Part shown: positions 1-64,000 of the stretch, one piece after another
Position numbering within the stretch: the stretch's first letter is position 1
How the letters are laid out: every line of letters starts with the position of its first letter
DNA from: a virus
IMG/VR virus record: IMGVR_UViG_3300027763_000034
Location: 52,156-116,155 of that record
Direction: 5' to 3' (one strand)
DNA length: 64,000 nt
The notes under the pieces: generated by a model
The model's input: the letters and a program-made list of their open reading frames with translations, nothing else
Databases searched by the model: none
Told to the model about the DNA's origin: nothing
Program-made: the position numbers and the translations under genes

Positions 1-335
1 TTTGTTTGTGATCCGTATGAACCAGTTGTTACTGCTGTATTGTCTAAATCTATTGTTGTGATTCCTGTAGAATCAACGTATGTTCTTGTTAAGCCAACTC
101 CGCCTTCAATTGAAGCGCCGATTACATCTTGAATTACTTCTTGAGAACCACTCATTGATTGCCATGGACCGTTTGGTGATGCTAATCCATTGTAGTAGTA
201 CATAACATTGTCGCCACTGTTATAGTAAATTTGACCAATTACTGGGTTTGATGGAGCTGAGCCTAAATTCTGAATTCTAGCATTTAAGAGCTCATTTTTA
301 TTGAGATCAATGCTAACTAAAAACTTTTTTGCCAT
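1..335 (-). CDS. phage tail/fibre-like protein, 3' part outside window
   Basis: Only the N-terminal 111 codons are in the window; the reading frame runs open to position 1. The start ATG at 335 follows a GGGAGAAAG ribosome-binding site. The protein opens [16 protein letters not shown] and then has a stretch rich in N, G, S and Y about a new period, an image or a measurement-like series ([20 protein letters not shown]), the style of phage tail-fibre or collar N-termini that carry 'value shown for each object' beta repeats. It sits directly downstream of two other tail-type genes read in the same direction. A structural role is inferred from composition and context; no enzymatic motif is visible. 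Confidence 0.6.
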
Positions 336-347
336 TTTCTTTCTCCC

Positions 348-785
348 TTATGACAGATATGCTGTCCCTGAAAACGGTTGTGCCATAGTCAGTGTTAATA
401 TGTTTATACTATTATAGTCTATCCCAGTTTCTAATATATCCCCAGCACTTGACTTAACAGTCACATTGGGGTGGAACCCAAGGTTATGTGTTATTGGCAA
501 CGAGTAAATTCCATTTACTGGACCAACTATCTGTGCTAGTTCCCAAGAATGAGTCAGTGATATCTGCTTATCTAGAATGAAACTTTGTGCTATATTCCAC
601 GTATTTGTCTGTGTGTCTTTTGGACCCCAGAATCTTGTTGTATTTGTATCAAAATAAAAATCTCCAGGAACTCCAAGAGCATTATTTGGATTTCCTTGTC
701 CGCTTATAATTGTGCGCCCTGGCGCACCAGTAGATCTTACAACTACTAGGGGATTATTTTCGGTTACTATTAAACGTGTTGCCAT
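348..785 (-). CDS. phage structural (tail/baseplate) protein
   Basis: 145 residues. The first third (GRTIISGQGNPNNALGVPGDFYFD) resembles the short Gly/Asp-rich collagen-like or 'GxPGDFYxD' linkers common in phage tail proteins, and the last 50 residues contain THNLGFHPNVTVKSSAGD, a motif typical of small phage tail C-terminal beta domains. Its start overlaps the stop of the upstream gene by one base (TAATG), so the two are translationally coupled. Function is inferred from composition and its place in a tail-gene run; no catalytic signature is seen. Confidence 0.6.
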   Translation of the reverse strand: MATRLIVTENNPLVVVRSTGAPGRTIISGQGNPNNALGVPGDFYFDTNTTRFWGPKDTQTNTWNIAQSFILDKQISLTHSWELAQIVGPVNGIYSLPITHNLGFHPNVTVKSSAGDILETGIDYNSINILTLTMAQPFSGTAYLS

Positions 786-1129
786 TATACCGTTACTGAC
801 CTATTTAGAGTCATGTACCCTTCTAATAATCTTGTCTTATTAACGCTTGGATCAACTATAACTAGGTCGTATGCAGATTTTGGATAAAACATTTTATTTG
901 TTCTGTCTGAAGAAATAGAGATCTTTAACTTTCCTTCAGTTGGGCTAATGTTTATTCCATCTTGCTCTGTTAAAGTAAATGCTAATTTTTTACCACCTTG
1001 GGTGTCTCTAACTTGAAGTTTGGCGGTGTGAAAGTTTAATTGAATTGGGGTTTGGTCTTCGTCCAAATACTGAACTTCAAACGTAAAAGTTGTATTTTGG
1101 TCTACTTCAAAATTTTTTTGCGCTGCCAC
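785..1129 (-). CDS. baseplate upper protein-like (BppU N-terminal type) domain protein
   Basis: 114 residues of predicted beta structure. The pattern KNFEVDQNTTFTFEVQYLDED...IQLNFHTAKLQVRD...ISISSDRTNKMFYPKSAYDLVI fits the immunoglobulin-like domain found at the N-terminus of phage baseplate upper proteins, which attaches receptor-binding modules to the tail tip. Start chosen at 1129 with TAGGGGTAA just upstream. It is the first gene after a strong terminator and is followed without a gap by two more tail-type genes, making a small tail operon. Identification rests on pattern resemblance only. Confidence 0.6.
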   Translation of the reverse strand: MAAQKNFEVDQNTTFTFEVQYLDEDQTPIQLNFHTAKLQVRDTQGGKKLAFTLTEQDGINISPTEGKLKISISSDRTNKMFYPKSAYDLVIVDPSVNKTRLLEGYMTLNRSVTV

Positions 1130-1150
1130 ATTTACCCCTAAATTAGAAAA

Positions 1151-1178
1151 GCCCTTATGCCAATTTTAGCATAAGGGC
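1151..1178 (-). terminator. rho-independent terminator
   Basis: A perfect 10-bp stem (GCCCTTATGC / GCATAAGGGC) with an 8-nt loop. Read on the minus strand it is followed by TTTTCT. It lies after the stop of 1198-1437 and before the tail genes, so it should end transcription of the nrdJ-side unit. Confidence 0.85.
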
Positions 1179-1197
1179 GTTCCCAATCAACTATAAG

Positions 1198-1437
1198 TTA
1201 GGCTTTGTTAACAAATCCAAAACTCTTGTCATTTGGATTTAATGCCTTTAAAATTACGGGTGCTACTGCTGCGACTCCGCCAAGTAATAAATCTTTAGGA
1301 TTTGTATTACCTGTCATATATAAGGCTAGTGCTGCTGAAAGAAATGCTCTTCCGTAGCTTGCTAGCGCTGCTAGGATCTGTTCTTGCATGCTGACCTTTC
1401 CATCTTTGTTTAAATCTGCTTTTGCAAATTTAGCCAT
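1198..1437 (-). CDS. small membrane protein with EF-hand-like loop (holin-like)
   Basis: 79 residues. Near the N-terminus is DLNKDGKVSMQE, which matches a single calcium-binding EF-hand loop (D-x-N-x-D-G-x-x-x-x-x-E), followed by two hydrophobic segments (about residues 28-42 and 50-65). The gene at 38943-39233 shows the reverse arrangement: membrane segments then a DDGKLTVSE loop. Together they look like a phage family of small membrane proteins sometimes annotated as holins. It has a clear GGAGATAA ribosome site. Whether it forms membrane holes is unknown; the EF-hand suggests calcium or structural use. Confidence 0.6.
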   Translation of the reverse strand: MAKFAKADLNKDGKVSMQEQILAALASYGRAFLSAALALYMTGNTNPKDLLLGGVAAVAPVILKALNPNDKSFGFVNKA

Positions 1438-1454
1438 TTTATTATCTCCTTGTT

Positions 1455-1491
1455 GGGCAATTTGCCCCTGGAATTTTCGGCCTTAGCCGAA
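1455..1491 (-). promoter_or_regulatory. two short hairpins in the nrdJ-membrane protein gap
   Basis: On the minus strand the gap holds TTCGGC-TAAG-GCCGAA (1476-1491) and GGGCAA-T-TTGCCC (1455-1467). Neither has a strong T-run, so they could be a weak terminator, an mRNA stabiliser or a leader structure in front of the 1437 gene. Confidence 0.4.
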
Positions 1492-1507
1492 TACTATAAT
1501 TCTACCA

Positions 1508-3442
1508 CTATGCTGAAATATCTACAAGCTCGCAATTACCGTCTGAGCTACAAGCAAGCGTGGCATTTATGGAAGTACCATCTTCTGTCTCATAAAAAGA
1601 CAAATCTTCCCAACGAATACTTTTAGGCATTTTTGCCGCTAAGTCCTCGTACTCTTTTTCTGAAATTTCTTGATATGGTGCCTGTTTATATGTATGCTCT
1701 GAATGAGGAAGGAATGATATACCAGACACTTCATCAAAGTTTTTGTAAACCCAGGCCCCTACTTCCATCCATTCGTCTTCTTTAACTGATACGGTAATGG
1801 AGGGCTTATGTTCACACCATGCACGTTGATATACCAGCCAAATATTTAAATGATCAATAGCTGTTAAATCACTTCTAACAATTGCACCCTCTGGCGCTTT
1901 AATTGGAAATGAGAATACGTATGTATCGTTTGGCTTCATAACATCATCTTCTACTGGAATTCCAACTTCCTTCAAAAATGTAGAGATTGGATCTCCCTTT
2001 GCTCCACGAACTGTACGAATGTAATATGGCGAATGCCAAGCATGCATTCCTGAAGATACCCCGACCAATTGAGATACTGTTCCTGACGGCTTTACGCATG
2101 TAATAGCGGCAGACTCAGGAATCCCAATTTTTCCAGCCTCATCTTTATTTTTTGCTCTTGCTAATTCTCTAAGCGTCATTAAAAAAGCTTCTAGTGAAAC
2201 AAGGTCTTCTTTACCTGACATAAACTTGTGTCCAAATTGTCCAGTTAGAGAAACACCTAATAAGCGCTCTTCTTCTGTATTGTCTTTCCATATCTTGCGA
2301 AGATATTTAAAGTCTGTAAGAGTTGACTGCCACGTCCCAAGGATAGTTGCAAGTTCAACCTTACGTTCAATTTCTTTCTTTGTATCATTCTCACGTAGTA
2401 CCACTTCTGAAAGGTTACAAAACTGATAAGGACGTAGGATAATCTCTGAGCACGGGTTAGTTCCATAGTGTATATCTGGATCTCTTCTTCCATACTTGGC
2501 TGCTTGGGCTTGAGCTGCGGCCACATTGTATATGCCTCGTTCTCCTGATTTTGAATCATATAGAGATTTCCATTCTGCAATAAATTGCTCCATCTCTGGC
2601 TTGCGTGAGTAAGCAACAGAGTTATTAGATAAAGCACGTTGCGTATTAGCTTCCCACCAGTTACCTGACTTAGCCTGTGCCATTTCAATATCGTTAATGT
2701 TAGAAAGAGAAATCATTGCTGATCGGCGAACTCCGCCTACAACAACTACCTCACCAATCTTGCACATAATATCGTGGCATTCAATTGGTTTAAGGTTTCT
2801 TCCTGTGGCGCTTTTGAACTTTGCAATTGTAAAATCAAATAGATTAACAAGTGGTTGTGGACCTGATGATCTTCCACCCATTGTCTTAAGTCTTGCACCT
2901 GCTGGCCTTACCTTAGAAACATCAATTGCTGGAATCTGTCCAGACCAAAGTAATGCTAGCAACTCACGGTATGCTTTAGCCCAACCTTGCTTAGAATCTT
3001 CTACTGTAATTACTGTAGTTGACTTCTCCAGTAACTCTGGGACGGCAGGAAGTTTATTAATGTACTTGTACTCAACAGAGAATCCAACGCCAGTGCCACA
3101 CATGAGAATATACATTGTCTCGTCAAATGAACGTGGTGAATCAACTGGAAGAAAAGCACAATTGTATCCTGCTACATTATCTCTTTCTAATGCTGGTCCT
3201 GAAGTCATTACTGATCTCATTGATGGCATTACATTTCGTTCAAATACAAACTCTTTTAATTCCGCAACTAGCTTTTCATTTGGAATATAATTATGGTTTA
3301 CCTTTAAATGGTTAGTCATAAACTCAAAATATCTATCTACTGTTTCTCCCCATGTTTCTCTACGGCCTTCTGCCTGTACCCATTTTGCATATCTGGATAA
3401 AGCAATAAAGTTTTCATAAGGATTTTCAATAGTTTGTGACAT
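1508..3442 (-). CDS. nrdJ: adenosylcobalamin-dependent ribonucleoside-triphosphate reductase (class II)
   Basis: 644 residues. Reduces ribonucleoside triphosphates to deoxy forms for phage DNA synthesis, using vitamin B12 coenzyme instead of a second subunit. The active-site pattern is intact: NPCSE gives the thiyl-radical Cys331 and Glu333, with Cys95 and Cys342 as the reducing pair (Cys331 to Cys342 spacing of 11 equals that of Lactobacillus leichmannii C408-C419). The C-terminal shuttle pair is Cys631/Cys637. GGVRRSA and CVKPSGTVSQLVGVSSG are further family blocks. It is about 95 residues shorter than the L. leichmannii enzyme. Start at 3442 has GGAGAGAAGG upstream. A B12 riboswitch was looked for in the leader and not seen. 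The phage-encoded thioredoxin at 33804 is a possible electron donor. Confidence 0.95.
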   Translation of the reverse strand: MSQTIENPYENFIALSRYAKWVQAEGRRETWGETVDRYFEFMTNHLKVNHNYIPNEKLVAELKEFVFERNVMPSMRSVMTSGPALERDNVAGYNCAFLPVDSPRSFDETMYILMCGTGVGFSVEYKYINKLPAVPELLEKSTTVITVEDSKQGWAKAYRELLALLWSGQIPAIDVSKVRPAGARLKTMGGRSSGPQPLVNLFDFTIAKFKSATGRNLKPIECHDIMCKIGEVVVVGGVRRSAMISLSNINDIEMAQAKSGNWWEANTQRALSNNSVAYSRKPEMEQFIAEWKSLYDSKSGERGIYNVAAAQAQAAKYGRRDPDIHYGTNPCSEIILRPYQFCNLSEVVLRENDTKKEIERKVELATILGTWQSTLTDFKYLRKIWKDNTEEERLLGVSLTGQFGHKFMSGKEDLVSLEAFLMTLRELARAKNKDEAGKIGIPESAAITCVKPSGTVSQLVGVSSGMHAWHSPYYIRTVRGAKGDPISTFLKEVGIPVEDDVMKPNDTYVFSFPIKAPEGAIVRSDLTAIDHLNIWLVYQRAWCEHKPSITVSVKEDEWMEVGAWVYKNFDEVSGISFLPHSEHTYKQAPYQEISEKEYEDLAAKMPKSIRWEDLSFYETEDGTSINATLACSSDGNCELVDISA

Positions 3443-3581
3443 TTATTATACGACCTTCTCTCCGCCTTGCGGTGTTAATTTTAAGTGAAGTCCTAGTGTA
3501 TCAAACTTTTATTTATCAGTCTATGGGTAAAAATATTTTTTATTTATCTCATTATGTAAGATAGCATCTTGGTTGACTAAC

Positions 3582-3611
3582 TTGACAGTTGTTTATATTT
3601 AATGCTATTCT
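3582..3611 (+). promoter_or_regulatory. sigma70-type promoter with extended -10
   Basis: TTGACA (3582-3587), 18-bp spacer, TGC-TATTCT (-10 at 3606-3611). It drives the transglycosylase gene and the short genes after it. Confidence 0.75.
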
Positions 3612-3644
3612 TATAGTTCGTTATCTCTATAGGAGGAAATGCCA

Positions 3645-4187
3645 ATGGAGAATATAAAGCAACAGTTTAGCGATTTGGTTCGTGACTGGACAATAATAGC
3701 AGTAACAATGTTATTTTTGTTTGGCAACTCAGCAAACGCTTTAACTGTAGTAGCACCTTTAGTGAAAACTGAAGCCCAATTAAAGCAAGAAGTCTTAGAT
3801 AGTTTTAGTAAAGAGATTTACAAGCCATCTGAGATGCTTACAGACAAAGAGTTAAAACTATTACTTGAGACTGTAGGATTCGAAGGGTCAGGCCTTAAAA
3901 AAGCTTGGTCTATAGCAAAGCGTGAATCTAATGGAAGACCGCTTGCATATAACGGGAATAGGAATACAGGAGATAGTTCTTACGGATTATTTCAGATAAA
4001 TATGATTGGAAATCTTGGTCCGCAAAGACTTGAGAAATTTGATCTACAGAGTAACAAAGAGTTATTCGACCCAGTAACAAACGCAGAGATAACGTACTAT
4101 ATGACCGATGGCGGCAATGATTGGTCAAGCTGGAAGGGTATGACCCCAAAAGCTAAGGAATTTTTATTAAAATTTCCGACAAAGTAA
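3645..4187 (+). CDS. membrane-anchored lytic transglycosylase / lysozyme-like protein
   Basis: 180 residues. A single hydrophobic segment at residues 15-33 (TIIAVTMLFLFGNSANA) is a signal peptide or anchor. The C-terminal half is a lysozyme-fold SLT domain: AWSIAKRESNGRPLAYN with catalytic Glu94, then GDSSYGLFQINM, the classic family block. It would cleave the glycan strands of peptidoglycan, at DNA entry or during lysis. Two ATGs are in frame; the one at 3645 is preferred because the AGGAGG at 3631-3636 is 8 nt away, whereas the ATG at 3639 is only 2 nt away. It heads a plus-strand unit separated from the CHAP endolysin at 45793, so the phage carries two cell-wall enzymes. Confidence 0.85.
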   Translation: MENIKQQFSDLVRDWTIIAVTMLFLFGNSANALTVVAPLVKTEAQLKQEVLDSFSKEIYKPSEMLTDKELKLLLETVGFEGSGLKKAWSIAKRESNGRPLAYNGNRNTGDSSYGLFQINMIGNLGPQRLEKFDLQSNKELFDPVTNAEITYYMTDGGNDWSSWKGMTPKAKEFLLKFPTK

Positions 4188-4197
4188 AGGAGATGGG

Positions 4198-4413
4198 ATG
4201 AGGATACAGTATGTATCAACTTACATCTCCATGTCAGAAGAAGGATTGGTTGAAAAGCTTTTATGCCCAGTAGACCAATCCATTCTTTTTTCTAATCAAA
4301 GCCTTTTAGATGAAATATACTTATATTGCTTAGAGTGCGATTATAAAAAGGCTCTTGGAACGGCAAGCTATCAAAAAATAGTTGATGAGGTGAATAAACA
4401 CAAAAATGTGTAA
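4198..4413 (+). CDS. small zinc-ribbon-like protein
   Basis: 71 residues, start preceded by AAAGGAGATGGG. Cysteines in CPVDQS...YCLEC could hold a metal, though only three are present. No family recognised. It follows the transglycosylase by 10 bases and overlaps the next gene. Confidence 0.6.
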   Translation: MRIQYVSTYISMSEEGLVEKLLCPVDQSILFSNQSLLDEIYLYCLECDYKKALGTASYQKIVDEVNKHKNV

Positions 4414-4516
4414 AGAAAATTGTATTTGTAATTTAGAAAATGATTCGGTTCCGATACAGGTAACTGACGCAATGGGTAGAGAGGTTTTTTGGTTAGATGC
4501 AGGAAGGCCAGAATAA
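4406..4516 (+). CDS. 36-residue hypothetical protein
   Basis: MCKENCICNLENDSVPIQ then VTDAMGREVFWLDAGRPE. Overlaps the stop of 4198-4413 and the start of 4497-4712. Three closely spaced Cys at the N-terminus. Coding is inferred from gene packing, a GGTGAATAA region upstream and a closed frame that spans the otherwise empty interval. Confidence 0.5.
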   Translation: MCKENCICNLENDSVPIQVTDAMGREVFWLDAGRPE

Positions 4517-4712
4517 TCAAATTTCAAATGATTTAGAAGATAATTTGCCTATGGTAAATTACATAATGCTTCATAGAATATATGACATGCTTAGCCTTAT
4601 AGCAAAGGGATCGGTTGGGCAGGAAGAAGTAAGCAAAATGATTGCTTACCACGAACAGGGATATTTATTGGGCCCATCTCCAGCCTTTACCCCAGGAGAT
4701 CAAAATGATTGA
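4497..4712 (+). CDS. small hypothetical phage protein
   Basis: 71 residues: acidic N-terminus, then a helix-like MLHRIYDMLSLIAKGSVGQEEVSKMIAYHEQG. Overlaps both neighbours, consistent with translational coupling. No family recognised. Confidence 0.55.
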   Translation: MQEGQNNQISNDLEDNLPMVNYIMLHRIYDMLSLIAKGSVGQEEVSKMIAYHEQGYLLGPSPAFTPGDQND

Positions 4713-4908
4713 TCCATTAAAACAAAGAATGATATTAAAAGATATGCACAAAAAGTTTCAAGATTTAAGTACTGATCTTGCTAAACTTAATGGCCTTTCT
4801 TTAGAAGAAGCTAATATATATGCAGACAACTCAAAAGAATCAACATTTTGGCTTTTAGATAAAGTACTTCAAGACATGGTAGAAAAAAAATATATAAAAT
4901 TTGATTGA
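4705..4908 (+). CDS. small helical hypothetical protein
   Basis: 67 residues, predicted all-helical (LKQRMILKDMHKKFQDLSTDLAKLNG). The start at 4705 is chosen because CAGGAGAT lies 5 nt upstream and it overlaps the previous stop (ATGATTGA). Last gene of the transglycosylase unit; no family recognised. Confidence 0.6.
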   Translation: MIDPLKQRMILKDMHKKFQDLSTDLAKLNGLSLEEANIYADNSKESTFWLLDKVLQDMVEKKYIKFD

Positions 4909-4933
4909 CTATTATAGATTCTTGTAATATAAT
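4905..4933 (+). promoter_or_regulatory. strong sigma70-type promoter
   Basis: TTGACT (4905-4910), exactly 17 bp, TATAAT (4928-4933). Transcription would begin near 4940, only 25 nt before a strong terminator, so much of its output should be a short RNA. Confidence 0.75.
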
Positions 4934-4939
4934 TAAAAC

Positions 4940-5000
4940 TCAGGTTGAGTTATGCTCCCTGTTAAAACCCTAGTCGGATCCGCCTCTGACTAGGGTTTTT
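4940..5000 (+). ncRNA. candidate short RNA or attenuated leader
   Basis: Bounded by the promoter at 4905-4933 and the terminator at 4964-4999. No start codon with a ribosome site is inside. It may be an independent small RNA or an attenuator in front of the oxygenase gene at 5051. Confidence 0.4.
4964..4999 (+). terminator. rho-independent terminator
   Basis: AAAACCCTAGTC (4964-4975) pairs perfectly with GACTAGGGTTTT (4988-4999); 12-nt loop, then TTAA. It lies between the preceding small genes and the oxygenase gene. Confidence 0.85.
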
Positions 5001-5050
5001 TAATACCATAGCCGTGATACAATTAGGTTATATTATCAATGGAGGCAAAA

Positions 5051-5896
5051 ATGTATTTTTATGACAGACCAGATTGTATAAAACTTTCAAGCTACACCGA
5101 CGCTTATGGAACCCCAAGCGGTATATTTTTGTTTAAAAACATACTGCCCGAAGAATTAATGTTAGACCTTGAAAACGAGCTGGACTCAATAGACTACCGA
5201 GACACCTTTAAATATTCAGGAACACTTATTAGCTGGTATGAGAATAAGATGGCCCCTAGACCAAAAAAACTATTAGAGTTTTGGGAATTTATTAGTGAGC
5301 TTCTTTATCCACATTATGTTATTCACCCTTCACAATCAATCTTAAATATAAGACCTGGGGACGGTGGAATGTTTACACATTCAGATAGTCCTGGAAAGGG
5401 TGCTTGCCATCTTTTATCTCAAGACGACAAATATGCAACATGCTGTGTAATTGACTACGGTCTAGTTGCTTATTTTGGACACTTTACTGGCGGAGAAATA
5501 TTTTATCCAGACATCAACCCAGATGGAACTATAAAAACTGATGACAACAGACAAGCAGGTCAATACGAATACCTTCCTCAGCGTGGAGACATACTTATTC
5601 ACAGCGCTTTTGATCCATACAGCCACGGAGTAAAAGAAGTTGAATCTGGTGTAAGGTATGCGTTTTCAAACTTCTGTTTAAAGACAGAAGACAATCCAGG
5701 AACATTCTACAATTACAAAACTCCAGAGTATTACGAACAAATAGGAAATGGAACAGAGGATGAGCTTGATAAGTGGATGCAGCCATTAAGAGAAAATCCA
5801 CAGTTCTCAAAAGATAGAATTGCAATTATGCAAGCATCAGGCCTTGAAGGTAAAGAATTAGCATCTACATTTATGTCCGAATTCAAAGAGCATTAA
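5051..5896 (+). CDS. 2OG-Fe(II) oxygenase (prolyl 4-hydroxylase-like)
   Basis: 281 residues. The double-stranded beta-helix iron site is complete: His110-x-Asp112 (FTHSD), distal His192 (YSHGV) and the 2-oxoglutarate-binding Arg202 (VRYAFSNF), with GGEIFYP and PQRGDILIH between them as in P4H-type enzymes. Such enzymes hydroxylate protein side chains or other substrates using O2, iron and 2-oxoglutarate. The start at 5051 is chosen over the ATG at 5039 because GGAGG at 5041-5045 is correctly spaced only for 5051. It is the largest of the family members here and stands alone on the plus strand. The substrate cannot be told from sequence. Confidence 0.85.
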   Translation: MYFYDRPDCIKLSSYTDAYGTPSGIFLFKNILPEELMLDLENELDSIDYRDTFKYSGTLISWYENKMAPRPKKLLEFWEFISELLYPHYVIHPSQSILNIRPGDGGMFTHSDSPGKGACHLLSQDDKYATCCVIDYGLVAYFGHFTGGEIFYPDINPDGTIKTDDNRQAGQYEYLPQRGDILIHSAFDPYSHGVKEVESGVRYAFSNFCLKTEDNPGTFYNYKTPEYYEQIGNGTEDELDKWMQPLRENPQFSKDRIAIMQASGLEGKELASTFMSEFKEH

Positions 5897-5965
5897 GATC
5901 ATTTAGTGCAAAAGTGAAAAAATTGAAGTGCGGCGGCGGTAGAAGATACCATTTGGAGGATATGA

Positions 5966-6124
5966 ATGCCTAGAGACCATTTTAGTAAGATGATGAAGAG
6001 CCCATACTTCCAAACAGATCATTTTAAAAATGAATCCCATGAAGCTTTACTTGAAGCAAAAATAGAAAATGCTATATTTAAATTCTTTAATAGATTTAAA
6101 CTTAAGCGATACAGGGCCAAATAA
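5966..6124 (+). CDS. 52-residue basic hypothetical protein
   Basis: MPRDHFSKMMKSPYFQTDHF at the start and a basic end (FFNRFKLKRYRAK). TTGGAGGATATGA precedes the ATG at 5966. No family recognised. Confidence 0.6.
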   Translation: MPRDHFSKMMKSPYFQTDHFKNESHEALLEAKIENAIFKFFNRFKLKRYRAK

Positions 6125-6317
6125 GGCTCTTTGAGTAAAGTTCTACCAGTTACACTGGTTAAATTCTCTGATGGCCTTCTGAGCCATTATAAGACCCATT
6201 CTGACAGAATCTGACAGTAGACAATATGAATATATTCTAGTCAACTAGGATATATATACACATACTGCATATATAGATATCAATACCCATGAACATATGA
6301 TTACAGTCTTATAGAAC
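6125..6317. other. AT-rich convergent intergenic region
   Basis: Holds a short inverted repeat (ACCAGT-TAC-ACTGGT near 6148), GAATCTGACAG-type repeats near 6205-6225 and runs of ATATAT. It separates convergent units; no gene seen. Confidence 0.5.
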
Positions 6318-6461
6318 TTAGAGCTGATCATTGTCTATATCCTCATTTAGGTCAAAATCAAAGATTTCTTCTTTACCCGCCCAATTTAAAAATCTAGACA
6401 ATGCAACTCCTGAAAGGATTGCTGTCGCAATTAGACTTACCAATGCCCATATCTTTTTCAT
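6318..6461 (-). CDS. small single-span membrane protein
   Basis: 47 residues: MKKIWALVSLIATAILSGVALS is a membrane or signal segment, followed by an acidic tail (FDLNEDIDND). The start overlaps the previous stop by ATGA, making it the third gene in a coupled sulfotransferase operon. No family recognised. Confidence 0.6.
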   Translation of the reverse strand: MKKIWALVSLIATAILSGVALSRFLNWAGKEEIFDFDLNEDIDNDQL

Positions 6462-6535
6462 TTAATATCATCCCAAAATGCAATAATAGCAATAACTATT
6501 GGTCCAAATATAATTGATGCTTGAAGCCAGTTCAT
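6458..6535 (-). CDS. 25-residue membrane peptide
   Basis: MNWLQASIIFGPIVIAIIAFWDDIK: one hydrophobic helix. It overlaps both neighbours by 4 nt (ATGA at each junction), a strong sign of translation despite its size. Likely a small membrane peptide; function unknown. Confidence 0.55.
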   Translation of the reverse strand: MNWLQASIIFGPIVIAIIAFWDDIK

Positions 6536-7167
6536 AGGTCATACCCAAATGTATGAAATTCCCATGCCCATTCATATGATATATTCTCCATCTGCTCTTC
6601 TGAAAACACATCTTTTGCAGTTATTTCTTTTGGTCTATGAGCTTTTTGATATACATTTAAATCTAAATGCAATCCTTTGGGCTCTAAAATTTTATTAATT
6701 CCTGGCTCAATTCCATCCTCATATTTAATAACATTTTTAACCTGAATAACACCATCTTTGGAGTATAACCCTTTTGTACTTTTTAACCACCCACGCCATT
6801 CTTCTCTTAAAGTGTTTTCAAAATATCTATTTACAAAATTAGATCTATCTCCAGATAAATAGTTTTGCATATTACCTGTATACTCTAGCTGCAAAAAGAA
6901 ATCTGACATGACTGTATCGTATGGGTTTCTGACCACAACGCATGAGTCTACTTCAGATAAATTTTCAATCAGTGTTTCTAATTCTGAGTATGGGATATGA
7001 TTAAAAAACTTTTCATCATTTCTTGGACTATGTCTTTCATCTATTGGATGTACTGGAGTTACAACAGCATCATCGTCCATTATTTGAGATAAACAAATTT
7101 CAGTTGAAGACCCTCCAACTTTTTTATTTTTTAAATATAAAAAATTATATTTTTTTGAATATATCAT
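6532..7167 (-). CDS. sulfotransferase family protein
   Basis: 211 residues. KNKKVGGSSTE near residue 14 matches the 5'-phosphosulfate-binding loop and CVVVRNPYDTVMSDFF (about residues 76-92) the 3'-phosphate-binding strand of PAPS-dependent sulfotransferases. Such enzymes move a sulfate group from PAPS to a hydroxyl or amine of a sugar, protein or small molecule in the cytoplasm. GGAGG lies 8 nt before the ATG. It is one of four sulfotransferase-like domains here (7399, 7991, 42976) and is co-translated with two small membrane proteins. The acceptor is unknown; a nucleotide kinase cannot be fully excluded. Confidence 0.75.
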   Translation of the reverse strand: MIYSKKYNFLYLKNKKVGGSSTEICLSQIMDDDAVVTPVHPIDERHSPRNDEKFFNHIPYSELETLIENLSEVDSCVVVRNPYDTVMSDFFLQLEYTGNMQNYLSGDRSNFVNRYFENTLREEWRGWLKSTKGLYSKDGVIQVKNVIKYEDGIEPGINKILEPKGLHLDLNVYQKAHRPKEITAKDVFSEEQMENISYEWAWEFHTFGYDL

Positions 7168-7180
7168 TTAATGCCTCCAG

Positions 7181-7255
7181 TAGGGATACTGGGATTTGAA
7201 CCCAGAATCTATTGTATATAAGACAAGTGCTTTAACCAGATTAAGCTATATCCCC
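7181..7255 (-). tRNA. tRNA-Ile (anticodon TAT)
   Basis: The minus strand folds as a cloverleaf: acceptor GGGGATA/TATCCCT, D arm GCTT...AAGC, anticodon stem TTGT/ACAA around loop CTTATAT, T arm CTGGG-TTCAAAT-CCCAG. The anticodon TAT reads AUA, a codon common in this AT-rich genome but rare in most actinobacteria. No CCA is encoded. Confidence 0.85.
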
Positions 7256-7261
7256 TAGGGA

Positions 7262-7378
7262 CTAGCGTATTCGGCTTGCTACTAGCTTTTCAATGCAAGA
7301 TGTGCAAAAGTTTTCAAGTATGCCTTTAGCGTTTATACGCTCTACATACTTTGGGTTTTCACAAAAATCACATTTCAT
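7262..7378 (-). CDS. 38-residue zinc-ribbon protein
   Basis: MKCDFCENPK...NFCTSCIEKL has two CxxC pairs about 20 residues apart, a complete small zinc ribbon. A TATACT box ends 6 nt before the ATG, so the mRNA is probably leaderless. Its stop lies 6 bases from the tRNA. Confidence 0.65.
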   Translation of the reverse strand: MKCDFCENPKYVERINAKGILENFCTSCIEKLVASRIR

Positions 7379-7398
7379 AGTATTAGTATACCATAATT

Positions 7399-7998
7399 TT
7401 AGTTGACTGCAATTTTATATTTGTATTCCCAATATCTATCATAGGTCTGCTTGACAATGTCGCTTGATTCAACCGCAGCTTTTAATATTGGTTTTTCTGG
7501 TGTTCCTATATTTCTATTTCTTCTAGCAAGTGGATAATTTACATCAGAAAGGTTTGCAACTAACTTTTCATCTACCCATTTATCAGTTACATCAAAATCT
7601 ACAATAGGTATATTAAACTTATCAGAAATCTTTTGTACTAGATCCATTGGATTATTTCTCATATCTTCATACACATAAATTAATACGTTGTCCCTTTCAA
7701 AATCATCCATGAAAACGTTGTATAGCGTATTATAATATTTTATTTTTAGTTTTAATGTATCTGAATTAGATATTTCAAATTCCCGCAAATCTGGAGAATC
7801 TATGCCTTGAAAATGTCTTTCTAAGCCTGAGACTATTGCGTAATATGGATCTCTAAGTATGTATACCTGATTTCCGCCTTCTGTTAGCAGATGCGGCTGA
7901 TGTGTTGTTTGAAACCATTTTCCAAAAGCTTTTTGTAAAATAGTGCTACAATAAGTTGTACCTGATCCTGGGGCTGAGTTTATAATTAAGTCATCCAT
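7399..7998 (-). CDS. sulfotransferase family protein
   Basis: 199 residues. The N-terminal strand-loop IINSAPGSGTTYCSTIL is a P-loop-like PAPS site, and VYILRDPYYAIVSGLERH supplies the second, 3'-phosphate-binding motif; VLIYVYEDMRNNP matches the 'YEDL' region of the family. It overlaps the stop of the upstream SGNH-sulfotransferase fusion by 8 nt, so both are made together. Acceptor unknown. Confidence 0.75.
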   Translation of the reverse strand: MDDLIINSAPGSGTTYCSTILQKAFGKWFQTTHQPHLLTEGGNQVYILRDPYYAIVSGLERHFQGIDSPDLREFEISNSDTLKLKIKYYNTLYNVFMDDFERDNVLIYVYEDMRNNPMDLVQKISDKFNIPIVDFDVTDKWVDEKLVANLSDVNYPLARRNRNIGTPEKPILKAAVESSDIVKQTYDRYWEYKYKIAVN

Positions 7999-9292
7999 TT
8001 ATATTTTCCTTTTCTATTTGTTTTTTATACTCCAAAAATAATTCTTTCATTGGCTCATATTCACGTATTCTATTATTAATAAGGCTCCTTAAAGGATTTA
8101 TTTTTTTTGGAATTCTTTTTTCAGCAAACTTATCATTTTTCATTTTATTAATAATAATTTCTTGAATTAAATTTGAATCAAAATCTTTTAGTTTAGCATT
8201 AAATTTATTAGAAAATTTATTTAAAAAGTTTTCTGGTGTTTTTGTTAAAAACTCAAATGTGCACAATAAAGCATGACTACTTTCTTCTTTATTTAATTGA
8301 TTTAAAAAATACCTATAATCTTTTATACATCTTTCAAACATATCATCTAATATAAATCTATCAAATTTTATTTGATTCATAAATCTAGCATTCTCGAGAT
8401 AGTTAAGTGAACTTGAGTTTTTACTTAAATCAAGTTCTATACAAGATGCTATTGATTCGTATGGATCTCTTATTATTGATACATCAAAAATATTTTTATT
8501 AAAAGATGTGTAGTCGTGGTGCTGCGATTCGTACCTGGAGTCTTCAACATATTCATGTAGTAAATTTTCAGCAAAAGTATTTCCACATCCTGGTGGTGAT
8601 ATCAGACTGAACTGAACAGTTTTAATCAAAGATGCTTTTTTAATAAATAAATCATATATCTTGCTCCAATATTCTCTCTTTAAAGAATCTTGTGGATGAG
8701 GGGCCCATGTTGCAGTATCTTCTGGGGTAAATTCAGATAGTCCAACTGCCTCTCTAATTTCTAATTGAGTTATCGGTTTAAGCATATTATGATCTCTAAC
8801 ATACTTGTTAAGAGTGCTTATAAATATGCCATTAATTTTTCTTCTTTCTTCGTAAGTATAGCTTGGAGAAATCCCATCATACTTTAGAAGCATTTCAGTG
8901 AATTGCGGAAGTGGTTCTATTAACTGTATTGTTGAGCCCTTAAAGTATTCTCTAACACGGTCTAAATACTCTATAACTGTTTGCTCTGTATTTTGATGTT
9001 TTGGTAGCCACTGTCTAATGTCTACATATCCCAGCCATAACATAACTATGTCTGAATCTTTAAATTCGTTAAATGGTCTTACCCAGTAATCTCTTTGCTT
9101 TACACAATAATCGCTTCCGCTTTCTATTCCACTGGATTCCGCTTTTTCTTCCTCAAGTTTTTTTGGATCAAATGCCCATGCTGTCATACCAGCAACTCCC
9201 CAGACCTTAAAATCTACTGGGCAATCTTCTGGATTCCAATGCTCCCATATTCTGGTTGAGTGGCAATCTCCTATAAGGTTTACTGATCTCAT
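7991..9292 (-). CDS. SGNH-hydrolase-like and sulfotransferase-like fusion protein
   Basis: 433 residues in two parts. Residues 1-210 begin VNLIGDCHSTRIW (SGNH block I, with Cys in GDCHS) and contain VMLWLGYVDIRQWLP and IQLIEPLPQF, shared with the stand-alone protein at 46391-47143. Residues about 225-430 are sulfotransferase-like: SLISPPGCGNTFAENLL (phosphosulfate loop) and VSIIRDPYESIASCIE (3'-phosphate site). The combination suggests an enzyme that both recognises or trims and sulfates one carbohydrate. TACAAT ends 5 nt before the ATG, so translation is probably leaderless. First gene of the 9292-7399 unit. Functions are inferred from motifs. Confidence 0.7.
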   Translation of the reverse strand: MRSVNLIGDCHSTRIWEHWNPEDCPVDFKVWGVAGMTAWAFDPKKLEEEKAESSGIESGSDYCVKQRDYWVRPFNEFKDSDIVMLWLGYVDIRQWLPKHQNTEQTVIEYLDRVREYFKGSTIQLIEPLPQFTEMLLKYDGISPSYTYEERRKINGIFISTLNKYVRDHNMLKPITQLEIREAVGLSEFTPEDTATWAPHPQDSLKREYWSKIYDLFIKKASLIKTVQFSLISPPGCGNTFAENLLHEYVEDSRYESQHHDYTSFNKNIFDVSIIRDPYESIASCIELDLSKNSSSLNYLENARFMNQIKFDRFILDDMFERCIKDYRYFLNQLNKEESSHALLCTFEFLTKTPENFLNKFSNKFNAKLKDFDSNLIQEIIINKMKNDKFAEKRIPKKINPLRSLINNRIREYEPMKELFLEYKKQIEKENING

Positions 9293-9421
9293 ACTTTATT
9301 GTATCATTCTATGTATCACTTGATCTTAGGTCTTAGGTCTTATATATTTAATATTTATTATTTATTGATTTACTGACCCCCCGACCCCCCTATTGGAAGT
9401 ATACTAAATGAAAATTCTATG

Positions 9422-10072
9422 TCAAGGCATTACGGAAACATTACCAACACGATCAATCCCAAATAATAAAATATTTTTTTGAGATCCTTTTTTAAAAGTA
9501 ATTACTGGCATATATAAATTTTGTGTATCTTCTGGTATATAGTACGCATTGTCTGGTATGTCCGCTTTAAACTCTTTGCAGCTGAAGTCCATGTCACAAC
9601 TTAGAAATATTGGAGTATCTCGATCTTGATACCAAGAAAACTTAGCTCCAGGGTTTACATGGTTTTTTGCTATCTGATTATAAAATTGATATAGCCTTAA
9701 TGTAGACTTATCTGTATAGTCATCATGTGGAGAATCATCTAGAAATATCGTATCATACGTCCCAAGGCCATTTAAAGCCTTTTGCCAAGATCCTTCTACA
9801 ATTATGACTCTATGCCTTTGTTCTCCCGCCCACTTACGAGCCTTCTGAAGTACCTCTGGGCTACTTTCAATGATGGTGTGTGACTCTATGTCATGCATCT
9901 GTATTTCAGTGGCTGAAAACCCCATTCCAAAGCCGATTTCCAAAACATGACCTTTGGGATTTAAATTTTTAATAATAGCTTGCATATACGGCTTTTCCCA
10001 TTCCATCATTACCTGGAAATTATTTTTATCAATTAAAATATCTTTGTCGTACTGATCTTTTCCGTATTCCAT
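9422..10072 (-). CDS. class I SAM-dependent methyltransferase
   Basis: 216 residues. GHVLEIGFGMGFSATEI (about 42-58) is the SAM-binding glycine motif I, SHTIIESSPEVLQKA gives the acidic residue after strand 2, and DTIFLDDSPHDD (about 109-120) resembles the substrate end of the guanidinoacetate/arginine methyltransferase-like group. TACAAT lies 6 nt before the ATG with a TGC extension, so the mRNA is probably leaderless. It starts next to the early regulatory region and reads away from it. The methyl acceptor is unknown. Confidence 0.8.
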   Translation of the reverse strand: MEYGKDQYDKDILIDKNNFQVMMEWEKPYMQAIIKNLNPKGHVLEIGFGMGFSATEIQMHDIESHTIIESSPEVLQKARKWAGEQRHRVIIVEGSWQKALNGLGTYDTIFLDDSPHDDYTDKSTLRLYQFYNQIAKNHVNPGAKFSWYQDRDTPIFLSCDMDFSCKEFKADIPDNAYYIPEDTQNLYMPVITFKKGSQKNILLFGIDRVGNVSVMP

Positions 10073-10143
10073 ATCTTAATTGTAGCATTTGTATTTTAGT
10101 CGACTGCTATTTCATATTTCTAAAAATGTTAATATATTTTTAT

Positions 10144-10158
10144 TATGTATGATACATA
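10144..10158. promoter_or_regulatory. 15-bp palindrome, possible operator
   Basis: TATGTAT-G-ATACATA is a perfect 7+1+7 inverted repeat in the divergent control region. It would suit a dimeric repressor. Confidence 0.5.
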
Positions 10159-10208
10159 CCTAAAAACAAAACGGACATTTGGGATAGACCGCACATATTA
10201 AGCGTGAA

Positions 10209-10224
10209 TGTGTCCTATCTCACA
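10209..10224. promoter_or_regulatory. CRP/GlxR-like box
   Basis: TGTGT-CCTATC-TCACA: 9 of 10 half-site bases of TGTGA-N6-TCACA. Lies about 84 bp upstream of the predicted start of the first early transcript. Confidence 0.45.
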
Positions 10225-10272
10225 GGATAATTCTAAGATTTATTCCGACACGCCGAGAGATAACTTGATAAA

Positions 10273-10294
10273 TGTCAGTCCCCTAGTGTAGAGT
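10273..10294 (+). promoter_or_regulatory. PafBC/RecA-NDp-type promoter
   Basis: TGTCAGTC-N8-TAGAGT; a TTGATA sits just upstream. Leader ACAAACGAAAGGAG leads to the ATG at 10328. Confidence 0.6.
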
Positions 10295-10327
10295 TATCTT
10301 ATAACAACAAACGAAAGGAGTCACACA

Positions 10328-10504
10328 ATGACTCAACTTACAGAAACACTATACAGCACTATTGTGCACGACTTCCATAATGGTGGGGTCAAGTCCTCTT
10401 ATGGACTCAATGCCTATACACGCAAGGCTCTATTGCGTGACCTACTCTCTAGCAAGGCTTGCTATTGCATAGAGTGCGTGTGTGAGGTAACTCACACCGC
10501 ATAA
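10328..10504 (+). CDS. 58-residue early protein
   Basis: MTQLTETLYSTIVHDFHNGG then a C-terminal cluster CYCIECVCEV of four Cys that could bind metal. GAAAGGAG precedes the ATG. First gene of the early region, with its own damage-type promoter; no family recognised. Confidence 0.7.
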   Translation: MTQLTETLYSTIVHDFHNGGVKSSYGLNAYTRKALLRDLLSSKACYCIECVCEVTHTA

Positions 10505-10516
10505 GGCTCACGCTAC

Positions 10517-10525
10517 GGCGTGTCG
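10517..10525 (+). repeat. GGCGTGTCG block-boundary repeat
   Basis: One of seven copies (10246-10254 inverted, 10517, 11372, 11421, 12993 with the last base changed, 13965, 14077-14085 inverted), all in gaps between early gene blocks. Confidence 0.6.
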
Positions 10526-10534
10526 CCTTGATAA

Positions 10535-10556
10535 TGTCAGCCCACTAGGCTACAAT
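10535..10556 (+). promoter_or_regulatory. PafBC/RecA-NDp-type promoter
   Basis: TGTCAGCC-N8-TACAAT, with TTGATA immediately upstream at sigma70 spacing. Leader ACTAACGAAAAGG leads to 10595. Confidence 0.7.
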
Positions 10557-10594
10557 ACTTACTATAACTACTAACGAAAAGGATAGAAAATAAA

Positions 10595-10747
10595 ATGAAG
10601 ATAACTTACTCACTATGGGACGGCGCTCAACTACTAGGCGTGGATTTCACCGCTAATAGCGCAGACGAAATGAATAAGGTCGTAGCAGACCTAATGAAAG
10701 TTTCTCGTAATGTCGTAGCACATATGCGAAAGGTAGAGCAGAACTAA
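10595..10747 (+). CDS. 50-residue early protein
   Basis: MKITYSLWDGAQLLGVDFTA..., a small mixed alpha/beta protein ending in a helix (VVAHMRKVEQN). Its stop overlaps the next start (TAATG). No family recognised. Confidence 0.65.
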   Translation: MKITYSLWDGAQLLGVDFTANSADEMNKVVADLMKVSRNVVAHMRKVEQN

Positions 10748-10929
10748 TGTCATACGCATACTCATACCAAACTAACTCAATAGATAAATATAACTCTATT
10801 CAATCAGATGTCGCAGACGCATACGCATACCTTGATGAAGAAGAAACAGAGCAACCCCCTGTTGATGATTTTGATGATGTAGATGATGAAGAATTGGCGC
10901 AAGTATTCGCACTAAGTTGGGATAACTAA
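10747..10929 (+). CDS. acidic 60-residue early protein
   Basis: The second half is strongly acidic (DEEETEQPPVDDFDDVDDEE), suggesting a DNA mimic or a partner of a basic protein, but this is only composition. Coupled to both neighbours by TAATG. Confidence 0.65.
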   Translation: MSYAYSYQTNSIDKYNSIQSDVADAYAYLDEEETEQPPVDDFDDVDDEELAQVFALSWDN

Positions 10930-11066
10930 TGAACTTAGAACTAAACGGATATGGTCTATGCCTAGATAGCGATTGGTTCTATGTCGCACTAGATTGGAAA
11001 CTAATAACACTAACCGCCCTAGTGGTAATCGCCTATAAGATTTATAAGAGAAAGAAGAATAAGTAA
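10929..11066 (+). CDS. 45-residue membrane protein
   Basis: One hydrophobic helix (LITLTALVVIAYKIY) followed by a basic tail KRKKNK, so the C-terminus should face the cytoplasm. Coupled by TAATG at both ends. Confidence 0.6.
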   Translation: MNLELNGYGLCLDSDWFYVALDWKLITLTALVVIAYKIYKRKKNK

Positions 11067-11176
11067 TGACTACTAATCGCCTACTAACTACCCTAGTGCA
11101 ACTGGGTATTGGTATCCCCGCCCTGCTTATGCTACGCCTTGCTATAAAAGACTTCTTAGAGAATGGACTAGATTAA
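11066..11176 (+). CDS. 36-residue membrane peptide
   Basis: MTTNRLLTTLVQLGIGIPALLMLRLAIKDF: hydrophobic helix. TAATG overlap on both sides. No family recognised. Confidence 0.55.
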   Translation: MTTNRLLTTLVQLGIGIPALLMLRLAIKDFLENGLD

Positions 11177-11370
11177 TGAAATCGGAATTAGAGAGAGATT
11201 TAGAAATCAAAGAAAGTTTTATTGATTTACTAAATGATGTTTATCCTACTGTAAAAATCGGTTACTCTACATTCACACCCGCCGAGATTTTGGAGTGTTG
11301 CGATCCTATCGCTTTTTCTATCGGACTAATTGAGCACCAAGATTATTTAGAAGAATTAGAAGAAGAATAA
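11176..11370 (+). CDS. acidic 64-residue early protein
   Basis: KSELERDLEIKESFIDLL and an acidic end (YLEELEEE). Last gene of the second early block; followed by a GC-rich repeat. No family recognised. Confidence 0.65.
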   Translation: MKSELERDLEIKESFIDLLNDVYPTVKIGYSTFTPAEILECCDPIAFSIGLIEHQDYLEELEEE

Positions 11371-11394
11371 CGGCGTGTCGGCTTGACAATGTCA

Positions 11395-11428
11395 AGCTGG
11401 CCCGCAAAGGCACGGGGTCGGGCGTGTC
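11395..11428 (+). repeat. 34-bp GC-rich direct repeat, copy 1
   Basis: Identical over 34 bases to 12967-13000 and partly to 13990-14000. Begins AGCTGGCCCGCAAAGG and ends GGGCGTGTC; contrasts with the AT-rich background. Confidence 0.85.
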
Positions 11429-11460
11429 GTTACGGGCTTTGCATAGAACCCCTAGAATTT

Positions 11461-11476
11461 TGTGATTTTTATCACA
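11461..11476. promoter_or_regulatory. CRP/GlxR-like box
   Basis: TGTGA-TTTTTA-TCACA, a perfect match to the half-sites of the CRP-family consensus. About 84 bp upstream of the predicted start point. Confidence 0.6.
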
Positions 11477-11524
11477 TAGGTTGAGCGTCTCAGTATTTGG
11501 ATTTACTGGCTAGTAATTATCTTA

Positions 11525-11546
11525 TGTCAGTGGGTTCGTGTATAAT
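11525..11546 (+). promoter_or_regulatory. PafBC/RecA-NDp-type promoter
   Basis: TGTCAGTG-N8-TATAAT; leader CAACGAAAGAAGG leads to 11581. Confidence 0.8.
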
Positions 11547-11580
11547 GTCTACTATAACAACAACGAAAGAAGGTCAATTC

Positions 11581-11700
11581 ATGAACCTAGATGAATTCAA
11601 GGCGCATGTTATCGCCACCCGTCAAGCAAGCAAGGCAGAAGCCTTGTCAGTGCTATCTGCTACAATGTCAGTATCAACAACAACGAAAGAAGGAAAGTAA
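11581..11700 (+). CDS. 39-residue early protein carrying an internal promoter
   Basis: MNLDEFKAHVIATRQASKAE... The frame is open from 11497, but that would translate through the promoter; the ATG at 11581 follows the AAGAAGG site. Codons for SVLSATMSVS encode the next PafBC-type promoter. Stop overlaps the next start (TAATG). Confidence 0.6.
   Translation: MNLDEFKAHVIATRQASKAEALSVLSATMSVSTTTKEGK
11645..11666 (+). promoter_or_regulatory. PafBC/RecA-NDp-type promoter (inside a coding end)
   Basis: TGTCAGTG-N8-TACAAT within 11581-11700; leader CAACGAAAGAAGG leads to 11700. Confidence 0.75.
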
Positions 11701-11894
11701 TGTCAGCAAATGTTTACAATGTAACCGATTTACTAATCGGAAAAACTTATCGCTCAAATTCCGTAACTGGAGAAATTATCTCAGCGGAAATTCACCCGCA
11801 AGCAATTTGGTATGAAGGCGCAGAAGCGTATCGTGTCCAAATTAGAAAAAATACTGGCGGTTATACTTATCGCAGTTTGGCGGTAAATAAATGA
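11700..11894 (+). CDS. 64-residue early protein
   Basis: A small beta-rich protein (VTDLLIGKTYRSNSVTGEIISAEIHPQ...YRVQIRKN). The pattern resembles a small SH3-like fold, as does the product at 14717. No family recognised. AAGGAAAG precedes the ATG. Confidence 0.65.
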   Translation: MSANVYNVTDLLIGKTYRSNSVTGEIISAEIHPQAIWYEGAEAYRVQIRKNTGGYTYRSLAVNK

Positions 11895-12055
11895 ACACAA
11901 TGATTGACGAAAATGAATTTTATACAATTCACGAACCAACTTTTATGTGTTGTGATGAAAGCCAATTTCGTTATGTGTGTAAAGCACACGGCGAAAGTAT
12001 GGGTTGCTACTTTTGCGAATTTGACTACTCTAATGATTGCGAGGAACAACACTAA
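11891..12055 (+). CDS. 54-residue Cys-rich early protein
   Basis: MNTMIDENEFYTIHEPTF then CCDESQFRYVCKAHGESMGCYFCEFDYSNDC; five or more Cys suggest a small zinc-binding fold. Overlaps neighbours (ATGA, TAATG). Confidence 0.6.
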   Translation: MNTMIDENEFYTIHEPTFMCCDESQFRYVCKAHGESMGCYFCEFDYSNDCEEQH

Positions 12056-12210
12056 TGGGATACATTGAAATTTTCCGAATGGATAACGAAGGTGCTGGCT
12101 GGGTAGATTTATCCGAAGCAACACCCGATGAATTATTCAACATTGAATTAGGTCTAGTCAATGAAGGTGCGTTTGACGGCTCTTTATTTATGAATGGGGA
12201 AAACGAATGA
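12055..12210 (+). CDS. 51-residue early protein
   Basis: MGYIEIFRMDNEGAGWVDLSE..., acidic. Coupled by overlaps on both sides. No family recognised. Confidence 0.6.
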   Translation: MGYIEIFRMDNEGAGWVDLSEATPDELFNIELGLVNEGAFDGSLFMNGENE

Positions 12211-12335
12211 GCGAAATTGCTGGAATGTGGATTTGCTCTAATTGCGATACTCTCGCCATTGTGTCAGTGGAAACTGATACAATACTTGTAACACAATGTA
12301 AATGCGTAACTAACGAAAGGGAAACTAATGAATAA
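12207..12335 (+). CDS. 42-residue zinc-ribbon early protein
   Basis: WICSNCDTLAIVSVETDTILVTQCKC has CxxC and CxC pairs. The codons for VSVETDTI contain a PafBC-type promoter for the next gene, the same arrangement as at 11645 and 17412. Confidence 0.6.
   Translation: MSEIAGMWICSNCDTLAIVSVETDTILVTQCKCVTNERETNE
12262..12283 (+). promoter_or_regulatory. PafBC/RecA-NDp-type promoter (inside a coding end)
   Basis: TGTCAGTG-N8-TACAAT; leader CTAACGAAAGGG leads to 12328. Confidence 0.75.
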
Positions 12336-12474
12336 ATACACTTTTGGCGTTTGGCTAGACATAGACGCAGAGGATGAAAATCAAGCGTTATCTTTATTTG
12401 ATGAGGTTGTAAAGAAAAATCCTTTTGTTTCAGACTCTTATTGTTTTGAATGGAAAGAGGTTGCTAATGTATAA
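12328..12474 (+). CDS. 48-residue early protein
   Basis: MNKYTFGVWLDIDAEDENQALSLFDEVV: strand-helix pattern, resembling the 47-residue product of 38784-38927 (MNKYRIKLDVEVEAFNPEDA). The pair look like paralogues. Confidence 0.6.
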   Translation: MNKYTFGVWLDIDAEDENQALSLFDEVVKKNPFVSDSYCFEWKEVANV

Positions 12475-12670
12475 AATAACTCTAGCCTATGACGGAAATG
12501 CCCCACACTGGCAGGGCGATTACTATGATGAAATGGAAGCGTGGTCAGCGTTTTTCAAATTCACCGACTGGGGATTTGCTGATGAATTCTCAACTGTAAA
12601 TATTTACACTCCCGAATTGAAATGCTACACAAAAAACTTTTATCGTAGCGGAATGGTGGTAGCAAAATGA
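12467..12670 (+). CDS. early protein homologous to the N-terminal half of 37209-37718
   Basis: 67 residues. EAWSAFFKFTDWGFADEFSTVNIY aligns with DAVNAYNEYQDWGFAKKFLTVTLY of the protein at 37209. Start set at 12467 (GAAAGAGG upstream, overlaps previous stop). With the next gene it forms a split version of the larger protein. Function unknown. Confidence 0.7.
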   Translation: MYKITLAYDGNAPHWQGDYYDEMEAWSAFFKFTDWGFADEFSTVNIYTPELKCYTKNFYRSGMVVAK

Positions 12671-12858
12671 TGACACGCAAAGACTATGTGGCAACGGCAG
12701 AAATTCTAAAGTTTGCTAGCGACAAAACGCACCCTGCTTTATTTTCTAAAATCGTAAATGATTTTGCTGAAATGTTTGCGAAAGATAATGAGCGATTTGA
12801 TGTAAAACGATTTCACGAAGCGAGTGGATACAATGTTCCTAAACTCACTTCAAGATAA
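12667..12858 (+). CDS. early protein homologous to the C-terminal half of 37209-37718
   Basis: 63 residues. DYVATAEILKFASD...IVNDFAEMFAKDNERFDVKRFHEAS aligns with YYIAARILSEAKE...LVRQFALLFSHDSYRFDPERFFANC at the end of 37209-37718. Overlaps the preceding gene by 4 nt (ATGA). Resembles a small helical family common in actinobacteriophages. Confidence 0.7.
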   Translation: MMTRKDYVATAEILKFASDKTHPALFSKIVNDFAEMFAKDNERFDVKRFHEASGYNVPKLTSR

Positions 12859-12964
12859 GGTAAAACGAATTCAGGAATTGCGTCGCAGTAATGCGGCGCA
12901 ACCTGTTCGTAATAAAAAAAAATACACACGCAAGATCAAACATAAAAATAAACTTGACAATTAG
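12833..12964 (+). CDS. 43-residue very basic protein
   Basis: MFLNSLQDKVKRIQELRRSN then KKKYTRKIKHKNK; probably nucleic-acid binding by charge. Overlaps the previous gene by 26 nt; its start lacks a clear ribosome site, so confidence is moderate. Confidence 0.45.
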   Translation: MFLNSLQDKVKRIQELRRSNAAQPVRNKKKYTRKIKHKNKLDN

Positions 12965-12966
12965 CC

Positions 12967-13000
12967 AGCTGGCCCGCAAAGGCACGGGGTCGGGCGTGTC
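12967..13000 (+). repeat. 34-bp GC-rich direct repeat, copy 2
   Basis: Identical to 11395-11428. Precedes a CRP-like box and a PafBC-type promoter, as copy 1 does. Confidence 0.85.
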
Positions 13001-13008
13001 TTTAAGGG

Positions 13009-13024
13009 TGTGATCAATATCACC
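13009..13024. promoter_or_regulatory. CRP/GlxR-like box
   Basis: TGTGA-TCAATA-TCACC, one mismatch. About 64 bp upstream of the predicted start point. Confidence 0.5.
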
Positions 13025-13051
13025 CTGGAAATTTGGGCCAGGATTGGAATA

Positions 13052-13073
13052 TGTCGGTCCATTCTGCTATACT
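13052..13073 (+). promoter_or_regulatory. PafBC/RecA-NDp-type promoter
   Basis: TGTCGGTC-N8-TATACT, using the G variant of TGTCR. The leader CAACCAACGATTGGG resembles the common leader and leads to 13101. Confidence 0.65.
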
Positions 13074-13100
13074 TGCCATTCAACCAACGATTGGGCTCCA

Positions 13101-13820
13101 ATGAAATTAAAACGTTCTAATGATAGAAAGGTGGCTAACCTTGTCACAAAAAATGGAAAGCAAGCCGCAATTGCGAACACGTTCGGATTACCTGCAGGAA
13201 AGAATTATTCATGCCCTGGTGCCACTAGTATTTGTGAGAGTGTTTGCTACGCAGGAAAACTTGAAAAGTTATTCCCAGGAGTAAAAACTAATCTGCTACA
13301 CAATTGGGATCTTCTGCGTAATGCGGATATGGATACAATGCTTATTCTATTGGATGAGATGATTGTTGAATTTATTGCTGATTGTGAAAAGAAAGACGCT
13401 CCTAAATTATTCCGTATCCACTGGGACGGCGATTTCTTCAATGATACTTATACCTATGCCTGGAAAGTAATTATTGAAAATCATCCCGATGTGCAATTTT
13501 GGGTTTACACACGTGTAAAGTCTGCAGCGCTTATTCTAAAGGATGTATCTAATCTATCTCTTTACTATTCCACCGACGATGAAAATAAAGAAATAGCATT
13601 CGATTTGAAAACTAATTCTAAGGTCCGCCTTGCTTACCTAGGCAAGACATTCGCTGCAACCGAAGACACAATGAAAGAGTTGACTGGTAAGCCTGGTGCT
13701 AAGTGTCCTGAGAATATGAAGAGTATTCCACTTATCTCTAGCAATGGGTCCGCCTGCGTATCTTGTGGCCTATGTGTATACGGTAAAGCGGATATTAGAT
13801 TTTCTGCGAGTAAAAAATAA
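13101..13820 (+). CDS. GP88-like actinobacteriophage protein
   Basis: 239 residues. YSCPGATSICESVCYAGK near the N-terminus, HWDGDFFNDTYTYAWKVI in the middle and CVSCGLCVYGKADI at the C-terminus match the mycobacteriophage 'gene product 88' family. The N- and C-terminal Cys groups could hold an iron-sulfur cluster or zinc. The frame is open from a TTG at 13044, but the promoter at 13052-13073 lies inside that extension, so the ATG at 13101 is chosen. The stop overlaps the next gene start. The molecular function of the family is not established. Confidence 0.75.
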   Translation: MKLKRSNDRKVANLVTKNGKQAAIANTFGLPAGKNYSCPGATSICESVCYAGKLEKLFPGVKTNLLHNWDLLRNADMDTMLILLDEMIVEFIADCEKKDAPKLFRIHWDGDFFNDTYTYAWKVIIENHPDVQFWVYTRVKSAALILKDVSNLSLYYSTDDENKEIAFDLKTNSKVRLAYLGKTFAATEDTMKELTGKPGAKCPENMKSIPLISSNGSACVSCGLCVYGKADIRFSASKK

Positions 13821-13963
13821 TGTATGACGTTATCGGATCCATTCTTGGAATTGGATTAATTGCATTCTTGTGCTCACCAATTGTGCTAGCAGTGTACATG
13901 TGGAATGGTGCAAAATTTGATGATGATAATGATGGAATAGAAGATTTACCTAATCGTTGGTAA
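13820..13963 (+). CDS. 47-residue membrane protein
   Basis: One long hydrophobic stretch (VIGSILGIGLIAFLCSPIVL) and an acidic tail (DDDNDGIEDLPNRW). TAATG overlap with the GP88-like gene. Confidence 0.65.
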   Translation: MYDVIGSILGIGLIAFLCSPIVLAVYMWNGAKFDDDNDGIEDLPNRW

Positions 13964-14012
13964 CGGCGTGTCGGCTTGACAAAGTCAAGCTGGCCCGCAA
14001 TATTGTGGGGGG

Positions 14013-14042
14013 TTATCCACAGGCTTACGGGAGTTATCCACA
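14013..14042 (+). promoter_or_regulatory. pair of DnaA boxes
   Basis: TTATCCACA at 14013-14021 and 14034-14042, both exact, same orientation, 21 bp apart (two helical turns). Confidence 0.7.
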
Positions 14043-14053
14043 ACCCCTGGAAT

Positions 14054-14069
14054 TGTGAGTATTATCACA
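14054..14069. promoter_or_regulatory. CRP/GlxR-like box
   Basis: TGTGA-GTATTA-TCACA, perfect half-sites, about 70 bp upstream of the predicted start point. Confidence 0.6.
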
Positions 14070-14102
14070 AAAGCTGCGACACGCCCATAATGGATTAGGT
14101 AA

Positions 14103-14124
14103 TGTCAGTGGCAAATGCTATAAT
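14103..14124 (+). promoter_or_regulatory. PafBC/RecA-NDp-type promoter
   Basis: TGTCAGTG-N8-TATAAT; leader CAACAACGAAAGG leads to 14153. Confidence 0.8.
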
Positions 14125-14152
14125 ACTCTTATCCAACAACGAAAGGTAACAA

Positions 14153-14359
14153 ATGACACCAGTAGAACACTCACTCAAATTCGTAACTGAGTTTGACGAA
14201 ACACACCCTATCGCAAAACAATTTCTAAACTTAGATGAACAATCACAAATTACAATGCTAGAGTCAATGCTAAAAGATTTATTGGTATCTGCTATTCAAC
14301 CAGTAATTGACCAAATAAATGAAAATGGCTCTTACGCAATTCTAAAGGTGGCTAACTAA
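14153..14359 (+). CDS. 68-residue helical early protein
   Basis: VEHSLKFVTEFDETHPIAKQFLNLDEQSQITMLESMLKDLL: predicted helical. Stop overlaps the next start (TAATG). No family recognised. Confidence 0.7.
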   Translation: MTPVEHSLKFVTEFDETHPIAKQFLNLDEQSQITMLESMLKDLLVSAIQPVIDQINENGSYAILKVAN

Positions 14360-14622
14360 TGGGATACAATACAGCGTTAGATTTAGCAGACTTAGATTTA
14401 GAACAAGGTATTGCTATTCACTTACAAAGTAATCATTACCCGCCCGTTCCTTATTCTATGGTGAAGCCGTGTATCGATGCTATCGATGCTTGGTGGGATG
14501 GCGATAGCGATAAACTGATCGAAATGCCTGAAGGCGTATCTTATCGAGGAGATAAGTTTGCCCCCGCTCACGCAATAATTGACCAACACCACTTACACGC
14601 TTGGCTACAAGAAAGTGATTAG
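14359..14622 (+). CDS. 87-residue early protein
   Basis: Ends PAHAIIDQHHLHAWLQESD and contains CIDAIDAWWDGD; the His/Trp-rich end resembles a family seen in actinobacteriophage early regions, without known function. Confidence 0.65.
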   Translation: MGYNTALDLADLDLEQGIAIHLQSNHYPPVPYSMVKPCIDAIDAWWDGDSDKLIEMPEGVSYRGDKFAPAHAIIDQHHLHAWLQESD

Positions 14623-14667
14623 CATCACACAATAACTTTCTCAAATAATGAGATAGGGCTAGACTAA

Positions 14668-14689
14668 TGTCAGACCCCAATGCTACAAT
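14668..14689 (+). promoter_or_regulatory. PafBC/RecA-NDp-type promoter
   Basis: TGTCAGAC-N8-TACAAT; leader AACAAAGAAAAGAGG leads to 14717. Confidence 0.7.
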
Positions 14690-14716
14690 ACTACCTAACA
14701 AAGAAAAGAGGCAAAA

Positions 14717-14896
14717 ATGACAATAGAAGGAAAACTCTATCAGGTCGGCGATTTATTCACCAGCCTAAAGTCAAAAAAGACAGGTGTTATCAAAGAGATA
14801 CACCCACAGGCATCTGGCTCGGTGCGTGTGCTACTGGAACTACCTAGCAAGGAAACTCGCTGGACTTCAGTATCAGCCAAGACACTACTTGGCTAA
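14717..14896 (+). CDS. 59-residue beta-rich early protein
   Basis: YQVGDLFTSLKSKKTGVIKEIHPQ...VRVLLELPSKETRWTSVSAKTL looks like a small SH3-like/KOW-like barrel. AAGAGGCAAAA precedes the ATG. No family recognised. Confidence 0.65.
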   Translation: MTIEGKLYQVGDLFTSLKSKKTGVIKEIHPQASGSVRVLLELPSKETRWTSVSAKTLLG

Positions 14897-15062
14897 TAAG
14901 ACGGAGGCATACACCATAATCGGGTGCTAAGCCACGAAACAGGGACAGTTTAGGAGAGTATCTAGTCCAATGTCGTAAGTAAGAACTCTCCCCCCTTCGG
15001 GGGAAATGTCAGACCCCCCTGCTATACTATCCATAACAACAACCAACGAAAGGTAATACAAA
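14897..15062 (+). promoter_or_regulatory. structured gap with hairpins and a promoter
   Basis: GGAGAGT and ACTCTCC can pair across about 35 nt, followed by CCCCC-TTCG-GGGGG, a UUCG-type hairpin ending directly at the next promoter. It may be a terminator or a processed RNA leader; no open frame. Confidence 0.5.
15007..15028 (+). promoter_or_regulatory. PafBC/RecA-NDp-type promoter
   Basis: TGTCAGAC-N8-TATACT; leader ACCAACGAAAGG leads to 15063. Confidence 0.75.
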
Positions 15063-15479
15063 ATGAGCAGAGCAATAACAGTAAAGGTGGCAACACCAAA
15101 GGTAATCAAGGCACTAGAAACTCGTCTAGCAACACTAGAAAAAGACTACGCTAGTCAAACAGCAAATGAAGCAAAGTTCCAAAAGGCACACGAAGCGTGG
15201 AAAAAGGAAATTGGTAAGTGGGCTATTGCCAACTTCTCAAAGTCTGAAAACCTACGCACAAACTATCGCTCTTGGAACAACACTCTCAATGTTGATTTTG
15301 ACATCATCACAAAAGAGGGAACTTTTCCATCAGAACCTGAAAAGGATTTTGAGGTTATCCATCAGCACAGTTATCGTGAGATGAAAGAGGACATCACCAA
15401 TGCTCTCACAATTCTCAAAATGACAGATGAGGAAACAGTAAATGCTTCTACAATGAAGCAGATTGCTAAGTATCTCTAA
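15063..15479 (+). CDS. 138-residue early protein with N-terminal coiled coil
   Basis: Residues 15-60 form a likely coiled coil (VIKALETRLATLEKDY, NEAKFQKAHEAWKKE). The rest is mixed, ending in a helix (ETVNASTMKQIAKYL). No family recognised; codon use matches its neighbours. Confidence 0.7.
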   Translation: MSRAITVKVATPKVIKALETRLATLEKDYASQTANEAKFQKAHEAWKKEIGKWAIANFSKSENLRTNYRSWNNTLNVDFDIITKEGTFPSEPEKDFEVIHQHSYREMKEDITNALTILKMTDEETVNASTMKQIAKYL

Positions 15480-15586
15480 ATAGGTTTTGGGGGGTTAGCA
15501 CACAAAGTCTAGACACCTAAACCCAAACAACCTGAGTAAGTTGCCAAACTGCTCTCCTTCGGGAAACTACTAACAAAGGTAATACA

Positions 15587-15847
15587 ATGGCAAATCGTTT
15601 CAGAGTAGAAATCTACGATGCTAACAAAGCAAATGACATCACGATTTATTCGGATCAAGGTGTTGATAAAGAGTATCTAACTGAATTAGTATTCAGTAAC
15701 ATCAGAAACTTTAGCGGAAAAATAAATGCTTATGTTTTTGATAACGTAAAGAAAAAGAAAACAACTGCGATGTTTCTTGATGAGAGCACAGTTGAGTTTA
15801 ATAAAAATCTAATTAGCAATGCTAAAAAGGTAGAGGTGGGGATTTAA
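15587..15847 (+). CDS. 86-residue early protein
   Basis: MANRFRVEIYDANKANDITIY... alternates strands and helices; C-terminal NAKKVEVGI. It follows a CTCCTTCGGGA hairpin and an AAAGG ribosome site. No family recognised. Confidence 0.65.
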   Translation: MANRFRVEIYDANKANDITIYSDQGVDKEYLTELVFSNIRNFSGKINAYVFDNVKKKKTTAMFLDESTVEFNKNLISNAKKVEVGI

Positions 15848-15876
15848 TCTCCAGCTCGGCCCCCGCTTTTGGGGGG

Positions 15877-15908
15877 TTATCCACAGGTTTACGAGTGCTT
15901 GTGGATAA
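15877..15908. promoter_or_regulatory. inverted pair of DnaA boxes
   Basis: TTATCCACA at 15877-15885 and its reverse complement TGTGGATAA at 15900-15908, both exact. Confidence 0.7.
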
Positions 15909-15919
15909 CCCTGAAAGTT

Positions 15920-15935
15920 TGTGAGAATGATCACA
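15920..15935. promoter_or_regulatory. CRP/GlxR-like box
   Basis: TGTGA-GAATGA-TCACA, perfect half-sites, about 74 bp upstream of the predicted start point. Confidence 0.6.
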
Positions 15936-15973
15936 CCGCACAATTCGGACAAATGACTAACTAACCTAGACAA

Positions 15974-15995
15974 TGTCAGTGGCAGATGTTATACT
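15974..15995 (+). promoter_or_regulatory. PafBC/RecA-NDp-type promoter
   Basis: TGTCAGTG-N8-TATACT, with TAGACA upstream; leader AAACGAAAGG leads to 16025. Confidence 0.8.
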
Positions 15996-16024
15996 TATGA
16001 CTAATCAAACGAAAGGAAATAAAA

Positions 16025-17029
16025 ATGGCTCATAATCTAGAAATGGAAAATGGCGAAGTTGCATTTGCACTTCGTGGTGCTCCTGCTTGGCACAATCTCG
16101 CTAACCGAATCTTTACACAAGATGAGGAAGTTACAACCGCTACAATGCTTGAAGAGGCAAAGTTAGCAAATTGGAATGTTCGTTTATCTCCAATCACTGA
16201 GCACATTCCAGAATCTTGGAATGATGTTTCTACCGCATCTCTTGTCATTCGTGATAACCCATTCAATAAGGGCGTAGATGTTCTCGCAACTGTCGGCAAG
16301 CGTTACAAGCCTGTGCAGAATGAAGAATTATTTGCATTCGCTGATGCAATTCACGATGCTAATGCTGATTGCCGTTGGGAATCTGCTGGCTCATTGAAAA
16401 AGGGTAAAGTAGTTTTCGGAACTGTAGACATTCCCCGCACAATGGTATTAGACCCACAAGGTGCTAATGACCAAACTAAACTCTATCTAATTGTATGGAC
16501 ATCACACGATGGTTCTGTTGCTGTTCAGGCAGCCGTTACACCCGTTCGTGTTGTATGCCAAAACACACTAAACCTTGCAATGAAGAATGCTAAGCAATCT
16601 TTCAAGATTCGCCACACGCAATCTGTTGAAGGTCGCATTCAGGTTGCTCGTGAAACTCTTGGAATGGCGCTTGGCTATTTCGATGAGTTCGAAGTTCAAG
16701 CAAAAGCACTTTATGCTCAAGCAATTACTGATGCTGAATTCTCTAAGTTGATTCAGACAATCTATCCTAAGCCTGAAAAAGATGCTAAGGGTGCAATCAA
16801 GAAGTGGGAAAATAAGGTCGTTCTAATTGATGACCTTTATCATAACTCACCAACTAACGCTACAATCAAGGGAACTAAGTGGGGTGCGTTCAATGCACTA
16901 ACTGAGCGCCTTGATTATTATCGTTCAGGTCGTGGCAATGGCGAAACACTTATGGCGGGTGCATCAGGGTTCGACCCAGTTCTAACCGCAGAAAAAAATA
17001 AGTTGTATCGTATGGTTGCAACTTTCTAA
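16025..17029 (+). CDS. DUF932 / phage-plasmid-like protein
   Basis: 334 residues. The opening (ENGEVAFALRGAPAWHNLANRI) and the blocks YKPVQNEELFAFADA, GKVVFGTVDIP, VWTSHDGSVAVQAAVTPVRVVCQNTL and FNALTERLDYYRSG match the DUF932 family common on plasmids and phages. It is the largest protein of the early region and has its own damage-type promoter. No biochemical function is known for the family. Confidence 0.85.
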   Translation: MAHNLEMENGEVAFALRGAPAWHNLANRIFTQDEEVTTATMLEEAKLANWNVRLSPITEHIPESWNDVSTASLVIRDNPFNKGVDVLATVGKRYKPVQNEELFAFADAIHDANADCRWESAGSLKKGKVVFGTVDIPRTMVLDPQGANDQTKLYLIVWTSHDGSVAVQAAVTPVRVVCQNTLNLAMKNAKQSFKIRHTQSVEGRIQVARETLGMALGYFDEFEVQAKALYAQAITDAEFSKLIQTIYPKPEKDAKGAIKKWENKVVLIDDLYHNSPTNATIKGTKWGAFNALTERLDYYRSGRGNGETLMAGASGFDPVLTAEKNKLYRMVATF

Positions 17030-17082
17030 AAAACTAAATAAAAATCCTGAGCAAGATTTAAAACTGCTCACAATTTTTTCTT

Positions 17083-17156
17083 GGTCTGTTAGCTCAGTTG
17101 GTTAGAGCGCTACCCTGTCACGGTAGAGGTCGACGGTTCAAGTCCGTTACAGATCG
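17083..17156 (+). tRNA. tRNA-Asp (anticodon GTC)
   Basis: Complete cloverleaf: acceptor GGTCTGT/ACAGATC, D arm AGCTCAGTTGGTTAGAGC, anticodon stem CTACC/GGTAG around CTGTCAC, T loop TTCAAGT. The only tRNA in the early region and on the plus strand. No CCA encoded. Confidence 0.92.
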
Positions 17157-17188
17157 CAAAGCGCCCCCAAAGGTAAGGGATCAAAAAG

Positions 17189-17204
17189 TGTGTTACGAAT
17201 CACA
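17189..17204. promoter_or_regulatory. CRP/GlxR-like box
   Basis: TGTGT-TACGAA-TCACA, one mismatch, about 64 bp upstream of the predicted start point. Confidence 0.45.
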
Positions 17205-17231
17205 AAAAAAATCCCTGAAAGCTATTGTAAA

Positions 17232-17253
17232 TGTCAGTGGGCTCGTGTATAAT
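17232..17253 (+). promoter_or_regulatory. PafBC/RecA-NDp-type promoter, leaderless
   Basis: TGTCAGTG-N8-TATAAT. Only 7 nt separate the -10 box from the ATG at 17261, so the transcript should start at or next to the AUG. Confidence 0.8.
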
Positions 17254-17260
17254 TCTCATC

Positions 17261-17917
17261 ATGACCAACGAACTAGTATCAACTAAGTATACATTTGCCT
17301 GTGACCCAGACGAATGCGATGTATTAATAGAACTAACATCATCTGACGGATTTGGATTCCCGTCGGGTGTGACTGAAATCACTTGTCCTTGTGGCCGTAA
17401 GCCAGTCTTATTGTCAGTGGTCAATGCTACAATTGCTCCTATAACCCAAACGAAAGAGGAAAAAATGGAACCAACAACAACACCAATCCCTGAGTCATAT
17501 AACTCTAATCTATTGGTAACCTACAAAGTTATCCGTGGATTCTCAGATGCAGAATATGCAACTGATAAAGTTACAAGTCTTGAATGGGACTTACACAATG
17601 GACGTCAGGCACAGAAGCACAATGCAGTTCTCCAAGGCAAGATTGATTCGGCTAAAGAAATTATCTGCGAGGCATATGCAGACTCACAAGACCAAGATAC
17701 CTTGCGTGAAATTGCTGAAGCGCTTGGCATTGAACTAATCAAGGAAGTTGAATGGTCTGCATCTATTGAAGTTAGCGGAACATATTCTTTCAACATTCTT
17801 GAGAATGATTATGATATGGACCTTGAATCAGAAATTACAGATGCAATCTTTGCTGATTCACATCACGGTAACATTGAAATCAATGACCAAGAAGTATGTA
17901 ATGTGCGTGAGAACTAA
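17261..17917 (+). CDS. early protein with N-terminal zinc ribbon and nested short form
   Basis: 219 residues from a leaderless start. Residues 1-55 hold FACDPDECDVLIEL...EITCPCGRKP, a zinc ribbon; then the frame reads through a second PafBC-type promoter (17412-17433) and its AACGAAAGAGG leader (residues ITQTKEE) into a second ATG at 17465. The shorter form (17465-17917, 151 residues) has a coiled region (VTSLEWDLHNGRQAQKHNAVL) and an acidic end. Two products, a 219- and a 151-residue protein, are therefore expected. No family recognised. Confidence 0.65.
   Translation: MTNELVSTKYTFACDPDECDVLIELTSSDGFGFPSGVTEITCPCGRKPVLLSVVNATIAPITQTKEEKMEPTTTPIPESYNSNLLVTYKVIRGFSDAEYATDKVTSLEWDLHNGRQAQKHNAVLQGKIDSAKEIICEAYADSQDQDTLREIAEALGIELIKEVEWSASIEVSGTYSFNILENDYDMDLESEITDAIFADSHHGNIEINDQEVCNVREN
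17412..17433 (+). promoter_or_regulatory. PafBC/RecA-NDp-type promoter (internal, in frame)
   Basis: TGTCAGTG-N8-TACAAT inside the 17261 frame; leader AAACGAAAGAGG leads to the internal ATG at 17465. Confidence 0.75.
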
Positions 17918-18129
17918 TGTACTTTGAGTTGACCGCTCCCGATAGGCTATCTCTTGAGATGGCTTATTGGGATGCACAAATCACAGGGCTCGACCCTGAA
18001 TTTATGCCGCCATTGACATTCAACATTGGAACTGGTAGTATTGAGAAAGTTAGTCGCATTCGTGATAAGTATAATTTAAAAGAATCATACTGGTCAGACA
18101 GAGAAGCGACAGGATACAGGGAGAAGTAA
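17917..18129 (+). CDS. 70-residue early protein
   Basis: MYFELTAPDRLSLEMAYWDAQ... TAATG overlap at both ends. No family recognised. Confidence 0.65.
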   Translation: MYFELTAPDRLSLEMAYWDAQITGLDPEFMPPLTFNIGTGSIEKVSRIRDKYNLKESYWSDREATGYREK

Positions 18130-18275
18130 TGTCAGATTACAAAGATGGATTTCAAGACGGGTATAAGTTTGCTCGTGAAGAACTAATGGAAAAGTTAGCA
18201 GAGATTGATATTGCTGACATTGACTCTTGGATCCTTGACCGTCTTTCAGAAATGATTGAGGGTGGCAACCTGTGA
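18129..18275 (+). CDS. 48-residue acidic early protein
   Basis: MSDYKDGFQDGYKFAREELMEKLAEIDIADIDSWI: helical and acidic. Coupled on both sides by one-base overlaps. Confidence 0.6.
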   Translation: MSDYKDGFQDGYKFAREELMEKLAEIDIADIDSWILDRLSEMIEGGNL

Positions 18276-18463
18276 TGGCTGAATGGCTTAAGTGTGATCA
18301 GTGTGCAGCTCAGGCAATGTGGGAAGCAAAGAAAGATGAGATGTCTCTTTATTTTTGTGGACATCATAAAAACAAACAGGGCGAGTCACTTGTGGACTGG
18401 GCCCATGAAATGGTACAATTACTAAACTACGAGCAAGAACAACAACTAGCAAAGGCGGAATAA
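18275..18463 (+). CDS. DUF7455-like small zinc protein
   Basis: 62 residues. CDQCAAQAMWEAKKDEMSLYFCGHH matches the Cys-x2-Cys ... Cys-x2-His arrangement of a small actinobacterial and phage family (DUF7455-like). The ATG at 18275 (TGATG overlap) is preferred to the GTG at 18272. Confidence 0.7.
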   Translation: MAEWLKCDQCAAQAMWEAKKDEMSLYFCGHHKNKQGESLVDWAHEMVQLLNYEQEQQLAKAE

Positions 18464-18464
18464 A

Positions 18465-18833
18465 ATGGGCGACAGAGCAAACTTTGGATTCAGAGATTCC
18501 AAGGAAAATATTGTATTTTTATATGGACATTGGGCAGGGCACCGAATGCTAGAGAATTTAGCGGACGCCGTGCAGATTGCACATCCACGTTGGAATGATG
18601 AAGCATATGCTACACGTATTGCTATCAGCCAAATGATTGGTGATGAGTGGGCTAGCGAAACAGGCTGGGGCATTAGTGTTAATCAATTGGCAGATAATGA
18701 ACACAAGGTCCCAATTATTGATTGGAAAAATAAAACGTTTACGTTAATGGAAGAAGACCTGCAGACTGTAGTATTTAGTACAACCTTGGATGCATTTGTG
18801 GCCAAGTATTGTAGTCAACTAAGTATGGTATAA
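18465..18833 (+). CDS. conserved phage early protein
   Basis: 122 residues: MGDRANFGFRDSKENIVFLYGHWAGHRMLENLADAV..., a pattern seen in actinobacteriophage early genes with no assigned function. Its stop lies inside the -10 box of the candidate RNA promoter. Confidence 0.7.
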   Translation: MGDRANFGFRDSKENIVFLYGHWAGHRMLENLADAVQIAHPRWNDEAYATRIAISQMIGDEWASETGWGISVNQLADNEHKVPIIDWKNKTFTLMEEDLQTVVFSTTLDAFVAKYCSQLSMV

Positions 18834-18834
18834 T
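18829..18834 (+). promoter_or_regulatory. -10 box of the candidate small RNA
   Basis: TATAAT preceded by TATGG and by AGTCAACT. No good -35 at standard spacing; an AGTCAACT motif also precedes the TATAAT of the 55008 gene (minus strand). Confidence 0.5.
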
Positions 18835-18840
18835 TAATCT

Positions 18841-18990
18841 AGGACCTTGGTCCTGGTTTTAATACAGAAATGAAGTGGTGCGTCTAACTAGTCTACGGGC
18901 CAGGCGCTAAGTAAAGCGGTTTATTTCTTTCGTTGGAAATCAGCAGCCATATTCATTAACCCCCCAGCTTGATCTGGGGGGTATTTTTTT
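18841..18990 (+). ncRNA. candidate trans-acting small RNA complementary to the early ribosome-binding leader
   Basis: About 150 nt bounded by a TATAAT box and a strong terminator, with no usable open frame. It starts with a hairpin (AGGACC-TT-GGTCCT). At 18923-18940 it can form ATTTC / GAAAT closing the 8-nt loop TTTCGTTG, the exact complement of CAACGAAA, the core of the leader shared by most early mRNAs; the complementarity extends to CAACGAAAGAA (11 nt) with the leaders at about 11560 and 11680. It is probably a regulator of early translation. Expression and pairing are predicted, not shown. Confidence 0.6.
18960..18990 (+). terminator. rho-independent terminator of the candidate RNA
   Basis: CCCCCCAG (18960-18967) and CTGGGGGG (18974-18981), 6-nt loop, then TATTTTTTT. 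Confidence 0.9.
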
Positions 18991-19070
18991 GCCCACAAAA
19001 GAAATGAGGGTATCATATGTGTTTTACGGATGTCAAGTCAAAACCCTGAAAATCCCAAGCTTTGAGATCA

Positions 19071-19086
19071 TGTGGCATGAATCACA
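19071..19086. promoter_or_regulatory. CRP/GlxR-like box
   Basis: TGTGG-CATGAA-TCACA, one mismatch, about 54 bp upstream of the predicted start point. Confidence 0.45.
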
Positions 19087-19104
19087 TGCATTTGCTCTTC
19101 CATA

Positions 19105-19126
19105 TGTCAGTGGTCTGATATATAAT
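19105..19126 (+). promoter_or_regulatory. PafBC/RecA-NDp-type promoter
   Basis: TGTCAGTG-N8-TATAAT; leader ATCAACGAAAGG leads to 19154. Confidence 0.8.
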
Positions 19127-19153
19127 TAGAACATATCAACGAAAGGATATAAA

Positions 19154-19927
19154 ATGCCAAATTGGTGTTACAACACATTAACTATTCAAGGACCTAAGTC
19201 TGAGGTAGATATGATTAAAGATAGATTGAATAAACCTTTTACATTAGCCCAAGAAACATTTGGTATGGGTGATATATCTACTATGGGATTTCCTACTAAG
19301 ATTGAACAGGTATCTTATTCTAATCCCGTTTTTTCTTTTCATAACATCCACTCATATAAAGATGACGGAATTACTGATGAGGAATATGCCTGCCAGCCTA
19401 CACGACTAGGAACAGACACTAGTGCTCCTGATTGGTTTGCTAAAGAAGTTGCACATGCTAAAACTCAGAAGGATTGGTATTCATGGAATACATCTAATTG
19501 GGGAACCAAATGGGATGTTGCTGTCCGTGATGAAGATGAATATCCTGAAACAGAATTACTTGAATATAAGTCAGAAGGTGATGACAACTGGGTTGTATAT
19601 AAATATGAAACTGCTTGGTCACCTGCTGTAACTATCTTAACTAAACTAAGTAATCTTGTTCCGAACTGCCTGCTCACATTAGAGTATGAAGAAGAAACAG
19701 GCTGGGGTGGGGAATATGAGATTGTCCGTGGTGAAGTAAAAGAATTGGCTGAATGGGAAAACCGTTGCTATGCTTGCCAGTCTTTTGATACATTGAGTTA
19801 TTGTGAAGATGACTGTGGAGAATTCTGCTCAGAATGTAATCAAGGCTCTTGGCAGGATGAAAAGGCAATGGCAGAATGTCAGACCCATAGTGTATTATTA
19901 GAGCCTAAAGAAAAGGTGGAGGCATAA
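19154..19927 (+). CDS. DUF1281/Api92-like early protein with C-terminal zinc ribbon
   Basis: 257 residues. MPNWCYNTLTIQGPKSEVDMIKDRL is the signature opening of the Api92/YubB-like ferredoxin-fold family found on phages and plasmids. The C-terminus adds CYACQSFDTLSYCEDDCGEFCSEC, a Cys-rich metal site. The final codons (ECQTHSVLL) contain a further PafBC-type promoter. Function of the family is unknown. TAATG overlap with the next gene. Confidence 0.75.
   Translation: MPNWCYNTLTIQGPKSEVDMIKDRLNKPFTLAQETFGMGDISTMGFPTKIEQVSYSNPVFSFHNIHSYKDDGITDEEYACQPTRLGTDTSAPDWFAKEVAHAKTQKDWYSWNTSNWGTKWDVAVRDEDEYPETELLEYKSEGDDNWVVYKYETAWSPAVTILTKLSNLVPNCLLTLEYEEETGWGGEYEIVRGEVKELAEWENRCYACQSFDTLSYCEDDCGEFCSECNQGSWQDEKAMAECQTHSVLLEPKEKVEA
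19876..19897 (+). promoter_or_regulatory. PafBC/RecA-NDp-type promoter (inside a coding end)
   Basis: TGTCAGAC-N8-TATTAT within 19154-19927, 30 bp before the ATG at 19927. Confidence 0.55.
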
Positions 19928-20157
19928 TGGCAAGTTTCTTAGAAGATGTAAATCAAATGGTAATTGACGCTGTATATCAAGAGATAGCAGAACAATTACT
20001 AGATGACTGGATTAATAATAATCTAAATGAAGGACAGTATTATGCAGATAAACAATTTGCACAAATGTCAGGAGATAAATTTATCTTTGAGCAATTTAAT
20101 AAGTTCTATGAACTTAAAGAAGGAGACGATGATTATATGGAGTATGACTTATGCTAG
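19927..20157 (+). CDS. 76-residue acidic early protein
   Basis: Helical N-terminus (FLEDVNQMVIDAVYQEIAEQLLDDWI) and acidic end (EGDDDYMEYD). GGTGGAGG precedes the start. No family recognised. Confidence 0.65.
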   Translation: MASFLEDVNQMVIDAVYQEIAEQLLDDWINNNLNEGQYYADKQFAQMSGDKFIFEQFNKFYELKEGDDDYMEYDLC

Positions 20158-20333
20158 GTTATACTGAATCTGATCTAAATGAAATGATTAATGCTGTACA
20201 TGACGCAAAGCTTTTCTATCTTAGGACCCCGTCCGATTTAATGGATAAGTCTTTGCTAACTAATAGTTTGCTAAAGACAAATGATTTCTTGCAAGGACTA
20301 TGGGCGGAGGGTTACTTTGACCACACTAACTAA
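20151..20333 (+). CDS. 60-residue early protein
   Basis: MLGYTESDLNEMINAVHDAK... overlaps the previous stop by 7 nt. Predicted helical; no family recognised. Confidence 0.6.
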   Translation: MLGYTESDLNEMINAVHDAKLFYLRTPSDLMDKSLLTNSLLKTNDFLQGLWAEGYFDHTN

Positions 20334-20502
20334 ATCTTCTAAGTTCCTAGAATATATGAAGATACATCTAATTAGTCTTAACCAGGACTTAGAAATGAAT
20401 CCTGAATCTATCAATGTAATTGATATTCCAGGACAAATATATGCAACCGAACATTTGTTGTCAGTGGCTACTGATATAATGAATGAAAACGAGAGGATAT
20501 AA
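20317..20502 (+). CDS. 61-residue early protein, TTG start
   Basis: The frame is open from 20281 but a GCGGAGG site at 20304-20310 points to the TTG at 20317. Sequence MTTLTKSSKFLEYMKIHLIS... The end (LSVATDIMNENERI) encodes the next PafBC-type promoter and leader, as at 11645, 12262 and 17412. Confidence 0.55.
   Translation: MTTLTKSSKFLEYMKIHLISLNQDLEMNPESINVIDIPGQIYATEHLLSVATDIMNENERI
20459..20480 (+). promoter_or_regulatory. PafBC/RecA-NDp-type promoter (inside a coding end)
   Basis: TGTCAGTG-N8-TATAAT; leader AAAACGAGAGG leads to 20504. Confidence 0.75.
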
Positions 20503-20503
20503 A

Positions 20504-20782
20504 ATGAATTCAGAAGACATTGGGCTCCCGCCCCACTTGCAACGTTTAGTTAATGCAGGTGTTAATGGATTAGATATAATGCATGGCGAACTAAAGAATC
20601 TAATGTTGATTGCCGAAGAGCAATTGGCTTGGGCTCAGGCAATTGAAGATGAAACCGAAGAGGCAATGGATTCAATGGCACGTACAGAGGCGGAGGGACG
20701 ACTAGATACTCTAGTTGAACTATATAAACTAACATATGATTTATCATTTGCTATAGGAGAAAAGGAAGGGCAAAAAGTATGA
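20504..20782 (+). CDS. 92-residue helical early protein
   Basis: HGELKNLMLIAEEQLAWAQAIEDETEEAMDSMARTEAEGRLDTLVELY is a long acidic helix or coiled coil. Start at 20504 follows GAGAGGATATAAA. No family recognised. Confidence 0.65.
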   Translation: MNSEDIGLPPHLQRLVNAGVNGLDIMHGELKNLMLIAEEQLAWAQAIEDETEEAMDSMARTEAEGRLDTLVELYKLTYDLSFAIGEKEGQKV

Positions 20783-21012
20783 CATACGAGCCAAGTCTAG
20801 AAATCCTGGAAATGGAATACTCTTGCTCACCTGGAGGAGTAGATACATTTGAGGTGTATGATAAAACAGATATACCTTTATCTGTACCAATATATGAGAC
20901 TGAATCTTTGACGGATGCCGTGCTCTACTGTTATAATTTAGGGAAAGACTTTACTGTCAAGACATTAGCGGAATGGAATGAAAGGGAGTTAGCATATGAA
21001 GCCAGCCGATAA
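20779..21012 (+). CDS. 77-residue early protein
   Basis: MTYEPSLEILEMEYSCSPGG..., mixed fold; overlaps both neighbours. No family recognised. Confidence 0.6.
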   Translation: MTYEPSLEILEMEYSCSPGGVDTFEVYDKTDIPLSVPIYETESLTDAVLYCYNLGKDFTVKTLAEWNERELAYEASR

Positions 21013-21313
21013 AGATAAACTAAACGAATGTTTAAAGATTCTAGACACCACCGACCTTGGCTTGTCATTAGTATGGCTGTGGACATGGTCCACAATTAAC
21101 AACATTTTTGAGGATGAGACCTACAAGCAGAACTGCACCATAGATGACATGTGGGACCACCTCTGCGAGGCCGTGGAGGCTGGTATGGGCTTCTCCCTAG
21201 AGTACGGGGCGGAACAACATCAGGAAGACGTCCTTGAATGGATGATGAATCGTGAGTACATTGTCGACACAATGTTTGAAGAAGAGGAAGAAGACGAAGA
21301 TGAGGATGAGTGA
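20996..21313 (+). CDS. 105-residue acidic early protein
   Basis: Trp-rich centre (LSLVWLWTWSTINN) and a C-terminal run of Glu/Asp (MFEEEEEDEDEDE). AAGGGAG lies before the ATG. Base composition is more GC-rich in 21100-21250 than around it. No family recognised. Confidence 0.65.
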   Translation: MKPADKDKLNECLKILDTTDLGLSLVWLWTWSTINNIFEDETYKQNCTIDDMWDHLCEAVEAGMGFSLEYGAEQHQEDVLEWMMNREYIVDTMFEEEEEDEDEDE

Positions 21314-21443
21314 TCAATACATCGATGAGATCCTTAACAGGGCCCAACAGCTTTTGTGGGGCGGATCAGAAACAGAGAACATCGAAGCACACAACCTTAT
21401 ATCTAATCTAATTAAAGAAAGAGTAGAACAAGTTTCTAACTGA
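21306..21443 (+). CDS. 45-residue early protein
   Basis: MSDQYIDEILNRAQQLLWGG...: ATG at 21306 overlaps the previous stop and follows GATGAGG. No family recognised. Confidence 0.55.
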   Translation: MSDQYIDEILNRAQQLLWGGSETENIEAHNLISNLIKERVEQVSN

Positions 21444-21471
21444 GGGCAAGATTTTTAGTTTACGGTGACTA

Positions 21472-21500
21472 TTTACAAACCCGTGAAAAGTTGCTATAAT
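21472..21500 (+). promoter_or_regulatory. sigma70-type promoter
   Basis: TTTACA (21472-21477), 17 bp, TTGC-TATAAT (21495-21500). It lacks the TGTCAG element, so it differs from the other early promoters. Confidence 0.75.
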
Positions 21501-21532
21501 TAAAGCAAACCGATCTAGAAAGGATCAAACAC

Positions 21533-21682
21533 ATGACAACAAAGCGTGAATATCTAAAGCAGCAAGGCATCACAGTAGGTGTACGTGGCCGCTTCTCAGG
21601 AGCAGCTAAGGTAGCTCTACAAGAAGCTGCAGCAAAGGGAATTACATTTACATCAGAGGCGCCTGCTAACAAGGCCAAGTAA
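21533..21682 (+). CDS. Lsr2 C-terminal-like DNA-binding protein
   Basis: 49 residues. REYLKQQGITVGVRGRFSGAAKVALQEA follows the pattern of the DNA-binding domain of actinobacterial Lsr2, including the RGR hook that enters AT-rich minor grooves. It has its own strong promoter and terminator, so it should be made abundantly and independently. It could bind or silence AT-rich DNA, or interfere with host Lsr2. The match is by pattern and is short. Confidence 0.6.
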   Translation: MTTKREYLKQQGITVGVRGRFSGAAKVALQEAAAKGITFTSEAPANKAK

Positions 21683-21689
21683 GCCAGGG

Positions 21690-21730
21690 ACGGGGTTAGG
21701 GCTTCGTTGGTCCTTGACCCCGTTTCTTAT
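21690..21730 (+). terminator. rho-independent terminator
   Basis: ACGGGGT (21690-21696) pairs with ACCCCGT (21717-21723), followed by TTCTTATTTTT. Confidence 0.75.
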
Positions 21731-21764
21731 TTTTGATACAATAGACAGTTAGGCGGAGGCGGAT

Positions 21765-22133
21765 ATGAAAACACCAGAAAGCAAAGTAGCAGAATCATTA
21801 GTTAATTTAATGGATGACCATTGGTTTAATCCAACAATGTTTGGTCGATATTTGGCAGAACAGCCAATGTATACACTTGACCGCATTATGGAAATGGTTG
21901 TATCGATTATATCAGAACAAGCAAAGATATATGATGTATATCTAAATAGGGGTACATCGTCTGAAGGTCTATTACTAGCCAATGAACTGAATGAATGTAT
22001 CAAAGCATATCAAGAAGATAATAGTTTAATTAATCTTAAGTTACCTTCTCGTTCCTACAAAGTAGGGACGGTTCCAAAGGAACCTAAAGTTAATATATTT
22101 GGATGGAAAGAAGAAACAGATCCATTCAGTTAG
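21765..22133 (+). CDS. 122-residue hypothetical protein
   Basis: SKVAESLVNLMDDHWFNPTMFGRYLAEQPMYTLDRIMEMVVSIISEQAK is helical; the end is basic then acidic. GGCGGAGGCGG precedes the ATG. Last plus-strand gene before the non-coding region. No family recognised. Confidence 0.65.
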   Translation: MKTPESKVAESLVNLMDDHWFNPTMFGRYLAEQPMYTLDRIMEMVVSIISEQAKIYDVYLNRGTSSEGLLLANELNECIKAYQEDNSLINLKLPSRSYKVGTVPKEPKVNIFGWKEETDPFS

Positions 22134-22197
22134 TATTAGGCATATGACAATGAATAGATGAATGCCTGGTTAGATAGATAAACATATCTAGCCCAAA

Positions 22198-22230
22198 TTA
22201 TCCACAGGGTTATCCACATCCTGTGGATTT
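22198..22230. promoter_or_regulatory. DnaA-box cluster
   Basis: TTATCCACA at 22198-22206 and 22210-22218, then TGTGGATTT (7 of 9, inverted) at 22222-22230. Confidence 0.65.
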
Positions 22231-22582
22231 TTTGTATGCTGTGGGCATGTGGGCAACATTTTGCTTTTACGACACATGATCCAAATCCCTGAAATTTCTA
22301 GCTCATGGGCCAAATTTTTCATTTACGAAGCCTTGACAAAAATCCCTGAAAATGCTACACAATATGTCTAAATAGATAATTATACATATAGAATGTCGAC
22401 AAATGTGTAGAGAATATGGCAAAATAAGCAAAAATCGCTCCATAAATCTATTGACAAATATGGATCAATATGCTGCTATATATGGCTATTGACATTACGT
22501 TTAAGATGGGGTATGCTCAATTACATATGTATGTTTAACTATATATAACTATAGTATATGATATGCTATCTATAGTATAAAT

Positions 22583-22609
22583 TCTCCACTATGCTCCACT
22601 TTACTCCAC
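22583..22609 (+). repeat. CTCCACT iterons at 10-bp spacing
   Basis: Three copies of CTCCACT start at 22583, 22593 and 22603, all on the same face of the helix, next to AT-rich DNA. Confidence 0.6.
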
Positions 22610-22678
22610 TATATAAGCCTTCTAAGGGCTATATGAGGCTGGATAAATGGGAGGGGGATATAGGAGTTAGGAGCTAAT

Positions 22679-22843
22679 TTATTGCAATTTGCTCTTATTC
22701 TTAGATGGTCTTCTAGACCAATCTGGAGCTTTATGTGCAGTAGTTCCTCTAGATGTAGAATCTATTAGGGCTTTATTCTTATCTAATGCTTCTTGGGCAT
22801 ATTGAAGCTGTTGATCCCAATTGAACTTCCGTTTTTTTGCCAT
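22679..22843 (-). CDS. 54-residue basic hypothetical protein
   Basis: MAKKRKFNWDQQLQYAQEAL...DWSRRPSKNKSK: basic at both ends. TAATG overlap with the upstream gene. No family recognised. Confidence 0.6.
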   Translation of the reverse strand: MAKKRKFNWDQQLQYAQEALDKNKALIDSTSRGTTAHKAPDWSRRPSKNKSKLQ

Positions 22844-23073
22844 TATAAGTGAATCTCATTTACAGGCTCTTTAGACCAATGTACGTAAGATCTAATATAA
22901 ACTGCGCCATAGGCTATTGCTGCAAGGATAAATCCGTACTGCTTAGTAGTAATAGCATAAATCATCCATAGACACTCATTTACCAGTAATACAAGCCATG
23001 CCCATATAACCTTGCGTCCTACAAAGAATGTCCCTGTGACTCCAATGGCTGCTAAGATATACGACCAATACAT
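22843..23073 (-). CDS. small three-helix membrane protein
   Basis: 76 residues with three hydrophobic segments (about 3-20, 24-40, 46-62) and conserved aromatic positions (NECLWMIYAITTKQYGF). The pattern resembles PnuC-like or holin-size membrane proteins of actinobacteriophages. No function assigned. Confidence 0.65.
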   Translation of the reverse strand: MYWSYILAAIGVTGTFFVGRKVIWAWLVLLVNECLWMIYAITTKQYGFILAAIAYGAVYIRSYVHWSKEPVNEIHL

Positions 23074-23261
23074 TACTTACAACTCATGCAGTAGTATGGA
23101 ACACGTAGGTTATCTCTATGAATATACTCTGTTCGAGCACAACCAGCACATATAGATCTAACTATCTCAGAATCATCTTCTGGCATATTAATCAAAGGAT
23201 CTTTTGTATAGTATATCTTGGTTATATACCATGTAATGGCTATTAGTAGTATCTCTATCAT
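23073..23261 (-). CDS. membrane-anchored zinc-ribbon protein
   Basis: 62 residues: N-terminal hydrophobic segment (MIEILLIAITWYITKIYY) and CAGCARTEYIHRDNLRVPYYCMSC. The ATG at 23261 is preferred to the TTG at 23291, which overlaps the upstream gene. Confidence 0.6.
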   Translation of the reverse strand: MIEILLIAITWYITKIYYTKDPLINMPEDDSEIVRSICAGCARTEYIHRDNLRVPYYCMSCK

Positions 23262-23274
23262 TGTTTTCCCGCTC

Positions 23275-23466
23275 TTATCTATTCGGTCCAAATATTGGAG
23301 TTATTGTTGGATGAACATCGTCATCATCCGACCATTTGCCTGTGCTATACCCAGCTTGAGGATTGGGCATATCATCGCCCATTGCACCACAGTTGTCGCA
23401 TGTGACTTGACCATCAAGGTCTAGTTGATAGTCACATCCATATTTGGTACATAGGGCATCGCTCAT
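23275..23466 (-). CDS. 63-residue zinc-ribbon protein
   Basis: CTKYGCDYQLDLDGQVTCDNCG has two Cys pairs. The start overlaps the upstream stop by ATGA. No family recognised. Confidence 0.6.
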   Translation of the reverse strand: MSDALCTKYGCDYQLDLDGQVTCDNCGAMGDDMPNPQAGYSTGKWSDDDDVHPTITPIFGPNR

Positions 23467-23717
23467 ACATTTAGTGTATCATATCTGTCTGGATCTGACA
23501 AGATCTCTTCTTCCAGATCATCTGGTATATTATGTCCTAATTGTCTATGTTGTCTAATATGTTCGATTAGCTGATCATCATTAGTTATCTTCTCAGATAA
23601 TCCAAATAATGAATATTCATCTAAGTTCTCATTTAGCCAACATGCACAACACTCTATGTATCCTTCAACGTGGGCATATATGTATATGTCTGAGTCAAAG
23701 AATCTAGAGTATGCCAT
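23463..23717 (-). CDS. 84-residue hypothetical protein
   Basis: SDIYIYAHVEGYIECCACWL... followed by an acidic helix and EEILSDPDRYD. The CCAC group may bind metal. A similar family is found in other phages, but no function is known. Confidence 0.6.
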   Translation of the reverse strand: MAYSRFFDSDIYIYAHVEGYIECCACWLNENLDEYSLFGLSEKITNDDQLIEHIRQHRQLGHNIPDDLEEEILSDPDRYDTLNV

Positions 23718-23818
23718 TACATTGTTTTCTTTATCTTATTTAATGCTCTATGAAACTTGATGTATCTAATTGGGTTCTTCCATATTTTAAGTGGAAGCTT
23801 TATCTTTTTCTTTGTCAT
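23717..23818 (-). CDS. 33-residue basic peptide
   Basis: MTKKKIKLPLKIWKNPIRYI then KFHRALNKIKKTM: very basic. Overlaps the starts and stops of both neighbours by one base. Confidence 0.5.
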   Translation of the reverse strand: MTKKKIKLPLKIWKNPIRYIKFHRALNKIKKTM

Positions 23819-24009
23819 CATTCCTCAATTATATCATTAAATGTGTCAACGTAGTTGACTGAATTGTCTCTACCGCCGCCGATTTCACTATTTGGGATCT
23901 GATTTTCATGGTATTGTAAATGAAAGTCTAATAGATTATGAGTAACTGCACAAAAGCATGTAGGGCAATGTGTGATCCATTGAGACTTATCTTCCCATTG
24001 TTTACTCAT
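23818..24009 (-). CDS. C2H2-type small zinc protein
   Basis: 63 residues; HCPTCFCAVTHNLLDFHLQYH gives Cys-x2-Cys and His-x4-His at zinc-finger spacing. No wider family recognised. Confidence 0.6.
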   Translation of the reverse strand: MSKQWEDKSQWITHCPTCFCAVTHNLLDFHLQYHENQIPNSEIGGGRDNSVNYVDTFNDIIEE

Positions 24010-24238
24010 AAGCTTCAGGTGAAGGAGTCGGACCTTCGTTATCAGGTTCGGAACCTGGAGTACTGCCGTTATACGAACCTGAAATATTCTTAGGAATAAT
24101 TCTCTTAATCTCGTAGTAACAGACTGGGCACTCTCCGATGTGCAACCAATTACCTGAATCTAAGATAACCATTTCGGTTAACCTTCCTTCTACATTCTTA
24201 TTACAAGAAACGCAGAAAGCACTCAACATTACTGTCAT
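24002..24238 (-). CDS. zinc-ribbon protein
   Basis: 78 residues; CVSCNKNVEGRLTEMVILDSGN...ECPVCYYEIKR is a complete zinc ribbon, with a Ser/Pro-rich disordered tail. Overlaps neighbours. Confidence 0.65.
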   Translation of the reverse strand: MTVMLSAFCVSCNKNVEGRLTEMVILDSGNWLHIGECPVCYYEIKRIIPKNISGSYNGSTPGSEPDNEGPTPSPEAYE

Positions 24239-24417
24239 AACTCAGTAAACTTTTTACCATTCCATTCATATTTCAATCCACATTTACATTCCCAGATTGA
24301 GCCTGAATGTCTTTTTTGAAGATGTATCCCAGAGGTTGTATGAGCACCTAAAGCCCATGGTAAATCACATTTATGCTCTGGTTCACCGACTATTTTAATC
24401 CACTTCGACATACTCAT
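24235..24417 (-). CDS. 60-residue Cys/His protein
   Basis: EHKCDLPWALGAHTTSGIHLQKRHSGSIWECKCGLKYEWNG: Cys and His positions fit one metal site, and the WECxCGxxYEWNG end resembles small phage zinc-ribbon proteins. Confidence 0.6.
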   Translation of the reverse strand: MSMSKWIKIVGEPEHKCDLPWALGAHTTSGIHLQKRHSGSIWECKCGLKYEWNGKKFTEL

Positions 24418-24679
24418 CAGCCTCTCTAAGCCATTGATCTTCCCATAATCCCATTAAAGACTCATTTCCAATATCATCAAAATAATATCTTTTCTTTATT
24501 GGGTTATATGTCCAACCATACCATGTATTTCCTTCTGACCATGTAAGATTGGTTGGTTCTTCATGTTCATGTTCTTTAAGAATGCGTAGCAGCTCATCAT
24601 TATCCCTTACAACCGCCTGTATTGCCATTCTAAGGCGTCTCGGGCGCATAAGGTATCTTTCTACCAATTCATATAGCAT
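24395..24679 (-). CDS. 94-residue hypothetical protein, leaderless
   Basis: Basic N-terminus (RYLMRPRRLRMAIQ), Trp-rich centre (TWSEGNTWYGWTYNP) and acidic end. TATACT ends 6 nt before the ATG with TTGACG at 17 bp, so transcript and protein start together. First gene of the 24679-22679 operon. Confidence 0.65.
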   Translation of the reverse strand: MLYELVERYLMRPRRLRMAIQAVVRDNDELLRILKEHEHEEPTNLTWSEGNTWYGWTYNPIKKRYYFDDIGNESLMGLWEDQWLREADEYVEVD

Positions 24680-24685
24680 GTGTTT

Positions 24686-24714
24686 AGTATACTATATATG
24701 ACGGGTGCCGTCAA
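24686..24714 (-). promoter_or_regulatory. sigma70 promoter with internal palindrome, leaderless
   Basis: TTGACG-17-TATACT on the minus strand. The spacer holds TGACG-GCACC-CGTCA, an inverted repeat overlapping the -35 box, a likely operator. Confidence 0.7.
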
Positions 24715-24742
24715 TAGTCTCTACCGCCGAATTTTCGCACTA

Positions 24743-24771
24743 TTGTACACTATATTGCGTAATGGTATAAT
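24743..24771 (+). promoter_or_regulatory. sigma70 promoter, leaderless
   Basis: TTGTAC (24743-24748), 17 bp, TATAAT (24766-24771), then 6 nt to the ATG at 24778. Divergent to the promoter at 24686-24714. Confidence 0.7.
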
Positions 24772-24777
24772 TATGAC

Positions 24778-25359
24778 ATGATTACATTAAATCAATTAAT
24801 TAAAGAAGCAAAAGATGCTGGACTTAACTACGCTGTATTTAAAAACTGGCATCAGCCAACGCCGACAAGAAGAGAGATAGAGCCTATGTACGGCCCAAAT
24901 GACATCTGGCACAATAGGCTTCAGCTTCAAGATAGAGTTGTACCAGCGTCAGTTAAATATTTTATGGATGAGGCTAATCAGGCCTACCCAGATACAGAAA
25001 ATGATTTTTATATTTTATCAAATATATACTATAGAAATTTTTATCATAACAGACCAGGATCTAAATTGCATAGAGACACATTTGATGTAGTTCATTTACA
25101 ATGTACTGGTGTTACAAAGTGGGATATCGGTATAAAGGCGGAAGCATTAAACGACCCAGCTTACTTAAGGCCACCAGTTGGTACTGAATGGGACTGGAGA
25201 GCAGAATTTACTGGGGACTATGAAACATTTATTCTTGAGCCTGGAGATGTAATTTGGTTTAACAATAAATCTTGGCATAGAACAGAAAACATATGTGACA
25301 AGTATTCGGTAGTCATGCAAGCAGGCACAGTAGATATTTCAGGGAGAAAGAGAAGATGA
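24778..25359 (+). CDS. cupin/JmjC-like 2OG-Fe(II) oxygenase
   Basis: 193 residues. His98-x-Asp100 (LHRDTFDVVHLQC) and His167 (SWHRTE) after LEPGDVIWF form the iron triad of the cupin-type oxygenases (JmjC-related). The fold differs from the P4H-like proteins on the minus strand. No ribosome site; leaderless start at 24778. It overlaps its paralogue at 25356 by 4 nt. Possible substrates are protein side chains or small molecules; not determinable here. Confidence 0.75.
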   Translation: MITLNQLIKEAKDAGLNYAVFKNWHQPTPTRREIEPMYGPNDIWHNRLQLQDRVVPASVKYFMDEANQAYPDTENDFYILSNIYYRNFYHNRPGSKLHRDTFDVVHLQCTGVTKWDIGIKAEALNDPAYLRPPVGTEWDWRAEFTGDYETFILEPGDVIWFNNKSWHRTENICDKYSVVMQAGTVDISGRKRR

Positions 25360-25916
25360 CAACGCTAGCAGAATTTATAGATCAAGCAAAGAAAGATAAT
25401 TTGCCATACGCTGTATTTAAGAATTGGCACCATCCTGTCCCATCCTGGAAAGAATTTGAAGACATAATCGATCCGCAGTCTACTGGTGTTAGAAAGTTTA
25501 TTCAGAATGTACCTCTTCCAGAACCAATGCAATACTTTCTTGATGAATCAAAGAAAGCTTACCCTGATATTGAATATCAGTACTATATATTTGAAGGCAA
25601 GAGATACAGAAACCTAGACTCTAATTGGCCAGGAGAGCCTTTGCACAAAGACCCATATGATATCATTCATTGGCATTGTAGGGGCGCTACAGAGTGGCAG
25701 GTAGGCCTATATGGTGAGATGAGTGGTGTTCCAAAAGAGTTTAAGTATGAAGAGCGTCAGGGATGGGAATGGCAAACTGCTTGGACAAGAGAGCCAGAAA
25801 CACTAATGCTTGAGCCAGGAGACATTTTGTGGCTTAGAAAAGGTACTTGGCATAGAACACAAAACCTATCAGAAAAGTACTCTATAATTTTTGATGCTGG
25901 CCCACTCTGGGAATAA
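25356..25916 (+). CDS. cupin/JmjC-like 2OG-Fe(II) oxygenase, tandem paralogue
   Basis: 186 residues, sharing AVFKNWH near the N-terminus and the His97-x-Asp99 ... LEPGDILW ... TWHRTQN (His166) layout with the preceding protein. ATGA overlap. The pair arose by tandem duplication. Triad intact, so probably active on a related substrate. Confidence 0.75.
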   Translation: MTTLAEFIDQAKKDNLPYAVFKNWHHPVPSWKEFEDIIDPQSTGVRKFIQNVPLPEPMQYFLDESKKAYPDIEYQYYIFEGKRYRNLDSNWPGEPLHKDPYDIIHWHCRGATEWQVGLYGEMSGVPKEFKYEERQGWEWQTAWTREPETLMLEPGDILWLRKGTWHRTQNLSEKYSIIFDAGPLWE

Positions 25917-25917
25917 A

Positions 25918-26493
25918 TTAAAAATCAATTAAAAATAAATCAACAACAATTCTTGATCCGCTAATAAGTTTATTTACATAATGCATTTTTTCAGAATTAA
26001 ATACAATTGCGTCACCAGCAGATGGCTTTATGACTATCTCTTTTTCAGATTGAAATACTATTTCTCCGCCTTCAAAATCACCAGATAGATATAGCAGTAT
26101 GCTTATTTTTGGACTTCCAGCAAGACCCTTTAATTCACCACTTGGATAATTTATGACATCGTTATGTATGCCCATTTGCGACCCTAAATCCCATGTTGTT
26201 ATGTGATAAAGTTTTTTTGAATGCTTATATTTATTTTCATTTTTACTAAATTGATTTATATATAAATCTGCTGCTTGTAGCATTATATTATCTATATACT
26301 GATAGAGATCCTGTTGCTCTTTAATAGAGGGGTCGACAGGCTGACGAATCCCAATTCTTGCCTGCTGACCTTTAATATTTTTTTTTGAATTTAATATATA
26401 AGATATTTCTTCTTTTGAAATTAAATTTTGTATATGGATTCCAAAATCACTTAAAATTTTAATTTCTGCGGATTCATTCAACTTTAACTCCAT
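25918..26493 (-). CDS. 2OG-Fe(II) oxygenase (P4H-like)
   Basis: 191 residues. His110-x-Asp112 (GIHND), GDFEGGEIVF, KPSAGDAIVFNSEKMH with His171, and Arg181. Overlaps the next family member by 20 nt. Convergent with the cupin pair, with only one base between stops. Confidence 0.8.
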   Translation of the reverse strand: MELKLNESAEIKILSDFGIHIQNLISKEEISYILNSKKNIKGQQARIGIRQPVDPSIKEQQDLYQYIDNIMLQAADLYINQFSKNENKYKHSKKLYHITTWDLGSQMGIHNDVINYPSGELKGLAGSPKISILLYLSGDFEGGEIVFQSEKEIVIKPSAGDAIVFNSEKMHYVNKLISGSRIVVDLFLIDF

Positions 26494-27022
26494 AAAATAA
26501 AATTATATTTGCTCTTTCTCCATCAATGACTTCATTAACTGAGTGAGGGTAATCCCTATCACCTTTAAAGAATATCAATGTGCCAGCCTGTGGCTTGTAT
26601 GCAGTGCTGTCTGCCTTATCCCCAGAGTTGTTTTCATAAAAATGAATCTCTCCGCCTTCATAATTATCAGTTAAATATAGTAGGGCAGAGTAATAGTTAT
26701 CTTCGTATCCATCAACACCGCCGTATCCATCTGCATGCCAACCAAGACCTTCACCTTTTTGTAAAACTTGATAGTTCATTCTATCTAAAAAGATCTCTGA
26801 TTTTTTAAAACCAAACTGAGCAGATGTGGAGCTTTCTATCATATTAATTAAATCGTGTACAACATGGTCTTCGATGTTACCATCTTTTGATATGTCTAAT
26901 GGCTTAAGGTAAACATTCAAAAGGCCTCTTGGATTTAAATATGACCTAGGCCTTAAGTAATCATTTAAGTATTTAGCTGTCTTGGGTGATATGAAACCTT
27001 TAACTACGTTTGGCTGTGCCAT
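26474..27022 (-). CDS. 2OG-Fe(II) oxygenase (P4H-like)
   Basis: 182 residues. His96-x-Asp98 (WHADGYG), NYEGGEIHF, KPQAGTLIFFKGDRDYPH with His160, and Arg170 (GERANIILFYG). The full triad and 2OG-binding Arg are present. Resembles PKHD-type and phage hydroxylases. Confidence 0.85.
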   Translation of the reverse strand: MAQPNVVKGFISPKTAKYLNDYLRPRSYLNPRGLLNVYLKPLDISKDGNIEDHVVHDLINMIESSTSAQFGFKKSEIFLDRMNYQVLQKGEGLGWHADGYGGVDGYEDNYYSALLYLTDNYEGGEIHFYENNSGDKADSTAYKPQAGTLIFFKGDRDYPHSVNEVIDGERANIILFYGVKVE

Positions 27023-27024
27023 GT

Positions 27025-27624
27025 CTATACCAACTCTATGTCTTTGTCTGCTCTATACATTGGCATACTTACCTCTATCTTGCGTCCGCCTCTTTTTATT
27101 CCATTGACGCTAGTAAATGTATCTGATTCAAATATTATCATGCTGCCAGCTTTTGGCTTTATGCTTACACCAAGATCAGTAAAATTAAATGCTCCGCCCT
27201 CAAAGTCATCGCTCATAAACAAATAGGCGCTTATGTCTGGGACAATTAGAAGACTACCCTCATTGTTTATGCTTTGCTGATGTATTCCAATTCTTTCTTC
27301 GTTCCATTCAATAACTGCATAGTAATCATTTGCTGGCTTATAGTCTGCAATAGATCTACCAGTCATATCTAGATATCTTGATATACCTTCTGTCATTATT
27401 TCACGAATTGATTTGAAATGTGCTGCATGTGATGATCTAAAGCTGTGGACGGTGTACCTTGTTCCAAATCTAATCTGGCTAGATTCAAATTTAGTTATCT
27501 TATCAAGCATTTCATCAAGGATTTCTTTAGATGAGCAGTTCTCGATGTATACTCCAACATCACCAATCTTTTCTATTGGATCAAATGTTTTCAACTGGGG
27601 TTGGTTCTTTTGGTGTGTCTGCAA
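27025..27624 (-). CDS. degenerate 2OG-oxygenase paralogue lacking the iron triad
   Basis: 199 residues by the longest frame. Fold blocks are kept (DDFEGGAFNF, KPKAGSMIIFES, Arg181), but the HxD motif reads His115-Gln-Gln117 and the distal His is Thr171 (TFTSVNGI). Two of three iron ligands are therefore lost and iron catalysis is unlikely; a binding or subunit role is possible. The frame begins with TTG at 27624, overlapping the glutathione peroxidase gene by 44 nt without a clear ribosome site, so the true start is uncertain. Confidence 0.65.
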   Translation of the reverse strand: MQTHQKNQPQLKTFDPIEKIGDVGVYIENCSSKEILDEMLDKITKFESSQIRFGTRYTVHSFRSSHAAHFKSIREIMTEGISRYLDMTGRSIADYKPANDYYAVIEWNEERIGIHQQSINNEGSLLIVPDISAYLFMSDDFEGGAFNFTDLGVSIKPKAGSMIIFESDTFTSVNGIKRGGRKIEVSMPMYRADKDIELV

Positions 27625-28090
27625 TATTATTTAATAGCGCATGCTTAATTAAAGCTTCCATCTCCATGGGATCGGTGTCTGGCGATGTCTCGTGTATCTT
27701 TCCGTCAAGATCAATTATATACTTTGTAAAGTTCCAAGGTGCTTCATGACCAACTGCATTTGCAATATACTTATGAATTGGATTAGCTTCCTCACCCAGC
27801 ACAGCTGATTTTGAAGCAAATTCAAATGTAACACCGTAATTTGTTGAACAGAACTCTGCTATCTCTGTGTCTGTTCCTGGCTCTTGGCCTCCAAATTGAT
27901 TACAAGGGAATGCAATTACTTTAAGCCCCGCTTCTGAATACCTATCGTGAAGAGTTTGAAGTGCTTTGTATTGCGGCGTGAAACCACAGTTTGTTGCAAC
28001 GTTTACAATTAAAAAAACTTTATCTTTAAAGTGTGATAAAGGAATATCTTCTCCTGTTGAAATTTTAAATGTTTGGTCATATATTGACAT
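27581..28090 (-). CDS. glutathione peroxidase (Cys type)
   Basis: 169 residues. NVATNCGFTPQY gives peroxidatic Cys35 in place of selenocysteine, FPCNQFGGQEPG gives Gln69, and APWNFTKYIID gives Trp119/Asn120, the complete catalytic tetrad. Reduces hydrogen or lipid peroxides; Cys-type enzymes usually use thioredoxin, which this phage encodes at 33804. Rare in phages. It is embedded in the oxygenase cluster, whose enzymes make or are damaged by reactive oxygen. Confidence 0.92.
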   Translation of the reverse strand: MSIYDQTFKISTGEDIPLSHFKDKVFLIVNVATNCGFTPQYKALQTLHDRYSEAGLKVIAFPCNQFGGQEPGTDTEIAEFCSTNYGVTFEFASKSAVLGEEANPIHKYIANAVGHEAPWNFTKYIIDLDGKIHETSPDTDPMEMEALIKHALLNNIADTPKEPTPVENI

Positions 28091-28091
28091 A

Positions 28092-28754
28092 TTATTGTTC
28101 TCCTTTTTGTAGAGATAAATCTACGTTATGATTCTTGCCTTCATACTGAGGTACTTCCTCACGTGTGAAAAACTCTTGTTCTTTTGTAATGTTCTTGTAA
28201 TCTATTGAGAATGTTTTGTAAAAAACACTATTTTTAACTAAGAATACACTTCCCAGCCCTCTTTCGCCACTAGTAACATCGTTTACTGCATGTCTTACTT
28301 TATTTCCAAATATAACAATACTACCAGCCTCTGGCTTTAAAGATATGTCATAGTCTGGGAATACTATCTCTCCGCCACCAAAGTCTTCTGGGTCTGAGAA
28401 GTAGGTTAGTATGGTTGCAAATACCTCTTCGTATGTTCCATCTCCAATTGCAGCAAAATCTGTATGTGCTGTGTATCCACCGCCTGGACCTCTTTTATAA
28501 AAATGGGTGTTTCTCAAAAGTTTATAATTTTCAGAATTAAAGTCTTGATTGTTGTGATACCATATGTCTAAACATTTAAAGATAGCGTTATCAGAATCTT
28601 CAAGGTATTTTTTAGTACTGATGATTGAAGTTTCCATAAAGTCTTGATTTAAGACTGGTTCCCAGTCTGTTAGCGAGCTAAATATAGCCTTGTGATCCTC
28701 TACGGCATTTTTAAAATACCACACTTTATCTGCAAGCTTTATTGCTTCTATCAT
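28092..28754 (-). CDS. 2OG-Fe(II) oxygenase (P4H-like)
   Basis: 220 residues. His97-x-Asp99 (TAHTDF), EDFGGGEIVFP, KPEAGSIVIFGNKVRH with His155, and Arg165. Complete active site. Its stop is one base from the glutathione peroxidase start, so they form one operon. Confidence 0.85.
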   Translation of the reverse strand: MIEAIKLADKVWYFKNAVEDHKAIFSSLTDWEPVLNQDFMETSIISTKKYLEDSDNAIFKCLDIWYHNNQDFNSENYKLLRNTHFYKRGPGGGYTAHTDFAAIGDGTYEEVFATILTYFSDPEDFGGGEIVFPDYDISLKPEAGSIVIFGNKVRHAVNDVTSGERGLGSVFLVKNSVFYKTFSIDYKNITKEQEFFTREEVPQYEGKNHNVDLSLQKGEQ

Positions 28755-28820
28755 TAATTTATCTCCAATATCTATTGTTGGGTGGATTATTGTCCTATAG
28801 GTATATTATACTATATTGGC

Positions 28821-29402
28821 TTACTGTGGGTCGTAATGAGAAAGTGGGTGCCTGTAAGCATATGTTTGGGTCATATATCTATTCCCGCTGACTACTGGAA
28901 GAACGCCGTGTACAAATGAACTTGGAAATATTAAAACTGAGTTGGCTTTAGGCTTAATGATTAGCCCTGAATCTTCATATGGAAACTCAATATGACCGCC
29001 TTCAAAATCATCATTTATGTAATAAATTATTGTAATTTTTGGACGAACCTCTTCACCATTTTCCTTCACATAGCTATAAGCATCTTCATGTGCAGTCATA
29101 AAGGAGCCAGGCTGATATTCTCTAACTAGCCATCGGCCAGAGCCAAGCCTATCTGGTGTCATCCACGTAAACATTTCTTCAGAATATTTTGCCAAGCACT
29201 CAGCAAATATATTTAATATATCTTCATAATGGTCTTCTGTTTTGTTGATCCAAGTAGATCTTCCAATTAATGTGCTTCCGCCACCATCATTGTTATAGGT
29301 TTTCCAGTCTTTAAGCAGTATGTTATCAAGCAACTCTTGGTTTTTATCAAAAACGTTTTCAAATACCCAAACGGCATCAGACTTTTTTACTAAATCAAAC
29401 AT
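28821..29402 (-). CDS. 2OG-Fe(II) oxygenase (P4H-like)
   Basis: 193 residues. His105-x-Asp107 (TAHEDAYSY), DDFEGGHIEF, KPKANSVLIFPSSFVHG with His165, and Arg175. N-terminus (KSDAVWVFENVF) resembles that of 28092 (LADKVWYFKNAV), pointing to duplication. Confidence 0.85.
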   Translation of the reverse strand: MFDLVKKSDAVWVFENVFDKNQELLDNILLKDWKTYNNDGGGSTLIGRSTWINKTEDHYEDILNIFAECLAKYSEEMFTWMTPDRLGSGRWLVREYQPGSFMTAHEDAYSYVKENGEEVRPKITIIYYINDDFEGGHIEFPYEDSGLIIKPKANSVLIFPSSFVHGVLPVVSGNRYMTQTYAYRHPLSHYDPQ

Positions 29403-29538
29403 TGTTTTTTTGATCCGATCCGACTAATTTAATCATCTTTGTACATCTTGTACAGATATTATACTCTGCTTTGGTAAAGGGACAAAGCCCAGCATAAATA
29501 GTTTTATGCTTTAAAATAAGACAAAGTATTTTTTTCAT
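29395..29538 (-). CDS. 47-residue Cys-containing protein, leaderless
   Basis: MKKILCLILKHKTIYAGLCPFTKAEYNICTRCTK: four Cys that could bind zinc. TATATT ends 6 nt before the ATG. Overlaps the start of the oxygenase at 29402. Confidence 0.55.
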   Translation of the reverse strand: MKKILCLILKHKTIYAGLCPFTKAEYNICTRCTKMIKLVGSDQKNNV

Positions 29539-29577
29539 AAGTTAAATATACTATAACTTAAATTTATTGTCAATAGG

Positions 29578-29694
29578 CTATGAGCTGTAGTAGTTAACCA
29601 TATGCTTTTTGCATACTGATATAAAAATTGCACCTAATTGATCCCAGTAGGCACCATTTTCTTCACAATAATAACATTTATCTTTCTTTTCCAT
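29578..29694 (-). CDS. 38-residue zinc-ribbon protein
   Basis: MEKKDKCYYCEENGAYW...SVCKKHMV: Cys-x2-Cys and Cys-x2-His. The frame is open further upstream, but AGGTGAC just before 29694 marks this start. Confidence 0.55.
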   Translation of the reverse strand: MEKKDKCYYCEENGAYWDQLGAIFISVCKKHMVNYYSS

Positions 29695-29716
29695 AGTGTC
29701 ACCTACCTTTATAACA

Positions 29717-29950
29717 TTATACATCATTTTCGCCTTTATTGTATTTATCTTTAAGTCTAAGCCATCTACCATATTTATTTGGCACCGTTGCACCTATGTA
29801 CTCTTGACCAGTCTCTAAATCTATTAACAACCATTTTCCAGGAGCCTTCGTGTGTATCGTCAGGTTAACTGCGCTTGAAAACTCTTCTACTTCTGCACCT
29901 TGATATACCCTAGGCAAAAATGTGTAAACATTATTTAAAAGCTTTCTCAT
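29717..29950 (-). CDS. 77-residue hypothetical protein
   Basis: PGKWLLIDLETGQEYIGATVPNKYGRWLRLKDKY suggests a small beta fold. TAATG overlap with the upstream peptide. No family recognised. Confidence 0.6.
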   Translation of the reverse strand: MRKLLNNVYTFLPRVYQGAEVEEFSSAVNLTIHTKAPGKWLLIDLETGQEYIGATVPNKYGRWLRLKDKYNKGENDV

Positions 29951-30039
29951 TAAATAATACCACTATCTTCAACAGCATCAACAGCATCATCAATAGTTCT
30001 TGTATGCTCTGAAGTACAGCTACCACATGACATACACAT
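29950..30039 (-). CDS. 29-residue Cys-rich peptide
   Basis: MCMSCGSCTSEHTRTIDDAV: three Cys at the N-terminus, acidic end. Coding is suggested by exact end-to-end packing with both neighbours. Confidence 0.45.
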   Translation of the reverse strand: MCMSCGSCTSEHTRTIDDAVDAVEDSGII

Positions 30040-30438
30040 TTATTTTACACTATCTATCTTTAAATATTTTGCAGCCATTTTGGCAGACAAATTAAAATCA
30101 TCATTTTTATTATATACTAAATCTAAAATTGAGGGCATAGTAAATTCTGGATCATATTCATGATGGGAGACCTCTTGATCGCCAATCATAATCACTTTAT
30201 CATAATTACCAAAGTATTTACTAACTGATTCGTTGGGGCTGTACAGGTCAACTATAATGTGTTTATTATATTTAGACATGTAGGAAACAAGATCTTTTGC
30301 TAGCTGGTGTTGCTTTATAGCATCATCTTCACCAAAGATTGACTCTATTTTTAGATAGATACCATTTACTTCTTTTGCTAAAGCTTTTGCAAACTCGGTT
30401 CTTCTTGCCTCTTTAAATCCAATGACTTTGATTATCAT
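30040..30438 (-). CDS. APS-kinase-like protein with a lost P-loop
   Basis: 132 residues. The opening MIIKVIGFKEARRTEFAKALAKEVNGIYLK lines up with the start of the kinase at 43864 (MIIQIIGLPGSGKTELAKALKERINAIHLN), but the GLPGSGKT loop has become GFKEARRT, so ATP binding is unlikely. HIIVDLYSPNESVSKYFG matches VIVDFVCPTELTRSAFG of the intact copy. It is a diverged, probably non-catalytic duplicate lacking the C-terminal nucleotidyltransferase domain. Confidence 0.65.
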   Translation of the reverse strand: MIIKVIGFKEARRTEFAKALAKEVNGIYLKIESIFGEDDAIKQHQLAKDLVSYMSKYNKHIIVDLYSPNESVSKYFGNYDKVIMIGDQEVSHHEYDPEFTMPSILDLVYNKNDDFNLSAKMAAKYLKIDSVK

Positions 30439-30444
30439 TTAAAT

Positions 30445-30648
30445 CTAAACCTTTTTTCTGCCACTTTTCTTAGGCTGCCTAGGTATTAGGCTGGTCTCTC
30501 TGCGTATCCCATGTTTATTTGTATCAATCTTAACGCCCTGCCTTGGATATTTTTTTGGAGTCGTCGTGCTTGTAACAGCACCAGCAGGCGCACCAGCGTT
30601 AGCTGGTGGCACCGTGCCAGTACCATCTTCTTTTTTAAAATTGCTCAT
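30445..30648 (-). CDS. 67-residue basic, Pro/Ala-rich protein
   Basis: A disordered Ala/Gly/Thr-rich N-terminal half and a basic end (RQPKKSGRKKV). No family recognised. Confidence 0.55.
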   Translation of the reverse strand: MSNFKKEDGTGTVPPANAGAPAGAVTSTTTPKKYPRQGVKIDTNKHGIRRETSLIPRQPKKSGRKKV

Positions 30649-30650
30649 AA

Positions 30651-30821
30651 TTACATATTTACAATCAAATTGTCTGATTCATCTGCACCAGAAATGGGAA
30701 GAGATCCAGAAGATCCTTCTTGGTTTAATCCAGAATTTCCTTGTGATGAAAAATCTTTAATGTTAACTGAGGTTGCACCCAGAGTGCTTCCTAGTGTCTC
30801 ACATCCACATTCATAACACAT
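30651..30821 (-). CDS. 56-residue hypothetical protein
   Basis: MCYECGCETLGSTLG... then a Ser/Gly-rich stretch. CxxCxC at the N-terminus. One-base overlap with the upstream gene. Confidence 0.5.
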   Translation of the reverse strand: MCYECGCETLGSTLGATSVNIKDFSSQGNSGLNQEGSSGSLPISGADESDNLIVNM

Positions 30822-30991
30822 TAGTTGCAGTTCTCACAATCTTTAACTACACAATCAGCATCGCCTCTTGTGTCTCTTGTGCATTCTGCTCCACGATTAA
30901 CTGGTGCAACAACCGCAACTGGTTTAATTGCTTCTGCTACTGCTGCTTCAATTGAAGGGGCAGTTATTTCTTCTTTATCAAATAGACCCAT
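30821..30991 (-). CDS. 56-residue hypothetical protein
   Basis: MGLFDKEEITAPSIEAAVAE... with C-terminal CTRDTRGDADCVVKDCENC. Packed end to end with its neighbours; low-complexity Ala/Val centre. Confidence 0.5.
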   Translation of the reverse strand: MGLFDKEEITAPSIEAAVAEAIKPVAVVAPVNRGAECTRDTRGDADCVVKDCENCN

Positions 30992-30993
30992 TT

Positions 30994-31143
30994 TTACTTT
31001 GGGCCTTGTGCTGATGCTTGGTTAGAAACATCTGAAGCTGGAAATGCGGCTGCTGGTGCCTCTGTGTAATTTTCTGTTGCCCATGGTGATGATCCTGCTG
31101 GCTTTGTTTCGTTAAATCCTTTTAAATCTTTTCCGTCTGACAT
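30994..31143 (-). CDS. 49-residue hypothetical protein
   Basis: MSDGKDLKGFNETKPAGSSP..., Ala/Ser-rich and probably disordered. AGGAGTACAAC precedes the ATG. Confidence 0.5.
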   Translation of the reverse strand: MSDGKDLKGFNETKPAGSSPWATENYTEAPAAAFPASDVSNQASAQGPK

Positions 31144-31217
31144 GTTGTACTCCTATAGGTTATTTATTTAAGCGGGACTAGTAATCCGCTCATACCTATA
31201 TTATAGCATTTAGTTGA

Positions 31218-31340
31218 TTAGGATCTAAAGTTTTGATGCCAGCACTCGTCGCAGACCTTTGTGGTTCCGCCTGCTTTAAGGGCTATTCTAGTTGCCTTAT
31301 TGGGGCAATCTGTTAAATATTCGCATTTATTGGTAGACAT
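31218..31340 (-). CDS. 40-residue zinc-binding protein
   Basis: KCEYLTDCPNKATRIALKAGGTTKVCDEC: Cys pairs at zinc-ribbon spacing. One-base overlap (TAATG) with the upstream gene. Confidence 0.55.
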   Translation of the reverse strand: MSTNKCEYLTDCPNKATRIALKAGGTTKVCDECWHQNFRS

Positions 31341-31477
31341 TATTTAATATTTTTTTTAACAATACCTTGCTTGTATGGGCCCAGATCGGCTTTAATCGAC
31401 CCATCTTTTCTTAATCTAACAATTCTTCCATCTTTAATTTGAGTGTCATTAAATGCTGTTGATTTTCTTTTTGCCAT
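31340..31477 (-). CDS. 45-residue basic protein
   Basis: MAKRKSTAFNDTQIKDGRIVRLRKDGSI... basic, small. TAATG overlaps at both ends. Confidence 0.5.
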   Translation of the reverse strand: MAKRKSTAFNDTQIKDGRIVRLRKDGSIKADLGPYKQGIVKKNIK

Positions 31478-31695
31478 TACTTAATCTTACCGCCAAACTT
31501 TGACCACGCTCTTTCATGTAAGAAATACCCAAGCATTTCGCATGCGCTGTAAATAATTGCAAAAGTACCAGCATACTCCCAATGAGCTTCGCCAGTAATA
31601 GCCTTTTCAAAAAAATAGACTAATGTACCAACAAAACAAATGTGAACAACTGGCCAAGTAATTGACTTGTATAAACTTCTTTTATTGGACTCCAT
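31477..31695 (-). CDS. DUF2061 membrane protein
   Basis: 72 residues. SLYKSITWPVVHICFVGTLVYFF...YLFHERAWSKFG-like layout (KSITW motif, two membrane segments, HERAW end) is the DUF2061 pattern. A paralogue is at 43595-43804, in both cases beside an LLM flavin monooxygenase. It overlaps the monooxygenase by 14 nt. Function unknown. Confidence 0.8.
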   Translation of the reverse strand: MESNKRSLYKSITWPVVHICFVGTLVYFFEKAITGEAHWEYAGTFAIIYSACEMLGYFLHERAWSKFGGKIK

Positions 31696-32467
31696 TTTGT
31701 TCCTCCATCATTTCTCTAATTGTATCATGGATACGATTTATGTTGTTATCCATAGGGTGCCCATGAATTAAAATATCTGTAACTCCTATGCCTTCTAAAT
31801 ACCTAATCTTTGACTTAAAATTTTCTTTTGTACCATATATATATTTAGATATTTCATGTATATTAAGGTTATTAGTATGAAATTCTTCAGCCTCCTCCTC
31901 GGTATTTGTTATTATGGCTCCAAGACAAACCATCTGCTTACCATCAGTATACTCTCTAGCAGCTAGGTACTTGTCTACCATTGCCAATGGGGTTGCTTGA
32001 TATTTATTTGCAAGATCTATTGTTTTTTTTGAATGACCGCCCATTACAATATCAACTGCTGGATTCATTTTAACAAATTTTGACATCCATCTATCTGTAT
32101 ATTCAATTCTTTTATCGTTAGAATCTACTAAATCAGATATGTCTACAAGATCTTCTATGCTAGTCTCTTCTGGATGAACGTCGCCAGAAACGATATTCAG
32201 CATTATTTTGTTTGGCATCATGGTATTTATAGTTTTGCATATCATAGACAAATACTCTGGGCTTATAGAGTATGTTCTAAATGCAAGCATATACTTAATC
32301 TTTTGTTTTTTGGACATAACACGAACTGCTTTTGTTAAAAAGTCTTCTTCTTTTGAATGGTATACAAACAAAACTGAATCGTATTGGCACTCTTCTAGTT
32401 TTTCTGACAATCTGAACAGGTAGTCCACAGAGTTATTGTCATTTCTATGCATCCAATGGAATTTCAT
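31682..32467 (-). CDS. LLM-type flavin-dependent monooxygenase
   Basis: 261 residues. MKFHWMHRNDNNSVDYLFRLSEKLEECQYDSVLFVYHSKEEDFLTKA and YSISPEYLSMICKTINTMMPNKIMLNIVSG follow the bacterial luciferase-like TIM barrel, closest in layout to alkanesulfonate monooxygenase-type enzymes, which use reduced flavin. A paralogue lies at 44622-45368. The ATG at 32467 (AAAGGATATTG upstream) is preferred over the TTG at 32470. Substrate unknown. Confidence 0.8.
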   Translation of the reverse strand: MKFHWMHRNDNNSVDYLFRLSEKLEECQYDSVLFVYHSKEEDFLTKAVRVMSKKQKIKYMLAFRTYSISPEYLSMICKTINTMMPNKIMLNIVSGDVHPEETSIEDLVDISDLVDSNDKRIEYTDRWMSKFVKMNPAVDIVMGGHSKKTIDLANKYQATPLAMVDKYLAAREYTDGKQMVCLGAIITNTEEEAEEFHTNNLNIHEISKYIYGTKENFKSKIRYLEGIGVTDILIHGHPMDNNINRIHDTIREMMEEQNGVQ

Positions 32468-32508
32468 CAATATCCTTTATTTAAAAACAATTCTATCATT
32501 TATATGGT

Positions 32509-32538
32509 AAAGGGGCAAGACCTGAGTCTTGCCCCTTT
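32509..32538. terminator. bidirectional rho-independent terminator
   Basis: AAAGGGGCAAGAC pairs perfectly over 13 bp with GTCTTGCCCCTTT around a 4-nt loop; A and T tracts flank it on both sides. It separates the secreted protein gene from the monooxygenase. Confidence 0.9.
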
Positions 32539-32548
32539 AATAGAAGAT

Positions 32549-33565
32549 TTACTTCTTTAGTGCAACCTTAGCCTTTGGATTCTTTGCGTTCCACTTCTTA
32601 GCAAGAGCATTATACTCTGCAATATAAGTGGCCTTAGCAAGATCTGCTGCTGCCTTATCTGTAGCAAGCTTTGTTGCTGCATCGGCAAGTGCCTTATCTG
32701 CTGCAACCTTGTCTGCTGCACGTCCAGCTTTTTCTGCTGCAAGTGCTGCATTAGCAACTGCTAGTTCTGAGTTCTTTGCTGCAAGTTCCCCTGCAAGATC
32801 ACGAACTGCTACTGTTGCAACTACAGAACCTACTGGTGCTGCAAGGCCTGTTACGGCTGTTGCTACTGTTGCGTATGCTGTAACTACAACTGAACCTGAA
32901 GCAGGAAGTGTAACTGTCTGCTCCTTAGTTCCAAGTGTTGCTACTGCTGTATCTGTTGTAAGCGCTGTTGCAGTTGCTGCACCATTTGAGCTTACTAAAG
33001 TATTAATTGTTGCTCCACCCTTTAAGTTTCCAAATACATCGTATCCTGATACCTTAAGTGTTGCAATTGTTCCTGCTGCTCCAGATGCTGGTGCGGTTAG
33101 GGTAATTGAGTTCAAAGCACCTGCGGTACCTTGTACGTAGTATGTAGTTGTGTTTCCACCAACAGTAACTAATACTGTTCCTACTGTAGTAGTTTTAGTA
33201 TATACATAAAACTCTGCTGTTGTTCCTGTTCCAACATTAATTGTTAGAGCAGATGATCCGCTTGATGCGGTTACTGGTGCACTTGCTGTTGCTAGTGCTG
33301 GAACAATAGTTGCATTTGTTGCAACTGCTGATACTGCTGTTCCTGTATCTACAGAAGTAATAGCAATCTTTAATGCATCTGCTGCATCTACGCTATTGTC
33401 TGCTGGTACTGGAAGTGCTACAGGAGCTGTTGCTACTGTGCCACCCGTTGCTGCAGAACCCGCAACTGTTAGAGTTGTGGTTGCCGCATTTGCTGCTGGC
33501 GATACTAGCATTGTGCTAGTCAGGGCTGCAGCGATGATTAGCGATACTTTCTTAAATGAGTTCAT
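32549..33565 (-). CDS. secreted Ala/Thr/Val-rich surface protein
   Basis: 338 residues. Signal peptide MNSFKKVSLIIAAALTSTMLVSPAANA, then beta-rich Thr/Val/Gly sequence with Ig-like repeats (PASGAAGTIATLKVSGYDVFGN), then an Ala/Lys coiled coil (about 265-315) and a basic end (WNAKNPKAKVALKK). It resembles secreted proteins of low-GC actinobacteria, suggesting host-derived or virion-surface function. It has a strong terminator and its own AAGGAGAATAAA ribosome site, so it is probably expressed alone. Confidence 0.7.
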   Translation of the reverse strand: MNSFKKVSLIIAAALTSTMLVSPAANAATTTLTVAGSAATGGTVATAPVALPVPADNSVDAADALKIAITSVDTGTAVSAVATNATIVPALATASAPVTASSGSSALTINVGTGTTAEFYVYTKTTTVGTVLVTVGGNTTTYYVQGTAGALNSITLTAPASGAAGTIATLKVSGYDVFGNLKGGATINTLVSSNGAATATALTTDTAVATLGTKEQTVTLPASGSVVVTAYATVATAVTGLAAPVGSVVATVAVRDLAGELAAKNSELAVANAALAAEKAGRAADKVAADKALADAATKLATDKAAADLAKATYIAEYNALAKKWNAKNPKAKVALKK

Positions 33566-33612
33566 TTAATTTATTCTCCTTATTTCTTCTATTTCTTATA
33601 TGAAACAGAAAG

Positions 33613-33813
33613 TTAGTGTAATTCATGTATCTTTACATGAAACGAACAGGGATCTCCGCCCTCTTCCCATTCTTGCATTTCTTCATCTGACATTGGTGGA
33701 CCATCATGTGTATCACAAAATACATCTGATACCCACCCACGATCATAACCATTCTTAAGCCATATTTCAAACTCTAAATGATTATTATCTTTTGAATCAA
33801 ATTCTATATCCAT
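33613..33813 (-). CDS. 66-residue acidic protein
   Basis: MDIEFDSKDNNHLEFEIWLK..., acidic with His at the C-terminus. Overlaps the thioredoxin stop by 10 nt. No family recognised. Confidence 0.6.
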   Translation of the reverse strand: MDIEFDSKDNNHLEFEIWLKNGYDRGWVSDVFCDTHDGPPMSDEEMQEWEEGGDPCSFHVKIHELH

Positions 33814-34106
33814 TCGGAAATCTCTTCTAGAATTAAGTGCTTAGGCTTTGCCCCAATAATAGTTTTAACTGGTCTGCCTGACTTAAATAGTACCATATAA
33901 GGTATAGAGGTTACAGAGTATTCTACTGGTTTAATGGGATTTTCATCAATATTAATTTTACCAACCCACAGCCCACGTTCATTTGATATCTCATCTAATA
34001 TTGGAGATACCTTTTTGCATGGTCCGCACCAAGGTGCCCAAAAGTCGATAAGAACTAAATCATGAGAATCTAGGACTCTATCAAAACTTTCATCTGTAAC
34101 TATCAA
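33804..34106 (-). CDS. thioredoxin
   Basis: 100 residues. WCGPC active site at Cys27/Cys30, preceded by LVLIDFWAP, and the cis-proline block SIPYMVLF. Full thioredoxin fold. Likely donor for the class II ribonucleotide reductase, the glutathione peroxidase and peroxiredoxin of this phage. Confidence 0.95.
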   Translation of the reverse strand: MIVTDESFDRVLDSHDLVLIDFWAPWCGPCKKVSPILDEISNERGLWVGKINIDENPIKPVEYSVTSIPYMVLFKSGRPVKTIIGAKPKHLILEEISEWI

Positions 34107-34107
34107 C

Positions 34108-34317
34108 TTACTCTCCTTTTAATTCATCCGCCGCTTTATTAAATTTATTCATAAATGTTTGGATCACCCAAACTGCGGTTTCCCCTGCATTGACAGACAT
34201 TGCTTTTGAAGCTTCTTCAGTTCTGTCCTCGATAGCAAGGGCGTTGTACCATTTCTGGTACAACTCCTCACCAATCTCTTTAATAATTTCTTCAAGTACA
34301 GTTAACTTGTTATCCAT
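34108..34317 (-). CDS. 69-residue helical hypothetical protein
   Basis: All-helical, EEIIKEIGEELYQKWYNALAIEDRTEEASKAM. Overlaps the protease stop by 8 nt and abuts thioredoxin. No family recognised. Confidence 0.6.
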   Translation of the reverse strand: MDNKLTVLEEIIKEIGEELYQKWYNALAIEDRTEEASKAMSVNAGETAVWVIQTFMNKFNKAADELKGE

Positions 34318-35449
34318 TAAGTCTTGCTAACTGTGTTGCTTTTAATGCTGCAAGCTTATCCGCTGCTGCCTTTATGGCAAGATCGTAATCTGCTTGTGCC
34401 TTTGCAATTTGTGCATTAACATCTGCCTGCAATGCTAATTTTGCTGCTGCTTTATCTGCAGCAATTTGCTCAGGTGTTGGGCCTGTTGGTGCTGTTGTAG
34501 CAACAGGAACCATATTATATGCAATTGCTGCATCAATATTAATTAATTTTTTGAATGTTCCTTGTCTTCCAATTGTAGAAGATGTTGTCGAACGCAAAGC
34601 CATAAGCAATTGATTGTATGTATAAGAAGGCTTTGCTGCCTTTAGCTTAATCCATTGTGCTCCTGCAACTTGAATTGCAGCAGATGATCCCGAAATATTT
34701 TTTGAAACATTTCCTGGACCAGCAATTGTAAAGAATCCTGGCGCAAAGAAATCAAGTTTTTGGGTATCGTTATTGCTTGATGTTGAAATTTCGTTCTGTT
34801 GGTCAACATAACCAACTGAAATTGACTCATCTAAACATGCTGGCCAGTCAATTCTTAGGTAGTCACGGCCATTTCCTGAAGGAAAGAATGTCGGAATACC
34901 AATATCAATAAGGTCTTTAATAGACTGCTGCGTTGTTGGTGTCTTTGGACAATAATCTGTTCCCGCTGCTCCTAAATTATGCATGCCTTGCGACATAGTT
35001 ACTGCTTGAATATTATATTTTGATGCATTATTTTTTACCCAATTAAGTGCATTATAAACAGACCCTTCACCAGCATTTTGACGTAAGCCAGTTGATGTAT
35101 TTCCAATAATTTTAATAAATACAATATTTACATTTGGGTTAGTTGCTAAAAATACGGAAGTCATGAATGTGCCATGATCAAAACCACTTTGCGTAATAAG
35201 GTTTGCTGGCATTGATGCTGCACCCTTGCCCTCCATAAATGACTGACCATTAGGGCATGTTGTCCATTCTAGAATACAAACTTCTTGAACAATTTTACCT
35301 TGAAAGGCTGGAAGAGAAGTGTCAATTGCTGTATCTAAAATAGCAATTGCTGGTGTTGAATCAATACGATTCTGTAGTCCCGCTGCATGAGCGGTTGTAG
35401 GTACTGCTAGTGTGATTGCGATTAACGCAGCTATTAGTTTTTTATTCAT
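34310..35449 (-). CDS. secreted subtilisin-like serine protease
   Basis: 379 residues. Signal peptide (MNKKLIAALIAITLAVPTTAHA), then S8-type triad: Asp39 (AIAILDTAID), His92 (FDHGTFMTS), Ser256 in ISGSSAAIQVAG, with oxyanion Asn in FFPSGNGRD. Only Gly-Ser-Ser-Ala replaces the usual Gly-Thr-Ser-Met. The last 60 residues are an Ala/Lys coiled coil. It would act outside the cytoplasm, on host surface proteins or on phage proteins. No classical pro-peptide is obvious. TAGAAT lies 6 nt before the ATG. Confidence 0.85.
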   Translation of the reverse strand: MNKKLIAALIAITLAVPTTAHAAGLQNRIDSTPAIAILDTAIDTSLPAFQGKIVQEVCILEWTTCPNGQSFMEGKGAASMPANLITQSGFDHGTFMTSVFLATNPNVNIVFIKIIGNTSTGLRQNAGEGSVYNALNWVKNNASKYNIQAVTMSQGMHNLGAAGTDYCPKTPTTQQSIKDLIDIGIPTFFPSGNGRDYLRIDWPACLDESISVGYVDQQNEISTSSNNDTQKLDFFAPGFFTIAGPGNVSKNISGSSAAIQVAGAQWIKLKAAKPSYTYNQLLMALRSTTSSTIGRQGTFKKLINIDAAIAYNMVPVATTAPTGPTPEQIAADKAAAKLALQADVNAQIAKAQADYDLAIKAAADKLAALKATQLARLNG

Positions 35450-35479
35450 AGCTTAATTCTACTAAATAATAGCAGGATG

Positions 35480-35677
35480 TCAAGGGGTATCTTTAAGGTT
35501 TGGGTACCATTTCCCAGCGTCTAGGCTGGATTGAAGAAAATCTACCGCTACTGGTTCTTCTATAACCATCTTTTGCGATTCCATTAGGTCATTTACATAA
35601 CCTATAAGTAGTTCAAGGGTCATTTCCATTTGAGTTACTTTAAGATCAAGATCTTTAAGCTTTTTGTTTCTAATCAT
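35480..35677 (-). CDS. 65-residue coiled-coil protein
   Basis: MIRNKKLKDLDLKVTQMEMTLELLIGYVNDL: likely coiled coil, followed by an acidic end. ATGA overlap with the upstream gene. Confidence 0.6.
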   Translation of the reverse strand: MIRNKKLKDLDLKVTQMEMTLELLIGYVNDLMESQKMVIEEPVAVDFLQSSLDAGKWYPNLKDTP

Positions 35678-36030
35678 TCCATTGTCTCTCTATCCAGTAG
35701 GGTTGGTGCTGTTGCCATACTTCCGCAGTTGGCACATTCCATATCAAGAAAATATGTTGCTATTTCAAATTGATCGAAGATAACTTTTACGTTCCAGATG
35801 TTGCATCCACAAGGACATAAGTGTGTCGGAGTTCCTCTTAAGTCTATTGCATGATCATAATTTTCTGGTCTTAGATCATCTATGCTTAAAGGGTATTGTC
35901 TTTTTTGTGATTGTTCTTCAAGTTCTTCTAACTTGTTTATGTAGTAAATTCCAAGACTATACCTAGACCTAAACCATTTCACGAAAGAAATAATGGAAAA
36001 AGCTATAAGGATAGATACAATAGTCTTCAT
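35674..36030 (-). CDS. membrane-anchored zinc-ribbon protein, leaderless
   Basis: 118 residues: N-terminal hydrophobic segment (TIVSILIAFSIISFVKWF), helical linker, then HLCPCGCN...MECANCGSM, a zinc ribbon. TATAAT ends 6 nt before the ATG. Confidence 0.65.
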   Translation of the reverse strand: MKTIVSILIAFSIISFVKWFRSRYSLGIYYINKLEELEEQSQKRQYPLSIDDLRPENYDHAIDLRGTPTHLCPCGCNIWNVKVIFDQFEIATYFLDMECANCGSMATAPTLLDRETME

Positions 36031-36044
36031 GTATCAATTATACA

Positions 36045-36602
36045 CTAAACTTGGATGTATGTATAGGGTGCCGCTACGCTCATATTAAACTCTGTTGCGG
36101 CTTCTAAAGCTGCTTTTAAACGTACTTTAGGGTTTTGCTGCTTCTTTGTTGCATGTAAGGCTCCTAGGGCTATCATTCCACCACTGCCCTCCGCCATATA
36201 GTTAACTATGTTTTCACCAACGTGAAAGTCTTCATCTACCGTAAAGAGTCTACCGCAAATTCCAACTATAAAAATTCCACCTGTATCTTCTTCTGAAGCA
36301 GATCCAACACTTCCATATCCATGATCTTTGAATGCTTGTTTAACAGAATCAATAAACTTAGTTCTCATGAACTTGTCTAAGCCTGAGTTAGTTTTAGTTG
36401 GAGTGTATTTTGGAGGAGTCCACATGTATTGAAGGATCTGCCCCATGCGAAATGAGTCTGTAAATGCAATTCCGTATTGACCATTTTTAAAAACTTTTGG
36501 TTCTTTTCTAGACAGTATCCAGCCCGTTTTATCATCTGAAGCGGCATGGTCCGATCCCATATATACGATACCATTTTGGGCGATTGCTACTATACAAGTC
36601 AT
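36045..36602 (-). CDS. proteasome beta-like Ntn hydrolase, leaderless
   Basis: 185 residues. MTCIVAIAQNGIVYMGSDHAAS is the first strand-loop of the N-terminal-nucleophile family: removal of Met would expose Thr2, and Asp18 of the GSD block is the usual partner. EGSGGMIALGAL and the helix KVRLKAALEAATEFN match the 20S proteasome/HslV layout. Phage members of this group are known but their substrate is not. TATACT ends 6 nt before the ATG. Relevance to the host Pup-proteasome is speculation. Confidence 0.75.
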   Translation of the reverse strand: MTCIVAIAQNGIVYMGSDHAASDDKTGWILSRKEPKVFKNGQYGIAFTDSFRMGQILQYMWTPPKYTPTKTNSGLDKFMRTKFIDSVKQAFKDHGYGSVGSASEEDTGGIFIVGICGRLFTVDEDFHVGENIVNYMAEGSGGMIALGALHATKKQQNPKVRLKAALEAATEFNMSVAAPYTYIQV

Positions 36603-36634
36603 ATTATTAGTATACTATTTTTATTTTTGTAGGG

Positions 36635-36943
36635 CTAGTCCTCATCGGAATGAATTTCTATATGAGTTAATTTAAGCAAAGTTCCCTCTAATTCAGCCTT
36701 GACCCGAATCAATTCCTGAAGGGCTTCATAGTACTTATCTTTCCATTCATTTAAATCTTTTTCTAATTGGTACAATTTAATCTGAAGGTCCTTGATTTCT
36801 AATAAAAGCTTATCGTGGGCTTTTTCTGCCAGACGCTCTATTTTTTCCTTTTTAGATCTTCTGGCGCTAAATTGCGCTGTAAGCAGACCGCTGATAGCTG
36901 CTGCAAAGAGAGTTATTATTATCTCAGTTAGGGGAATATTCAT
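36635..36943 (-). CDS. membrane-anchored coiled-coil protein
   Basis: 102 residues: N-terminal membrane segment (LTEIIITLFAAAISGLLTAQF) followed by a long coiled coil (EKIERLAEKAHDKLLLEIKDLQIKL). Layout resembles a Rz/spanin-like or scaffold protein. TATAAT lies 9 nt before the ATG. Confidence 0.6.
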   Translation of the reverse strand: MNIPLTEIIITLFAAAISGLLTAQFSARRSKKEKIERLAEKAHDKLLLEIKDLQIKLYQLEKDLNEWKDKYYEALQELIRVKAELEGTLLKLTHIEIHSDED

Positions 36944-36972
36944 TATATGAATATTATACCGTAATATCTATA

Positions 36973-37209
36973 TTAAATTAATAATTCAGAAGCCGTTATG
37001 TCTGGACCAGCGTATTTCTTTTTAGAAATAAACTCTTTTACATGATCTGATCCGTATTGTCTTCCTGCCAATATTACAGTCCATCTTGGCTCAAATTTAT
37101 TGTCTGAGCATGTCTTGCATAGCAACAAATTAATTGGAAGTATTACTGATTTCTTTAATGATAATTCATTTTTGCTCTTATTACAAGAATAACATAGCAC
37201 TTTATCCAT
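36973..37209 (-). CDS. 78-residue zinc-ribbon phage protein
   Basis: CYSCNKSKNELSLKKS...LLCKTCSDNKFEPRWTVILAGRQYG has paired CxxC motifs followed by a conserved-looking basic/aromatic tail. Resembles a family frequent in actinobacteriophages, function unknown. Confidence 0.65.
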   Translation of the reverse strand: MDKVLCYSCNKSKNELSLKKSVILPINLLLCKTCSDNKFEPRWTVILAGRQYGSDHVKEFISKKKYAGPDITASELLI

Positions 37210-37718
37210 TATTCCACCGCCTTTGTCATTGAAGATTTGCAGTTAGCAAAAAATCTTTCTGGGTCAAACCTGTAGCTGTCATGAGAGAAAAGTAGTGCGA
37301 ATTGTCTTACCAGCTCATTATAAACTTCTTCTGTCATTCCTTCTTTTGCCTCAGACAAAATTCTTGCTGCAATATAGTACTGATGTCTCTCAAATACACA
37401 CTCTCCAGCCATTGGTGCATGAAGCACTTTTTCTTCAATATCTCCATTGGTCATGTACAAAGTAACTGTTAAAAACTTTTTTGCAAATCCCCAGTCTTGA
37501 TATTCATTATATGCATTTACTGCATCTATTGGACTTGAGAACCTGTATAAAGATCTGTGCGGAGTCTCTCCATCTCTTGATATGCCAACCATGAATGTAT
37601 TGTTTTTTGTTTTATCATATCTGTTTGCATGCCATTTTTCTAAATTATCTACTATGTTTTGATTTACTGGAGCAATCCTATGAACTCTTGGTTGCTCCTT
37701 TGGCTGATCGTAGTTCAT
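37209..37718 (-). CDS. two-domain phage protein, fused form of the early pair 12467/12667
   Basis: 169 residues. Residues about 60-100 (SSPIDAVNAYNEYQDWGFAKKFLTVTLY) align with the product of 12467-12670 and residues about 115-165 (YIAARILSEAKE...YRFDPERFF) with that of 12667-12858. One gene thus carries both parts of the adjacent early genes. Function unknown. Confidence 0.7.
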   Translation of the reverse strand: MNYDQPKEQPRVHRIAPVNQNIVDNLEKWHANRYDKTKNNTFMVGISRDGETPHRSLYRFSSPIDAVNAYNEYQDWGFAKKFLTVTLYMTNGDIEEKVLHAPMAGECVFERHQYYIAARILSEAKEGMTEEVYNELVRQFALLFSHDSYRFDPERFFANCKSSMTKAVE

Positions 37719-38029
37719 CTTCTTCCTCCTGGCTTTCCTTCAAGCTCTACTCTTACTCCGTATGATTCCAAAATATTTTTTACCATTTCTATATATTCTA
37801 TTACTCTAACTCTCATTGAGCCATCGTATTGTGAAAAATTATCTTCATATAGCCTAATTGCTAAAAATTCTGGATACTTTACTATATCCATTTCAAGTGT
37901 TGGTGTTGGTTTTTTTATCTCTCTTATTTTAAGAGCCATTTCTTTGTTGTAGAATGTTGGTTTGTTTGGCTCACCAGTCCATTCATTGATTCCATACTTA
38001 AAGTGATCTTTATTCTTATCAATAAACAT
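37715..38029 (-). CDS. 104-residue hypothetical protein
   Basis: KPTPTLEMDIVKYPEFLAIRLYEDNFSQYDGSMRVRVIEYIEMVKNIL: strand-helix pattern, ending in a basic tail. Overlaps neighbours. No family recognised. Confidence 0.65.
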   Translation of the reverse strand: MFIDKNKDHFKYGINEWTGEPNKPTFYNKEMALKIREIKKPTPTLEMDIVKYPEFLAIRLYEDNFSQYDGSMRVRVIEYIEMVKNILESYGVRVELEGKPGGRR

Positions 38030-38330
38030 GCTTTTCCTTTATACGTCTCCAGACATCTTTTGTCTTATGGGCATTTCTTAGTTTATCATGGGAGCCAGAG
38101 TTTAAATAAACCCCTCCCCAGACACCATAATCACTATTGGCAACCCCATTATCATAGCATAGCTTTATGACTGGGCATGACAGGCATGCCTCATCAATAC
38201 TTTTTGCTATGTTAACATCAGCCTCATATTTATCAAAAAACAGATTAGTATCCATTCCAAGGCACAACGCAAGCTTATACCAATCTACATTATCTTCATC
38301 TACGTTTAAACTATTTAAAATATTTGACAT
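38019..38330 (-). CDS. WhiB-family regulator
   Basis: 103 residues. Cys23, then CLSCPVIKLC (Cys49, Cys52, Cys58) ligate a 4Fe-4S cluster; GVWGG at 69-73 is the WhiB signature turn. WhiB proteins bind the host sigma factor and redirect transcription; phage WhiB proteins are known to interfere with the host copy. The longer frame (38396) overlaps the upstream gene by 86 nt, so the ATG at 38330 is chosen. Restricted to actinobacteria and their phages, so it identifies the host phylum. Confidence 0.88.
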   Translation of the reverse strand: MSNILNSLNVDEDNVDWYKLALCLGMDTNLFFDKYEADVNIAKSIDEACLSCPVIKLCYDNGVANSDYGVWGGVYLNSGSHDKLRNAHKTKDVWRRIKEKHVY

Positions 38331-38544
38331 ATCGTTTTGGCAGTTTCCAGATTCCTTCACGGCTGACAGAAATCTTTTCTGCCTTACCCCAAGCATCTTT
38401 TCTATACATTCCCTTTAAGTCAGTATAGCCGCCACTATCTTTTTTCCAAATTACAAGATCATAGTTGTTCCAAAATGATTCTTGTATCTTTGTGCGAGAT
38501 CTTTTAATAAAAATCTCAACACCTTTCTCCGTTAGATGCAACAA
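38311..38544 (-). CDS. 77-residue hypothetical protein
   Basis: Basic and aromatic (NYDLVIWKKDSGGYTDLKGMYRK). Sits directly downstream of tRNA-Leu and overlaps the WhiB start. No family recognised. Confidence 0.6.
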   Translation of the reverse strand: MLHLTEKGVEIFIKRSRTKIQESFWNNYDLVIWKKDSGGYTDLKGMYRKDAWGKAEKISVSREGIWKLPKRYVKYFK

Positions 38545-38563
38545 ATTACTTTACCTTTTCTAG

Positions 38564-38645
38564 TACCCGAAGTCGGACTTGAACCGACATGCAATGAAGC
38601 AACAAATTTTAAGTCTGTCGTGTATACCGATTCCACCATTCGGGC
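38564..38645 (-). tRNA. tRNA-Leu (anticodon TAA)
   Basis: Class II tRNA of 82 nt with acceptor GCCCGAA/TTCGGGT, anticodon stem ACAGA/TTTGT around CTTAAAA, long variable arm and GTCGG-TTCAAGT-CCGAC T arm. Reads UUA, preferred in AT-rich genes. Confidence 0.9.
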
Positions 38646-38650
38646 ATACG

Positions 38651-38723
38651 CTGGTCCACCAGGGCTCGATCCTGGGACATCCAAATTAACAGTTTGGCGC
38701 TCTACCAACTGAGCTATGGACCA
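38651..38723 (-). tRNA. tRNA-Asn (anticodon GTT)
   Basis: Acceptor TGGTCCA/TGGACCA, anticodon stem CCAAA/TTTGG around CTGTTAA, T arm CCAGG-ATCGAGC-CCTGG. Six bases upstream of tRNA-Leu, so co-transcribed. Confidence 0.9.
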
Positions 38724-38783
38724 ATATGCACAAAACCACTGTACTATGTAATTATACACGGAAAACAGTGGCGTTGTCAACGA

Positions 38784-38927
38784 CTATTTAGTTGTTATTT
38801 TAACGATATTAACTTTTTTAATTTCGTCATCTATATTAAAAATATCGTGAATATATTCACTGGCATCTTCTGGATTAAAGGCTTCTACTTCAACCTCTAC
38901 ATCTAATTTAATGCGATATTTATTCAT
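38784..38927 (-). CDS. 47-residue protein, paralogue of 12328, leaderless
   Basis: MNKYRIKLDVEVEAFNPEDASEY: same opening and strand-helix pattern as the early product at 12328-12474. TATAAT (with TGC extension) ends 6 nt before the ATG. Confidence 0.6.
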   Translation of the reverse strand: MNKYRIKLDVEVEVEAFNPEDASEYIHDIFNIDDEIKKVNIVKITTK

Positions 38928-38942
38928 AACACAATTATAGCA

Positions 38943-39233
38943 TTATTTAGGTGCTTTTTTATCTACTGCTGTAAATGCTGCATTAATTTCTGATACGGTT
39001 AATTTACCATCATCTAAAAATCCACGAGCAAGTTTTTCAATTACTGTAGCAACTCCTAGGGTTCCAGCCAATATAACTGCTTTATAGGTTTCAATTCCTA
39101 CAATTGCTCCCGCTCCAATTACAGATAATCCAGAGGCTGCAAATACAGCAATAATTCTAGCTAGAATATTATTGATGTTTGCAATTGCTCCTGATCCTAC
39201 TTGTGCTGGCTCTTCAATATATGCTTTTGCCAT
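38943..39233 (-). CDS. holin-like membrane protein with EF-hand-like loop
   Basis: 96 residues: two hydrophobic segments (about 25-48 and 52-68) and then FLDDGKLTVSEINAAF, an EF-hand-like loop-helix. Same features, in other order, as 1198-1437. It lies next to a second membrane protein and the large secreted protein. Confidence 0.65.
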   Translation of the reverse strand: MAKAYIEEPAQVGSGAIANINNILARIIAVFAASGLSVIGAGAIVGIETYKAVILAGTLGVATVIEKLARGFLDDGKLTVSEINAAFTAVDKKAPK

Positions 39234-39415
39234 TAGTCATCCTCTCTGTTTCTAATCGGATATGTTATAGCCCATGCAATTAAAGTACATATAATTGCAT
39301 ATCCAACAATTGTTTTTGCTGACCCATCTAGGACAACCCAAGCAATAAACATGCCTAGTAGAGTCCATAATTGATCAATCATATCTTGCATTACTTTCTT
39401 TATCATTGTTATCAT
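39233..39415 (-). CDS. small two-helix membrane protein (holin-like)
   Basis: 60 residues: LWTLLGMFIAWVVLD and IVGYAIICTLIAWAITYP are membrane helices; charged end RNREDD. Size and neighbours fit a holin; unproven. Confidence 0.6.
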   Translation of the reverse strand: MITMIKKVMQDMIDQLWTLLGMFIAWVVLDGSAKTIVGYAIICTLIAWAITYPIRNREDD

Positions 39416-42102
39416 GGTTTTCTTCTCCTTATTCTTGGGTCTCCACCGCCTGGACCTCCACTGGAACCTCCACCACTATGTGATGGGGTTGTTCCTCCTG
39501 CGGTTCTTGCTGCTGACGCTGCTGCTCCTGTTACTGATACAGCATTTAATGCTGCTCCTGTTGCAACAACTGTTGCTACAACCATTTTGGTTGCCTCTTC
39601 TCTTTCATCTTCTGTCATATCCGCACCGATACTTCCCAGTGCTTCTAAAGCCGCTCCAGGGTCACTGAATAGCTCTTGTGCAAATGCCGCTACGTCTGTA
39701 ACCAATTCTACATTTGCAGCAACCTCTGCTGTAATAACAACCTCTTGACCTGTTTCAGATGTTCTAACCTCAACTGGAGTCTCTGGTGGTAAATCTGCTA
39801 ATTTAATTCCAGCATCTGCCACTTGTTCTTTTGTAAGATTTTCACCTTCTGGAACTGATTGTATTAATGCATCCGCAACAATTTCTTTTTCTGCTGCAGA
39901 CAACTTGCCATCTGAGTTGGCCAATGCAACAATTGCTGCAACATCTTCTTTTGAAACTTCACCATCTGACGCAAGTGCTTCTAGTACTGCTACTTGATCT
40001 GCAGTAGAAACTTTTCCATCCGCTGCTAATGCATCAATTAATTGATCAGTTTCTTTTGCATCAATTTCACCATCTGCTGCCATTGACTCTGCAATTGCTT
40101 CAACTTCTGTACTATCAATTTTACCATCTAATAATGCATCATCAACTGTATTAGTTACATCTTCTTCTGATCCCGCCTCTGGCTCAACCGCTGGTGGCTC
40201 TTCTGCAGGTGGCTCTTCTGCAGGTGGCTCTACTACAGGTGGCTCTTCTGCAGGTGGCTCTTCTGCAGGTGGCTCTACTACAGGTGGCTCTTCTGCAGGT
40301 GGCTCTACTACAGGTGGCTCTTCTGCAGGTGGCTCTTCTGCAGGTGGCTCTTCTGCAGGTGGCTCTACTACAGGTGGCTCTACTACAGGTGGCTCTACTA
40401 CAGGTGGCTCTACTACAGGTGGTTGGACAACTGGTGGTTCCACTACAGGTGGTTGGACAACTGGTGGTTCAACTGGTGTTGGTGGAGTAGGAGCTGGTGC
40501 GGGTGTAGGTGGAGCTGGTGCAGGAACTGCATTAATTACTGTTTGCGCTTCTGCAATGATTGTAGGTGCAGTATTTACTTTTTCTACAGCTGTAGAAACA
40601 ATTGCAAGGTCTGCTACTTTTGTAGCTAATGTTGTGTTTGCTGTTGCTAATGCAGTCACAGTGTTTGCAGAAACAGTAGCGATTACAGGAATTGCTGCTG
40701 CTGCTGTTGTATTTGCTGTATTTGCTGCAACAACTGTTGTGATGGCTGAATTTAATGTAGCAATTTGCGTATTAGCTGTTTCAATTGCTGCTTGTATTGT
40801 TTCCGTATTTGGATCTGCAATAGGAGTAAACGGTGCACCCTGACTAATAGTTCCATTAAATCCAGGTCCAGAATTTGTATCAGTAATAGCAGTTATTGCT
40901 CCGCCAGTTGTCTCTCTTACATTAAATCTAGCACCATTTGGTATAGGACCAGTAACACTGACATCTGCTGCCCATGCGCCATTAGCTGGATTTACATCTG
41001 CGTTAAACCTAACCTGAGTCATCTGTGTTGCGGCGGTAGTAAGAGGATATACTCTAAGGTCCCAAGCAATATTTAAGGTATTGGTAGTTGTTGAATAAGT
41101 TACTCCAGATCCATTGCTCCATGTAGTCCAATCATACCCTGCTATAGAAATGGAAGGGGCGTTGGGAGTAGAGTAATAGTTTTGTCCCTCATTAACACCA
41201 AAAGTAATAGTAGCATTTGAGCTTACATAAACATTGTTATATGTAACCCCGCCCATTTGTAAATTAAATGGAAGGTTCATTCTAATTCCAGCATCGTCTG
41301 TATTTGCTAGTACATTTGTTGTTGTTCCAATTGTTGCTGCCAAGGCATTGACTGCTTCTTGAGCGTTATTAATTGCAACATTTGCTTGAGTTAATTGTGT
41401 TTGTGCCTCTGTCCTTGCAGGAGTTACTGCTGCCACCGCAGTAGTTGCCGTTGCAATTGTAGCTGTGGATGTATCTATTGCTGTTTGTGCTGCTTGAATT
41501 AAAGTTGTTGCAGTCTCTGATTGTGCAACTTCTACTGCAATTGCCGTAGCTAATTGAGCAACCGTGGTTGGCGTTTCTGTCATTAAAGGGGTTGCTGTTG
41601 CTATAACTGTTGTAGTTGCAGACTCAACAACAGGCACGGCTGCTGTAACTGCTGCCTGTGCTGTAGCAACCTCTGGTGTTTGAGTTGTAGAGCTTATTGG
41701 GATTGCCGCTACTGCCCGTGTAACAGCCGTTACGGTTGATGTAACTGCTTGTGTAACCGCAGTTGCTGTTTCCACTGCCGTAGATACATTTGATACTTCC
41801 GCCACCGCAGTAGTGGCTGCAGTTACTGCAGTAGTTGCTGCAGCTACGGCTGTGTTAGATGTATTTACTGCCTGTACTGCAGTCGCAATAGTTACTGTTG
41901 CTGTATCTGAGGCTTGTGCTGCTTGGGCTACTTCTGTGGTTGCTGTTGCAAGCGCTGTATTAACTGCAGCCTGTGCAGGGCTTACTACAACTTGTTCGGC
42001 GGGTGCTGGAACTTCATCACCGTAAGCAACACTTGGCCCGAAAAGAAAAAGCCAGCCCACAATAAACAGGCTGGTTAAAAAGTATTGAATCTTTCTAGTC
42101 AA
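39412..42102 (-). CDS. large secreted fibre/adhesin-like protein with PPxxEPP repeats
   Basis: 896 residues. Signal peptide (to about residue 28), Ala/Thr/Val-rich helical repeats (30-250), a compact beta domain with Trp/Asn-rich sequence (about 270-425, GGVTYNNVYVSSNATITFG...AGYDWTTWSNGSG), more Ala/Thr repeats, a 5-residue PPVVE/PPAEE tandem stalk (about 540-640), four DG(E/K)(I/V)xxxE loops like EF-hand or TerB-type repeats (660-755), and a Gly/Ser-rich basic end. It looks like a surface-exposed stalked adhesin. Its origin (virion or host-surface) is not decided. Overlaps the holin-like gene start. Confidence 0.65.
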   Translation of the reverse strand: MTRKIQYFLTSLFIVGWLFLFGPSVAYGDEVPAPAEQVVVSPAQAAVNTALATATTEVAQAAQASDTATVTIATAVQAVNTSNTAVAAATTAVTAATTAVAEVSNVSTAVETATAVTQAVTSTVTAVTRAVAAIPISSTTQTPEVATAQAAVTAAVPVVESATTTVIATATPLMTETPTTVAQLATAIAVEVAQSETATTLIQAAQTAIDTSTATIATATTAVAAVTPARTEAQTQLTQANVAINNAQEAVNALAATIGTTTNVLANTDDAGIRMNLPFNLQMGGVTYNNVYVSSNATITFGVNEGQNYYSTPNAPSISIAGYDWTTWSNGSGVTYSTTTNTLNIAWDLRVYPLTTAATQMTQVRFNADVNPANGAWAADVSVTGPIPNGARFNVRETTGGAITAITDTNSGPGFNGTISQGAPFTPIADPNTETIQAAIETANTQIATLNSAITTVVAANTANTTAAAAIPVIATVSANTVTALATANTTLATKVADLAIVSTAVEKVNTAPTIIAEAQTVINAVPAPAPPTPAPAPTPPTPVEPPVVQPPVVEPPVVQPPVVEPPVVEPPVVEPPVVEPPAEEPPAEEPPAEEPPVVEPPAEEPPVVEPPAEEPPAEEPPVVEPPAEEPPAEEPPAVEPEAGSEEDVTNTVDDALLDGKIDSTEVEAIAESMAADGEIDAKETDQLIDALAADGKVSTADQVAVLEALASDGEVSKEDVAAIVALANSDGKLSAAEKEIVADALIQSVPEGENLTKEQVADAGIKLADLPPETPVEVRTSETGQEVVITAEVAANVELVTDVAAFAQELFSDPGAALEALGSIGADMTEDEREEATKMVVATVVATGAALNAVSVTGAAASAARTAGGTTPSHSGGGSSGGPGGGDPRIRRRKP
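40190..40435 (-). repeat. 15-bp tandem repeats encoding the Pro/Glu/Val stalk
   Basis: About 16 copies of GGTGGCTCTTCTGCA or GGTGGCTCTACTACA; the two variants alternate irregularly, which encodes PPAEE and PPVVE. Prone to slippage, so stalk length may vary. Confidence 0.9.
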
Positions 42103-42169
42103 CTAAGGCTCTCCAAAGTAAAACAATATTTTTGTTTACTTAGTAATTATAGCAGAATGTTAGTTTAAA

Positions 42170-42358
42170 CTACTTAGGATTATCTGTTTTGTAAAATCCA
42201 TTACCTTTAAACTGTATGCCAAACGGAGTAAAGTGTCTGGTCATTTGTGATTCACATTCAACACAAGTGTAACCAGGATCTGCATCCATGATTGATCTAT
42301 GCGTTGACATTGTTGGATGTGCATCATCATATGAGCACTTGTATTCGTATACTGGCAT
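42170..42358 (-). CDS. FmdB-family zinc-ribbon protein
   Basis: 62 residues. MPVYEYKCSYDDAHPTMSTHRS...YTCVECESQMTRHFTPFGIQFKGNGFYKTDN: the opening and the 'FKGxGFYxTD' ending are the FmdB signature; the first Cys pair is partly altered. A putative small regulator. Confidence 0.85.
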   Translation of the reverse strand: MPVYEYKCSYDDAHPTMSTHRSIMDADPGYTCVECESQMTRHFTPFGIQFKGNGFYKTDNPK

Positions 42359-42426
42359 ATCTATCCTTTAAGTTTGATGAGCCTTTTCATGACTTGCTCA
42401 GGTCTCCTTCGGTAGCGAACCAAAGA

Positions 42427-42849
42427 CTATTTGATCTTAATGACCTTTGGCTTCTTTTCTTCTGGAATGATTCTATCTACATTAATATGTAGCATTCCGT
42501 CTTCAATTGAAGCTCCAGTTACTTCCATATATTCACCTAGTCCAAATGTTCTGGTGAACTTACGTGCAGCGATACCCTTATGTAGGTACTCCCCGTCTGT
42601 AACCTCTTTAATTTCACCCTTAACAATAAGTGTTCCGTTATCTACTGAAACATCAATATCGCTTCTTGTGAATCCTGCTACTGCAATTGATACCTGATAG
42701 GTATCTTCGTCTATCTTTAATACATCGTATGGTGGGTATGTCTGGCGTGTTGCAGCCTGATGGACATGTGCCATTCTTTCCATTTCACGATTAAAGCCAA
42801 TAAAAAAGGGATCTGTGAAGATAGATCCCATGAGTGTATTTACCATTTT
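42427..42849 (-). CDS. Hsp20-family small heat-shock protein
   Basis: 140 residues. YPPYDVLKIDEDTYQVSIAVAGFTRSDIDVSVDNGTLIVKG and FTRTFGLGEYMEVTGASIEDGMLHINV are the alpha-crystallin domain; C-terminal IIPEE...KVIKIK carries the I-x-I-type tail. Holds unfolded proteins in solution. Start at 42849 follows AAAGGAGCAAAA; the longer frame is not used. Confidence 0.9.
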   Translation of the reverse strand, partial: KMVNTLMGSIFTDPFFIGFNREMERMAHVHQAATRQTYPPYDVLKIDEDTYQVSIAVAGFTRSDIDVSVDNGTLIVKGEIKEVTDGEYLHKGIAARKFTRTFGLGEYMEVTGASIEDGMLHINVDRIIPEEKKPKVIKIK

Positions 42850-42975
42850 TGCTCCTTTTAAGCGAGTTAGTTTAGCATCCCCATAAGGCGGATGTAAAAT
42901 AATTATAGCATATTTAATACTAGATTTCCAGCCTGTGCCATGACTAATAAACATGAAAATGCTACAATCTATAGT

Positions 42976-43620
42976 ATGAAATCATTTTATCATTTGCATG
43001 TCAGCAGGACTAATGGAAGGTTTTTGTTTAAGTACGTACTTAAAGATCTTATTAAGTATTCAAAAACACAAGAAATAGATTTTCTTTGGCCAGAAGTTAT
43101 TCCAGATTATTGGACACACCATGGTTGGAATAATCTGATATCTGATGACACATACATAATATGTGCACTGAGGGATCCAGTGGAAGCAATAATAAGTTAT
43201 AACCTATCATTTAGTGCAATTGTAGACAAAGAAGATTTCTTTAATAGAATAGACCTAGTTACCAACATTCAGTCTAGAAGCTTTATAGAGTGGACAAACA
43301 ATAAAATTGATCCACATAAAGATGTTGAATTAGATAGAAATCTAATACTATCAAGACTTAACAGAGTAGACATGTTGATAGACTCAAAAGATATTAATAT
43401 AAATACATACAACAAAATAAAGAAAAAAATTGCTAGTGATCTAGGTTTTAATGATCTTCAATATTTTGATAATCTAGAGGATACAAACGATTTTAGGTCT
43501 AATAAGGTTAAAGAATTTTATGACTCTTTAAATGCAGAAGAAATAAATAAAATCAAAGAGGCTAACTATATGGATGTAGAGCTATATGAAGCTGCTAGGA
43601 GTCTTTTCTTCCCCATCTAA
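42976..43620 (+). CDS. sulfotransferase-like protein, leaderless
   Basis: 214 residues. YHLHVSRTNGRFLFKYVL resembles the phosphosulfate loop (though the usual Gly-Thr is Thr-Asn-Gly) and TYIICALRDPVEAIISYNL the 3'-phosphate site. Start at 42976: TACAAT ends 7 nt upstream and no ribosome site exists, so the longer frame from 42940 is rejected. The only plus-strand gene in this part, directly against the DUF2061/APS kinase unit. Confidence 0.65.
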   Translation: MKSFYHLHVSRTNGRFLFKYVLKDLIKYSKTQEIDFLWPEVIPDYWTHHGWNNLISDDTYIICALRDPVEAIISYNLSFSAIVDKEDFFNRIDLVTNIQSRSFIEWTNNKIDPHKDVELDRNLILSRLNRVDMLIDSKDININTYNKIKKKIASDLGFNDLQYFDNLEDTNDFRSNKVKEFYDSLNAEEINKIKEANYMDVELYEAARSLFFPI

Positions 43621-43804
43621 CCCTATTCCACCCACGCTCATGGAAATAATAAAGGATAGTTTTTGTTAGTACCTCAAACCCTGCAATTGATGCAGCAGTA
43701 ATTGCTTTGTGTGTTATAAAATATGATAGTACAAAGGTATCCGCAGTTCCAATTATGCGCCAAGTTATTGCTTTTAACGCAGATCTTTGCTTAGTTACTT
43801 TCAT
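43595..43804 (-). CDS. DUF2061 membrane protein
   Basis: 69 residues: SALKAITWRIIGTADTFVLSYFITHKAITAASIAGFEVLTKTILYYFHERGW, the textbook DUF2061 pattern (AITWR, HERGWNR). Paralogue of 31477-31695. Its stop overlaps the sulfotransferase end by 26 nt on the other strand. Confidence 0.88.
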   Translation of the reverse strand: MKVTKQRSALKAITWRIIGTADTFVLSYFITHKAITAASIAGFEVLTKTILYYFHERGWNRVRWGRKDS

Positions 43805-43907
43805 CTTTATCCTTAAAGTAGAGTCTTGCTTCTTTGTCTGCTAAATCATTATTTAAAAAGAAATTAAATACCCATTTCTTTACGTTTTTGCGTAGCGCTA
43901 ATAGCAT
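43791..43907 (-). CDS. 38-residue basic peptide (tentative)
   Basis: MLLALRKNVKKWVFNFFLNN then DLADKEARLYFKDKDESN fills the gap between the kinase and DUF2061. It overlaps both, and its ribosome site is weak, so coding is tentative. Confidence 0.35.
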   Translation of the reverse strand: MLLALRKNVKKWVFNFFLNNDLADKEARLYFKDKDESN

Positions 43908-44625
43908 GAATGTCTGCCCCCAAATCTACCTGTTCAATCTTGTATCCCACATCTCTACCGTATACAATGTTGGTAATGTTGGGTAGTCTTAATACTAATG
44001 CGCCGTCCATAAAGTCATCCTTGGCAATATATTCTTTTACCTGATCAAATGTTAGAGGATCCTTTTCGCTAGTCTTGTATGTGTTTCTTACGCCTAACAG
44101 TACTTGCTTTGTTCTATTGCCCGCCTCTTTATAAAGCGCATGATGTCCCTCATGCCAAGGCTGGTATCTTCCGAGCATCAATGTTGTTGGTGCAGACCAA
44201 TCATGCAAATTAAAGTAATTAATAATTACGGTAGCCTTTTGATCTTGGTCCAGCTTATGGTCTTCAAAAGTTGCATCAAATTCTGTTGGGCGCTCAAACA
44301 TTTTGTTTGTATCTTCAAAACGTCCCGCTTCAATTGTATCCATAAAAATAAGAATGTCTGGCTTTCCAAATGCTGAACGTGTTAATTCTGTTGGGCATAC
44401 AAAGTCAACAATGACTGGTGCTACGCCCTGCTTGGAAATTAAACGTGCCATCTCGCCCATGCGTCTTGATTGCTCTAGTCTATCTTCTGGACTAAAACCA
44501 AGGTCGGAATTTACCGTTGCACGTACTTCATCTGCATTTAAATGAATTGCATTAATTCTTTCTTTTAAAGCTTTTGCTAATTCTGTTTTACCAGAACCTG
44601 GAAGTCCAATTATTTGAATAATCAT
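43864..44625 (-). CDS. APS kinase fused to a nucleotidyltransferase domain
   Basis: 253 residues. Residues 1-130: IGLPGSGKTELAKALKE is a Walker A loop (7-15), followed by NADEVRATVNSDLGFSPEDRLEQSRRMGEMARLISKQG, the adenylylsulfate kinase pattern. Residues about 150-250: LMLGRYQPWHEGHHALYKEA has the (H/T)xGH motif and HAISATQKRKE the 'ISxTxxR' motif of cytidylyl/adenylyltransferases. The first domain would make PAPS, donor for the four sulfotransferases; the second may be a divergent sulfurylase-like or NMN-adenylyltransferase-like enzyme. The adenylyltransferase substrate is not certain. Confidence 0.78.
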   Translation of the reverse strand: MIIQIIGLPGSGKTELAKALKERINAIHLNADEVRATVNSDLGFSPEDRLEQSRRMGEMARLISKQGVAPVIVDFVCPTELTRSAFGKPDILIFMDTIEAGRFEDTNKMFERPTEFDATFEDHKLDQDQKATVIINYFNLHDWSAPTTLMLGRYQPWHEGHHALYKEAGNRTKQVLLGVRNTYKTSEKDPLTFDQVKEYIAKDDFMDGALVLRLPNITNIVYGRDVGYKIEQVDLGADIHAISATQKRKEMGI

Positions 44626-45368
44626 GTAGAAATCTCTCTTACTAATTGATGAATGGCCTGGTCGCTATTATCATTATATGTTGACGAAAACATAAGTTCA
44701 AAATTTTTAAACCTATTTAATTCTTTTGATACTGTTTCTTTTGTCCCGTAAATGCAATTTTTTATTTGTCTTTCATTTTTCAAATCATTAAATATTTTTT
44801 CAGCTTCTGCATATGTATCTTTAATAATTAAAAATATTTTTAATATCTTTCTTCCAGTAATTATATCAAATCTATTTGAATTATTCAAGTGGTCTTCTAG
44901 TAAATAAATAATGCCATCGCCATAATTAAATGAATTATGAATTGTTTGATCTGATCCGCCGCTAAAAAATATCGCTGGGAGGTTATCATTTATTTTTCTT
45001 AGATTTAATATAAACTTACCAGACTCTATTTTTCTATCATGTATTGATGTAATATTTTCAAATAAAGACTGTTCCTCGTCTGTTGTTCCAGAAACAACGT
45101 TTAATATTAATTTGTTAGCTGAAATTTGATCAAAGCCTTTTATCATCATTGATAAATAAGCTGGGGTAAGTGCATATGGTCTAATTGCAACCATATATTT
45201 TGTTTTTTGCTCTTCAAATAAAGCATTAGCTGCCTTTATAAAATAATCTTCTTCGTCTGAATGAAATGTTGTTAATATTGAATCATAGCCCACATCATCT
45301 ATTGATTTAATAAAAGAATGAAGCTCCCTTGGATCCAAATTATATTTTAGCATCCAGTGGAACTTCAT
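44622..45368 (-). CDS. LLM-type flavin-dependent monooxygenase
   Basis: 248 residues, paralogue of 31682-32467: both begin MKFHWM and share DSxLxxxHSxEEDFxxKA, IRPYALTPAYLSMM and NKLILNVVSG. ATGA overlap with the kinase gene. Likely uses reduced flavin; substrate unknown, possibly a sulfur compound given the neighbours. Confidence 0.78.
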   Translation of the reverse strand: MKFHWMLKYNLDPRELHSFIKSIDDVGYDSILTTFHSDEEDYFIKAANALFEEQKTKYMVAIRPYALTPAYLSMMIKGFDQISANKLILNVVSGTTDEEQSLFENITSIHDRKIESGKFILNLRKINDNLPAIFFSGGSDQTIHNSFNYGDGIIYLLEDHLNNSNRFDIITGRKILKIFLIIKDTYAEAEKIFNDLKNERQIKNCIYGTKETVSKELNRFKNFELMFSSTYNDNSDQAIHQLVREIST

Positions 45369-45385
45369 CTTAATTATCTATTATT

Positions 45386-45793
45386 TTACTTTTTAGACTT
45401 TGCTCTTGCTTTTGCAAGTGCTTCAAAATCTTTTACTTTGGTGTCACCAAGGTATCCCCAAGCATATCCATCGGATATCATTTGATCATTAATAGAGACA
45501 TCTTGTTCGTCTACGAATAGCCAACCAAGTATTCTTCCATATTTTTCTGAGGAATCCATCTTCTCTGTTTTAATTTTTACAGACTTGGCATCTTTTAATT
45601 TATACTTTAAATATTCTTTTGCTTCAAGCCCCAATTTCTTTTCTGATAAGTCTTTTGTTCTTGATTCAGGCGTGTCTATTCCAGCAAGTCTTACTCGTGA
45701 TGCAAAAAGAATATCAAAGCCTAGGTCAATAAGTACATCAATTGTGTCACCATCGACTACGGCCTCTACTTTTTTGACATAATACTCGTACAT
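45386..45793 (-). CDS. thermonuclease-like (SNase) nuclease
   Basis: 135 residues. VVDGDTIDVLIDLGF...RVRLAGIDTPES and KYGRILGWLF carry the catalytic Asp, Arg and Glu region of staphylococcal-nuclease-like enzymes, then DGYAWGYLG. No signal peptide, so it acts in the cell, for example on host DNA. Its start overlaps the stop of the CHAP endolysin by one base. Confidence 0.9.
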   Translation of the reverse strand: MYEYYVKKVEAVVDGDTIDVLIDLGFDILFASRVRLAGIDTPESRTKDLSEKKLGLEAKEYLKYKLKDAKSVKIKTEKMDSSEKYGRILGWLFVDEQDVSINDQMISDGYAWGYLGDTKVKDFEALAKARAKSKK

Positions 45794-46335
45794 TATTTAA
45801 CCTTATTAAGTAGCGGAGTATTTTCTTCCCCAGCATAGACTGGTCGGCCCCAACCTACAACTGCGTTGATTAGCTTCTTTTTATTATTTTTTACATAGCC
45901 ACGAGTTTTTTCAACACACATTCCGCCGTTGCGCTGATCTCCTTTTGCGGTTCCTGAAGTGTTTCCTTCAATAACTTGAATTGTTCCATCACCATTATTT
46001 TTAATACAAAGACCAACATGAGAAATTCTATTAACACCATCATCTGGAAAATCAAAATAAATCCAGTCTCCAGCTTGTGGGTCATCATTACGTGCATCTG
46101 ACCAACGTCCTTCTTTCTTGAACTGGTCTGATGCTGCAACTGTTGACGCTGACTTAGGGAACTTTGCAACCCCCGCTGTCATTGCACACCAAGAAACAAA
46201 TGACTGGCACCATGGTTGGAAGTTGGCCTTCATCCATGCCCCATACTTTGTTTCATTATCTTTTGGGCCTTCAATTGTCCCAACTTCTTTTTTTGCAACC
46301 TCAATGATTGCCTTTAAACTTCCTTTTTCTGCCAT
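45793..46335 (-). CDS. CHAP-domain endolysin
   Basis: 180 residues. Cys43 (QPWCQSFVSWC), His106 (ISHVGLC) and Asn125 (IEGNTSG) form the CHAP triad, an amidase or endopeptidase that cleaves peptidoglycan peptide bonds. No signal peptide, so it needs a holin for export. Likely the main lysis enzyme. Confidence 0.9.
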   Translation of the reverse strand: MAEKGSLKAIIEVAKKEVGTIEGPKDNETKYGAWMKANFQPWCQSFVSWCAMTAGVAKFPKSASTVAASDQFKKEGRWSDARNDDPQAGDWIYFDFPDDGVNRISHVGLCIKNNGDGTIQVIEGNTSGTAKGDQRNGGMCVEKTRGYVKNNKKKLINAVVGWGRPVYAGEENTPLLNKVK

Positions 46336-46390
46336 TTTATTCCCCTGTCTTATTATAATTAAGTTAACGCCATCCTAGTATACCAAAAAA

Positions 46391-47143
46391 TTATTTAACA
46401 TTGCCGTATATATACTCAAGTATTTTAGTATAGTATTCTGGCTTTAGGTGGTCATTTAAAAAATAGGTTATGGGAGTCTTGGGCTGCATTGTAGTCTCTA
46501 TCATGTCTGTCCCAAGTATCTCGGCTATACTTATTGGATTATCTAGGCCTCTTTCATTACACTGTTTGCGTAACTCTGAAACAAATTTAAGCTGGAACTC
46601 ATGTCTGTCCTCGAACTCTATGGCTGGGTCTGTGTGGTTATGTCTAAACCTACTGGTAACTATACATATGAACTGCGGCATGGGCTCAATAAATATAACC
46701 CTTGCCTTACTAAATTTACTTGTAGCGTTATCAATGTATGTCTTTACCACATTCTCAACATTTACATAGCCATTTAGTTTTGTTTGCGGGAGCCAATTCC
46801 TTACATCAATATATCCAAGCCACGGCATTATTATTCTGTCTTCTGAGTTCCACAAATCTAATTCTTCTTTCTGCGTACCACTGGCGAAGTTTTCAAAATC
46901 ATAATGTAACGCTGACCTTCCTGGGTGATTAGATATAAAAAATTTAATATGTTCGTCTTGATATTTAACAAGACCATCTTCCATCCAAACTTCATGACCA
47001 GTTTTGTCTAAATATTTGGTTCTGTATTGGTGATCAGACTCTTTTCTAAATGTTGATTTAATTTTTGATGACAATGTTTTACCCATGTTAAAAGCTAATT
47101 TGCCTGAGTGTGAGTCGCCAATTATTAATATATTTCTATTCAT
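46391..47143 (-). CDS. SGNH-hydrolase-like protein
   Basis: 250 residues. ILIIGDSHSGKLAFNMG is SGNH block I; IIMPWLGYVDIRNWLP and RVIFIEPMPQFIC correspond to blocks III and the end of V and are shared with the N-terminal half of 7991-9292. A TAGAAT ends 6 nt before the ATG. Esterase/lipase-type or non-catalytic carbohydrate-related role; Ser9 appears intact. Confidence 0.75.
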   Translation of the reverse strand: MNRNILIIGDSHSGKLAFNMGKTLSSKIKSTFRKESDHQYRTKYLDKTGHEVWMEDGLVKYQDEHIKFFISNHPGRSALHYDFENFASGTQKEELDLWNSEDRIIMPWLGYIDVRNWLPQTKLNGYVNVENVVKTYIDNATSKFSKARVIFIEPMPQFICIVTSRFRHNHTDPAIEFEDRHEFQLKFVSELRKQCNERGLDNPISIAEILGTDMIETTMQPKTPITYFLNDHLKPEYYTKILEYIYGNVK

Positions 47144-47162
47144 GTATATATTCTATCACAAG

Positions 47163-47235
47163 TGCCCCCAGATGGTTTCGAACCATCGACCCGCAGATTA
47201 AAAGTCTGCTGCTCTACCAGCTGAGCTATAGGAAC
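47163..47235 (-). tRNA. tRNA-Lys (anticodon TTT)
   Basis: Acceptor GTTCCTA/TGGGGGC (with G-U pairs), anticodon stem GCAGA/TCTGC around CTTTTAA, T arm GATGG-TTCGAAA-CCATC. No CCA encoded. Confidence 0.9.
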
Positions 47236-47270
47236 TTGTGGCAGTTTATTCTCTTGCCAAGGAGATTTTT

Positions 47271-47786
47271 TTATGCGCTAAGTATTTTTGCTAGGGCATT
47301 AACTGTTGCTGCAATTCTTCCGATATCACGCAACTGCTCGTATGTGTAGCCTTCATTTCTTAGAACGTCAAAATGACCAGCAACACAATAATCACATTTA
47401 CCAATAATTGATGCTGCTAGTGCGTAGGATTCAAACTTAGCTTTAGTCGTTCCTCCATGAGTGCCCATGATATTCATTCTTAATTGCCCATTGACTCTTT
47501 TAAATTCTTCATCATGTGATTTTCTTGAGTATGGATACCATATGTTATTTTGAGCCATTATAGCGCCTGCTCCAAGTGCTGCATCTCTTTCCAACTCATT
47601 AGTTGAGCTTCCAACTAAAAATGCCAATAGCTTTGAGTTTCCAGTAGCAAATGCTGATGCTATTGCGAGATGCAATGCATAGTCTGGATCAATTTCTGAT
47701 CTATTTACTACAGCATCTAAATTAAGTTTAATGTCTTTTGCGTATTCTGGAATAGATTCCTGAAGTTGAGATACCCAATTTGTCAT
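47271..47786 (-). CDS. ahpD: AhpD-like alkylhydroperoxidase
   Basis: 171 residues. CDYCVAGHFD gives Cys131/Cys134 and His138, the AhpD active site (carboxymuconolactone decarboxylase fold). It reduces AhpC or, on its own, peroxides. Overlaps the end of ahpC by 4 nt, as in mycobacteria. Confidence 0.88.
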   Translation of the reverse strand: MTNWVSQLQESIPEYAKDIKLNLDAVVNRSEIDPDYALHLAIASAFATGNSKLLAFLVGSSTNELERDAALGAGAIMAQNNIWYPYSRKSHDEEFKRVNGQLRMNIMGTHGGTTKAKFESYALAASIIGKCDYCVAGHFDVLRNEGYTYEQLRDIGRIAATVNALAKILSA

Positions 47787-48319
47787 AGAGTTTCTCCTCC
47801 CAATTGTCTATTGCATGCACATAACTCTCCTGTTTGAAGTGCATCTAGTACACGTAATGCTTCATCTGCATTTCTTCCGACATCAAGATTATTGCATGTT
47901 ACATGCTGAATAACATTGTCTGGGTCAATGATGAATGTTGCACGGTACGCAACACCACTTGGATGATGTACTCCAAGATCATTTGCAAGTTGATGTGCCG
48001 AGTCAGCAAACGACCATGAGTTTGTCTTCTTTAAATCTTCATGTGCATTTCTCCATGCAATTTTACAAAATTCATTATCTACAGAACCAGTCATAAGAAC
48101 GGCATCTCTGTCATTAAAATCATTGACTAATGCGTCATATGCAACAATTTCTGTTGGACAAACAAAGGTAAAATCCTTTGGATAAAACGCAATAATTTTC
48201 CATTTGCCTGGAAAAGAGTCTTGCGTTAGAACTTCAAATGAGCTTTCTTCATAAGATAAAGCTCCAGGTTTAACTCCAGTAACGGCAAAGTTACCAAGTT
48301 TATCTCCTACGGTTTTCAT
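47783..48319 (-). CDS. ahpC: AhpC-type peroxiredoxin
   Basis: 178 residues. FVCPTE gives peroxidatic Cys54; ELCACN near the end gives the resolving Cys167/Cys169. Reduces hydrogen peroxide and organic peroxides. Sits in an ahpC-ahpD pair, the actinobacterial arrangement. Confidence 0.93.
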   Translation of the reverse strand: MKTVGDKLGNFAVTGVKPGALSYEESSFEVLTQDSFPGKWKIIAFYPKDFTFVCPTEIVAYDALVNDFNDRDAVLMTGSVDNEFCKIAWRNAHEDLKKTNSWSFADSAHQLANDLGVHHPSGVAYRATFIIDPDNVIQHVTCNNLDVGRNADEALRVLDALQTGELCACNRQLGGETL

Positions 48320-48355
48320 TTTTCTCCTTATATATAAGCGATACTTTTTGTATCG

Positions 48356-48427
48356 TACCCCTGGCTGGGATCGAACCAGCGACCTACAGATTAGAAGTCT
48401 GTTGCTCTTCCGCTGAGCTACAAAGGT
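48356..48427 (-). tRNA. tRNA-Arg (anticodon TCT)
   Basis: Acceptor ACCTTTG/CAGGGGT, anticodon stem ACAGA/TCTGT around CTTCTAA, T arm GCTGG-TTCGATC-CCAGC. Reads AGA. Confidence 0.9.
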
Positions 48428-48428
48428 G

Positions 48429-48502
48429 TGCGGCAGGTAGGACTCGAACCTACGATTACCGAATTATGAGTTCGGGGCTTTAACCAACTAAGCTACTGAC
48501 GC
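48429..48502 (-). tRNA. tRNA with CAT anticodon (Met or Ile2)
   Basis: Acceptor GCGTCAG/CTGCCGC with one T-C mismatch, D arm GCTTAGTTGGTTAAAGC, anticodon stem CCGAA/TTCGG around CTCATAA, T arm GTAGG-TTCGAGT-CCTAC. Overlaps the last 23 bases of the carbamoyltransferase gene. The CAT anticodon may read AUG or, if modified, AUA. Confidence 0.85.
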
Positions 48503-49925
48503 CAGTTAGTATATTATATCCATAATGAGCCTGCCAGTCAATAGCGTCTTGCTCATCATTTAACAATGGCTGCCCTTTTATATTAAGGCTTGTATTCAAT
48601 AATATTGGTACGCCTGTTTGTAAATAAAATTTATTTATCGCTACCCATAGCCCACGATGCTGTTCTCTGTTTATTGTTTGAACTCTTGATGTGCCGTCAT
48701 GATGTACAACCGATGGTATTAAATCTGGTTTCAAACACTTGACAGTATACTGCATATATGGGCTAGCAAAATTCATATCAAACCATTTGCTGGCGTGTTC
48801 TTCTAAAACAACTGGTGCAAATGGCCTAAATAATTCTCTTTGCTTAATTAAATTTACTTTATTTTTAATGTTTGGATCTCTTGGGTCTGCCAATATACTT
48901 CTATTTCCTAAAGCTCTTGGTCCATACTCTGCCCTACCAGATGCAACTGCAACTATTCCATCTTTTAATATTGCGTCAACAATTTGTTGTGAAGGATATT
49001 GTCCTCCAAGATCATATCCAAGATATGGGTCTTTCCATTCTATATGCTTCCCATACATTGCTGCTGCTGCTCCCAAAGAACTACCAGCGTCTCCAGGATT
49101 TGGCATAATCCATATGTCTTTAAATATGTTCCATAGCAATGTATTGGCTTTGCTATTTAATGCACAACCACCCATAAATACTAAATTATTCTTGCCAGTA
49201 AGATGTTGCGCCATACGCATAAAATCATTAAGCCTTTGCTCGTATACCATTTGAGCTGCTGCTGCTATATCAAATTTATCTTGCTCCGAGACCCAGCCCC
49301 AGTCTGTAATGCCTTTGTGAAAATTATATTTTTGTTGATCATACTTTGGGAAATATGCATCAACTTTTCTGTAATATTTTGTCCAGTCCCCATACGCTGC
49401 CATTCCCATCATAATATATTCTTCTTGATTTGGCATTAGACCTATTAGTTGTGTAAATGCTGAGTAGAACAATCCAAAACTAACTGGGTAGTTTTGCTTA
49501 TATTTTAACTTTATGTTTTCTCCTTCACCAACCCATATTGTTGATGTGTTGTATTCTCCTATTGCATCAAGGACTACAATTACTGCGTCATCAAATGAGC
49601 TTGTATAGTAGCCAGCGCATGCATGTGAATAATGATGTTTAAATGATTTTCTTGGTATTCCATCAATATTAAACTTTGGCTTCCAGTCTCCAGAGCCACC
49701 CTTTATAAATAGCCTGGAGGCCTTTAGAAGGGGTTTCTCGTAGTATGCTATAGCATCAGGTACCCCGTAAGACAAAGCATCATTAACTAAACTATCATTG
49801 ATATACCAATCATTTTTTTGCTTGCTATATCTTTCTGCGTGGCCAGCAAATAATATTTCTCCATCTTTAATTAAAGATAAAGAGGCGTCATGGGATGTCT
49901 CATTAACCCCCAATATTATAGTCAT
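48480..49925 (-). CDS. carbamoyltransferase (NodU/TobZ-like)
   Basis: 481 residues. N-terminal half: ILGVNETSHDASLSLIKDGEILFAGHAER, then HHYSHACAG (His97, His98, His101), the carbamoyl-adenylate site. C-terminal half: GRAEYGPRALGNRSILADPRD and TSLNIKGQPLLNDEQDAI are the YrdC/TobZ-type blocks. Moves a carbamoyl group to a hydroxyl of a sugar, nucleotide or glycan. Stop codon lies inside the tRNA-Met D arm. ATGA-type overlap with the SGNH gene 49903, so co-translated. Some phages use this family to modify nucleotides or surface sugars. Confidence 0.9.
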   Translation of the reverse strand: MTIILGVNETSHDASLSLIKDGEILFAGHAERYSKQKNDWYINDSLVNDALSYGVPDAIAYYEKPLLKASRLFIKGGSGDWKPKFNIDGIPRKSFKHHYSHACAGYYTSSFDDAVIVVLDAIGEYNTSTIWVGEGENIKLKYKQNYPVSFGLFYSAFTQLIGLMPNQEEYIMMGMAAYGDWTKYYRKVDAYFPKYDQQKYNFHKGITDWGWVSEQDKFDIAAAAQMVYEQRLNDFMRMAQHLTGKNNLVFMGGCALNSKANTLLWNIFKDIWIMPNPGDAGSSLGAAAAMYGKHIEWKDPYLGYDLGGQYPSQQIVDAILKDGIVAVASGRAEYGPRALGNRSILADPRDPNIKNKVNLIKQRELFRPFAPVVLEEHASKWFDMNFASPYMQYTVKCLKPDLIPSVVHHDGTSRVQTINREQHRGLWVAINKFYLQTGVPILLNTSLNIKGQPLLNDEQDAIDWQAHYGYNILTGVSSLVG

Positions 49926-50880
49926 TAATTTCCTTTATAAAAAATTCTGCCCAGTGCATGTGTTTATGAACACCAGAATGGCCATTCAGTGTTGCCGTTC
50001 TAGATATCTTAACATCTGAGGCTATATCAAAGTTTAGTCCGTATTTATCACGATAATCTTGATGACATAAAAATTCTGTATCACATTCAGTTCCTTTTTT
50101 ATGAAATTTATGACACAGAATATCTTTACCTAGATCTTCAACTCTTTGATGCCACTCATTTTCATTAAAATGATGATAGTTTTTAAAATATCCATTACCC
50201 TTATTATTATCAAGCCATTTATTTTGTGGAATGAACCACGTTGTCCAAATTAGTTTTATATTGTTTGAGTTGCAATATGCTTCAAGCATTTTTATATATT
50301 GAATAGAAAGCATTTGTGCTGTTTCTAATGGCATTATTTCTTCTGCAAGTACTGGCAGCTTTAAATACTTTGGCCTTCCATCATATGTATCCCGCGGAGT
50401 TATGTGATATGTTATAATCTCTTCGTCCTGATCAACAGATGGAATTTTTCCATTATTTTTATAGTCTTTTTCTGGCCTCATTTGATGTGATCTAGATGCG
50501 ATTTCCATTCTTGTAAACTCTGGAAAAAGGCATAGAACTATCTTTGGGTTTCCAAAATGCTTTACGTATTCAAAAAAACAATTTATTTCAAATGGAACTC
50601 CCTTACCGCTTGAGCCTAAGTTATGTTTAGTCAAATTAAGCTCTTTTGAAACAAAGTCTGACCAGGTTGCACCTTTAGGAACCCCCTCGCCATAAGTAAA
50701 CGAGCATCCAAGAGCAACTATGTCTGCAGCAGATTCAATCTCTTCTCCTATAAAACCTTTTGAGTTTACTCCTTCCATTTTTCTGCCTTTTAGTCCACCA
50801 GCTAACCCTTCTTTTGCATATTTCCAAATATAAGGTTCATTATCTGAGTGGTAAAATGACGGATGTAATTCTTTTGTCAT
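49903..50880 (-). CDS. SGNH-hydrolase-like protein
   Basis: 325 residues. ADIVALGCSFTYGEGVPKGATWSDF is an SGNH block I with Cys-Ser in GCS, followed by NPKIVLCLFPEFTRME. Paralogue of 50877-51728, which it overlaps by 4 nt. It also overlaps the carbamoyltransferase start. Possibly an acetyl- or carbamoyl-linked carbohydrate enzyme. Confidence 0.75.
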   Translation of the reverse strand: MTKELHPSFYHSDNEPYIWKYAKEGLAGGLKGRKMEGVNSKGFIGEEIESAADIVALGCSFTYGEGVPKGATWSDFVSKELNLTKHNLGSSGKGVPFEINCFFEYVKHFGNPKIVLCLFPEFTRMEIASRSHQMRPEKDYKNNGKIPSVDQDEEIITYHITPRDTYDGRPKYLKLPVLAEEIMPLETAQMLSIQYIKMLEAYCNSNNIKLIWTTWFIPQNKWLDNNKGNGYFKNYHHFNENEWHQRVEDLGKDILCHKFHKKGTECDTEFLCHQDYRDKYGLNFDIASDVKISRTATLNGHSGVHKHMHWAEFFIKEINDYNIGG

Positions 50881-51728
50881 AACAATATCTCCTTTTTAAA
50901 ACTTTCATATATATGAATATTTCTATGTAGTCCAAAATGTGGTGTTGGTGCAGTGGATGCATCCTTGGAGTAATAAAAATTTTTAAGTTCAGAATGCTCT
51001 AGGTGGCAGTTTTCTTTGTAAACTTCTTTCATGCCATCCTCTTTTTTGAATTTCCAATCATTCATCCCCAAGCTAATATAGTTTTTAAATTGAGTTAAAT
51101 TTATATTTTTATCAAGCCATAAAGATTCTTTTTCCGACCATGTTCCCCATAATAATTTAATATTATTTGTATTGCAGTACATTTCAAGCATTTTAATATA
51201 TTGTATTGATATGTCAAAGGATAGTTCAGATGGAATAGAATCTTCTGCAATAAAAACACCTCTGCCAGTATTAAATTTATTTTTTTGATTCCATATTCCA
51301 TATCGTATTATCTTGTCATTATTAAGTTCGTGCCTTGGAAACTGGTTGTATCTTGGAGTCATGTGAGAAGTCTTTGAAGCAACTTCTATTCTTGTAAACT
51401 CTGGGAATAGGCACACCAATACTTTTGGATTGCCAAACTTATTTACATAGGAAAAAAATTTATTTATACTCCACATTATGGATTTACCACAACCAGCAAG
51501 ATTATGAACTGACATTCCAAGATCTTTTGCCAGAAGATCAGGCCATGCATCACCAGCCTCTACACCTAAACCAAATGTCATTGAGCACCCAAGAGAAACA
51601 ATGTCGGAGCATGAGTCAAATTCATTTGTCCTGTAGCCGTAATTGTTACACTCATTAGACCAGTCAGATATTTCTGATTCCAGTGGGTAGGATGACTCAT
51701 ACCAAAGGCTGTCTGAGCTTAATTGCAT
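50877..51728 (-). CDS. SGNH-hydrolase-like protein
   Basis: 283 residues. CSDIVSLGCSMTFGLGVEAGDAWPDL and NPKVLVCLFPEFTRIEVASK match 49903-50880 closely; MLEMYCNTNNIKLLWGTW parallels MLEAYCNSNNIKLIWTTW. Tandem duplicate. Confidence 0.75.
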   Translation of the reverse strand: MQLSSDSLWYESSYPLESEISDWSNECNNYGYRTNEFDSCSDIVSLGCSMTFGLGVEAGDAWPDLLAKDLGMSVHNLAGCGKSIMWSINKFFSYVNKFGNPKVLVCLFPEFTRIEVASKTSHMTPRYNQFPRHELNNDKIIRYGIWNQKNKFNTGRGVFIAEDSIPSELSFDISIQYIKMLEMYCNTNNIKLLWGTWSEKESLWLDKNINLTQFKNYISLGMNDWKFKKEDGMKEVYKENCHLEHSELKNFYYSKDASTAPTPHFGLHRNIHIYESFKKEILL

Positions 51729-51814
51729 TAGTATATAAACCTATCCCTATCTTTATTTTTTCTTTTCTTAAACGATCTAAAAAATTTTGATATATAGTAT
51801 TTAATGTATATCAT
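51728..51814 (-). CDS. 28-residue basic peptide
   Basis: MIYIKYYISKFFRSFKKRKN then KDRDRFIY: aromatic and basic. TAATG overlap with the SGNH gene. Tentative. Confidence 0.4.
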   Translation of the reverse strand: MIYIKYYISKFFRSFKKRKNKDRDRFIY

Positions 51815-51816
51815 TT

Positions 51817-52041
51817 TTAAATGCTTCCTTCTACTAGTTGTTGAACGTACTCTGAAAAATGTTTTCTAATGGACCCCATTGGTCTTGATCCATAAGAGTC
51901 CCATATTCTTTTATACTCTAATACATTTGCAAATGTTGTTGGGCACACCACTATGCCATTGTACTCTCTTAGTACAGTTGGAAGTGGAACATGCTTGCTG
52001 CAGCATTTGCAATCTTTTGCTCTATCCTGATATTCGCTCAT
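51817..52041 (-). CDS. 74-residue zinc-ribbon protein
   Basis: CKCCSKHVPLPTVLREYNGIVVCPTTFANVLEYKRIWDSYGSRPMG: Cys pair plus distant Cys. Overlaps the terminase stop by 4 nt, so co-translated with it. No family recognised. Confidence 0.6.
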   Translation of the reverse strand: MSEYQDRAKDCKCCSKHVPLPTVLREYNGIVVCPTTFANVLEYKRIWDSYGSRPMGSIRKHFSEYVQQLVEGSI

Positions 52042-53840
52042 ATTATCTGCATCCTGTCCATTGCTTCTCTTAAGTCTTCAGGCATTCTTGGTGCCCTAAT
52101 CATATTATAAGATGTCGTATCTGGGTCATCTTTGGTCCCAAAATCATTGTCGTAATTCATAGATTCGTATGTATGAATATTAATTTCTTGATTGCCGTCA
52201 AACCTAGTTCTGCTGATAGAATTGAATATAGCGCCACAAGTAGCGTCCGCCAAGTCTTTAGAGCCTTTTCTAGGGTGGTCAACCTTATCTCTCATAATTC
52301 TGAGCTGGCATAGCTCATCTATAAGTAGCGGTATGTGGGGGCCAATTAATCTTTCTTCAGCAACAACCATTGCCATGTCATCATAATGTTTTTTTGCAAC
52401 CGACAAAATCTCTGTGTTAATTCCATATTGCTTTAGCTGCTGCATCATATCGTGGGAGTTCCATCTATCAAATGTGCATATTGCAATATTAAATCCTCTT
52501 GTTTTAAGAGAAAGAATATAATCTTTAACTTCCGTGAAGTCTACGGATTTATCTGGTGTTGGGGTCCAATATCTAACTGCATCAACCTCTACAATTGGAG
52601 CGGGCTGGGAGTAGGTGTCTGTGACTTTTACATTAACCCACTTATTAATATGAGCCATTGTTACTGCACAATGGTCATGCTTTTGAGCTAAGTCTACGTG
52701 TATGTAGTATTTTTTATCTGGGTCTGGGAGGAACCATTCCTCTAGTCTTCCAAAATTATCTACAGCTATCTGACCAACATTGAAAGCTTTCTCTACCTTT
52801 TCTCTTGACTTAAAGAATGCGTCAACTGCGTCTGGTGGCATGCAAGCAAATCTGGATAGTGCATCTGTTGGGTTTGTATAAAATGCAGTTTTAAAATCAT
52901 CAATCTTTCTTACTGGGTTTATCTCCCATGTTGGCCTTTTTATTGCATAAACTTTTGGAATCTTATAAGATATTATATGATCTTCTTCCCATTGTATTTC
53001 AAACTCATTGCCCTCTGTTCCGTCTGGGAGCTCTTCATACATCTTAAATTTATGGTCTCTAATTACTGTTTCTTTTTCTCCAATGACAGCATCATATCTT
53101 TGCTGAATATAGTCGTTCTTAAATCTTGGAAAAGAAAGCAATATGACTTTACCAAAGTCTGGGAATCTTGAGTCTACGGATGCCCTATACATATCATAGA
53201 CTGCGCTACCAGTTTTTGCTTGATCGTGACCAGTTGTATTTTCAATTGCAAAACCAGAAATCTCATCTAGGATTACAACAATAACGTTATAACCTTCCCA
53301 CGCTTCTCTTTCTGAGTGACCTGAGTGTACTGTGATCGCTTTTTGAAACTGTATCTCAGAGGCTTTGGCATAGTATTTACCAATGAACCATGGAGACTTA
53401 TCTATGCGGCTTCTAAAGCCTTTAAAGAATACGTTGCTTGCCTGTTGTGAGTTAATTGCAATATTAATGATATCAATTGAATCGCCAGGTGGCTTTCCAT
53501 AATATGTTGCTGGGTCTTTTAGGCACAATAGCAAATATACTATATACGCAACTGCAATTGTTGAACAATAGTCTTTGCCAGACCCTTTTCCTAACTGTGC
53601 AACAACTTCATTTGCCGTTTGCTTAAACCTAATTGATCCTTCTTCTTCACCAAATAATTTTTTTAATGTTGATTCTTTATATATTTGCGAGCTTTTCTCT
53701 ATGAGGGTATACTGATAATCAGATAAAAGTGGAAGCCCCAGGTAATTTGGGTCATTGACAAATGTTCTTAGGTCTACTGGCTTTTCTTCGAACTCTTCAC
53801 CATCAAGAATATCAATTAGATCTGAAAAATCAAACGACAC
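52038..53840 (-). CDS. terL: terminase large subunit
   Basis: 600 residues. Packages DNA into the prohead. Walker A AQLGKGSGKD (Lys89), Walker B VIVVILDEISG (Asp192/Glu193), then an RNase-H-like nuclease: YYIHVDLAQKHD (Asp383), ICTFDRWNS (Asp458) and KDLADATCGAIF near residue 545. All motor and nuclease motifs intact. No intein or frameshift. It lies between the SGNH genes and a 2OG oxygenase. Confidence 0.93.
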   Translation of the reverse strand: MSFDFSDLIDILDGEEFEEKPVDLRTFVNDPNYLGLPLLSDYQYTLIEKSSQIYKESTLKKLFGEEEGSIRFKQTANEVVAQLGKGSGKDYCSTIAVAYIVYLLLCLKDPATYYGKPPGDSIDIINIAINSQQASNVFFKGFRSRIDKSPWFIGKYYAKASEIQFQKAITVHSGHSEREAWEGYNVIVVILDEISGFAIENTTGHDQAKTGSAVYDMYRASVDSRFPDFGKVILLSFPRFKNDYIQQRYDAVIGEKETVIRDHKFKMYEELPDGTEGNEFEIQWEEDHIISYKIPKVYAIKRPTWEINPVRKIDDFKTAFYTNPTDALSRFACMPPDAVDAFFKSREKVEKAFNVGQIAVDNFGRLEEWFLPDPDKKYYIHVDLAQKHDHCAVTMAHINKWVNVKVTDTYSQPAPIVEVDAVRYWTPTPDKSVDFTEVKDYILSLKTRGFNIAICTFDRWNSHDMMQQLKQYGINTEILSVAKKHYDDMAMVVAEERLIGPHIPLLIDELCQLRIMRDKVDHPRKGSKDLADATCGAIFNSISRTRFDGNQEINIHTYESMNYDNDFGTKDDPDTTSYNMIRAPRMPEDLREAMDRMQII

Positions 53841-53843
53841 TGA

Positions 53844-54470
53844 CTACCCCCTGAGATTTTCTAGCGGTGTCTTTCTAAAATTATGCCCCTTAGAAACTTT
53901 AACATGTTTAAAAAAATGTCCTACTGAAAAATATCTTACATCGCTTAATACTTCGTCTACCCCATGTTTGCATTTTTGTTCTGCACCGTGAATAACAAGG
54001 TCGCCCTTTTCTGGCTTGTACCGCAGGTCATTTTGTTCTGGGTAATAGACTTCCCCGCCTTCAAAATCATTAAAATAAATTATAGTTCCATGAGTAATTA
54101 AATCAGCCAAGTCAAAGTCATCACCTTCTTTATAGATTCCAGCCTCAAGCCGAACTTCTTTAAACTGATCTATGTCTGAATGTGGCCTTCTGCTAGCACC
54201 TTTTAAAAGCTTTGAAGCTCTGCCACCAGGAGTTGCATAACAACCATCTAACATTATTGATGCAATTCTTTTTTTAACTGCTCTTATTGATTCTGTCTGC
54301 TCATGGCTTATAAAATAATCTTTTGCAGTTGCAAGAAAGGGTGGCTGCCAGACATCTTCTGGCAATGAGAGTATATCTTTCATAATTGATTCGCACTCTT
54401 CATCTGACATGAAGTGTTTATAAACAAATATTTCATCGCCTATTTCTATAAAGCCATCTTTATTGAACAT
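53844..54470 (-). CDS. 2OG-Fe(II) oxygenase (P4H-like)
   Basis: 208 residues. His97-x-Asp99 (RPHSDID), NDFEGGEVYYP, KPEKGDLVIHG, KCKHG with His169 and Arg179. Intact site. Lies between the two terminase-side genes, overlapping the upstream gene by 11 nt, so it is expressed with packaging genes and may act on virion proteins. Confidence 0.85.
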   Translation of the reverse strand: MFNKDGFIEIGDEIFVYKHFMSDEECESIMKDILSLPEDVWQPPFLATAKDYFISHEQTESIRAVKKRIASIMLDGCYATPGGRASKLLKGASRRPHSDIDQFKEVRLEAGIYKEGDDFDLADLITHGTIIYFNDFEGGEVYYPEQNDLRYKPEKGDLVIHGAEQKCKHGVDEVLSDVRYFSVGHFFKHVKVSKGHNFRKTPLENLRG

Positions 54471-55008
54471 TAGTTATAACCTCTGCATCATTTATATTAA
54501 CCGCTTCAACGATACCAGTAATCTGAGATAGGCGTTTTGCTACATCCATCTTACATTTTGGACAACCAGAAGTCACTTCTTTTAATATACCAACAAGTAG
54601 CTCTTGCTTTCTTTCTGTCTCTGCAATCTGTGAGGCTATTTGTGAGTTTTCCAATACCCCAACAGACTGTAGCATTGCTATTCTTTTTGTCTCTATATCT
54701 GCAATTAGCTTAAGAGATGCTGCTTTTATATTTAACTGACCCTGAGTATCTGCATCCTCTACTGTCTTCCACGCTTCTTTGATTAGCATTGCGTAGTGTT
54801 GATCAGCTCCAGAAATTGCCTCTCTTGCACGGTCACGAATATTGCTATCGTTATGTACAACGGACTTCCACTCGTCTAGGTATTCTAGGACTTCTTTTCT
54901 TGAGTATCCAGTAAGTGTTGCTATCTGGGTTGCTGAATTGCCCTTTAAAAGCTCTTCTACGACCTTATTCATGCGGTCAAAATGTACTGCTGGCTCTAAT
55001 TCGCTCAT
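54460..55008 (-). CDS. probable terminase small subunit, leaderless
   Basis: 182 residues. N-terminal HTH: LLKGNSATQIATLTGYSRKEVLEYLDEW, then a long helical region and GCPKC. The position just upstream of the large subunit operon and the HTH plus helices fit the small subunit, which recognises the packaging site. TATAAT ends 6 nt before the ATG. Confidence 0.6.
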   Translation of the reverse strand: MSELEPAVHFDRMNKVVEELLKGNSATQIATLTGYSRKEVLEYLDEWKSVVHNDSNIRDRAREAISGADQHYAMLIKEAWKTVEDADTQGQLNIKAASLKLIADIETKRIAMLQSVGVLENSQIASQIAETERKQELLVGILKEVTSGCPKCKMDVAKRLSQITGIVEAVNINDAEVITNVQ

Positions 55009-55035
55009 ATGTAAATTATACCACGTTTTAGTTGA

Positions 55036-55362
55036 CTAAGACTTATTGGCTATTTTAAGAAGAATTAAATATCCAATTAGATCATCAATATCATTATCTC
55101 CAGGGAATGCCTTATCATTTTGAATTCTATTTAGCTTGTCATCAATACGTACACGGATCTGTTCTTTTGAGTCCGCCTTTGAAAATATACGAATGGGATC
55201 AAGTGCTGAGTTTCCATATGATATATTTTTCTTTATAAGCATCTCTGCTGTTTCAAGGCACTCCACTATAATCTTAGGGCCTGACGGTGCATCGGTTGCA
55301 ATTAATTGAAGGTCTGTTATCCATGCTTGGTATCCGCCATCTTTATTTGGGTATTCGCTCAT
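55036..55362 (-). CDS. DUF1599/Nmad1-like nucleotide-modification-associated protein
   Basis: 108 residues. LIKKNISYGNSALDPIRIFSKADSKEQIRVRIDDKLNRI and DNDIDDLIGYLILL are the family blocks (nucleotide modification associated domain 1). Such genes accompany phage base modification. Start at 55362 overlaps the upstream HTH gene (ATGA). No obvious base-modifying enzyme is nearby other than the oxygenases and carbamoyltransferase. Confidence 0.75.
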   Translation of the reverse strand: MSEYPNKDGGYQAWITDLQLIATDAPSGPKIIVECLETAEMLIKKNISYGNSALDPIRIFSKADSKEQIRVRIDDKLNRIQNDKAFPGDNDIDDLIGYLILLKIANKS

Positions 55363-55505
55363 TTTTTTCTTAACAATCCAAACTCTTGTAAATATCTCTG
55401 TATGGTCATAGCAGAGACTCCGCACTCTTTACCTATTTCTGTGACTGTTTTCTTTTGTACTACGTACCTTCTATATAGCCAATCCTTACTCTGATAAAGC
55501 TTCAT
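55359..55505 (-). CDS. 48-residue HTH protein
   Basis: MKLYQSKDWLYRRYVVQKKT then VTEIGKECGVSAMTIQRYLQEFGLLRKK: one helix-turn-helix. Coupled to both neighbours. May regulate or bind DNA; unclassified. Confidence 0.7.
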   Translation of the reverse strand: MKLYQSKDWLYRRYVVQKKTVTEIGKECGVSAMTIQRYLQEFGLLRKK

Positions 55506-56068
55506 CGCTTAGTAAGCACCTGGTTACTATAATGTGCAATACCAAAACTATCTGCAACATCAAAATCCACAATTTCTAAACCATATTTCTTATTAAAGTA
55601 GTCAGCAGTTCTTTGCTTCCTCATATTTCTTAATTGATTTTTATACCATGAATCTGCGTACCCTGGATTAAGTAATCTTATTGAAGACTTCTCATCTTTT
55701 GTAGGGTTCTTGTTGCCAATGTACGCCTGCCACGAGGATGGGCTAATAGTGATAACCTTAGCACCAGTAGACATAAGCTCAGCAATAACAACTCCATATA
55801 CATAGGACAATTTTATCACAGCGTCTGGTGATCTGACAAGTATCGCACCTTCTACAGCAATATAATCACTCTTAAGTTCATCTAACATCATTGCCATTTT
55901 ATTTTTTGCATCGTAAATTTTTTCATATATATCTTCGCCAACTAAATTTATTTTTCCCCATTTTAATGGTATGTCGTTTTCCATTAAGCAAAAAGCAATA
56001 GAGTTAGTAGATGCATCTATACCAAGAACCCTATAAGCCTTAGTTTTTACAAGACTAGCTAATTTCAT
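55502..56068 (-). CDS. RuvC-like Holliday junction resolvase
   Basis: 188 residues. RVLGIDASTNSIAF (first Asp), YIAVEGAI (Glu), and DFDVADSFGIAHY (C-terminal Asp) are the RuvC catalytic carboxylates; the central helix is intact. Resolves branched DNA before packaging. Confidence 0.85.
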   Translation of the reverse strand: MKLASLVKTKAYRVLGIDASTNSIAFCLMENDIPLKWGKINLVGEDIYEKIYDAKNKMAMMLDELKSDYIAVEGAILVRSPDAVIKLSYVYGVVIAELMSTGAKVITISPSSWQAYIGNKNPTKDEKSSIRLLNPGYADSWYKNQLRNMRKQRTADYFNKKYGLEIVDFDVADSFGIAHYSNQVLTKR

Positions 56069-56333
56069 CGACTATCCCTTGCAGTAGATTTTTTAGCTTA
56101 GCACTTGATTTTTTAATACAGGATGAGCAAACATCATCTGAGTTGTATCTGCTTAGCTGGGACTTGCATTTTTTGCATAACCTGACGGCACCCTTTTTAA
56201 TAGCTTTTTTCTCATAGTATTTTTCCATGATCCTTTTGTTGGTAGCAATTCGACAGCACTCATCTGTGCAATATTTTTGATTGTGTGTCTTTGCTTCAAA
56301 ATTTTTTTTACAATCCTCGTTGAAGCAAATCAT
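56055..56333 (-). CDS. double zinc-finger protein
   Basis: 92 residues: MICFNEDCKKNFEAKTHNQKYCTDEC is a DUF-like Cys4 finger, then LCKKCKSQLSRYNSDDVCSSC is a zinc ribbon. Coupled between nuclease genes (14- and 4-nt overlaps). Possibly a DNA-binding partner. Confidence 0.7.
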   Translation of the reverse strand: MICFNEDCKKNFEAKTHNQKYCTDECCRIATNKRIMEKYYEKKAIKKGAVRLCKKCKSQLSRYNSDDVCSSCIKKSSAKLKNLLQGIVDEIS

Positions 56334-57121
56334 ATTTTAGGCACCTGATACAATTCTATCTGTACAGTTCCAACTGGGCCAGATTTGTCATAACAAGCTT
56401 TCTTGACTGGGCAATATGTGCAAGGCATCTTAGACTTGGTTGATCCTGCTGGCCTTACTGGAAGATCTCCGTTTTGAAAGTTATCCCAAACTTGCTCCAT
56501 CCAAGCAAATGCTTCTTCAATAATTGCTTTATTCTTTTCATTCATTGAAATTGGAATAATCAATATCTCTTGAGTGTTCTTGTTTTCATACAGGAAGAAT
56601 CCTTCTTTGGCATTCTTCAACTTCATGTATGTCAATAGCTGAAGCATATGGTTTGCTGATGACTTCATCTCTGACTGTCTTGTATCCCATACTTCTTGTT
56701 TTGCCGTCTTAATTTCACCTATGACAGTTTCACCATCATACTCCATAATTAAATCTATAAAACCCCTAATTGGAGGGTATTCATTTATAATTTCTTCTTC
56801 TTCAGATTTCCACTCTGGCATTGTTTTAATAAGCTTTTGAAGTCTTTCGTGAGCTTGGGTTCCTTGTGCCATATTAGCTACAGCAACTGCATCATTATCA
56901 TCAATAAATACTGCCCCAGAAAAAGCCATATACCAATATCTTGGACAAGTCCCATGTCCGTATCCCAGAGAACTTGGGCTAAAAGATTTCTTTGTCATTT
57001 CGCCATCTGCTCTTTTTGTATTTCGGTATGACTCATCTAGCAAAGATGCAAATTTTTCTGGATCAAAAAACTTTCCTGTATGCTTCTTAAACTTAAGATT
57101 CTTTACAATATCTCTAGCCAT
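56330..57121 (-). CDS. Cas4/RecB-like PD-(D/E)XK exonuclease
   Basis: 263 residues. SPSSLGYGHGTCPRYWYMAF (first Cys), RGFIDLIMEYDGETVIGEIKTA (Asp, Glu-x-Lys catalytic core), and PCTYCPVKKACY (last three Cys, iron-sulfur cluster). Typical phage Cas4-like exonuclease, for DNA end processing. No CRISPR array is in the window. Confidence 0.88.
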   Translation of the reverse strand: MARDIVKNLKFKKHTGKFFDPEKFASLLDESYRNTKRADGEMTKKSFSPSSLGYGHGTCPRYWYMAFSGAVFIDDNDAVAVANMAQGTQAHERLQKLIKTMPEWKSEEEEIINEYPPIRGFIDLIMEYDGETVIGEIKTAKQEVWDTRQSEMKSSANHMLQLLTYMKLKNAKEGFFLYENKNTQEILIIPISMNEKNKAIIEEAFAWMEQVWDNFQNGDLPVRPAGSTKSKMPCTYCPVKKACYDKSGPVGTVQIELYQVPKI

Positions 57122-57460
57122 TTATGAGTTGTACCTAACGACATACTTAAGTGCATCTACAAGTTTGTCTATGGACTCCTTTACTGAATAGTAAACATTC
57201 TTCTTATTGTTATTTACAGTCCCCGCTTTATCTTTAGCAATAGTTGAATACACAGAAGACATTACCGCAAACTTAGTAGACATTGCCTGTAGCTCCATAA
57301 TAAGCATGGGGGCTTTTGCTGAAGGAACATCTGGTGTCATCAATAGCTTTACAACAATAGCCAACGCTTTGTCTAAATGCTCATCTTGCATATACTCATG
57401 CAGATCATTGAATTCTGTTATATCGCTAATTAATTGAAGTGTGTTCTTATCTTCCGCCAT
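57122..57460 (-). CDS. 112-residue helical hypothetical protein
   Basis: MAEDKNTLQLISDITEFND... all-helical, QAMSTKFAVMSSVYSTIAKDKAG and Tyr-rich end. Start at 57460 after AAAGGATTAAAA. No family recognised; lies between the exonuclease and a replication-type gene. Confidence 0.65.
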   Translation of the reverse strand: MAEDKNTLQLISDITEFNDLHEYMQDEHLDKALAIVVKLLMTPDVPSAKAPMLIMELQAMSTKFAVMSSVYSTIAKDKAGTVNNNKKNVYYSVKESIDKLVDALKYVVRYNS

Positions 57461-57551
57461 TTTTAATCCTTTTGTCCCATTTATCAATGAATAATCCAAG
57501 CGGATACCCAATAGTAAATCCTAGCATTAATCCTAATAAAAAGATAGTCAT
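57447..57551 (-). CDS. 34-residue membrane peptide
   Basis: MTIFLLGLMLGFTIGYPLGLFIDKWDKR: one membrane helix, basic end. Overlaps both neighbours. Confidence 0.55.
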   Translation of the reverse strand: MTIFLLGLMLGFTIGYPLGLFIDKWDKRIKNGGR

Positions 57552-58249
57552 TTATTATCTTCCCTGTAAGTGACACTCATCTTGACATTATCAGACTCAT
57601 GATAACCTAAACTATTTCCTTTTTCATCAACAGCCTTTTTATACATTTTTAGTCTTGGTTTACCCGCTGCAACTGCTGCTTGAATTACATCTAAGTATTC
57701 TTGTCGATCTTGAACTCTTTTATCTGGCGGATATATGTCTGAAAAGATTTCTACATTAGAGTCTTTAAATTGTGATATTGATATGGGAAGAACACATGCA
57801 ACGTTTGTCCCAGCTGGTACAAAATACTCTCTGTTTGCCTCATGTAGTTTCCATACAATAGGAAAACTACCAGTAAATACAGATGTTGAGAGTACTGTTG
57901 TTATAACCTCTGCTCCGTCTATAAACTCATTTGGCACTGGCATGGTAAGCATGCTTACCTCTGGCTCTGTTCTTAATATTAAATTTGTATTGAAGCTAAC
58001 TGTTCCTTCTCCACGGCCTGACCAAACATACTGCTTTCCTAAAATTGCTTCTGCTGGGTTTTTTCTGTCTCCGTCCCAAGAGAATGATATGTCTTCATCA
58101 AAATAAATTCCGTATCCTAATGAATTTGCAACTGTTATAGGAGTGCAATTGTATGTCATAGAATGCATCCAGTCACGCTTTGGACCAAGCGGCCTTATTT
58201 TTGCAGATACCAGTCTTTCATTATCCTTATATCCCTCTACCTTATACAT
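57548..58249 (-). CDS. DUF6065-like protein
   Basis: 233 residues. NCTPITVANSLGYGIYFDEDISFSWDGDR and NEFIDGAEVITTV...FTGSFPIVWKLHEANREYFVPAGTNVACVLPI match the DUF6065 pattern. Function unknown. Start at 58249 after TTGGGAGGCAAATA. Overlaps the next gene by 8 nt. Confidence 0.7.
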   Translation of the reverse strand: MYKVEGYKDNERLVSAKIRPLGPKRDWMHSMTYNCTPITVANSLGYGIYFDEDISFSWDGDRKNPAEAILGKQYVWSGRGEGTVSFNTNLILRTEPEVSMLTMPVPNEFIDGAEVITTVLSTSVFTGSFPIVWKLHEANREYFVPAGTNVACVLPISISQFKDSNVEIFSDIYPPDKRVQDRQEYLDVIQAAVAAGKPRLKMYKKAVDEKGNSLGYHESDNVKMSVTYREDNK

Positions 58250-58559
58250 TATTTGCCTCCCAAAACTCAATAAGTTCTTCTAAAATTGCCCACTCTATAA
58301 CTCCAAGCCTTACCTTTGACTCTGTTCCTATAATAATCTTTAGCGCTGGATACATATCTCTATTCACCTTAAATGTGTCAGTGCATATTTTTGACCAAAC
58401 ATCTTTATTAAGAGTAAATGATTTTGAAGCCTCTTTATAATCAACAAGGAACTGATTCCACTGTGCATCTCCTTTTTGATAGTCTCCCCTGCCACTATTT
58501 TTTTGAGCTTTAGCGCCGTCTCTTTTAACTTCTGATCTTTCTGACAAGTCAATCACCAA
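58242..58559 (-). CDS. putative PD-(D/E)XK-type nuclease
   Basis: 105 residues. GDYQKGDAQWNQFLVDYKEASKSFTLNKDVWSKI contains D-Y-K after an Asp pair, suggesting a small restriction-fold nuclease such as a Holliday-junction-type enzyme. Lies with recombination genes. The assignment is weak. Confidence 0.45.
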   Translation of the reverse strand: MVIDLSERSEVKRDGAKAQKNSGRGDYQKGDAQWNQFLVDYKEASKSFTLNKDVWSKICTDTFKVNRDMYPALKIIIGTESKVRLGVIEWAILEELIEFWEANNV

Positions 58560-59349
58560 CTATAACTTCTTCTGCAGAGGAAACTGTTATCATCTGTAAA
58601 TCATTTGAAACATAATCGTCTTCATGCTGCTGTACTTCTTTGTCTCTGCCAGCATAACTTAGTCTATATTTAGAAACCCATTCCTCTTCGGAATCCATTC
58701 TATAATCTATGAATGATCTTAGGAAGTATCTATCGGAGCCCTCAAATCCTTTTACCGCATGATAGAAAGGCTCTGTAGATGGCATTACAACTGCATCTCC
58801 TGGCTGTGGCTTATACGTGTAGCTTTTATTTGATATAGAGTCATATGCAGAGATCTCTCCACCGCTATATTCATTGTTTAGATAAAAGTTAATTGTCAAA
58901 ACATGTCTTCTTGTCTTAGCCTCATTCACTACTGGGAACTCGTCTACGTGGTATTCCATTAGTAGATTTTTATCAGAGTAATGGTTTTGCTCCTTTACGT
59001 ACCTAAAATAGTCTAGATAGAATACGTCCTGTGGCTTTTTTAAGTCCTCCCAGTTATTAATAAAACTAGGCCAGACTCCTTTGTCTTTTTCAAAATCATC
59101 AAAGTAATCTTTTCTTATAAAATTTACAATATCGCAAACATCTTTTAGATACAAGGATTCTTGTGTGTCTGTGTATTTTTTATTTAAATCAAAGACTACA
59201 TCTTTTCTAAATCCCTGCTGGTACCACTGTCTCCATGGATCAAAAATAGAATCTTCTTTGTCTACTTCAAGAAGATCTATAAGCTCTTGAGAATTTTTAA
59301 AAATGTTTTTATAGACAACAATTTGAGGAGCAACAATAATCTTATCCAT
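58549..59349 (-). CDS. 2OG-Fe(II) oxygenase (P4H-like)
   Basis: 266 residues. His134-x-Asp136 (MEYHVDEF), YSGGEISAYD, KPQPGDAVVMPSTEPFYH with His197, and Arg207. Complete site. Located between recA-side and replication genes. Start at 59349 after GATTGGATGATATAAAA. Confidence 0.85.
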   Translation of the reverse strand: MDKIIVAPQIVVYKNIFKNSQELIDLLEVDKEDSIFDPWRQWYQQGFRKDVVFDLNKKYTDTQESLYLKDVCDIVNFIRKDYFDDFEKDKGVWPSFINNWEDLKKPQDVFYLDYFRYVKEQNHYSDKNLLMEYHVDEFPVVNEAKTRRHVLTINFYLNNEYSGGEISAYDSISNKSYTYKPQPGDAVVMPSTEPFYHAVKGFEGSDRYFLRSFIDYRMDSEEEWVSKYRLSYAGRDKEVQQHEDDYVSNDLQMITVSSAEEVIVGD

Positions 59350-59356
59350 TTTTATA

Positions 59357-59548
59357 TCATCCAATCCTATGAACTGTCTCATGCCCAGACGGGCATGTCC
59401 ACTTCATTATTAAATTTTCAGGATCCCACAACCCACCATCTACATCAATATCACACTTAGAGCATGGCCTTAAACCAGGAAGGTTTTCAAATGTAGAATT
59501 GATTTCCTTTGGCTCTTCTTTATTTAAAAATTCATTAAGATTTGGCAC
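59357..59548 (-). CDS. 63-residue zinc-ribbon protein
   Basis: LRPCSKCDIDVDGGLWDPENLIMKWTCPSGH: Cys pair plus Cys/His. Overlaps the recA stop by 14 nt. No family recognised. Confidence 0.6.
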   Translation of the reverse strand: MPNLNEFLNKEEPKEINSTFENLPGLRPCSKCDIDVDGGLWDPENLIMKWTCPSGHETVHRIG

Positions 59549-60539
59549 TGATATCCTCGATTAGCTTTTTAACAACATCTGGATTATCTCTTAGATAGGA
59601 TACAGCCTTTGCACGACCTTGAAGTCTTTCTCCATTAACAGTATACCAAGCTCCACCTTTTTCAATTGCTCCAACCATCTCTGCAACATCCAGGGTCTCT
59701 CCAACTAAATCTACTCCAAGTGATTCTCCTTGATAGTAGAAGTCGTATTGTCCAGATAAGTTAGGGGGGCCGAGCTTGTTGTAATCAATAATCCAATTGA
59801 CTGGTCTGCCAACCCTTTGTTCAATAATCTTGTCACCAACTTTAATGCCAGCTTTGATAGCATTAGCTTCAGCCTCAGAAGACCAAAGCTTAATGACGGT
59901 GGAAGAGAAGAACTTGACTGCCATTCCTCCTGTCGGTATGTGGGAGGCATGCATAGATCCAAACTGATTTCTCTGTTGTGAGATGAGTACCAATAATGTG
60001 TTCTTGTTTGCATAGTTTAACATCTTGACTGCGTGAGTCATATCCTTTGCTTCTGCGCCGATTTGCTTTGTGTCTTGCAAATCTTTCATTTCATTTCCAT
60101 CTTTTTCAAAATAAATAGCTGGAAGCAGGGCGGATATAGAATCAACTACAATAATATCAACACCAGCATCCATCAATTTAGTAGCAACATCAACCATATC
60201 ATTAACTGTTTTGGCTGGTGAATAGATAAGGGAAGAAGAATCTACTCCTAGCATCTCTGCCCAAGCCTGATCGTAAGACGCCTCAGCATCAATCCACGCA
60301 CAAGTCTTTCCTTCTTTTTGTGCAAGAGCAATCATCTGTAAACAAAACGAAGATTTTCCTGCCGACTTATTGCCCCAAACAAGAACCTGTCTACCATAAC
60401 CAAGTCCACCTTTTAATGCCATGTTAAGGCCTATGCTAGGTGTCTTTTGCTTTTCAACTTTTACATCTTGTGCAGCTTTTACTCTTGCTCTTGTTTTTGG
60501 ATCTAATGCAGCTAAGATATCATCTATTGCTATAGTCAT
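59535..60539 (-). CDS. recA: RecA recombinase
   Basis: 334 residues. Walker A GNKSAGKSS (56-64), Walker B IIVVDSISALLP, TGGMAVKFFSS and the L2-type loop are all present. Performs strand exchange for recombination-dependent replication and repair. Short C-terminus compared with host RecA, typical of phage versions. It also links to the host damage response that the early promoters appear to sense. Confidence 0.95.
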   Translation of the reverse strand: MTIAIDDILAALDPKTRARVKAAQDVKVEKQKTPSIGLNMALKGGLGYGRQVLVWGNKSAGKSSFCLQMIALAQKEGKTCAWIDAEASYDQAWAEMLGVDSSSLIYSPAKTVNDMVDVATKLMDAGVDIIVVDSISALLPAIYFEKDGNEMKDLQDTKQIGAEAKDMTHAVKMLNYANKNTLLVLISQQRNQFGSMHASHIPTGGMAVKFFSSTVIKLWSSEAEANAIKAGIKVGDKIIEQRVGRPVNWIIDYNKLGPPNLSGQYDFYYQGESLGVDLVGETLDVAEMVGAIEKGGAWYTVNGERLQGRAKAVSYLRDNPDVVKKLIEDISAKS

Positions 60540-60569
60540 TTATTCTCTTTCTTTTATACAATTATATCA

Positions 60570-60959
60570 TTAAAATAAATTGCCGTGAAGCCTTGGTCTT
60601 TCTTTATTTTTTTCCATTTTATTAAATAAGACTTCATCCAAGCTATGTTCTACAAAACCACCATTACGCATTGATGCATATAAATCAAGAGTTCTAATTA
60701 ATATGTCAACCATTTCTTCTACAATTTCTTCCGAGCCTTTGTTTTTTCTCATTGCCTCAAGAACTTCGGTTACTTCGGAATGAATTAATGCCAACTTGTT
60801 TCCAAAGACATCAAAGTTTTTTGGCTTATCCCAAAAACCCTTTTCAATAGCAGTTTCATGTAGCAGTGCGGAAAGAACATCTAGCCCATAATCTGTTGCT
60901 AATTCTACGTCTTTATTCAAAGCTTTCAATGAGCTGGTCGTTATTAAAACCTGATTCAT
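60570..60959 (-). CDS. MazG-like NTP pyrophosphohydrolase
   Basis: 129 residues. FGNKLALIHSEVTEVLEAMRKN and EEIVEEMVDILIRTLDLYA carry the paired acidic metal-binding motifs of the all-alpha NTP-PPase fold. Would adjust nucleotide or ppGpp pools. It overlaps the next gene by 47 nt. Confidence 0.88.
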   Translation of the reverse strand: MNQVLITTSSLKALNKDVELATDYGLDVLSALLHETAIEKGFWDKPKNFDVFGNKLALIHSEVTEVLEAMRKNKGSEEIVEEMVDILIRTLDLYASMRNGGFVEHSLDEVLFNKMEKNKERPRLHGNLF

Positions 60960-61164
60960 TTTTTCCTTTTAGTGAAAATGTAAATGTCTGATTATCTGAA
61001 TTGTAATCAACCTTTAGCTCTTGATCTTCTGTAGCAGCATTTAAGAATAAATCTGTTGATACTGTTATGGTACCAAGAGTTTCAAGAGATGCTATTAAAA
61101 TTTTAGGTACGCTTAAAGCACCAAATACTTCTTCTGCTGTACTTACTTTAATCTCTTCTGTCAT
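60913..61164 (-). CDS. 83-residue hypothetical protein
   Basis: MTEEIKVSTAEEVFGALSVPK... strand-rich, FSLKGKNESGFNNDQL. Coupled to dnaE (ATGA-type overlap of 4 nt). No family recognised. Confidence 0.6.
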   Translation of the reverse strand: MTEEIKVSTAEEVFGALSVPKILIASLETLGTITVSTDLFLNAATEDQELKVDYNSDNQTFTFSLKGKNESGFNNDQLIESFE

Positions 61165-64000
61165 TTTATCTCCTTGATATTTAATGTTCCGTCATCTAAT
61201 TTAGATAACGTAACCTTACACTTCATTCCTTCTCGCATTTTTGCCAAAGTCATTTTATACATTGCTGGGAAGGCAATTGCTCTTGTTAACTTCTTATCTT
61301 TATCTGATAATACTAAGTGACTCATTTGCTTGCCAGCTTTAGTTGTATAAGGTGTAAAGTTTACCACAATGTGCTCGTCCTCTTCAAGATCATATTGTTT
61401 CCTATATAAGTAATCAACAAATAAATCGTTGGAGTCTGGATTTATGTCAGATACCTTTACGTACCTAGATATTCTATTATCGCCCACTAAAATAAAATAC
61501 ATCTGGCCTGTTTCTATTTGTGTCTGCTCGGTATGGAATAAACCAACAGAACCAGTTTCATCAACTAGCTCGACTCTAGCCCATCCATTTCCACGCTTGA
61601 TTGATTTAACCATTCCAAACATTACAAATGAACCAAGATCATCAAATTCTTCAATGGGTCTGGCTTGGGCTTTAATTCTTGGGGGGACCCCCTCTAGATT
61701 AAATGTTGGAATATTTAAATATTCGTAGTAATTGTCTTTTTCATTTCCTTGCCTTTTGTTATCAGAGAACGCAGCACCGCCGATGGAGTTAAGAGCAGCA
61801 ATAGCACGGCTATTAATGCCAGAACCTTTTTTCGATGCTTTATCAATAAAGTCAGCATAGTCATTGAAGGGTCTTCTTTCTATTATTTTATTAGCAATAT
61901 TGTCTGAAATAAACTTTACTTCAGCTAAACCAAATCTGATTGCATTGTCTTGTAGAGAAAAATATACTTGAGATTCATTAATGTGCGGCAATAAAACTTT
62001 TAGCCCAAGACGCTTTGCCTCAATTAAATATTCAGTTCTTGCGTCTTTGTCATTTTCATTTTTAAGAATTGAAAACATGAACTCAAGCGGATAATAAAAC
62101 TTAAGCCAAGCAGCATAATAACTAAGCATAGAGTAAGCAACAGCATGGGAGCGGTTAAAAGAATAACCAGCATGCGCCTCAAAATCATGCCATAACGCCT
62201 CTGCCTTTTTCTTAGTAATGTGTTCTGAAGCCCCAGTAACAAATTTATCTTTGAACTGGTCAAATTCTTTTGCATCTTTTTTCTTTCCAATAATCTTGCG
62301 GACCTTATCAGCCTCTGCCCAAGTCATGCCACCCAAGTGTACACACGCCTGCATAACTTGCTCTTGATATATAATAACACCATATGTGTTCTCGGTAAAA
62401 GGCTTCATGATTGTATGTATATAGTCTACGGCTTCTTTGCCATTCTTACGAGCAATATATGCAGCACCTACAGTATTCATTGCTCCAGGGCGAACTAGGG
62501 CGTTAGAGGCGGCAAGATCTTCAAACTTATCTATACCCATTTTAATTAAAAGATTTGTGTAAGGAGTTGCTTCTGCCTGGAATACACCCTTTGTATACCC
62601 ATCGTTCAGCATCTTGTAAATATTAGCATCATCCATAGTCATTTCAGAAAGATTAATTGCCTTTCCATGCCTATCTTTAATTGACTTAAGGGTGTCAGAA
62701 ATTACAGATAAGGTCTTAAGACCTAGTGCATCTAGTTTTATAAGACCTATATCCGCAACCGTATCCATATCGTATGCGACGACTGGAATTCTTCCTGATA
62801 CTTTATCTTGTGCATCTTCACGAGATTCTACTGGGGCAAACTTTCTTAAATCATCCTTAGCTACTACAACTCCAGCAGCATGCACTCCAACCGATCTGAT
62901 TCTTCCCCTTAGCCTGTCTGCAAGCCAAACAACTTCTGGGTACCTCAATCTAAATTCTTTTGTGTTTGGAGAGTCCATAAAATCTTCAAAGGTGTCCACA
63001 GACTTTAGTGCACGGTTAACTTCTTGAAGTGGAACCATAAATACACGAGAAGCATCCCTAATGACACCCTTGTCTTTAAAGTATGTGTATGTAGATATAG
63101 AAGCAACATGCTTAAATTTTTTCTTTAAATAATCTTTAACTTCTTTTCTACGGCGGTCTTCAAAATCTGTATCGATATCTGGGAAGTCGTTGCGCTCTTC
63201 ATTAATAAATCTAAAGAACAAGAGGTCGTATTTAATTGGATCCACATCTGTAATTCCTAATGTATAACAAACTAACGATCCAGCGGCAGATCCACGTCCA
63301 GGACCAACCATAATGTCATTTTCTTTAGCCCAATTAATCATATCCCCAACAACAAGGAAGTATGAAGCAAAATTTTTCTTGGCAATAATAGCAAGCTCTT
63401 CGTTAAGCCTGTCTATATAAATAGGCTCTGAAGCCTTCTGCAGGCGTTCTAAGCCCTTTTCAGCCAACTCTCTTAGTCTTTCATCAGCATCAGTCTTTGG
63501 GACTGGTAGGAGGTCTAGGCCCTGATAGAAGTCATAGTCTCCAACCTTATCAGCAATTTCCATGGTATTTTCATATATATCTGTGCGCTGGATACCAGTT
63601 TTATTAAAGTCTGCCTCTATCTCAGAACGACTTTGAATAAATAGGTTCATGTCTTGAAATGAAATTCTACGGTCAGGATAAAGATAGTTAAATCTATCTA
63701 ACATATCCTTCATGTTTCTGGACATATCGAAGTCCGTGTCTTTGTCAGCTTTTGGAGATGTGGATAGGATTAGCAATGCTTCTTCTAATATTCTATCTTC
63801 TTCTTTAGCAAAGTGAGCATCTCCTGTTGCCACCGCTTTAATTCCAAGCTTGTCTGCTAATTCTAAAAGGGCAGAGTTGATCTCCATAGGGTTATGTGAT
63901 TGCACTTCCACGTAAAAATCTTGTCCGAAAGTTTGTTTAAAGCCTTTGAGAAGAAGTTCTGCTTCCTCCATGTTACCTTTATCGATAGCCTTACTAATGA
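61161..64000 (-). CDS. dnaE: DNA polymerase III alpha subunit, N-terminus outside window
   Basis: 946 codons visible. The frame is open to the right edge, so residues before ISKAIDKGNMEEAELLLKGF are cut off, part of the PHP domain (VATGDAHFAKEEDRILEEALLIL). PGRGSAAGS (about 224-232 counted from the Met at 63971) and FPDIDTDFEDRRR (264-273) are the catalytic palm blocks with three aspartates; GFAEVKFI and the C-terminal OB-like domain follow. Replicates the phage genome. A Met exists at 63971, but the true start lies beyond 64000. Confidence 0.93.
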   Translation of the reverse strand, partial: ISKAIDKGNMEEAELLLKGFKQTFGQDFYVEVQSHNPMEINSALLELADKLGIKAVATGDAHFAKEEDRILEEALLILSTSPKADKDTDFDMSRNMKDMLDRFNYLYPDRRISFQDMNLFIQSRSEIEADFNKTGIQRTDIYENTMEIADKVGDYDFYQGLDLLPVPKTDADERLRELAEKGLERLQKASEPIYIDRLNEELAIIAKKNFASYFLVVGDMINWAKENDIMVGPGRGSAAGSLVCYTLGITDVDPIKYDLLFFRFINEERNDFPDIDTDFEDRRRKEVKDYLKKKFKHVASISTYTYFKDKGVIRDASRVFMVPLQEVNRALKSVDTFEDFMDSPNTKEFRLRYPEVVWLADRLRGRIRSVGVHAAGVVVAKDDLRKFAPVESREDAQDKVSGRIPVVAYDMDTVADIGLIKLDALGLKTLSVISDTLKSIKDRHGKAINLSEMTMDDANIYKMLNDGYTKGVFQAEATPYTNLLIKMGIDKFEDLAASNALVRPGAMNTVGAAYIARKNGKEAVDYIHTIMKPFTENTYGVIIYQEQVMQACVHLGGMTWAEADKVRKIIGKKKDAKEFDQFKDKFVTGASEHITKKKAEALWHDFEAHAGYSFNRSHAVAYSMLSYYAAWLKFYYPLEFMFSILKNENDKDARTEYLIEAKRLGLKVLLPHINESQVYFSLQDNAIRFGLAEVKFISDNIANKIIERRPFNDYADFIDKASKKGSGINSRAIAALNSIGGAAFSDNKRQGNEKDNYYEYLNIPTFNLEGVPPRIKAQARPIEEFDDLGSFVMFGMVKSIKRGNGWARVELVDETGSVGLFHTEQTQIETGQMYFILVGDNRISRYVKVSDINPDSNDLFVDYLYRKQYDLEEDEHIVVNFTPYTTKAGKQMSHLVLSDKDKKLTRAIAFPAMYKMTLAKMREGMKCKVTLSKLDDGTLNIKEIK

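What the first reader, a model, noticed from the sequence alone, without database searches (positions are those of the whole stretch)
18841..18990. Candidate small RNA with a hairpin loop complementary to the common early ribosome-binding leader
Seen: the interval has a TATAAT box and a strong terminator but no gene. At 18923-18940 ATTTC/GAAAT encloses the loop TTTCGTTG, exact complement of CAACGAAA. CAACGAAA or AACGAAAG stands just before the start codons after at least nine early promoters, and the match grows to 11 nt (CAACGAAAGAA) at about 11560 and 11680. Inference: one trans-acting RNA could bind or occlude the ribosome site of most early genes at once, giving a master off-switch or a stabiliser.
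Basis: partly seen in the sequence, partly recalled or inferred. Interest (0 to 1): 0.9.

Follow-up and report, generated by a model that had tools for sequence, protein, structure and literature searches.

The report
Phage RNA matching early ribosome-binding sites
This lake bacteriophage, and well over a hundred of its uncultured relatives, carry a small folded RNA whose exposed loop is the exact complement of the ribosome-docking sequence shared by the phage's early genes, so a single RNA could shut off a whole set of genes at once.

Summary
The interval encodes an undescribed structured RNA (no Rfam family): a three-way junction with strong covariation, its own promoter and a terminator. 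Protein-seeded scans of uncultured actinophages, blind to the loop, found it after the same upstream gene in essentially every close relative. In 101 of 103 distinct RNAs the P3 arm shows an invariant CUUUCGUU while stem and flanks vary; this is the exact reverse complement of AACGAAAG, the core of the early leaders. Where the junction is lost (L190) a bare hairpin still shows CCUUUCGUU; where P3 lost it (L160/L185/L399) the P2 arm shows CCUUUC. AAC before the SD GAAAG occurs in 145/206 early leaders of phages with the loop, 14/98 in relatives without it (one recent deletion excluded), and about 5% of other SDs. The predicted duplex beats 16S pairing at 10 of 11 leaders. The RNA's promoter motif (AGTCRACTA) otherwise drives leaderless mRNAs, which such an RNA would spare. 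Best reading: a trans-acting anti-Shine-Dalgarno RNA repressing early translation. Pairing is strongly supported by comparison; transcript, timing and direction are untested, independent contrasts are few, and one RNA-less relative keeps its leaders.

The parts
18813..18834 (+). promoter of the RNA: AGTCAACTA (18813-18821), extended -10 TGGTATAAT (18826-18834)
   Evidence: AGTCAACTA-N4/5-TGGTATAAT occurs exactly twice per genome in four related genomes, once at the RNA and once on the other strand (in the window: upstream of the terminase operon)
18841..18990 (+). predicted ~150-nt small RNA, three-way-junction core 18867-18958
18841..18854 (+). 5' hairpin AGGACC-TT-GGTCCT (window clade only)
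18874..18951 (+). P1 closing helix, strands 18874-18879 and 18946-18951
   Evidence: covarying pair UA/AU/GU at 18876-18949
18880..18907 (+). P2 helix 18880-18885 with 18902-18907, inner P2b 18891-18894 with 18897-18900
   Evidence: P2 100% paired in 44 sequences, CG/GC/AU changes
18908..18915 (+). A-rich junction strand UAAGUAAA
   Evidence: conserved in A1 and in RNAs found by protein
18916..18944 (+). P3 arm: GC 18916-18917 with 18943-18944, upper stem ATTTC 18923-18927 with GAAAT 18936-18940
18927..18934 (+). invariant core CUUUCGUU, reverse complement of the early leader core AACGAAAG
   Evidence: 2.0 bits at all 8 positions in 101 RNAs, flanks variable
18959..18990 (+). intrinsic terminator
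18465..18833 (+). 122-aa ORF of unknown function that precedes the RNA slot in nearly all relatives (neighbour, used as anchor)
10310..10317 (+). leader site AACGAAAG
11562..11569 (+). leader site, CAACGAAAGAA (11-nt match)
11682..11689 (+). leader site, CAACGAAAGAA (11-nt match)
12312..12319 (+). leader site AACGAAAG
14138..14145 (+). leader site, CAACGAAAG
15045..15052 (+). leader site, CCAACGAAAG
16008..16015 (+). leader site AACGAAAG
17449..17456 (+). leader site AACGAAAG
19138..19145 (+). leader site, CAACGAAAG, of the next gene downstream (19154-19927)
55008..55037 (-). AGTCAACTA promoter giving a leaderless mRNA, upstream of 54460-55008 and terminase large subunit 52038-53840

Best explanation
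The interval encodes a trans-acting phage small RNA. A three-way-junction scaffold holds up a hairpin whose loop core CUUUCGUU pairs with AACGAAAG, the Shine-Dalgarno-containing leader that the phage's early promoters place before many early genes. Shown by sequence and comparison: the RNA family, its structure, the invariant core, its exact complementarity to the leader, and the co-occurrence of loop and leader. Inferred: pairing occurs in the cell, it blocks 30S binding (GAAAG is the SD), and so lowers translation of the early regulon together. Also inferred: the RNA acts when AGTCRACTA promoters fire, because its promoter carries that motif and the mRNAs from the other promoters of that kind are leaderless and would escape.
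For: Structure: 93% of cells paired, covariation score 0.272 against 0.104 in shuffles and at most 0.07 for slid pairings. Loop blind to the search: 80 of 80 slots found by the neighbouring protein carry a CUUUCG loop, 79 CUUUCGUU. A second protein-seeded scan brings the model-aligned set to 62 distinct RNAs. Core 2.0 bits at 8 positions in 101 RNAs, flanks low. Motif re-displayed on other scaffolds: bare hairpin in L190; P2 loop UUCCUUUCG in L399, where it matches 9 nt of the leader, and CCUUUC in L160/L185; an extra 14-bp hairpin with CUUUCGUU in L399-401. Co-occurrence: AAC before GAAAG in 145/206 early leaders with the loop, 14/98 without it after leaving out the recent deletion; in a stricter count 117/158 early leaders against 9/192 other SDs in the same phages, and 4/57 early leaders in phages without the RNA. 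L466 keeps the junction but has neither the loop nor AAC leaders. Flank in register: loops with CCUUUCGUU go with AACGAAAGG (68 of 74), other loops less (31 of 47). Energy: loop-leader duplex -10.4 to -15.2 kcal/mol, stronger than the 16S tail (-6.0 to -12.4) at 10 of 11 leaders. Promoter sharing and leaderless mRNAs.
Against: No transcript data. On the ORF tree only 2 to 3 independent gains or losses exist, too few for a sign test. G018 lost the RNA slot and keeps 10/13 AAC leaders; G004 and G008 (fragments) have 4/13 and 6/13 with no RNA found. In some clades (L050, L034) no terminator or clear -10 borders the RNA, so there it may be processed from an mRNA. The pyrimidine part CUUUC is also what any 16S-like sequence would show; only CGUU is specific to the leader. 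Energies ignore the cost of loop strain, and the 16S tail used is the general bacterial one because the host is unknown.
Confidence: 0.74

Rival explanations
1. The RNA pairs with the early leaders but protects or activates these mRNAs (blocks RNase attack) instead of repressing them.
For: Same pairing evidence. RNAIII of S. aureus both represses and activates targets (PMC9217828).
Against: The duplex covers GAAAG, the SD itself, and is stronger than the 16S pairing at nearly all leaders, which should exclude ribosomes while it lasts.
Confidence: 0.1
2. The loop is an anti-SD mimic that acts on host mRNAs or on translation in general; the match to the phage leader is secondary.
For: CUUUC equals the pyrimidine run of the 16S 3' end; host leaders could not be examined because no host is known.
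Against: The invariant core runs on into CGUU, which 16S lacks and which matches AAC-GAAAG of the phage's own early leaders, not its other SDs (9/192). Loop and AAC leaders are absent together in L466.
Confidence: 0.08
3. The three-way junction is the functional unit (a protein- or ligand-binding or replication RNA) and the P3 loop is conserved for a tertiary contact or a protein; the leader match is incidental.
For: Junction strand UAAGUAAAGC and GCAGCC are conserved; L466 keeps the junction without the loop; CCA/CAA near P2 could pair with UUGG of the loop in many members (by eye only).
Against: L190 loses the junction and keeps the hairpin; L399-401 show the motif on P2 and on a separate hairpin. 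A decoy for a leader-binding protein would copy the leader, not its complement. The leaders track the loop.
Confidence: 0.05
4. Chance or SD-driven coincidence without function in trans.
For: Leaders are SD sequences, so some anti-SD complement is expected somewhere.
Against: About 2% of 150-base + strand windows hold the complement of a recurrent leader 8-mer (130 of 6385), before counting invariance in 101 RNAs and re-display on other scaffolds.
Confidence: 0.03

Closest known systems
S. aureus RNAIII and the UCCC-loop sRNAs (RsaE and others); E. coli CyaR anti-SD loop
   Same: Small RNA with a conserved unpaired pyrimidine motif that binds the SD of many mRNAs (PMC2837412, PMC9217828).
   Different: Those are chromosomal, target scattered cellular genes through generic G-rich SDs and add longer gene-specific pairing. 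Here the RNA is phage-borne and the whole 8-nt seed matches one leader shared by the phage's early regulon. No Rfam family matches.
Phage T4 RegB (and RegA)
   Same: A phage product that inactivates early mRNAs at their ribosome-binding sites (PMC3014915).
   Different: RegB is a protein endonuclease cutting GGAG and RegA a protein repressor; here an RNA pairs with the leader.
P1/P7 c4 RNA and other phage antisense RNAs
   Same: Phage-encoded RNA with complementary stretches in loops that blocks a phage ribosome-binding site (review PMC12197685).
   Different: c4 acts on one target, ant; this RNA has nine or more separate predicted targets through a common leader.
tmRNA of Stanwilliamsviridae (Streptomyces phage Karimac)
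   Same: Stands in the same slot, directly after the homologous ORF (gp191).
   Different: A canonical tmRNA; no tmRNA in this phage record, and the present RNA shows no resemblance to it.

Membership tests
Known Rfam RNA families | score at or above a curated threshold | tested here: not met
   only tRNAs reach threshold in the window; best weak match in the interval suhB, 24.7 bits against 41, E 0.0047
Trans-acting base-pairing small RNA | independent transcription unit between genes (promoter and terminator) | tested here: met
   predicted from sequence for the window clade; not evident in the L050/L034 clades
Trans-acting base-pairing small RNA | conserved, accessible seed complementary to target translation starts | tested here: met
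Trans-acting base-pairing small RNA | transcript detected and pairing proven by compensatory mutation | not testable with these tools
   no RNA-seq and no cultured isolate with the RNA
Trans-acting base-pairing small RNA | co-evolution of seed and targets | tested here: inconclusive
   association strong: AAC leader with loop 145/206, without 14/98, flank C goes with G; but only 2-3 independent events on the tree
UCCC-loop staphylococcal sRNAs | unpaired UCCC motif | tested here: not met
   the core is CUUUCGUU
tmRNA | match to the tmRNA covariance model (tRNA-like domain, pseudoknots, tag frame) | tested here: not met
   no match to RF00023 in the record
c4-type phage antisense RNA | processed from the leader of its own target operon | tested here: not met
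   own predicted promoter and terminator; targets spread over 9 kb

The most novel reading that the evidence does not exclude
A regulon-wide translational switch: one phage RNA, expressed from a promoter kind whose other transcripts are leaderless, silences all Shine-Dalgarno-led early mRNAs while leaving the leaderless ones free, so the phage moves from early to later expression by changing the kind of translation start that is permitted.
Probability: 0.35. Interest if true: 0.88.

Novelty: new variant of a known kind. Interest (0 to 1): 0.75.

Why it matters
It would be a new structured RNA family in abundant lake actinophages and an RNA counterpart of T4 RegB: a single RNA controlling a phage's early regulon through a common leader. 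The loop-leader pair is a ready-made two-sided test system. If the leaderless link holds, it gives a simple way for a virus to switch translation programmes and bears on why actinobacterial viruses mix leaderless and SD-led mRNAs.

Tried and rejected
Rfam at gathering and permissive thresholds: nothing convincing. DNA similarity in cultured phages: none. Genome-contig scan: 9 hits, judged chance, no actinobacterial host. tmRNA relic: rejected. Decoy for a leader-binding protein: rejected because the loop is the complement, not a copy. L466 as a test of a changed loop with changed leaders: its P2 loop GAUUGUCU has no enriched complement, so it counts only as joint absence. Hidden anti-leader hairpins in RNA-less G004, G008, G018, G007: none found; the one candidate in G008 is leader-sense. 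Test of independence on the ORF tree: too few events.

Full report
What is there. The window is 64 kb of a 116,155-base IMG/VR virus record. Its DNA polymerase is closest to Streptomyces phages of the BillNye/Wakanda group (57-58% identity), and the ORF before the interval has homologues in Streptomyces, Gordonia and Nocardia phages and in the lake phage DSL-LC01. So it is probably an actinophage, of fresh water by its relatives; the host is not known. The interval lies between the 122-aa ORF 18465-18833 and the gene at 19154. AACGAAAG stands before nine genes on the + strand; it is expected 1.8 times and found 10 times, the tenth being the complement of the loop itself.

The RNA. All 38 relatives found through the upstream ORF have the same element after it. 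Pattern scans added many more; some of those hits are chance matches, apparently in coding sequence (L054, L056, L059, L069, L087, L124, L126, L135, L153). Forty-four distinct RNAs align (A1) into a three-way junction: P1 with GGU/GCC, P2 with P2b, an A-rich strand UAAVUAAA, and P3 that starts with GC/GC. 93% of cells pair, 9 pairs have changes on both sides, and the covariation score is 0.272 against 0.104 in shuffles and at most 0.066 when partners are slid. The 150-nt transcript folds better than its shuffles (z -2.25). No Rfam family matches. In the window clade the RNA has its own promoter and terminator; in the L050/L034 clades neither is evident and the RNA may be cut from the upstream mRNA.

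The loop. The first pattern scans required the loop, so invariance there proves nothing. I therefore repeated the search through the upstream protein. One profile returned 80 slots, all with a CUUUCG loop and 79 with CUUUCGUU. A second, aimed at divergent proteins, returned 80 loci; scanned together with four others, 83 of those 84 carry the RNA by covariance model (62 distinct sequences). Pooling these with A1, 101 of 103 distinct RNAs have P3 with CUUUCGUU: all 8 positions carry 2.0 bits, the base before varies (C 54, A 30, U 17), the bases after carry 0.88, 0.59, 0.31 and 0.12 bits, and the base pairs at the foot of P3 change in a compensatory way (third pair GC 43, CG 20, UA 14, AU 13). 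One single-base variant (CUUUCGAU, L032) was seen outside that pool. An invariant 8-mer on a freely varying stem is what a recognition sequence looks like, and it is the exact reverse complement of AACGAAAG.

The motif outlives its scaffold. In L190 the junction is gone and the slot holds a plain hairpin GUGGGGAGG[UUUCCUUUCGUUCU]CCCUCCCCAC with a terminator. In L160, L185 and L399-401 P3 has lost the motif, but the P2 loop shows ACCUUUC, ACCCUUUC and UUCCUUUCG respectively; the last matches 9 nt of the leader in the same locus (GAACGAAAGGAAT). L399-401 carry in addition a separate 14-bp hairpin with CUUUCGUU. In L193 the slot is deleted. L466 keeps the junction without the motif.

The leader side. 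Early promoters share TGTC(A/G)G about 10 nt before the -10. Among SD sites GAAAG behind such promoters, AAC directly precedes GAAAG in 145 of 206 cases in 17 phages with the loop. In relatives without the RNA it is 14 of 98, leaving out G018, which has a slot deletion and 10/13; most of the 14 come from two fragments, G004 and G008 (Fisher p 8e-21, which treats sites as independent and so overstates). A stricter count gives 117/158 early leaders against 9/192 other SDs in the same phages, and 4/57 and 10/202 in phages without the RNA. RNA-less relatives have leaders such as AACAACA-GAAAGAAGG where the present phage has AACAACAAC-GAAAGAAGG. In L466's phage none of 8 early leaders has AAC. The flank also follows: where the loop is CCUUUCGUU the leader continues with G in 68 of 74 cases, elsewhere in 31 of 47. 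On the ORF tree there are only two to three independent changes, none in the opposite direction, so this is strong association, not a phylogenetically replicated test; that tree may also differ from the genome tree.

Mechanism. The loop-leader duplex is predicted at -10.4 to -15.2 kcal/mol, the 16S tail with the same leaders at -6.0 to -12.4; the loop wins at 10 of 11 leaders. As the duplex covers GAAAG, blocking 30S binding is the simplest outcome. The promoter of the RNA is not of the early kind. It carries AGTCAACTA before an extended -10, a combination found exactly twice in each of four related genomes: at the RNA and, on the other strand, in the window upstream of the operon with the terminase large subunit. 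Four other AGTCRACTA promoters in the window put ATG exactly 6 nt after the -10, i.e. leaderless mRNAs, and the same is seen in relatives. An anti-SD RNA would not touch such mRNAs. That the RNA and the leaderless genes are expressed together, and later than the early genes, is inference.

Comparison. It works like the anti-SD loops of RNAIII, RsaE and CyaR, and its proposed role resembles that of T4 RegB, which inactivates early mRNAs at the SD. Among phage RNAs, c4 of P1/P7 blocks a ribosome site through loops but has one target. I found no account of a phage RNA matched to a leader shared by an early regulon; the literature searched is the open part of PMC only.

Verdict. Real RNA family: near certain. 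Loop-leader pairing as its conserved function: about 0.85. Repression of the early regulon: about 0.74. The split between SD-led and leaderless mRNAs: about 0.35.

Noticed in passing
window 55037-55008 (-), 23860 (-), 10105-10072 (-), 7408 (-): AGTCRACTA promoters whose -10 is followed by ATG after exactly 6 nt: a set of leaderless phage mRNAs, one heading the operon with the terminase large subunit, one just before a tRNA. TAGTCGACTA is a perfect palindrome, so perhaps an operator.
   Followed up: partly
window 10240-20490, early promoters: Early promoters share TGTC(A/G)G(TG) only about 10 nt upstream of the -10, not a normal sigma-70 -35 spacing; suggests a phage or host activator or an unusual sigma factor.
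   Followed up: no
window 18991-19136 and the same place in L001-L038: A conserved ~140-bp regulatory region between the RNA and the next gene: GCCCRCAAAAGANNTGAGGGTA and CRP-like palindromes (TGTGATCTTGACCACA, TGTGGTGTGAATCACA in relatives; CATGTGGCATGAATCACATG at 19069-19088 in the window).
   Followed up: no
L209 4417-4695 (Streptomyces phage Karimac 97752-98030): In Karimac the homologue of the ORF before the RNA is followed at once by a tmRNA; the slot behind this ORF seems to be a site where RNA genes are exchanged.
   Followed up: partly
L466 576-655: The three-way-junction scaffold with a short P3 and no anti-leader loop, in a phage whose leaders lack AAC: the scaffold may have a second, older function.
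   Followed up: partly
L399-L401 6023; L478 15731: A second, separate 14-bp hairpin with loop UUCUUACCCUUUCGUUG about 2.7 kb downstream of the RNA slot.
   Followed up: partly
L193: The RNA is missing from its slot (AAGGTG joined to AAAAGACTAAGGGTA) while the leaders remain: a natural deletion mutant.
   Followed up: partly
L099, L140: The RNA lies about 1 kb upstream of the ORF instead of directly behind it, so the RNA gene can move.
   Followed up: no
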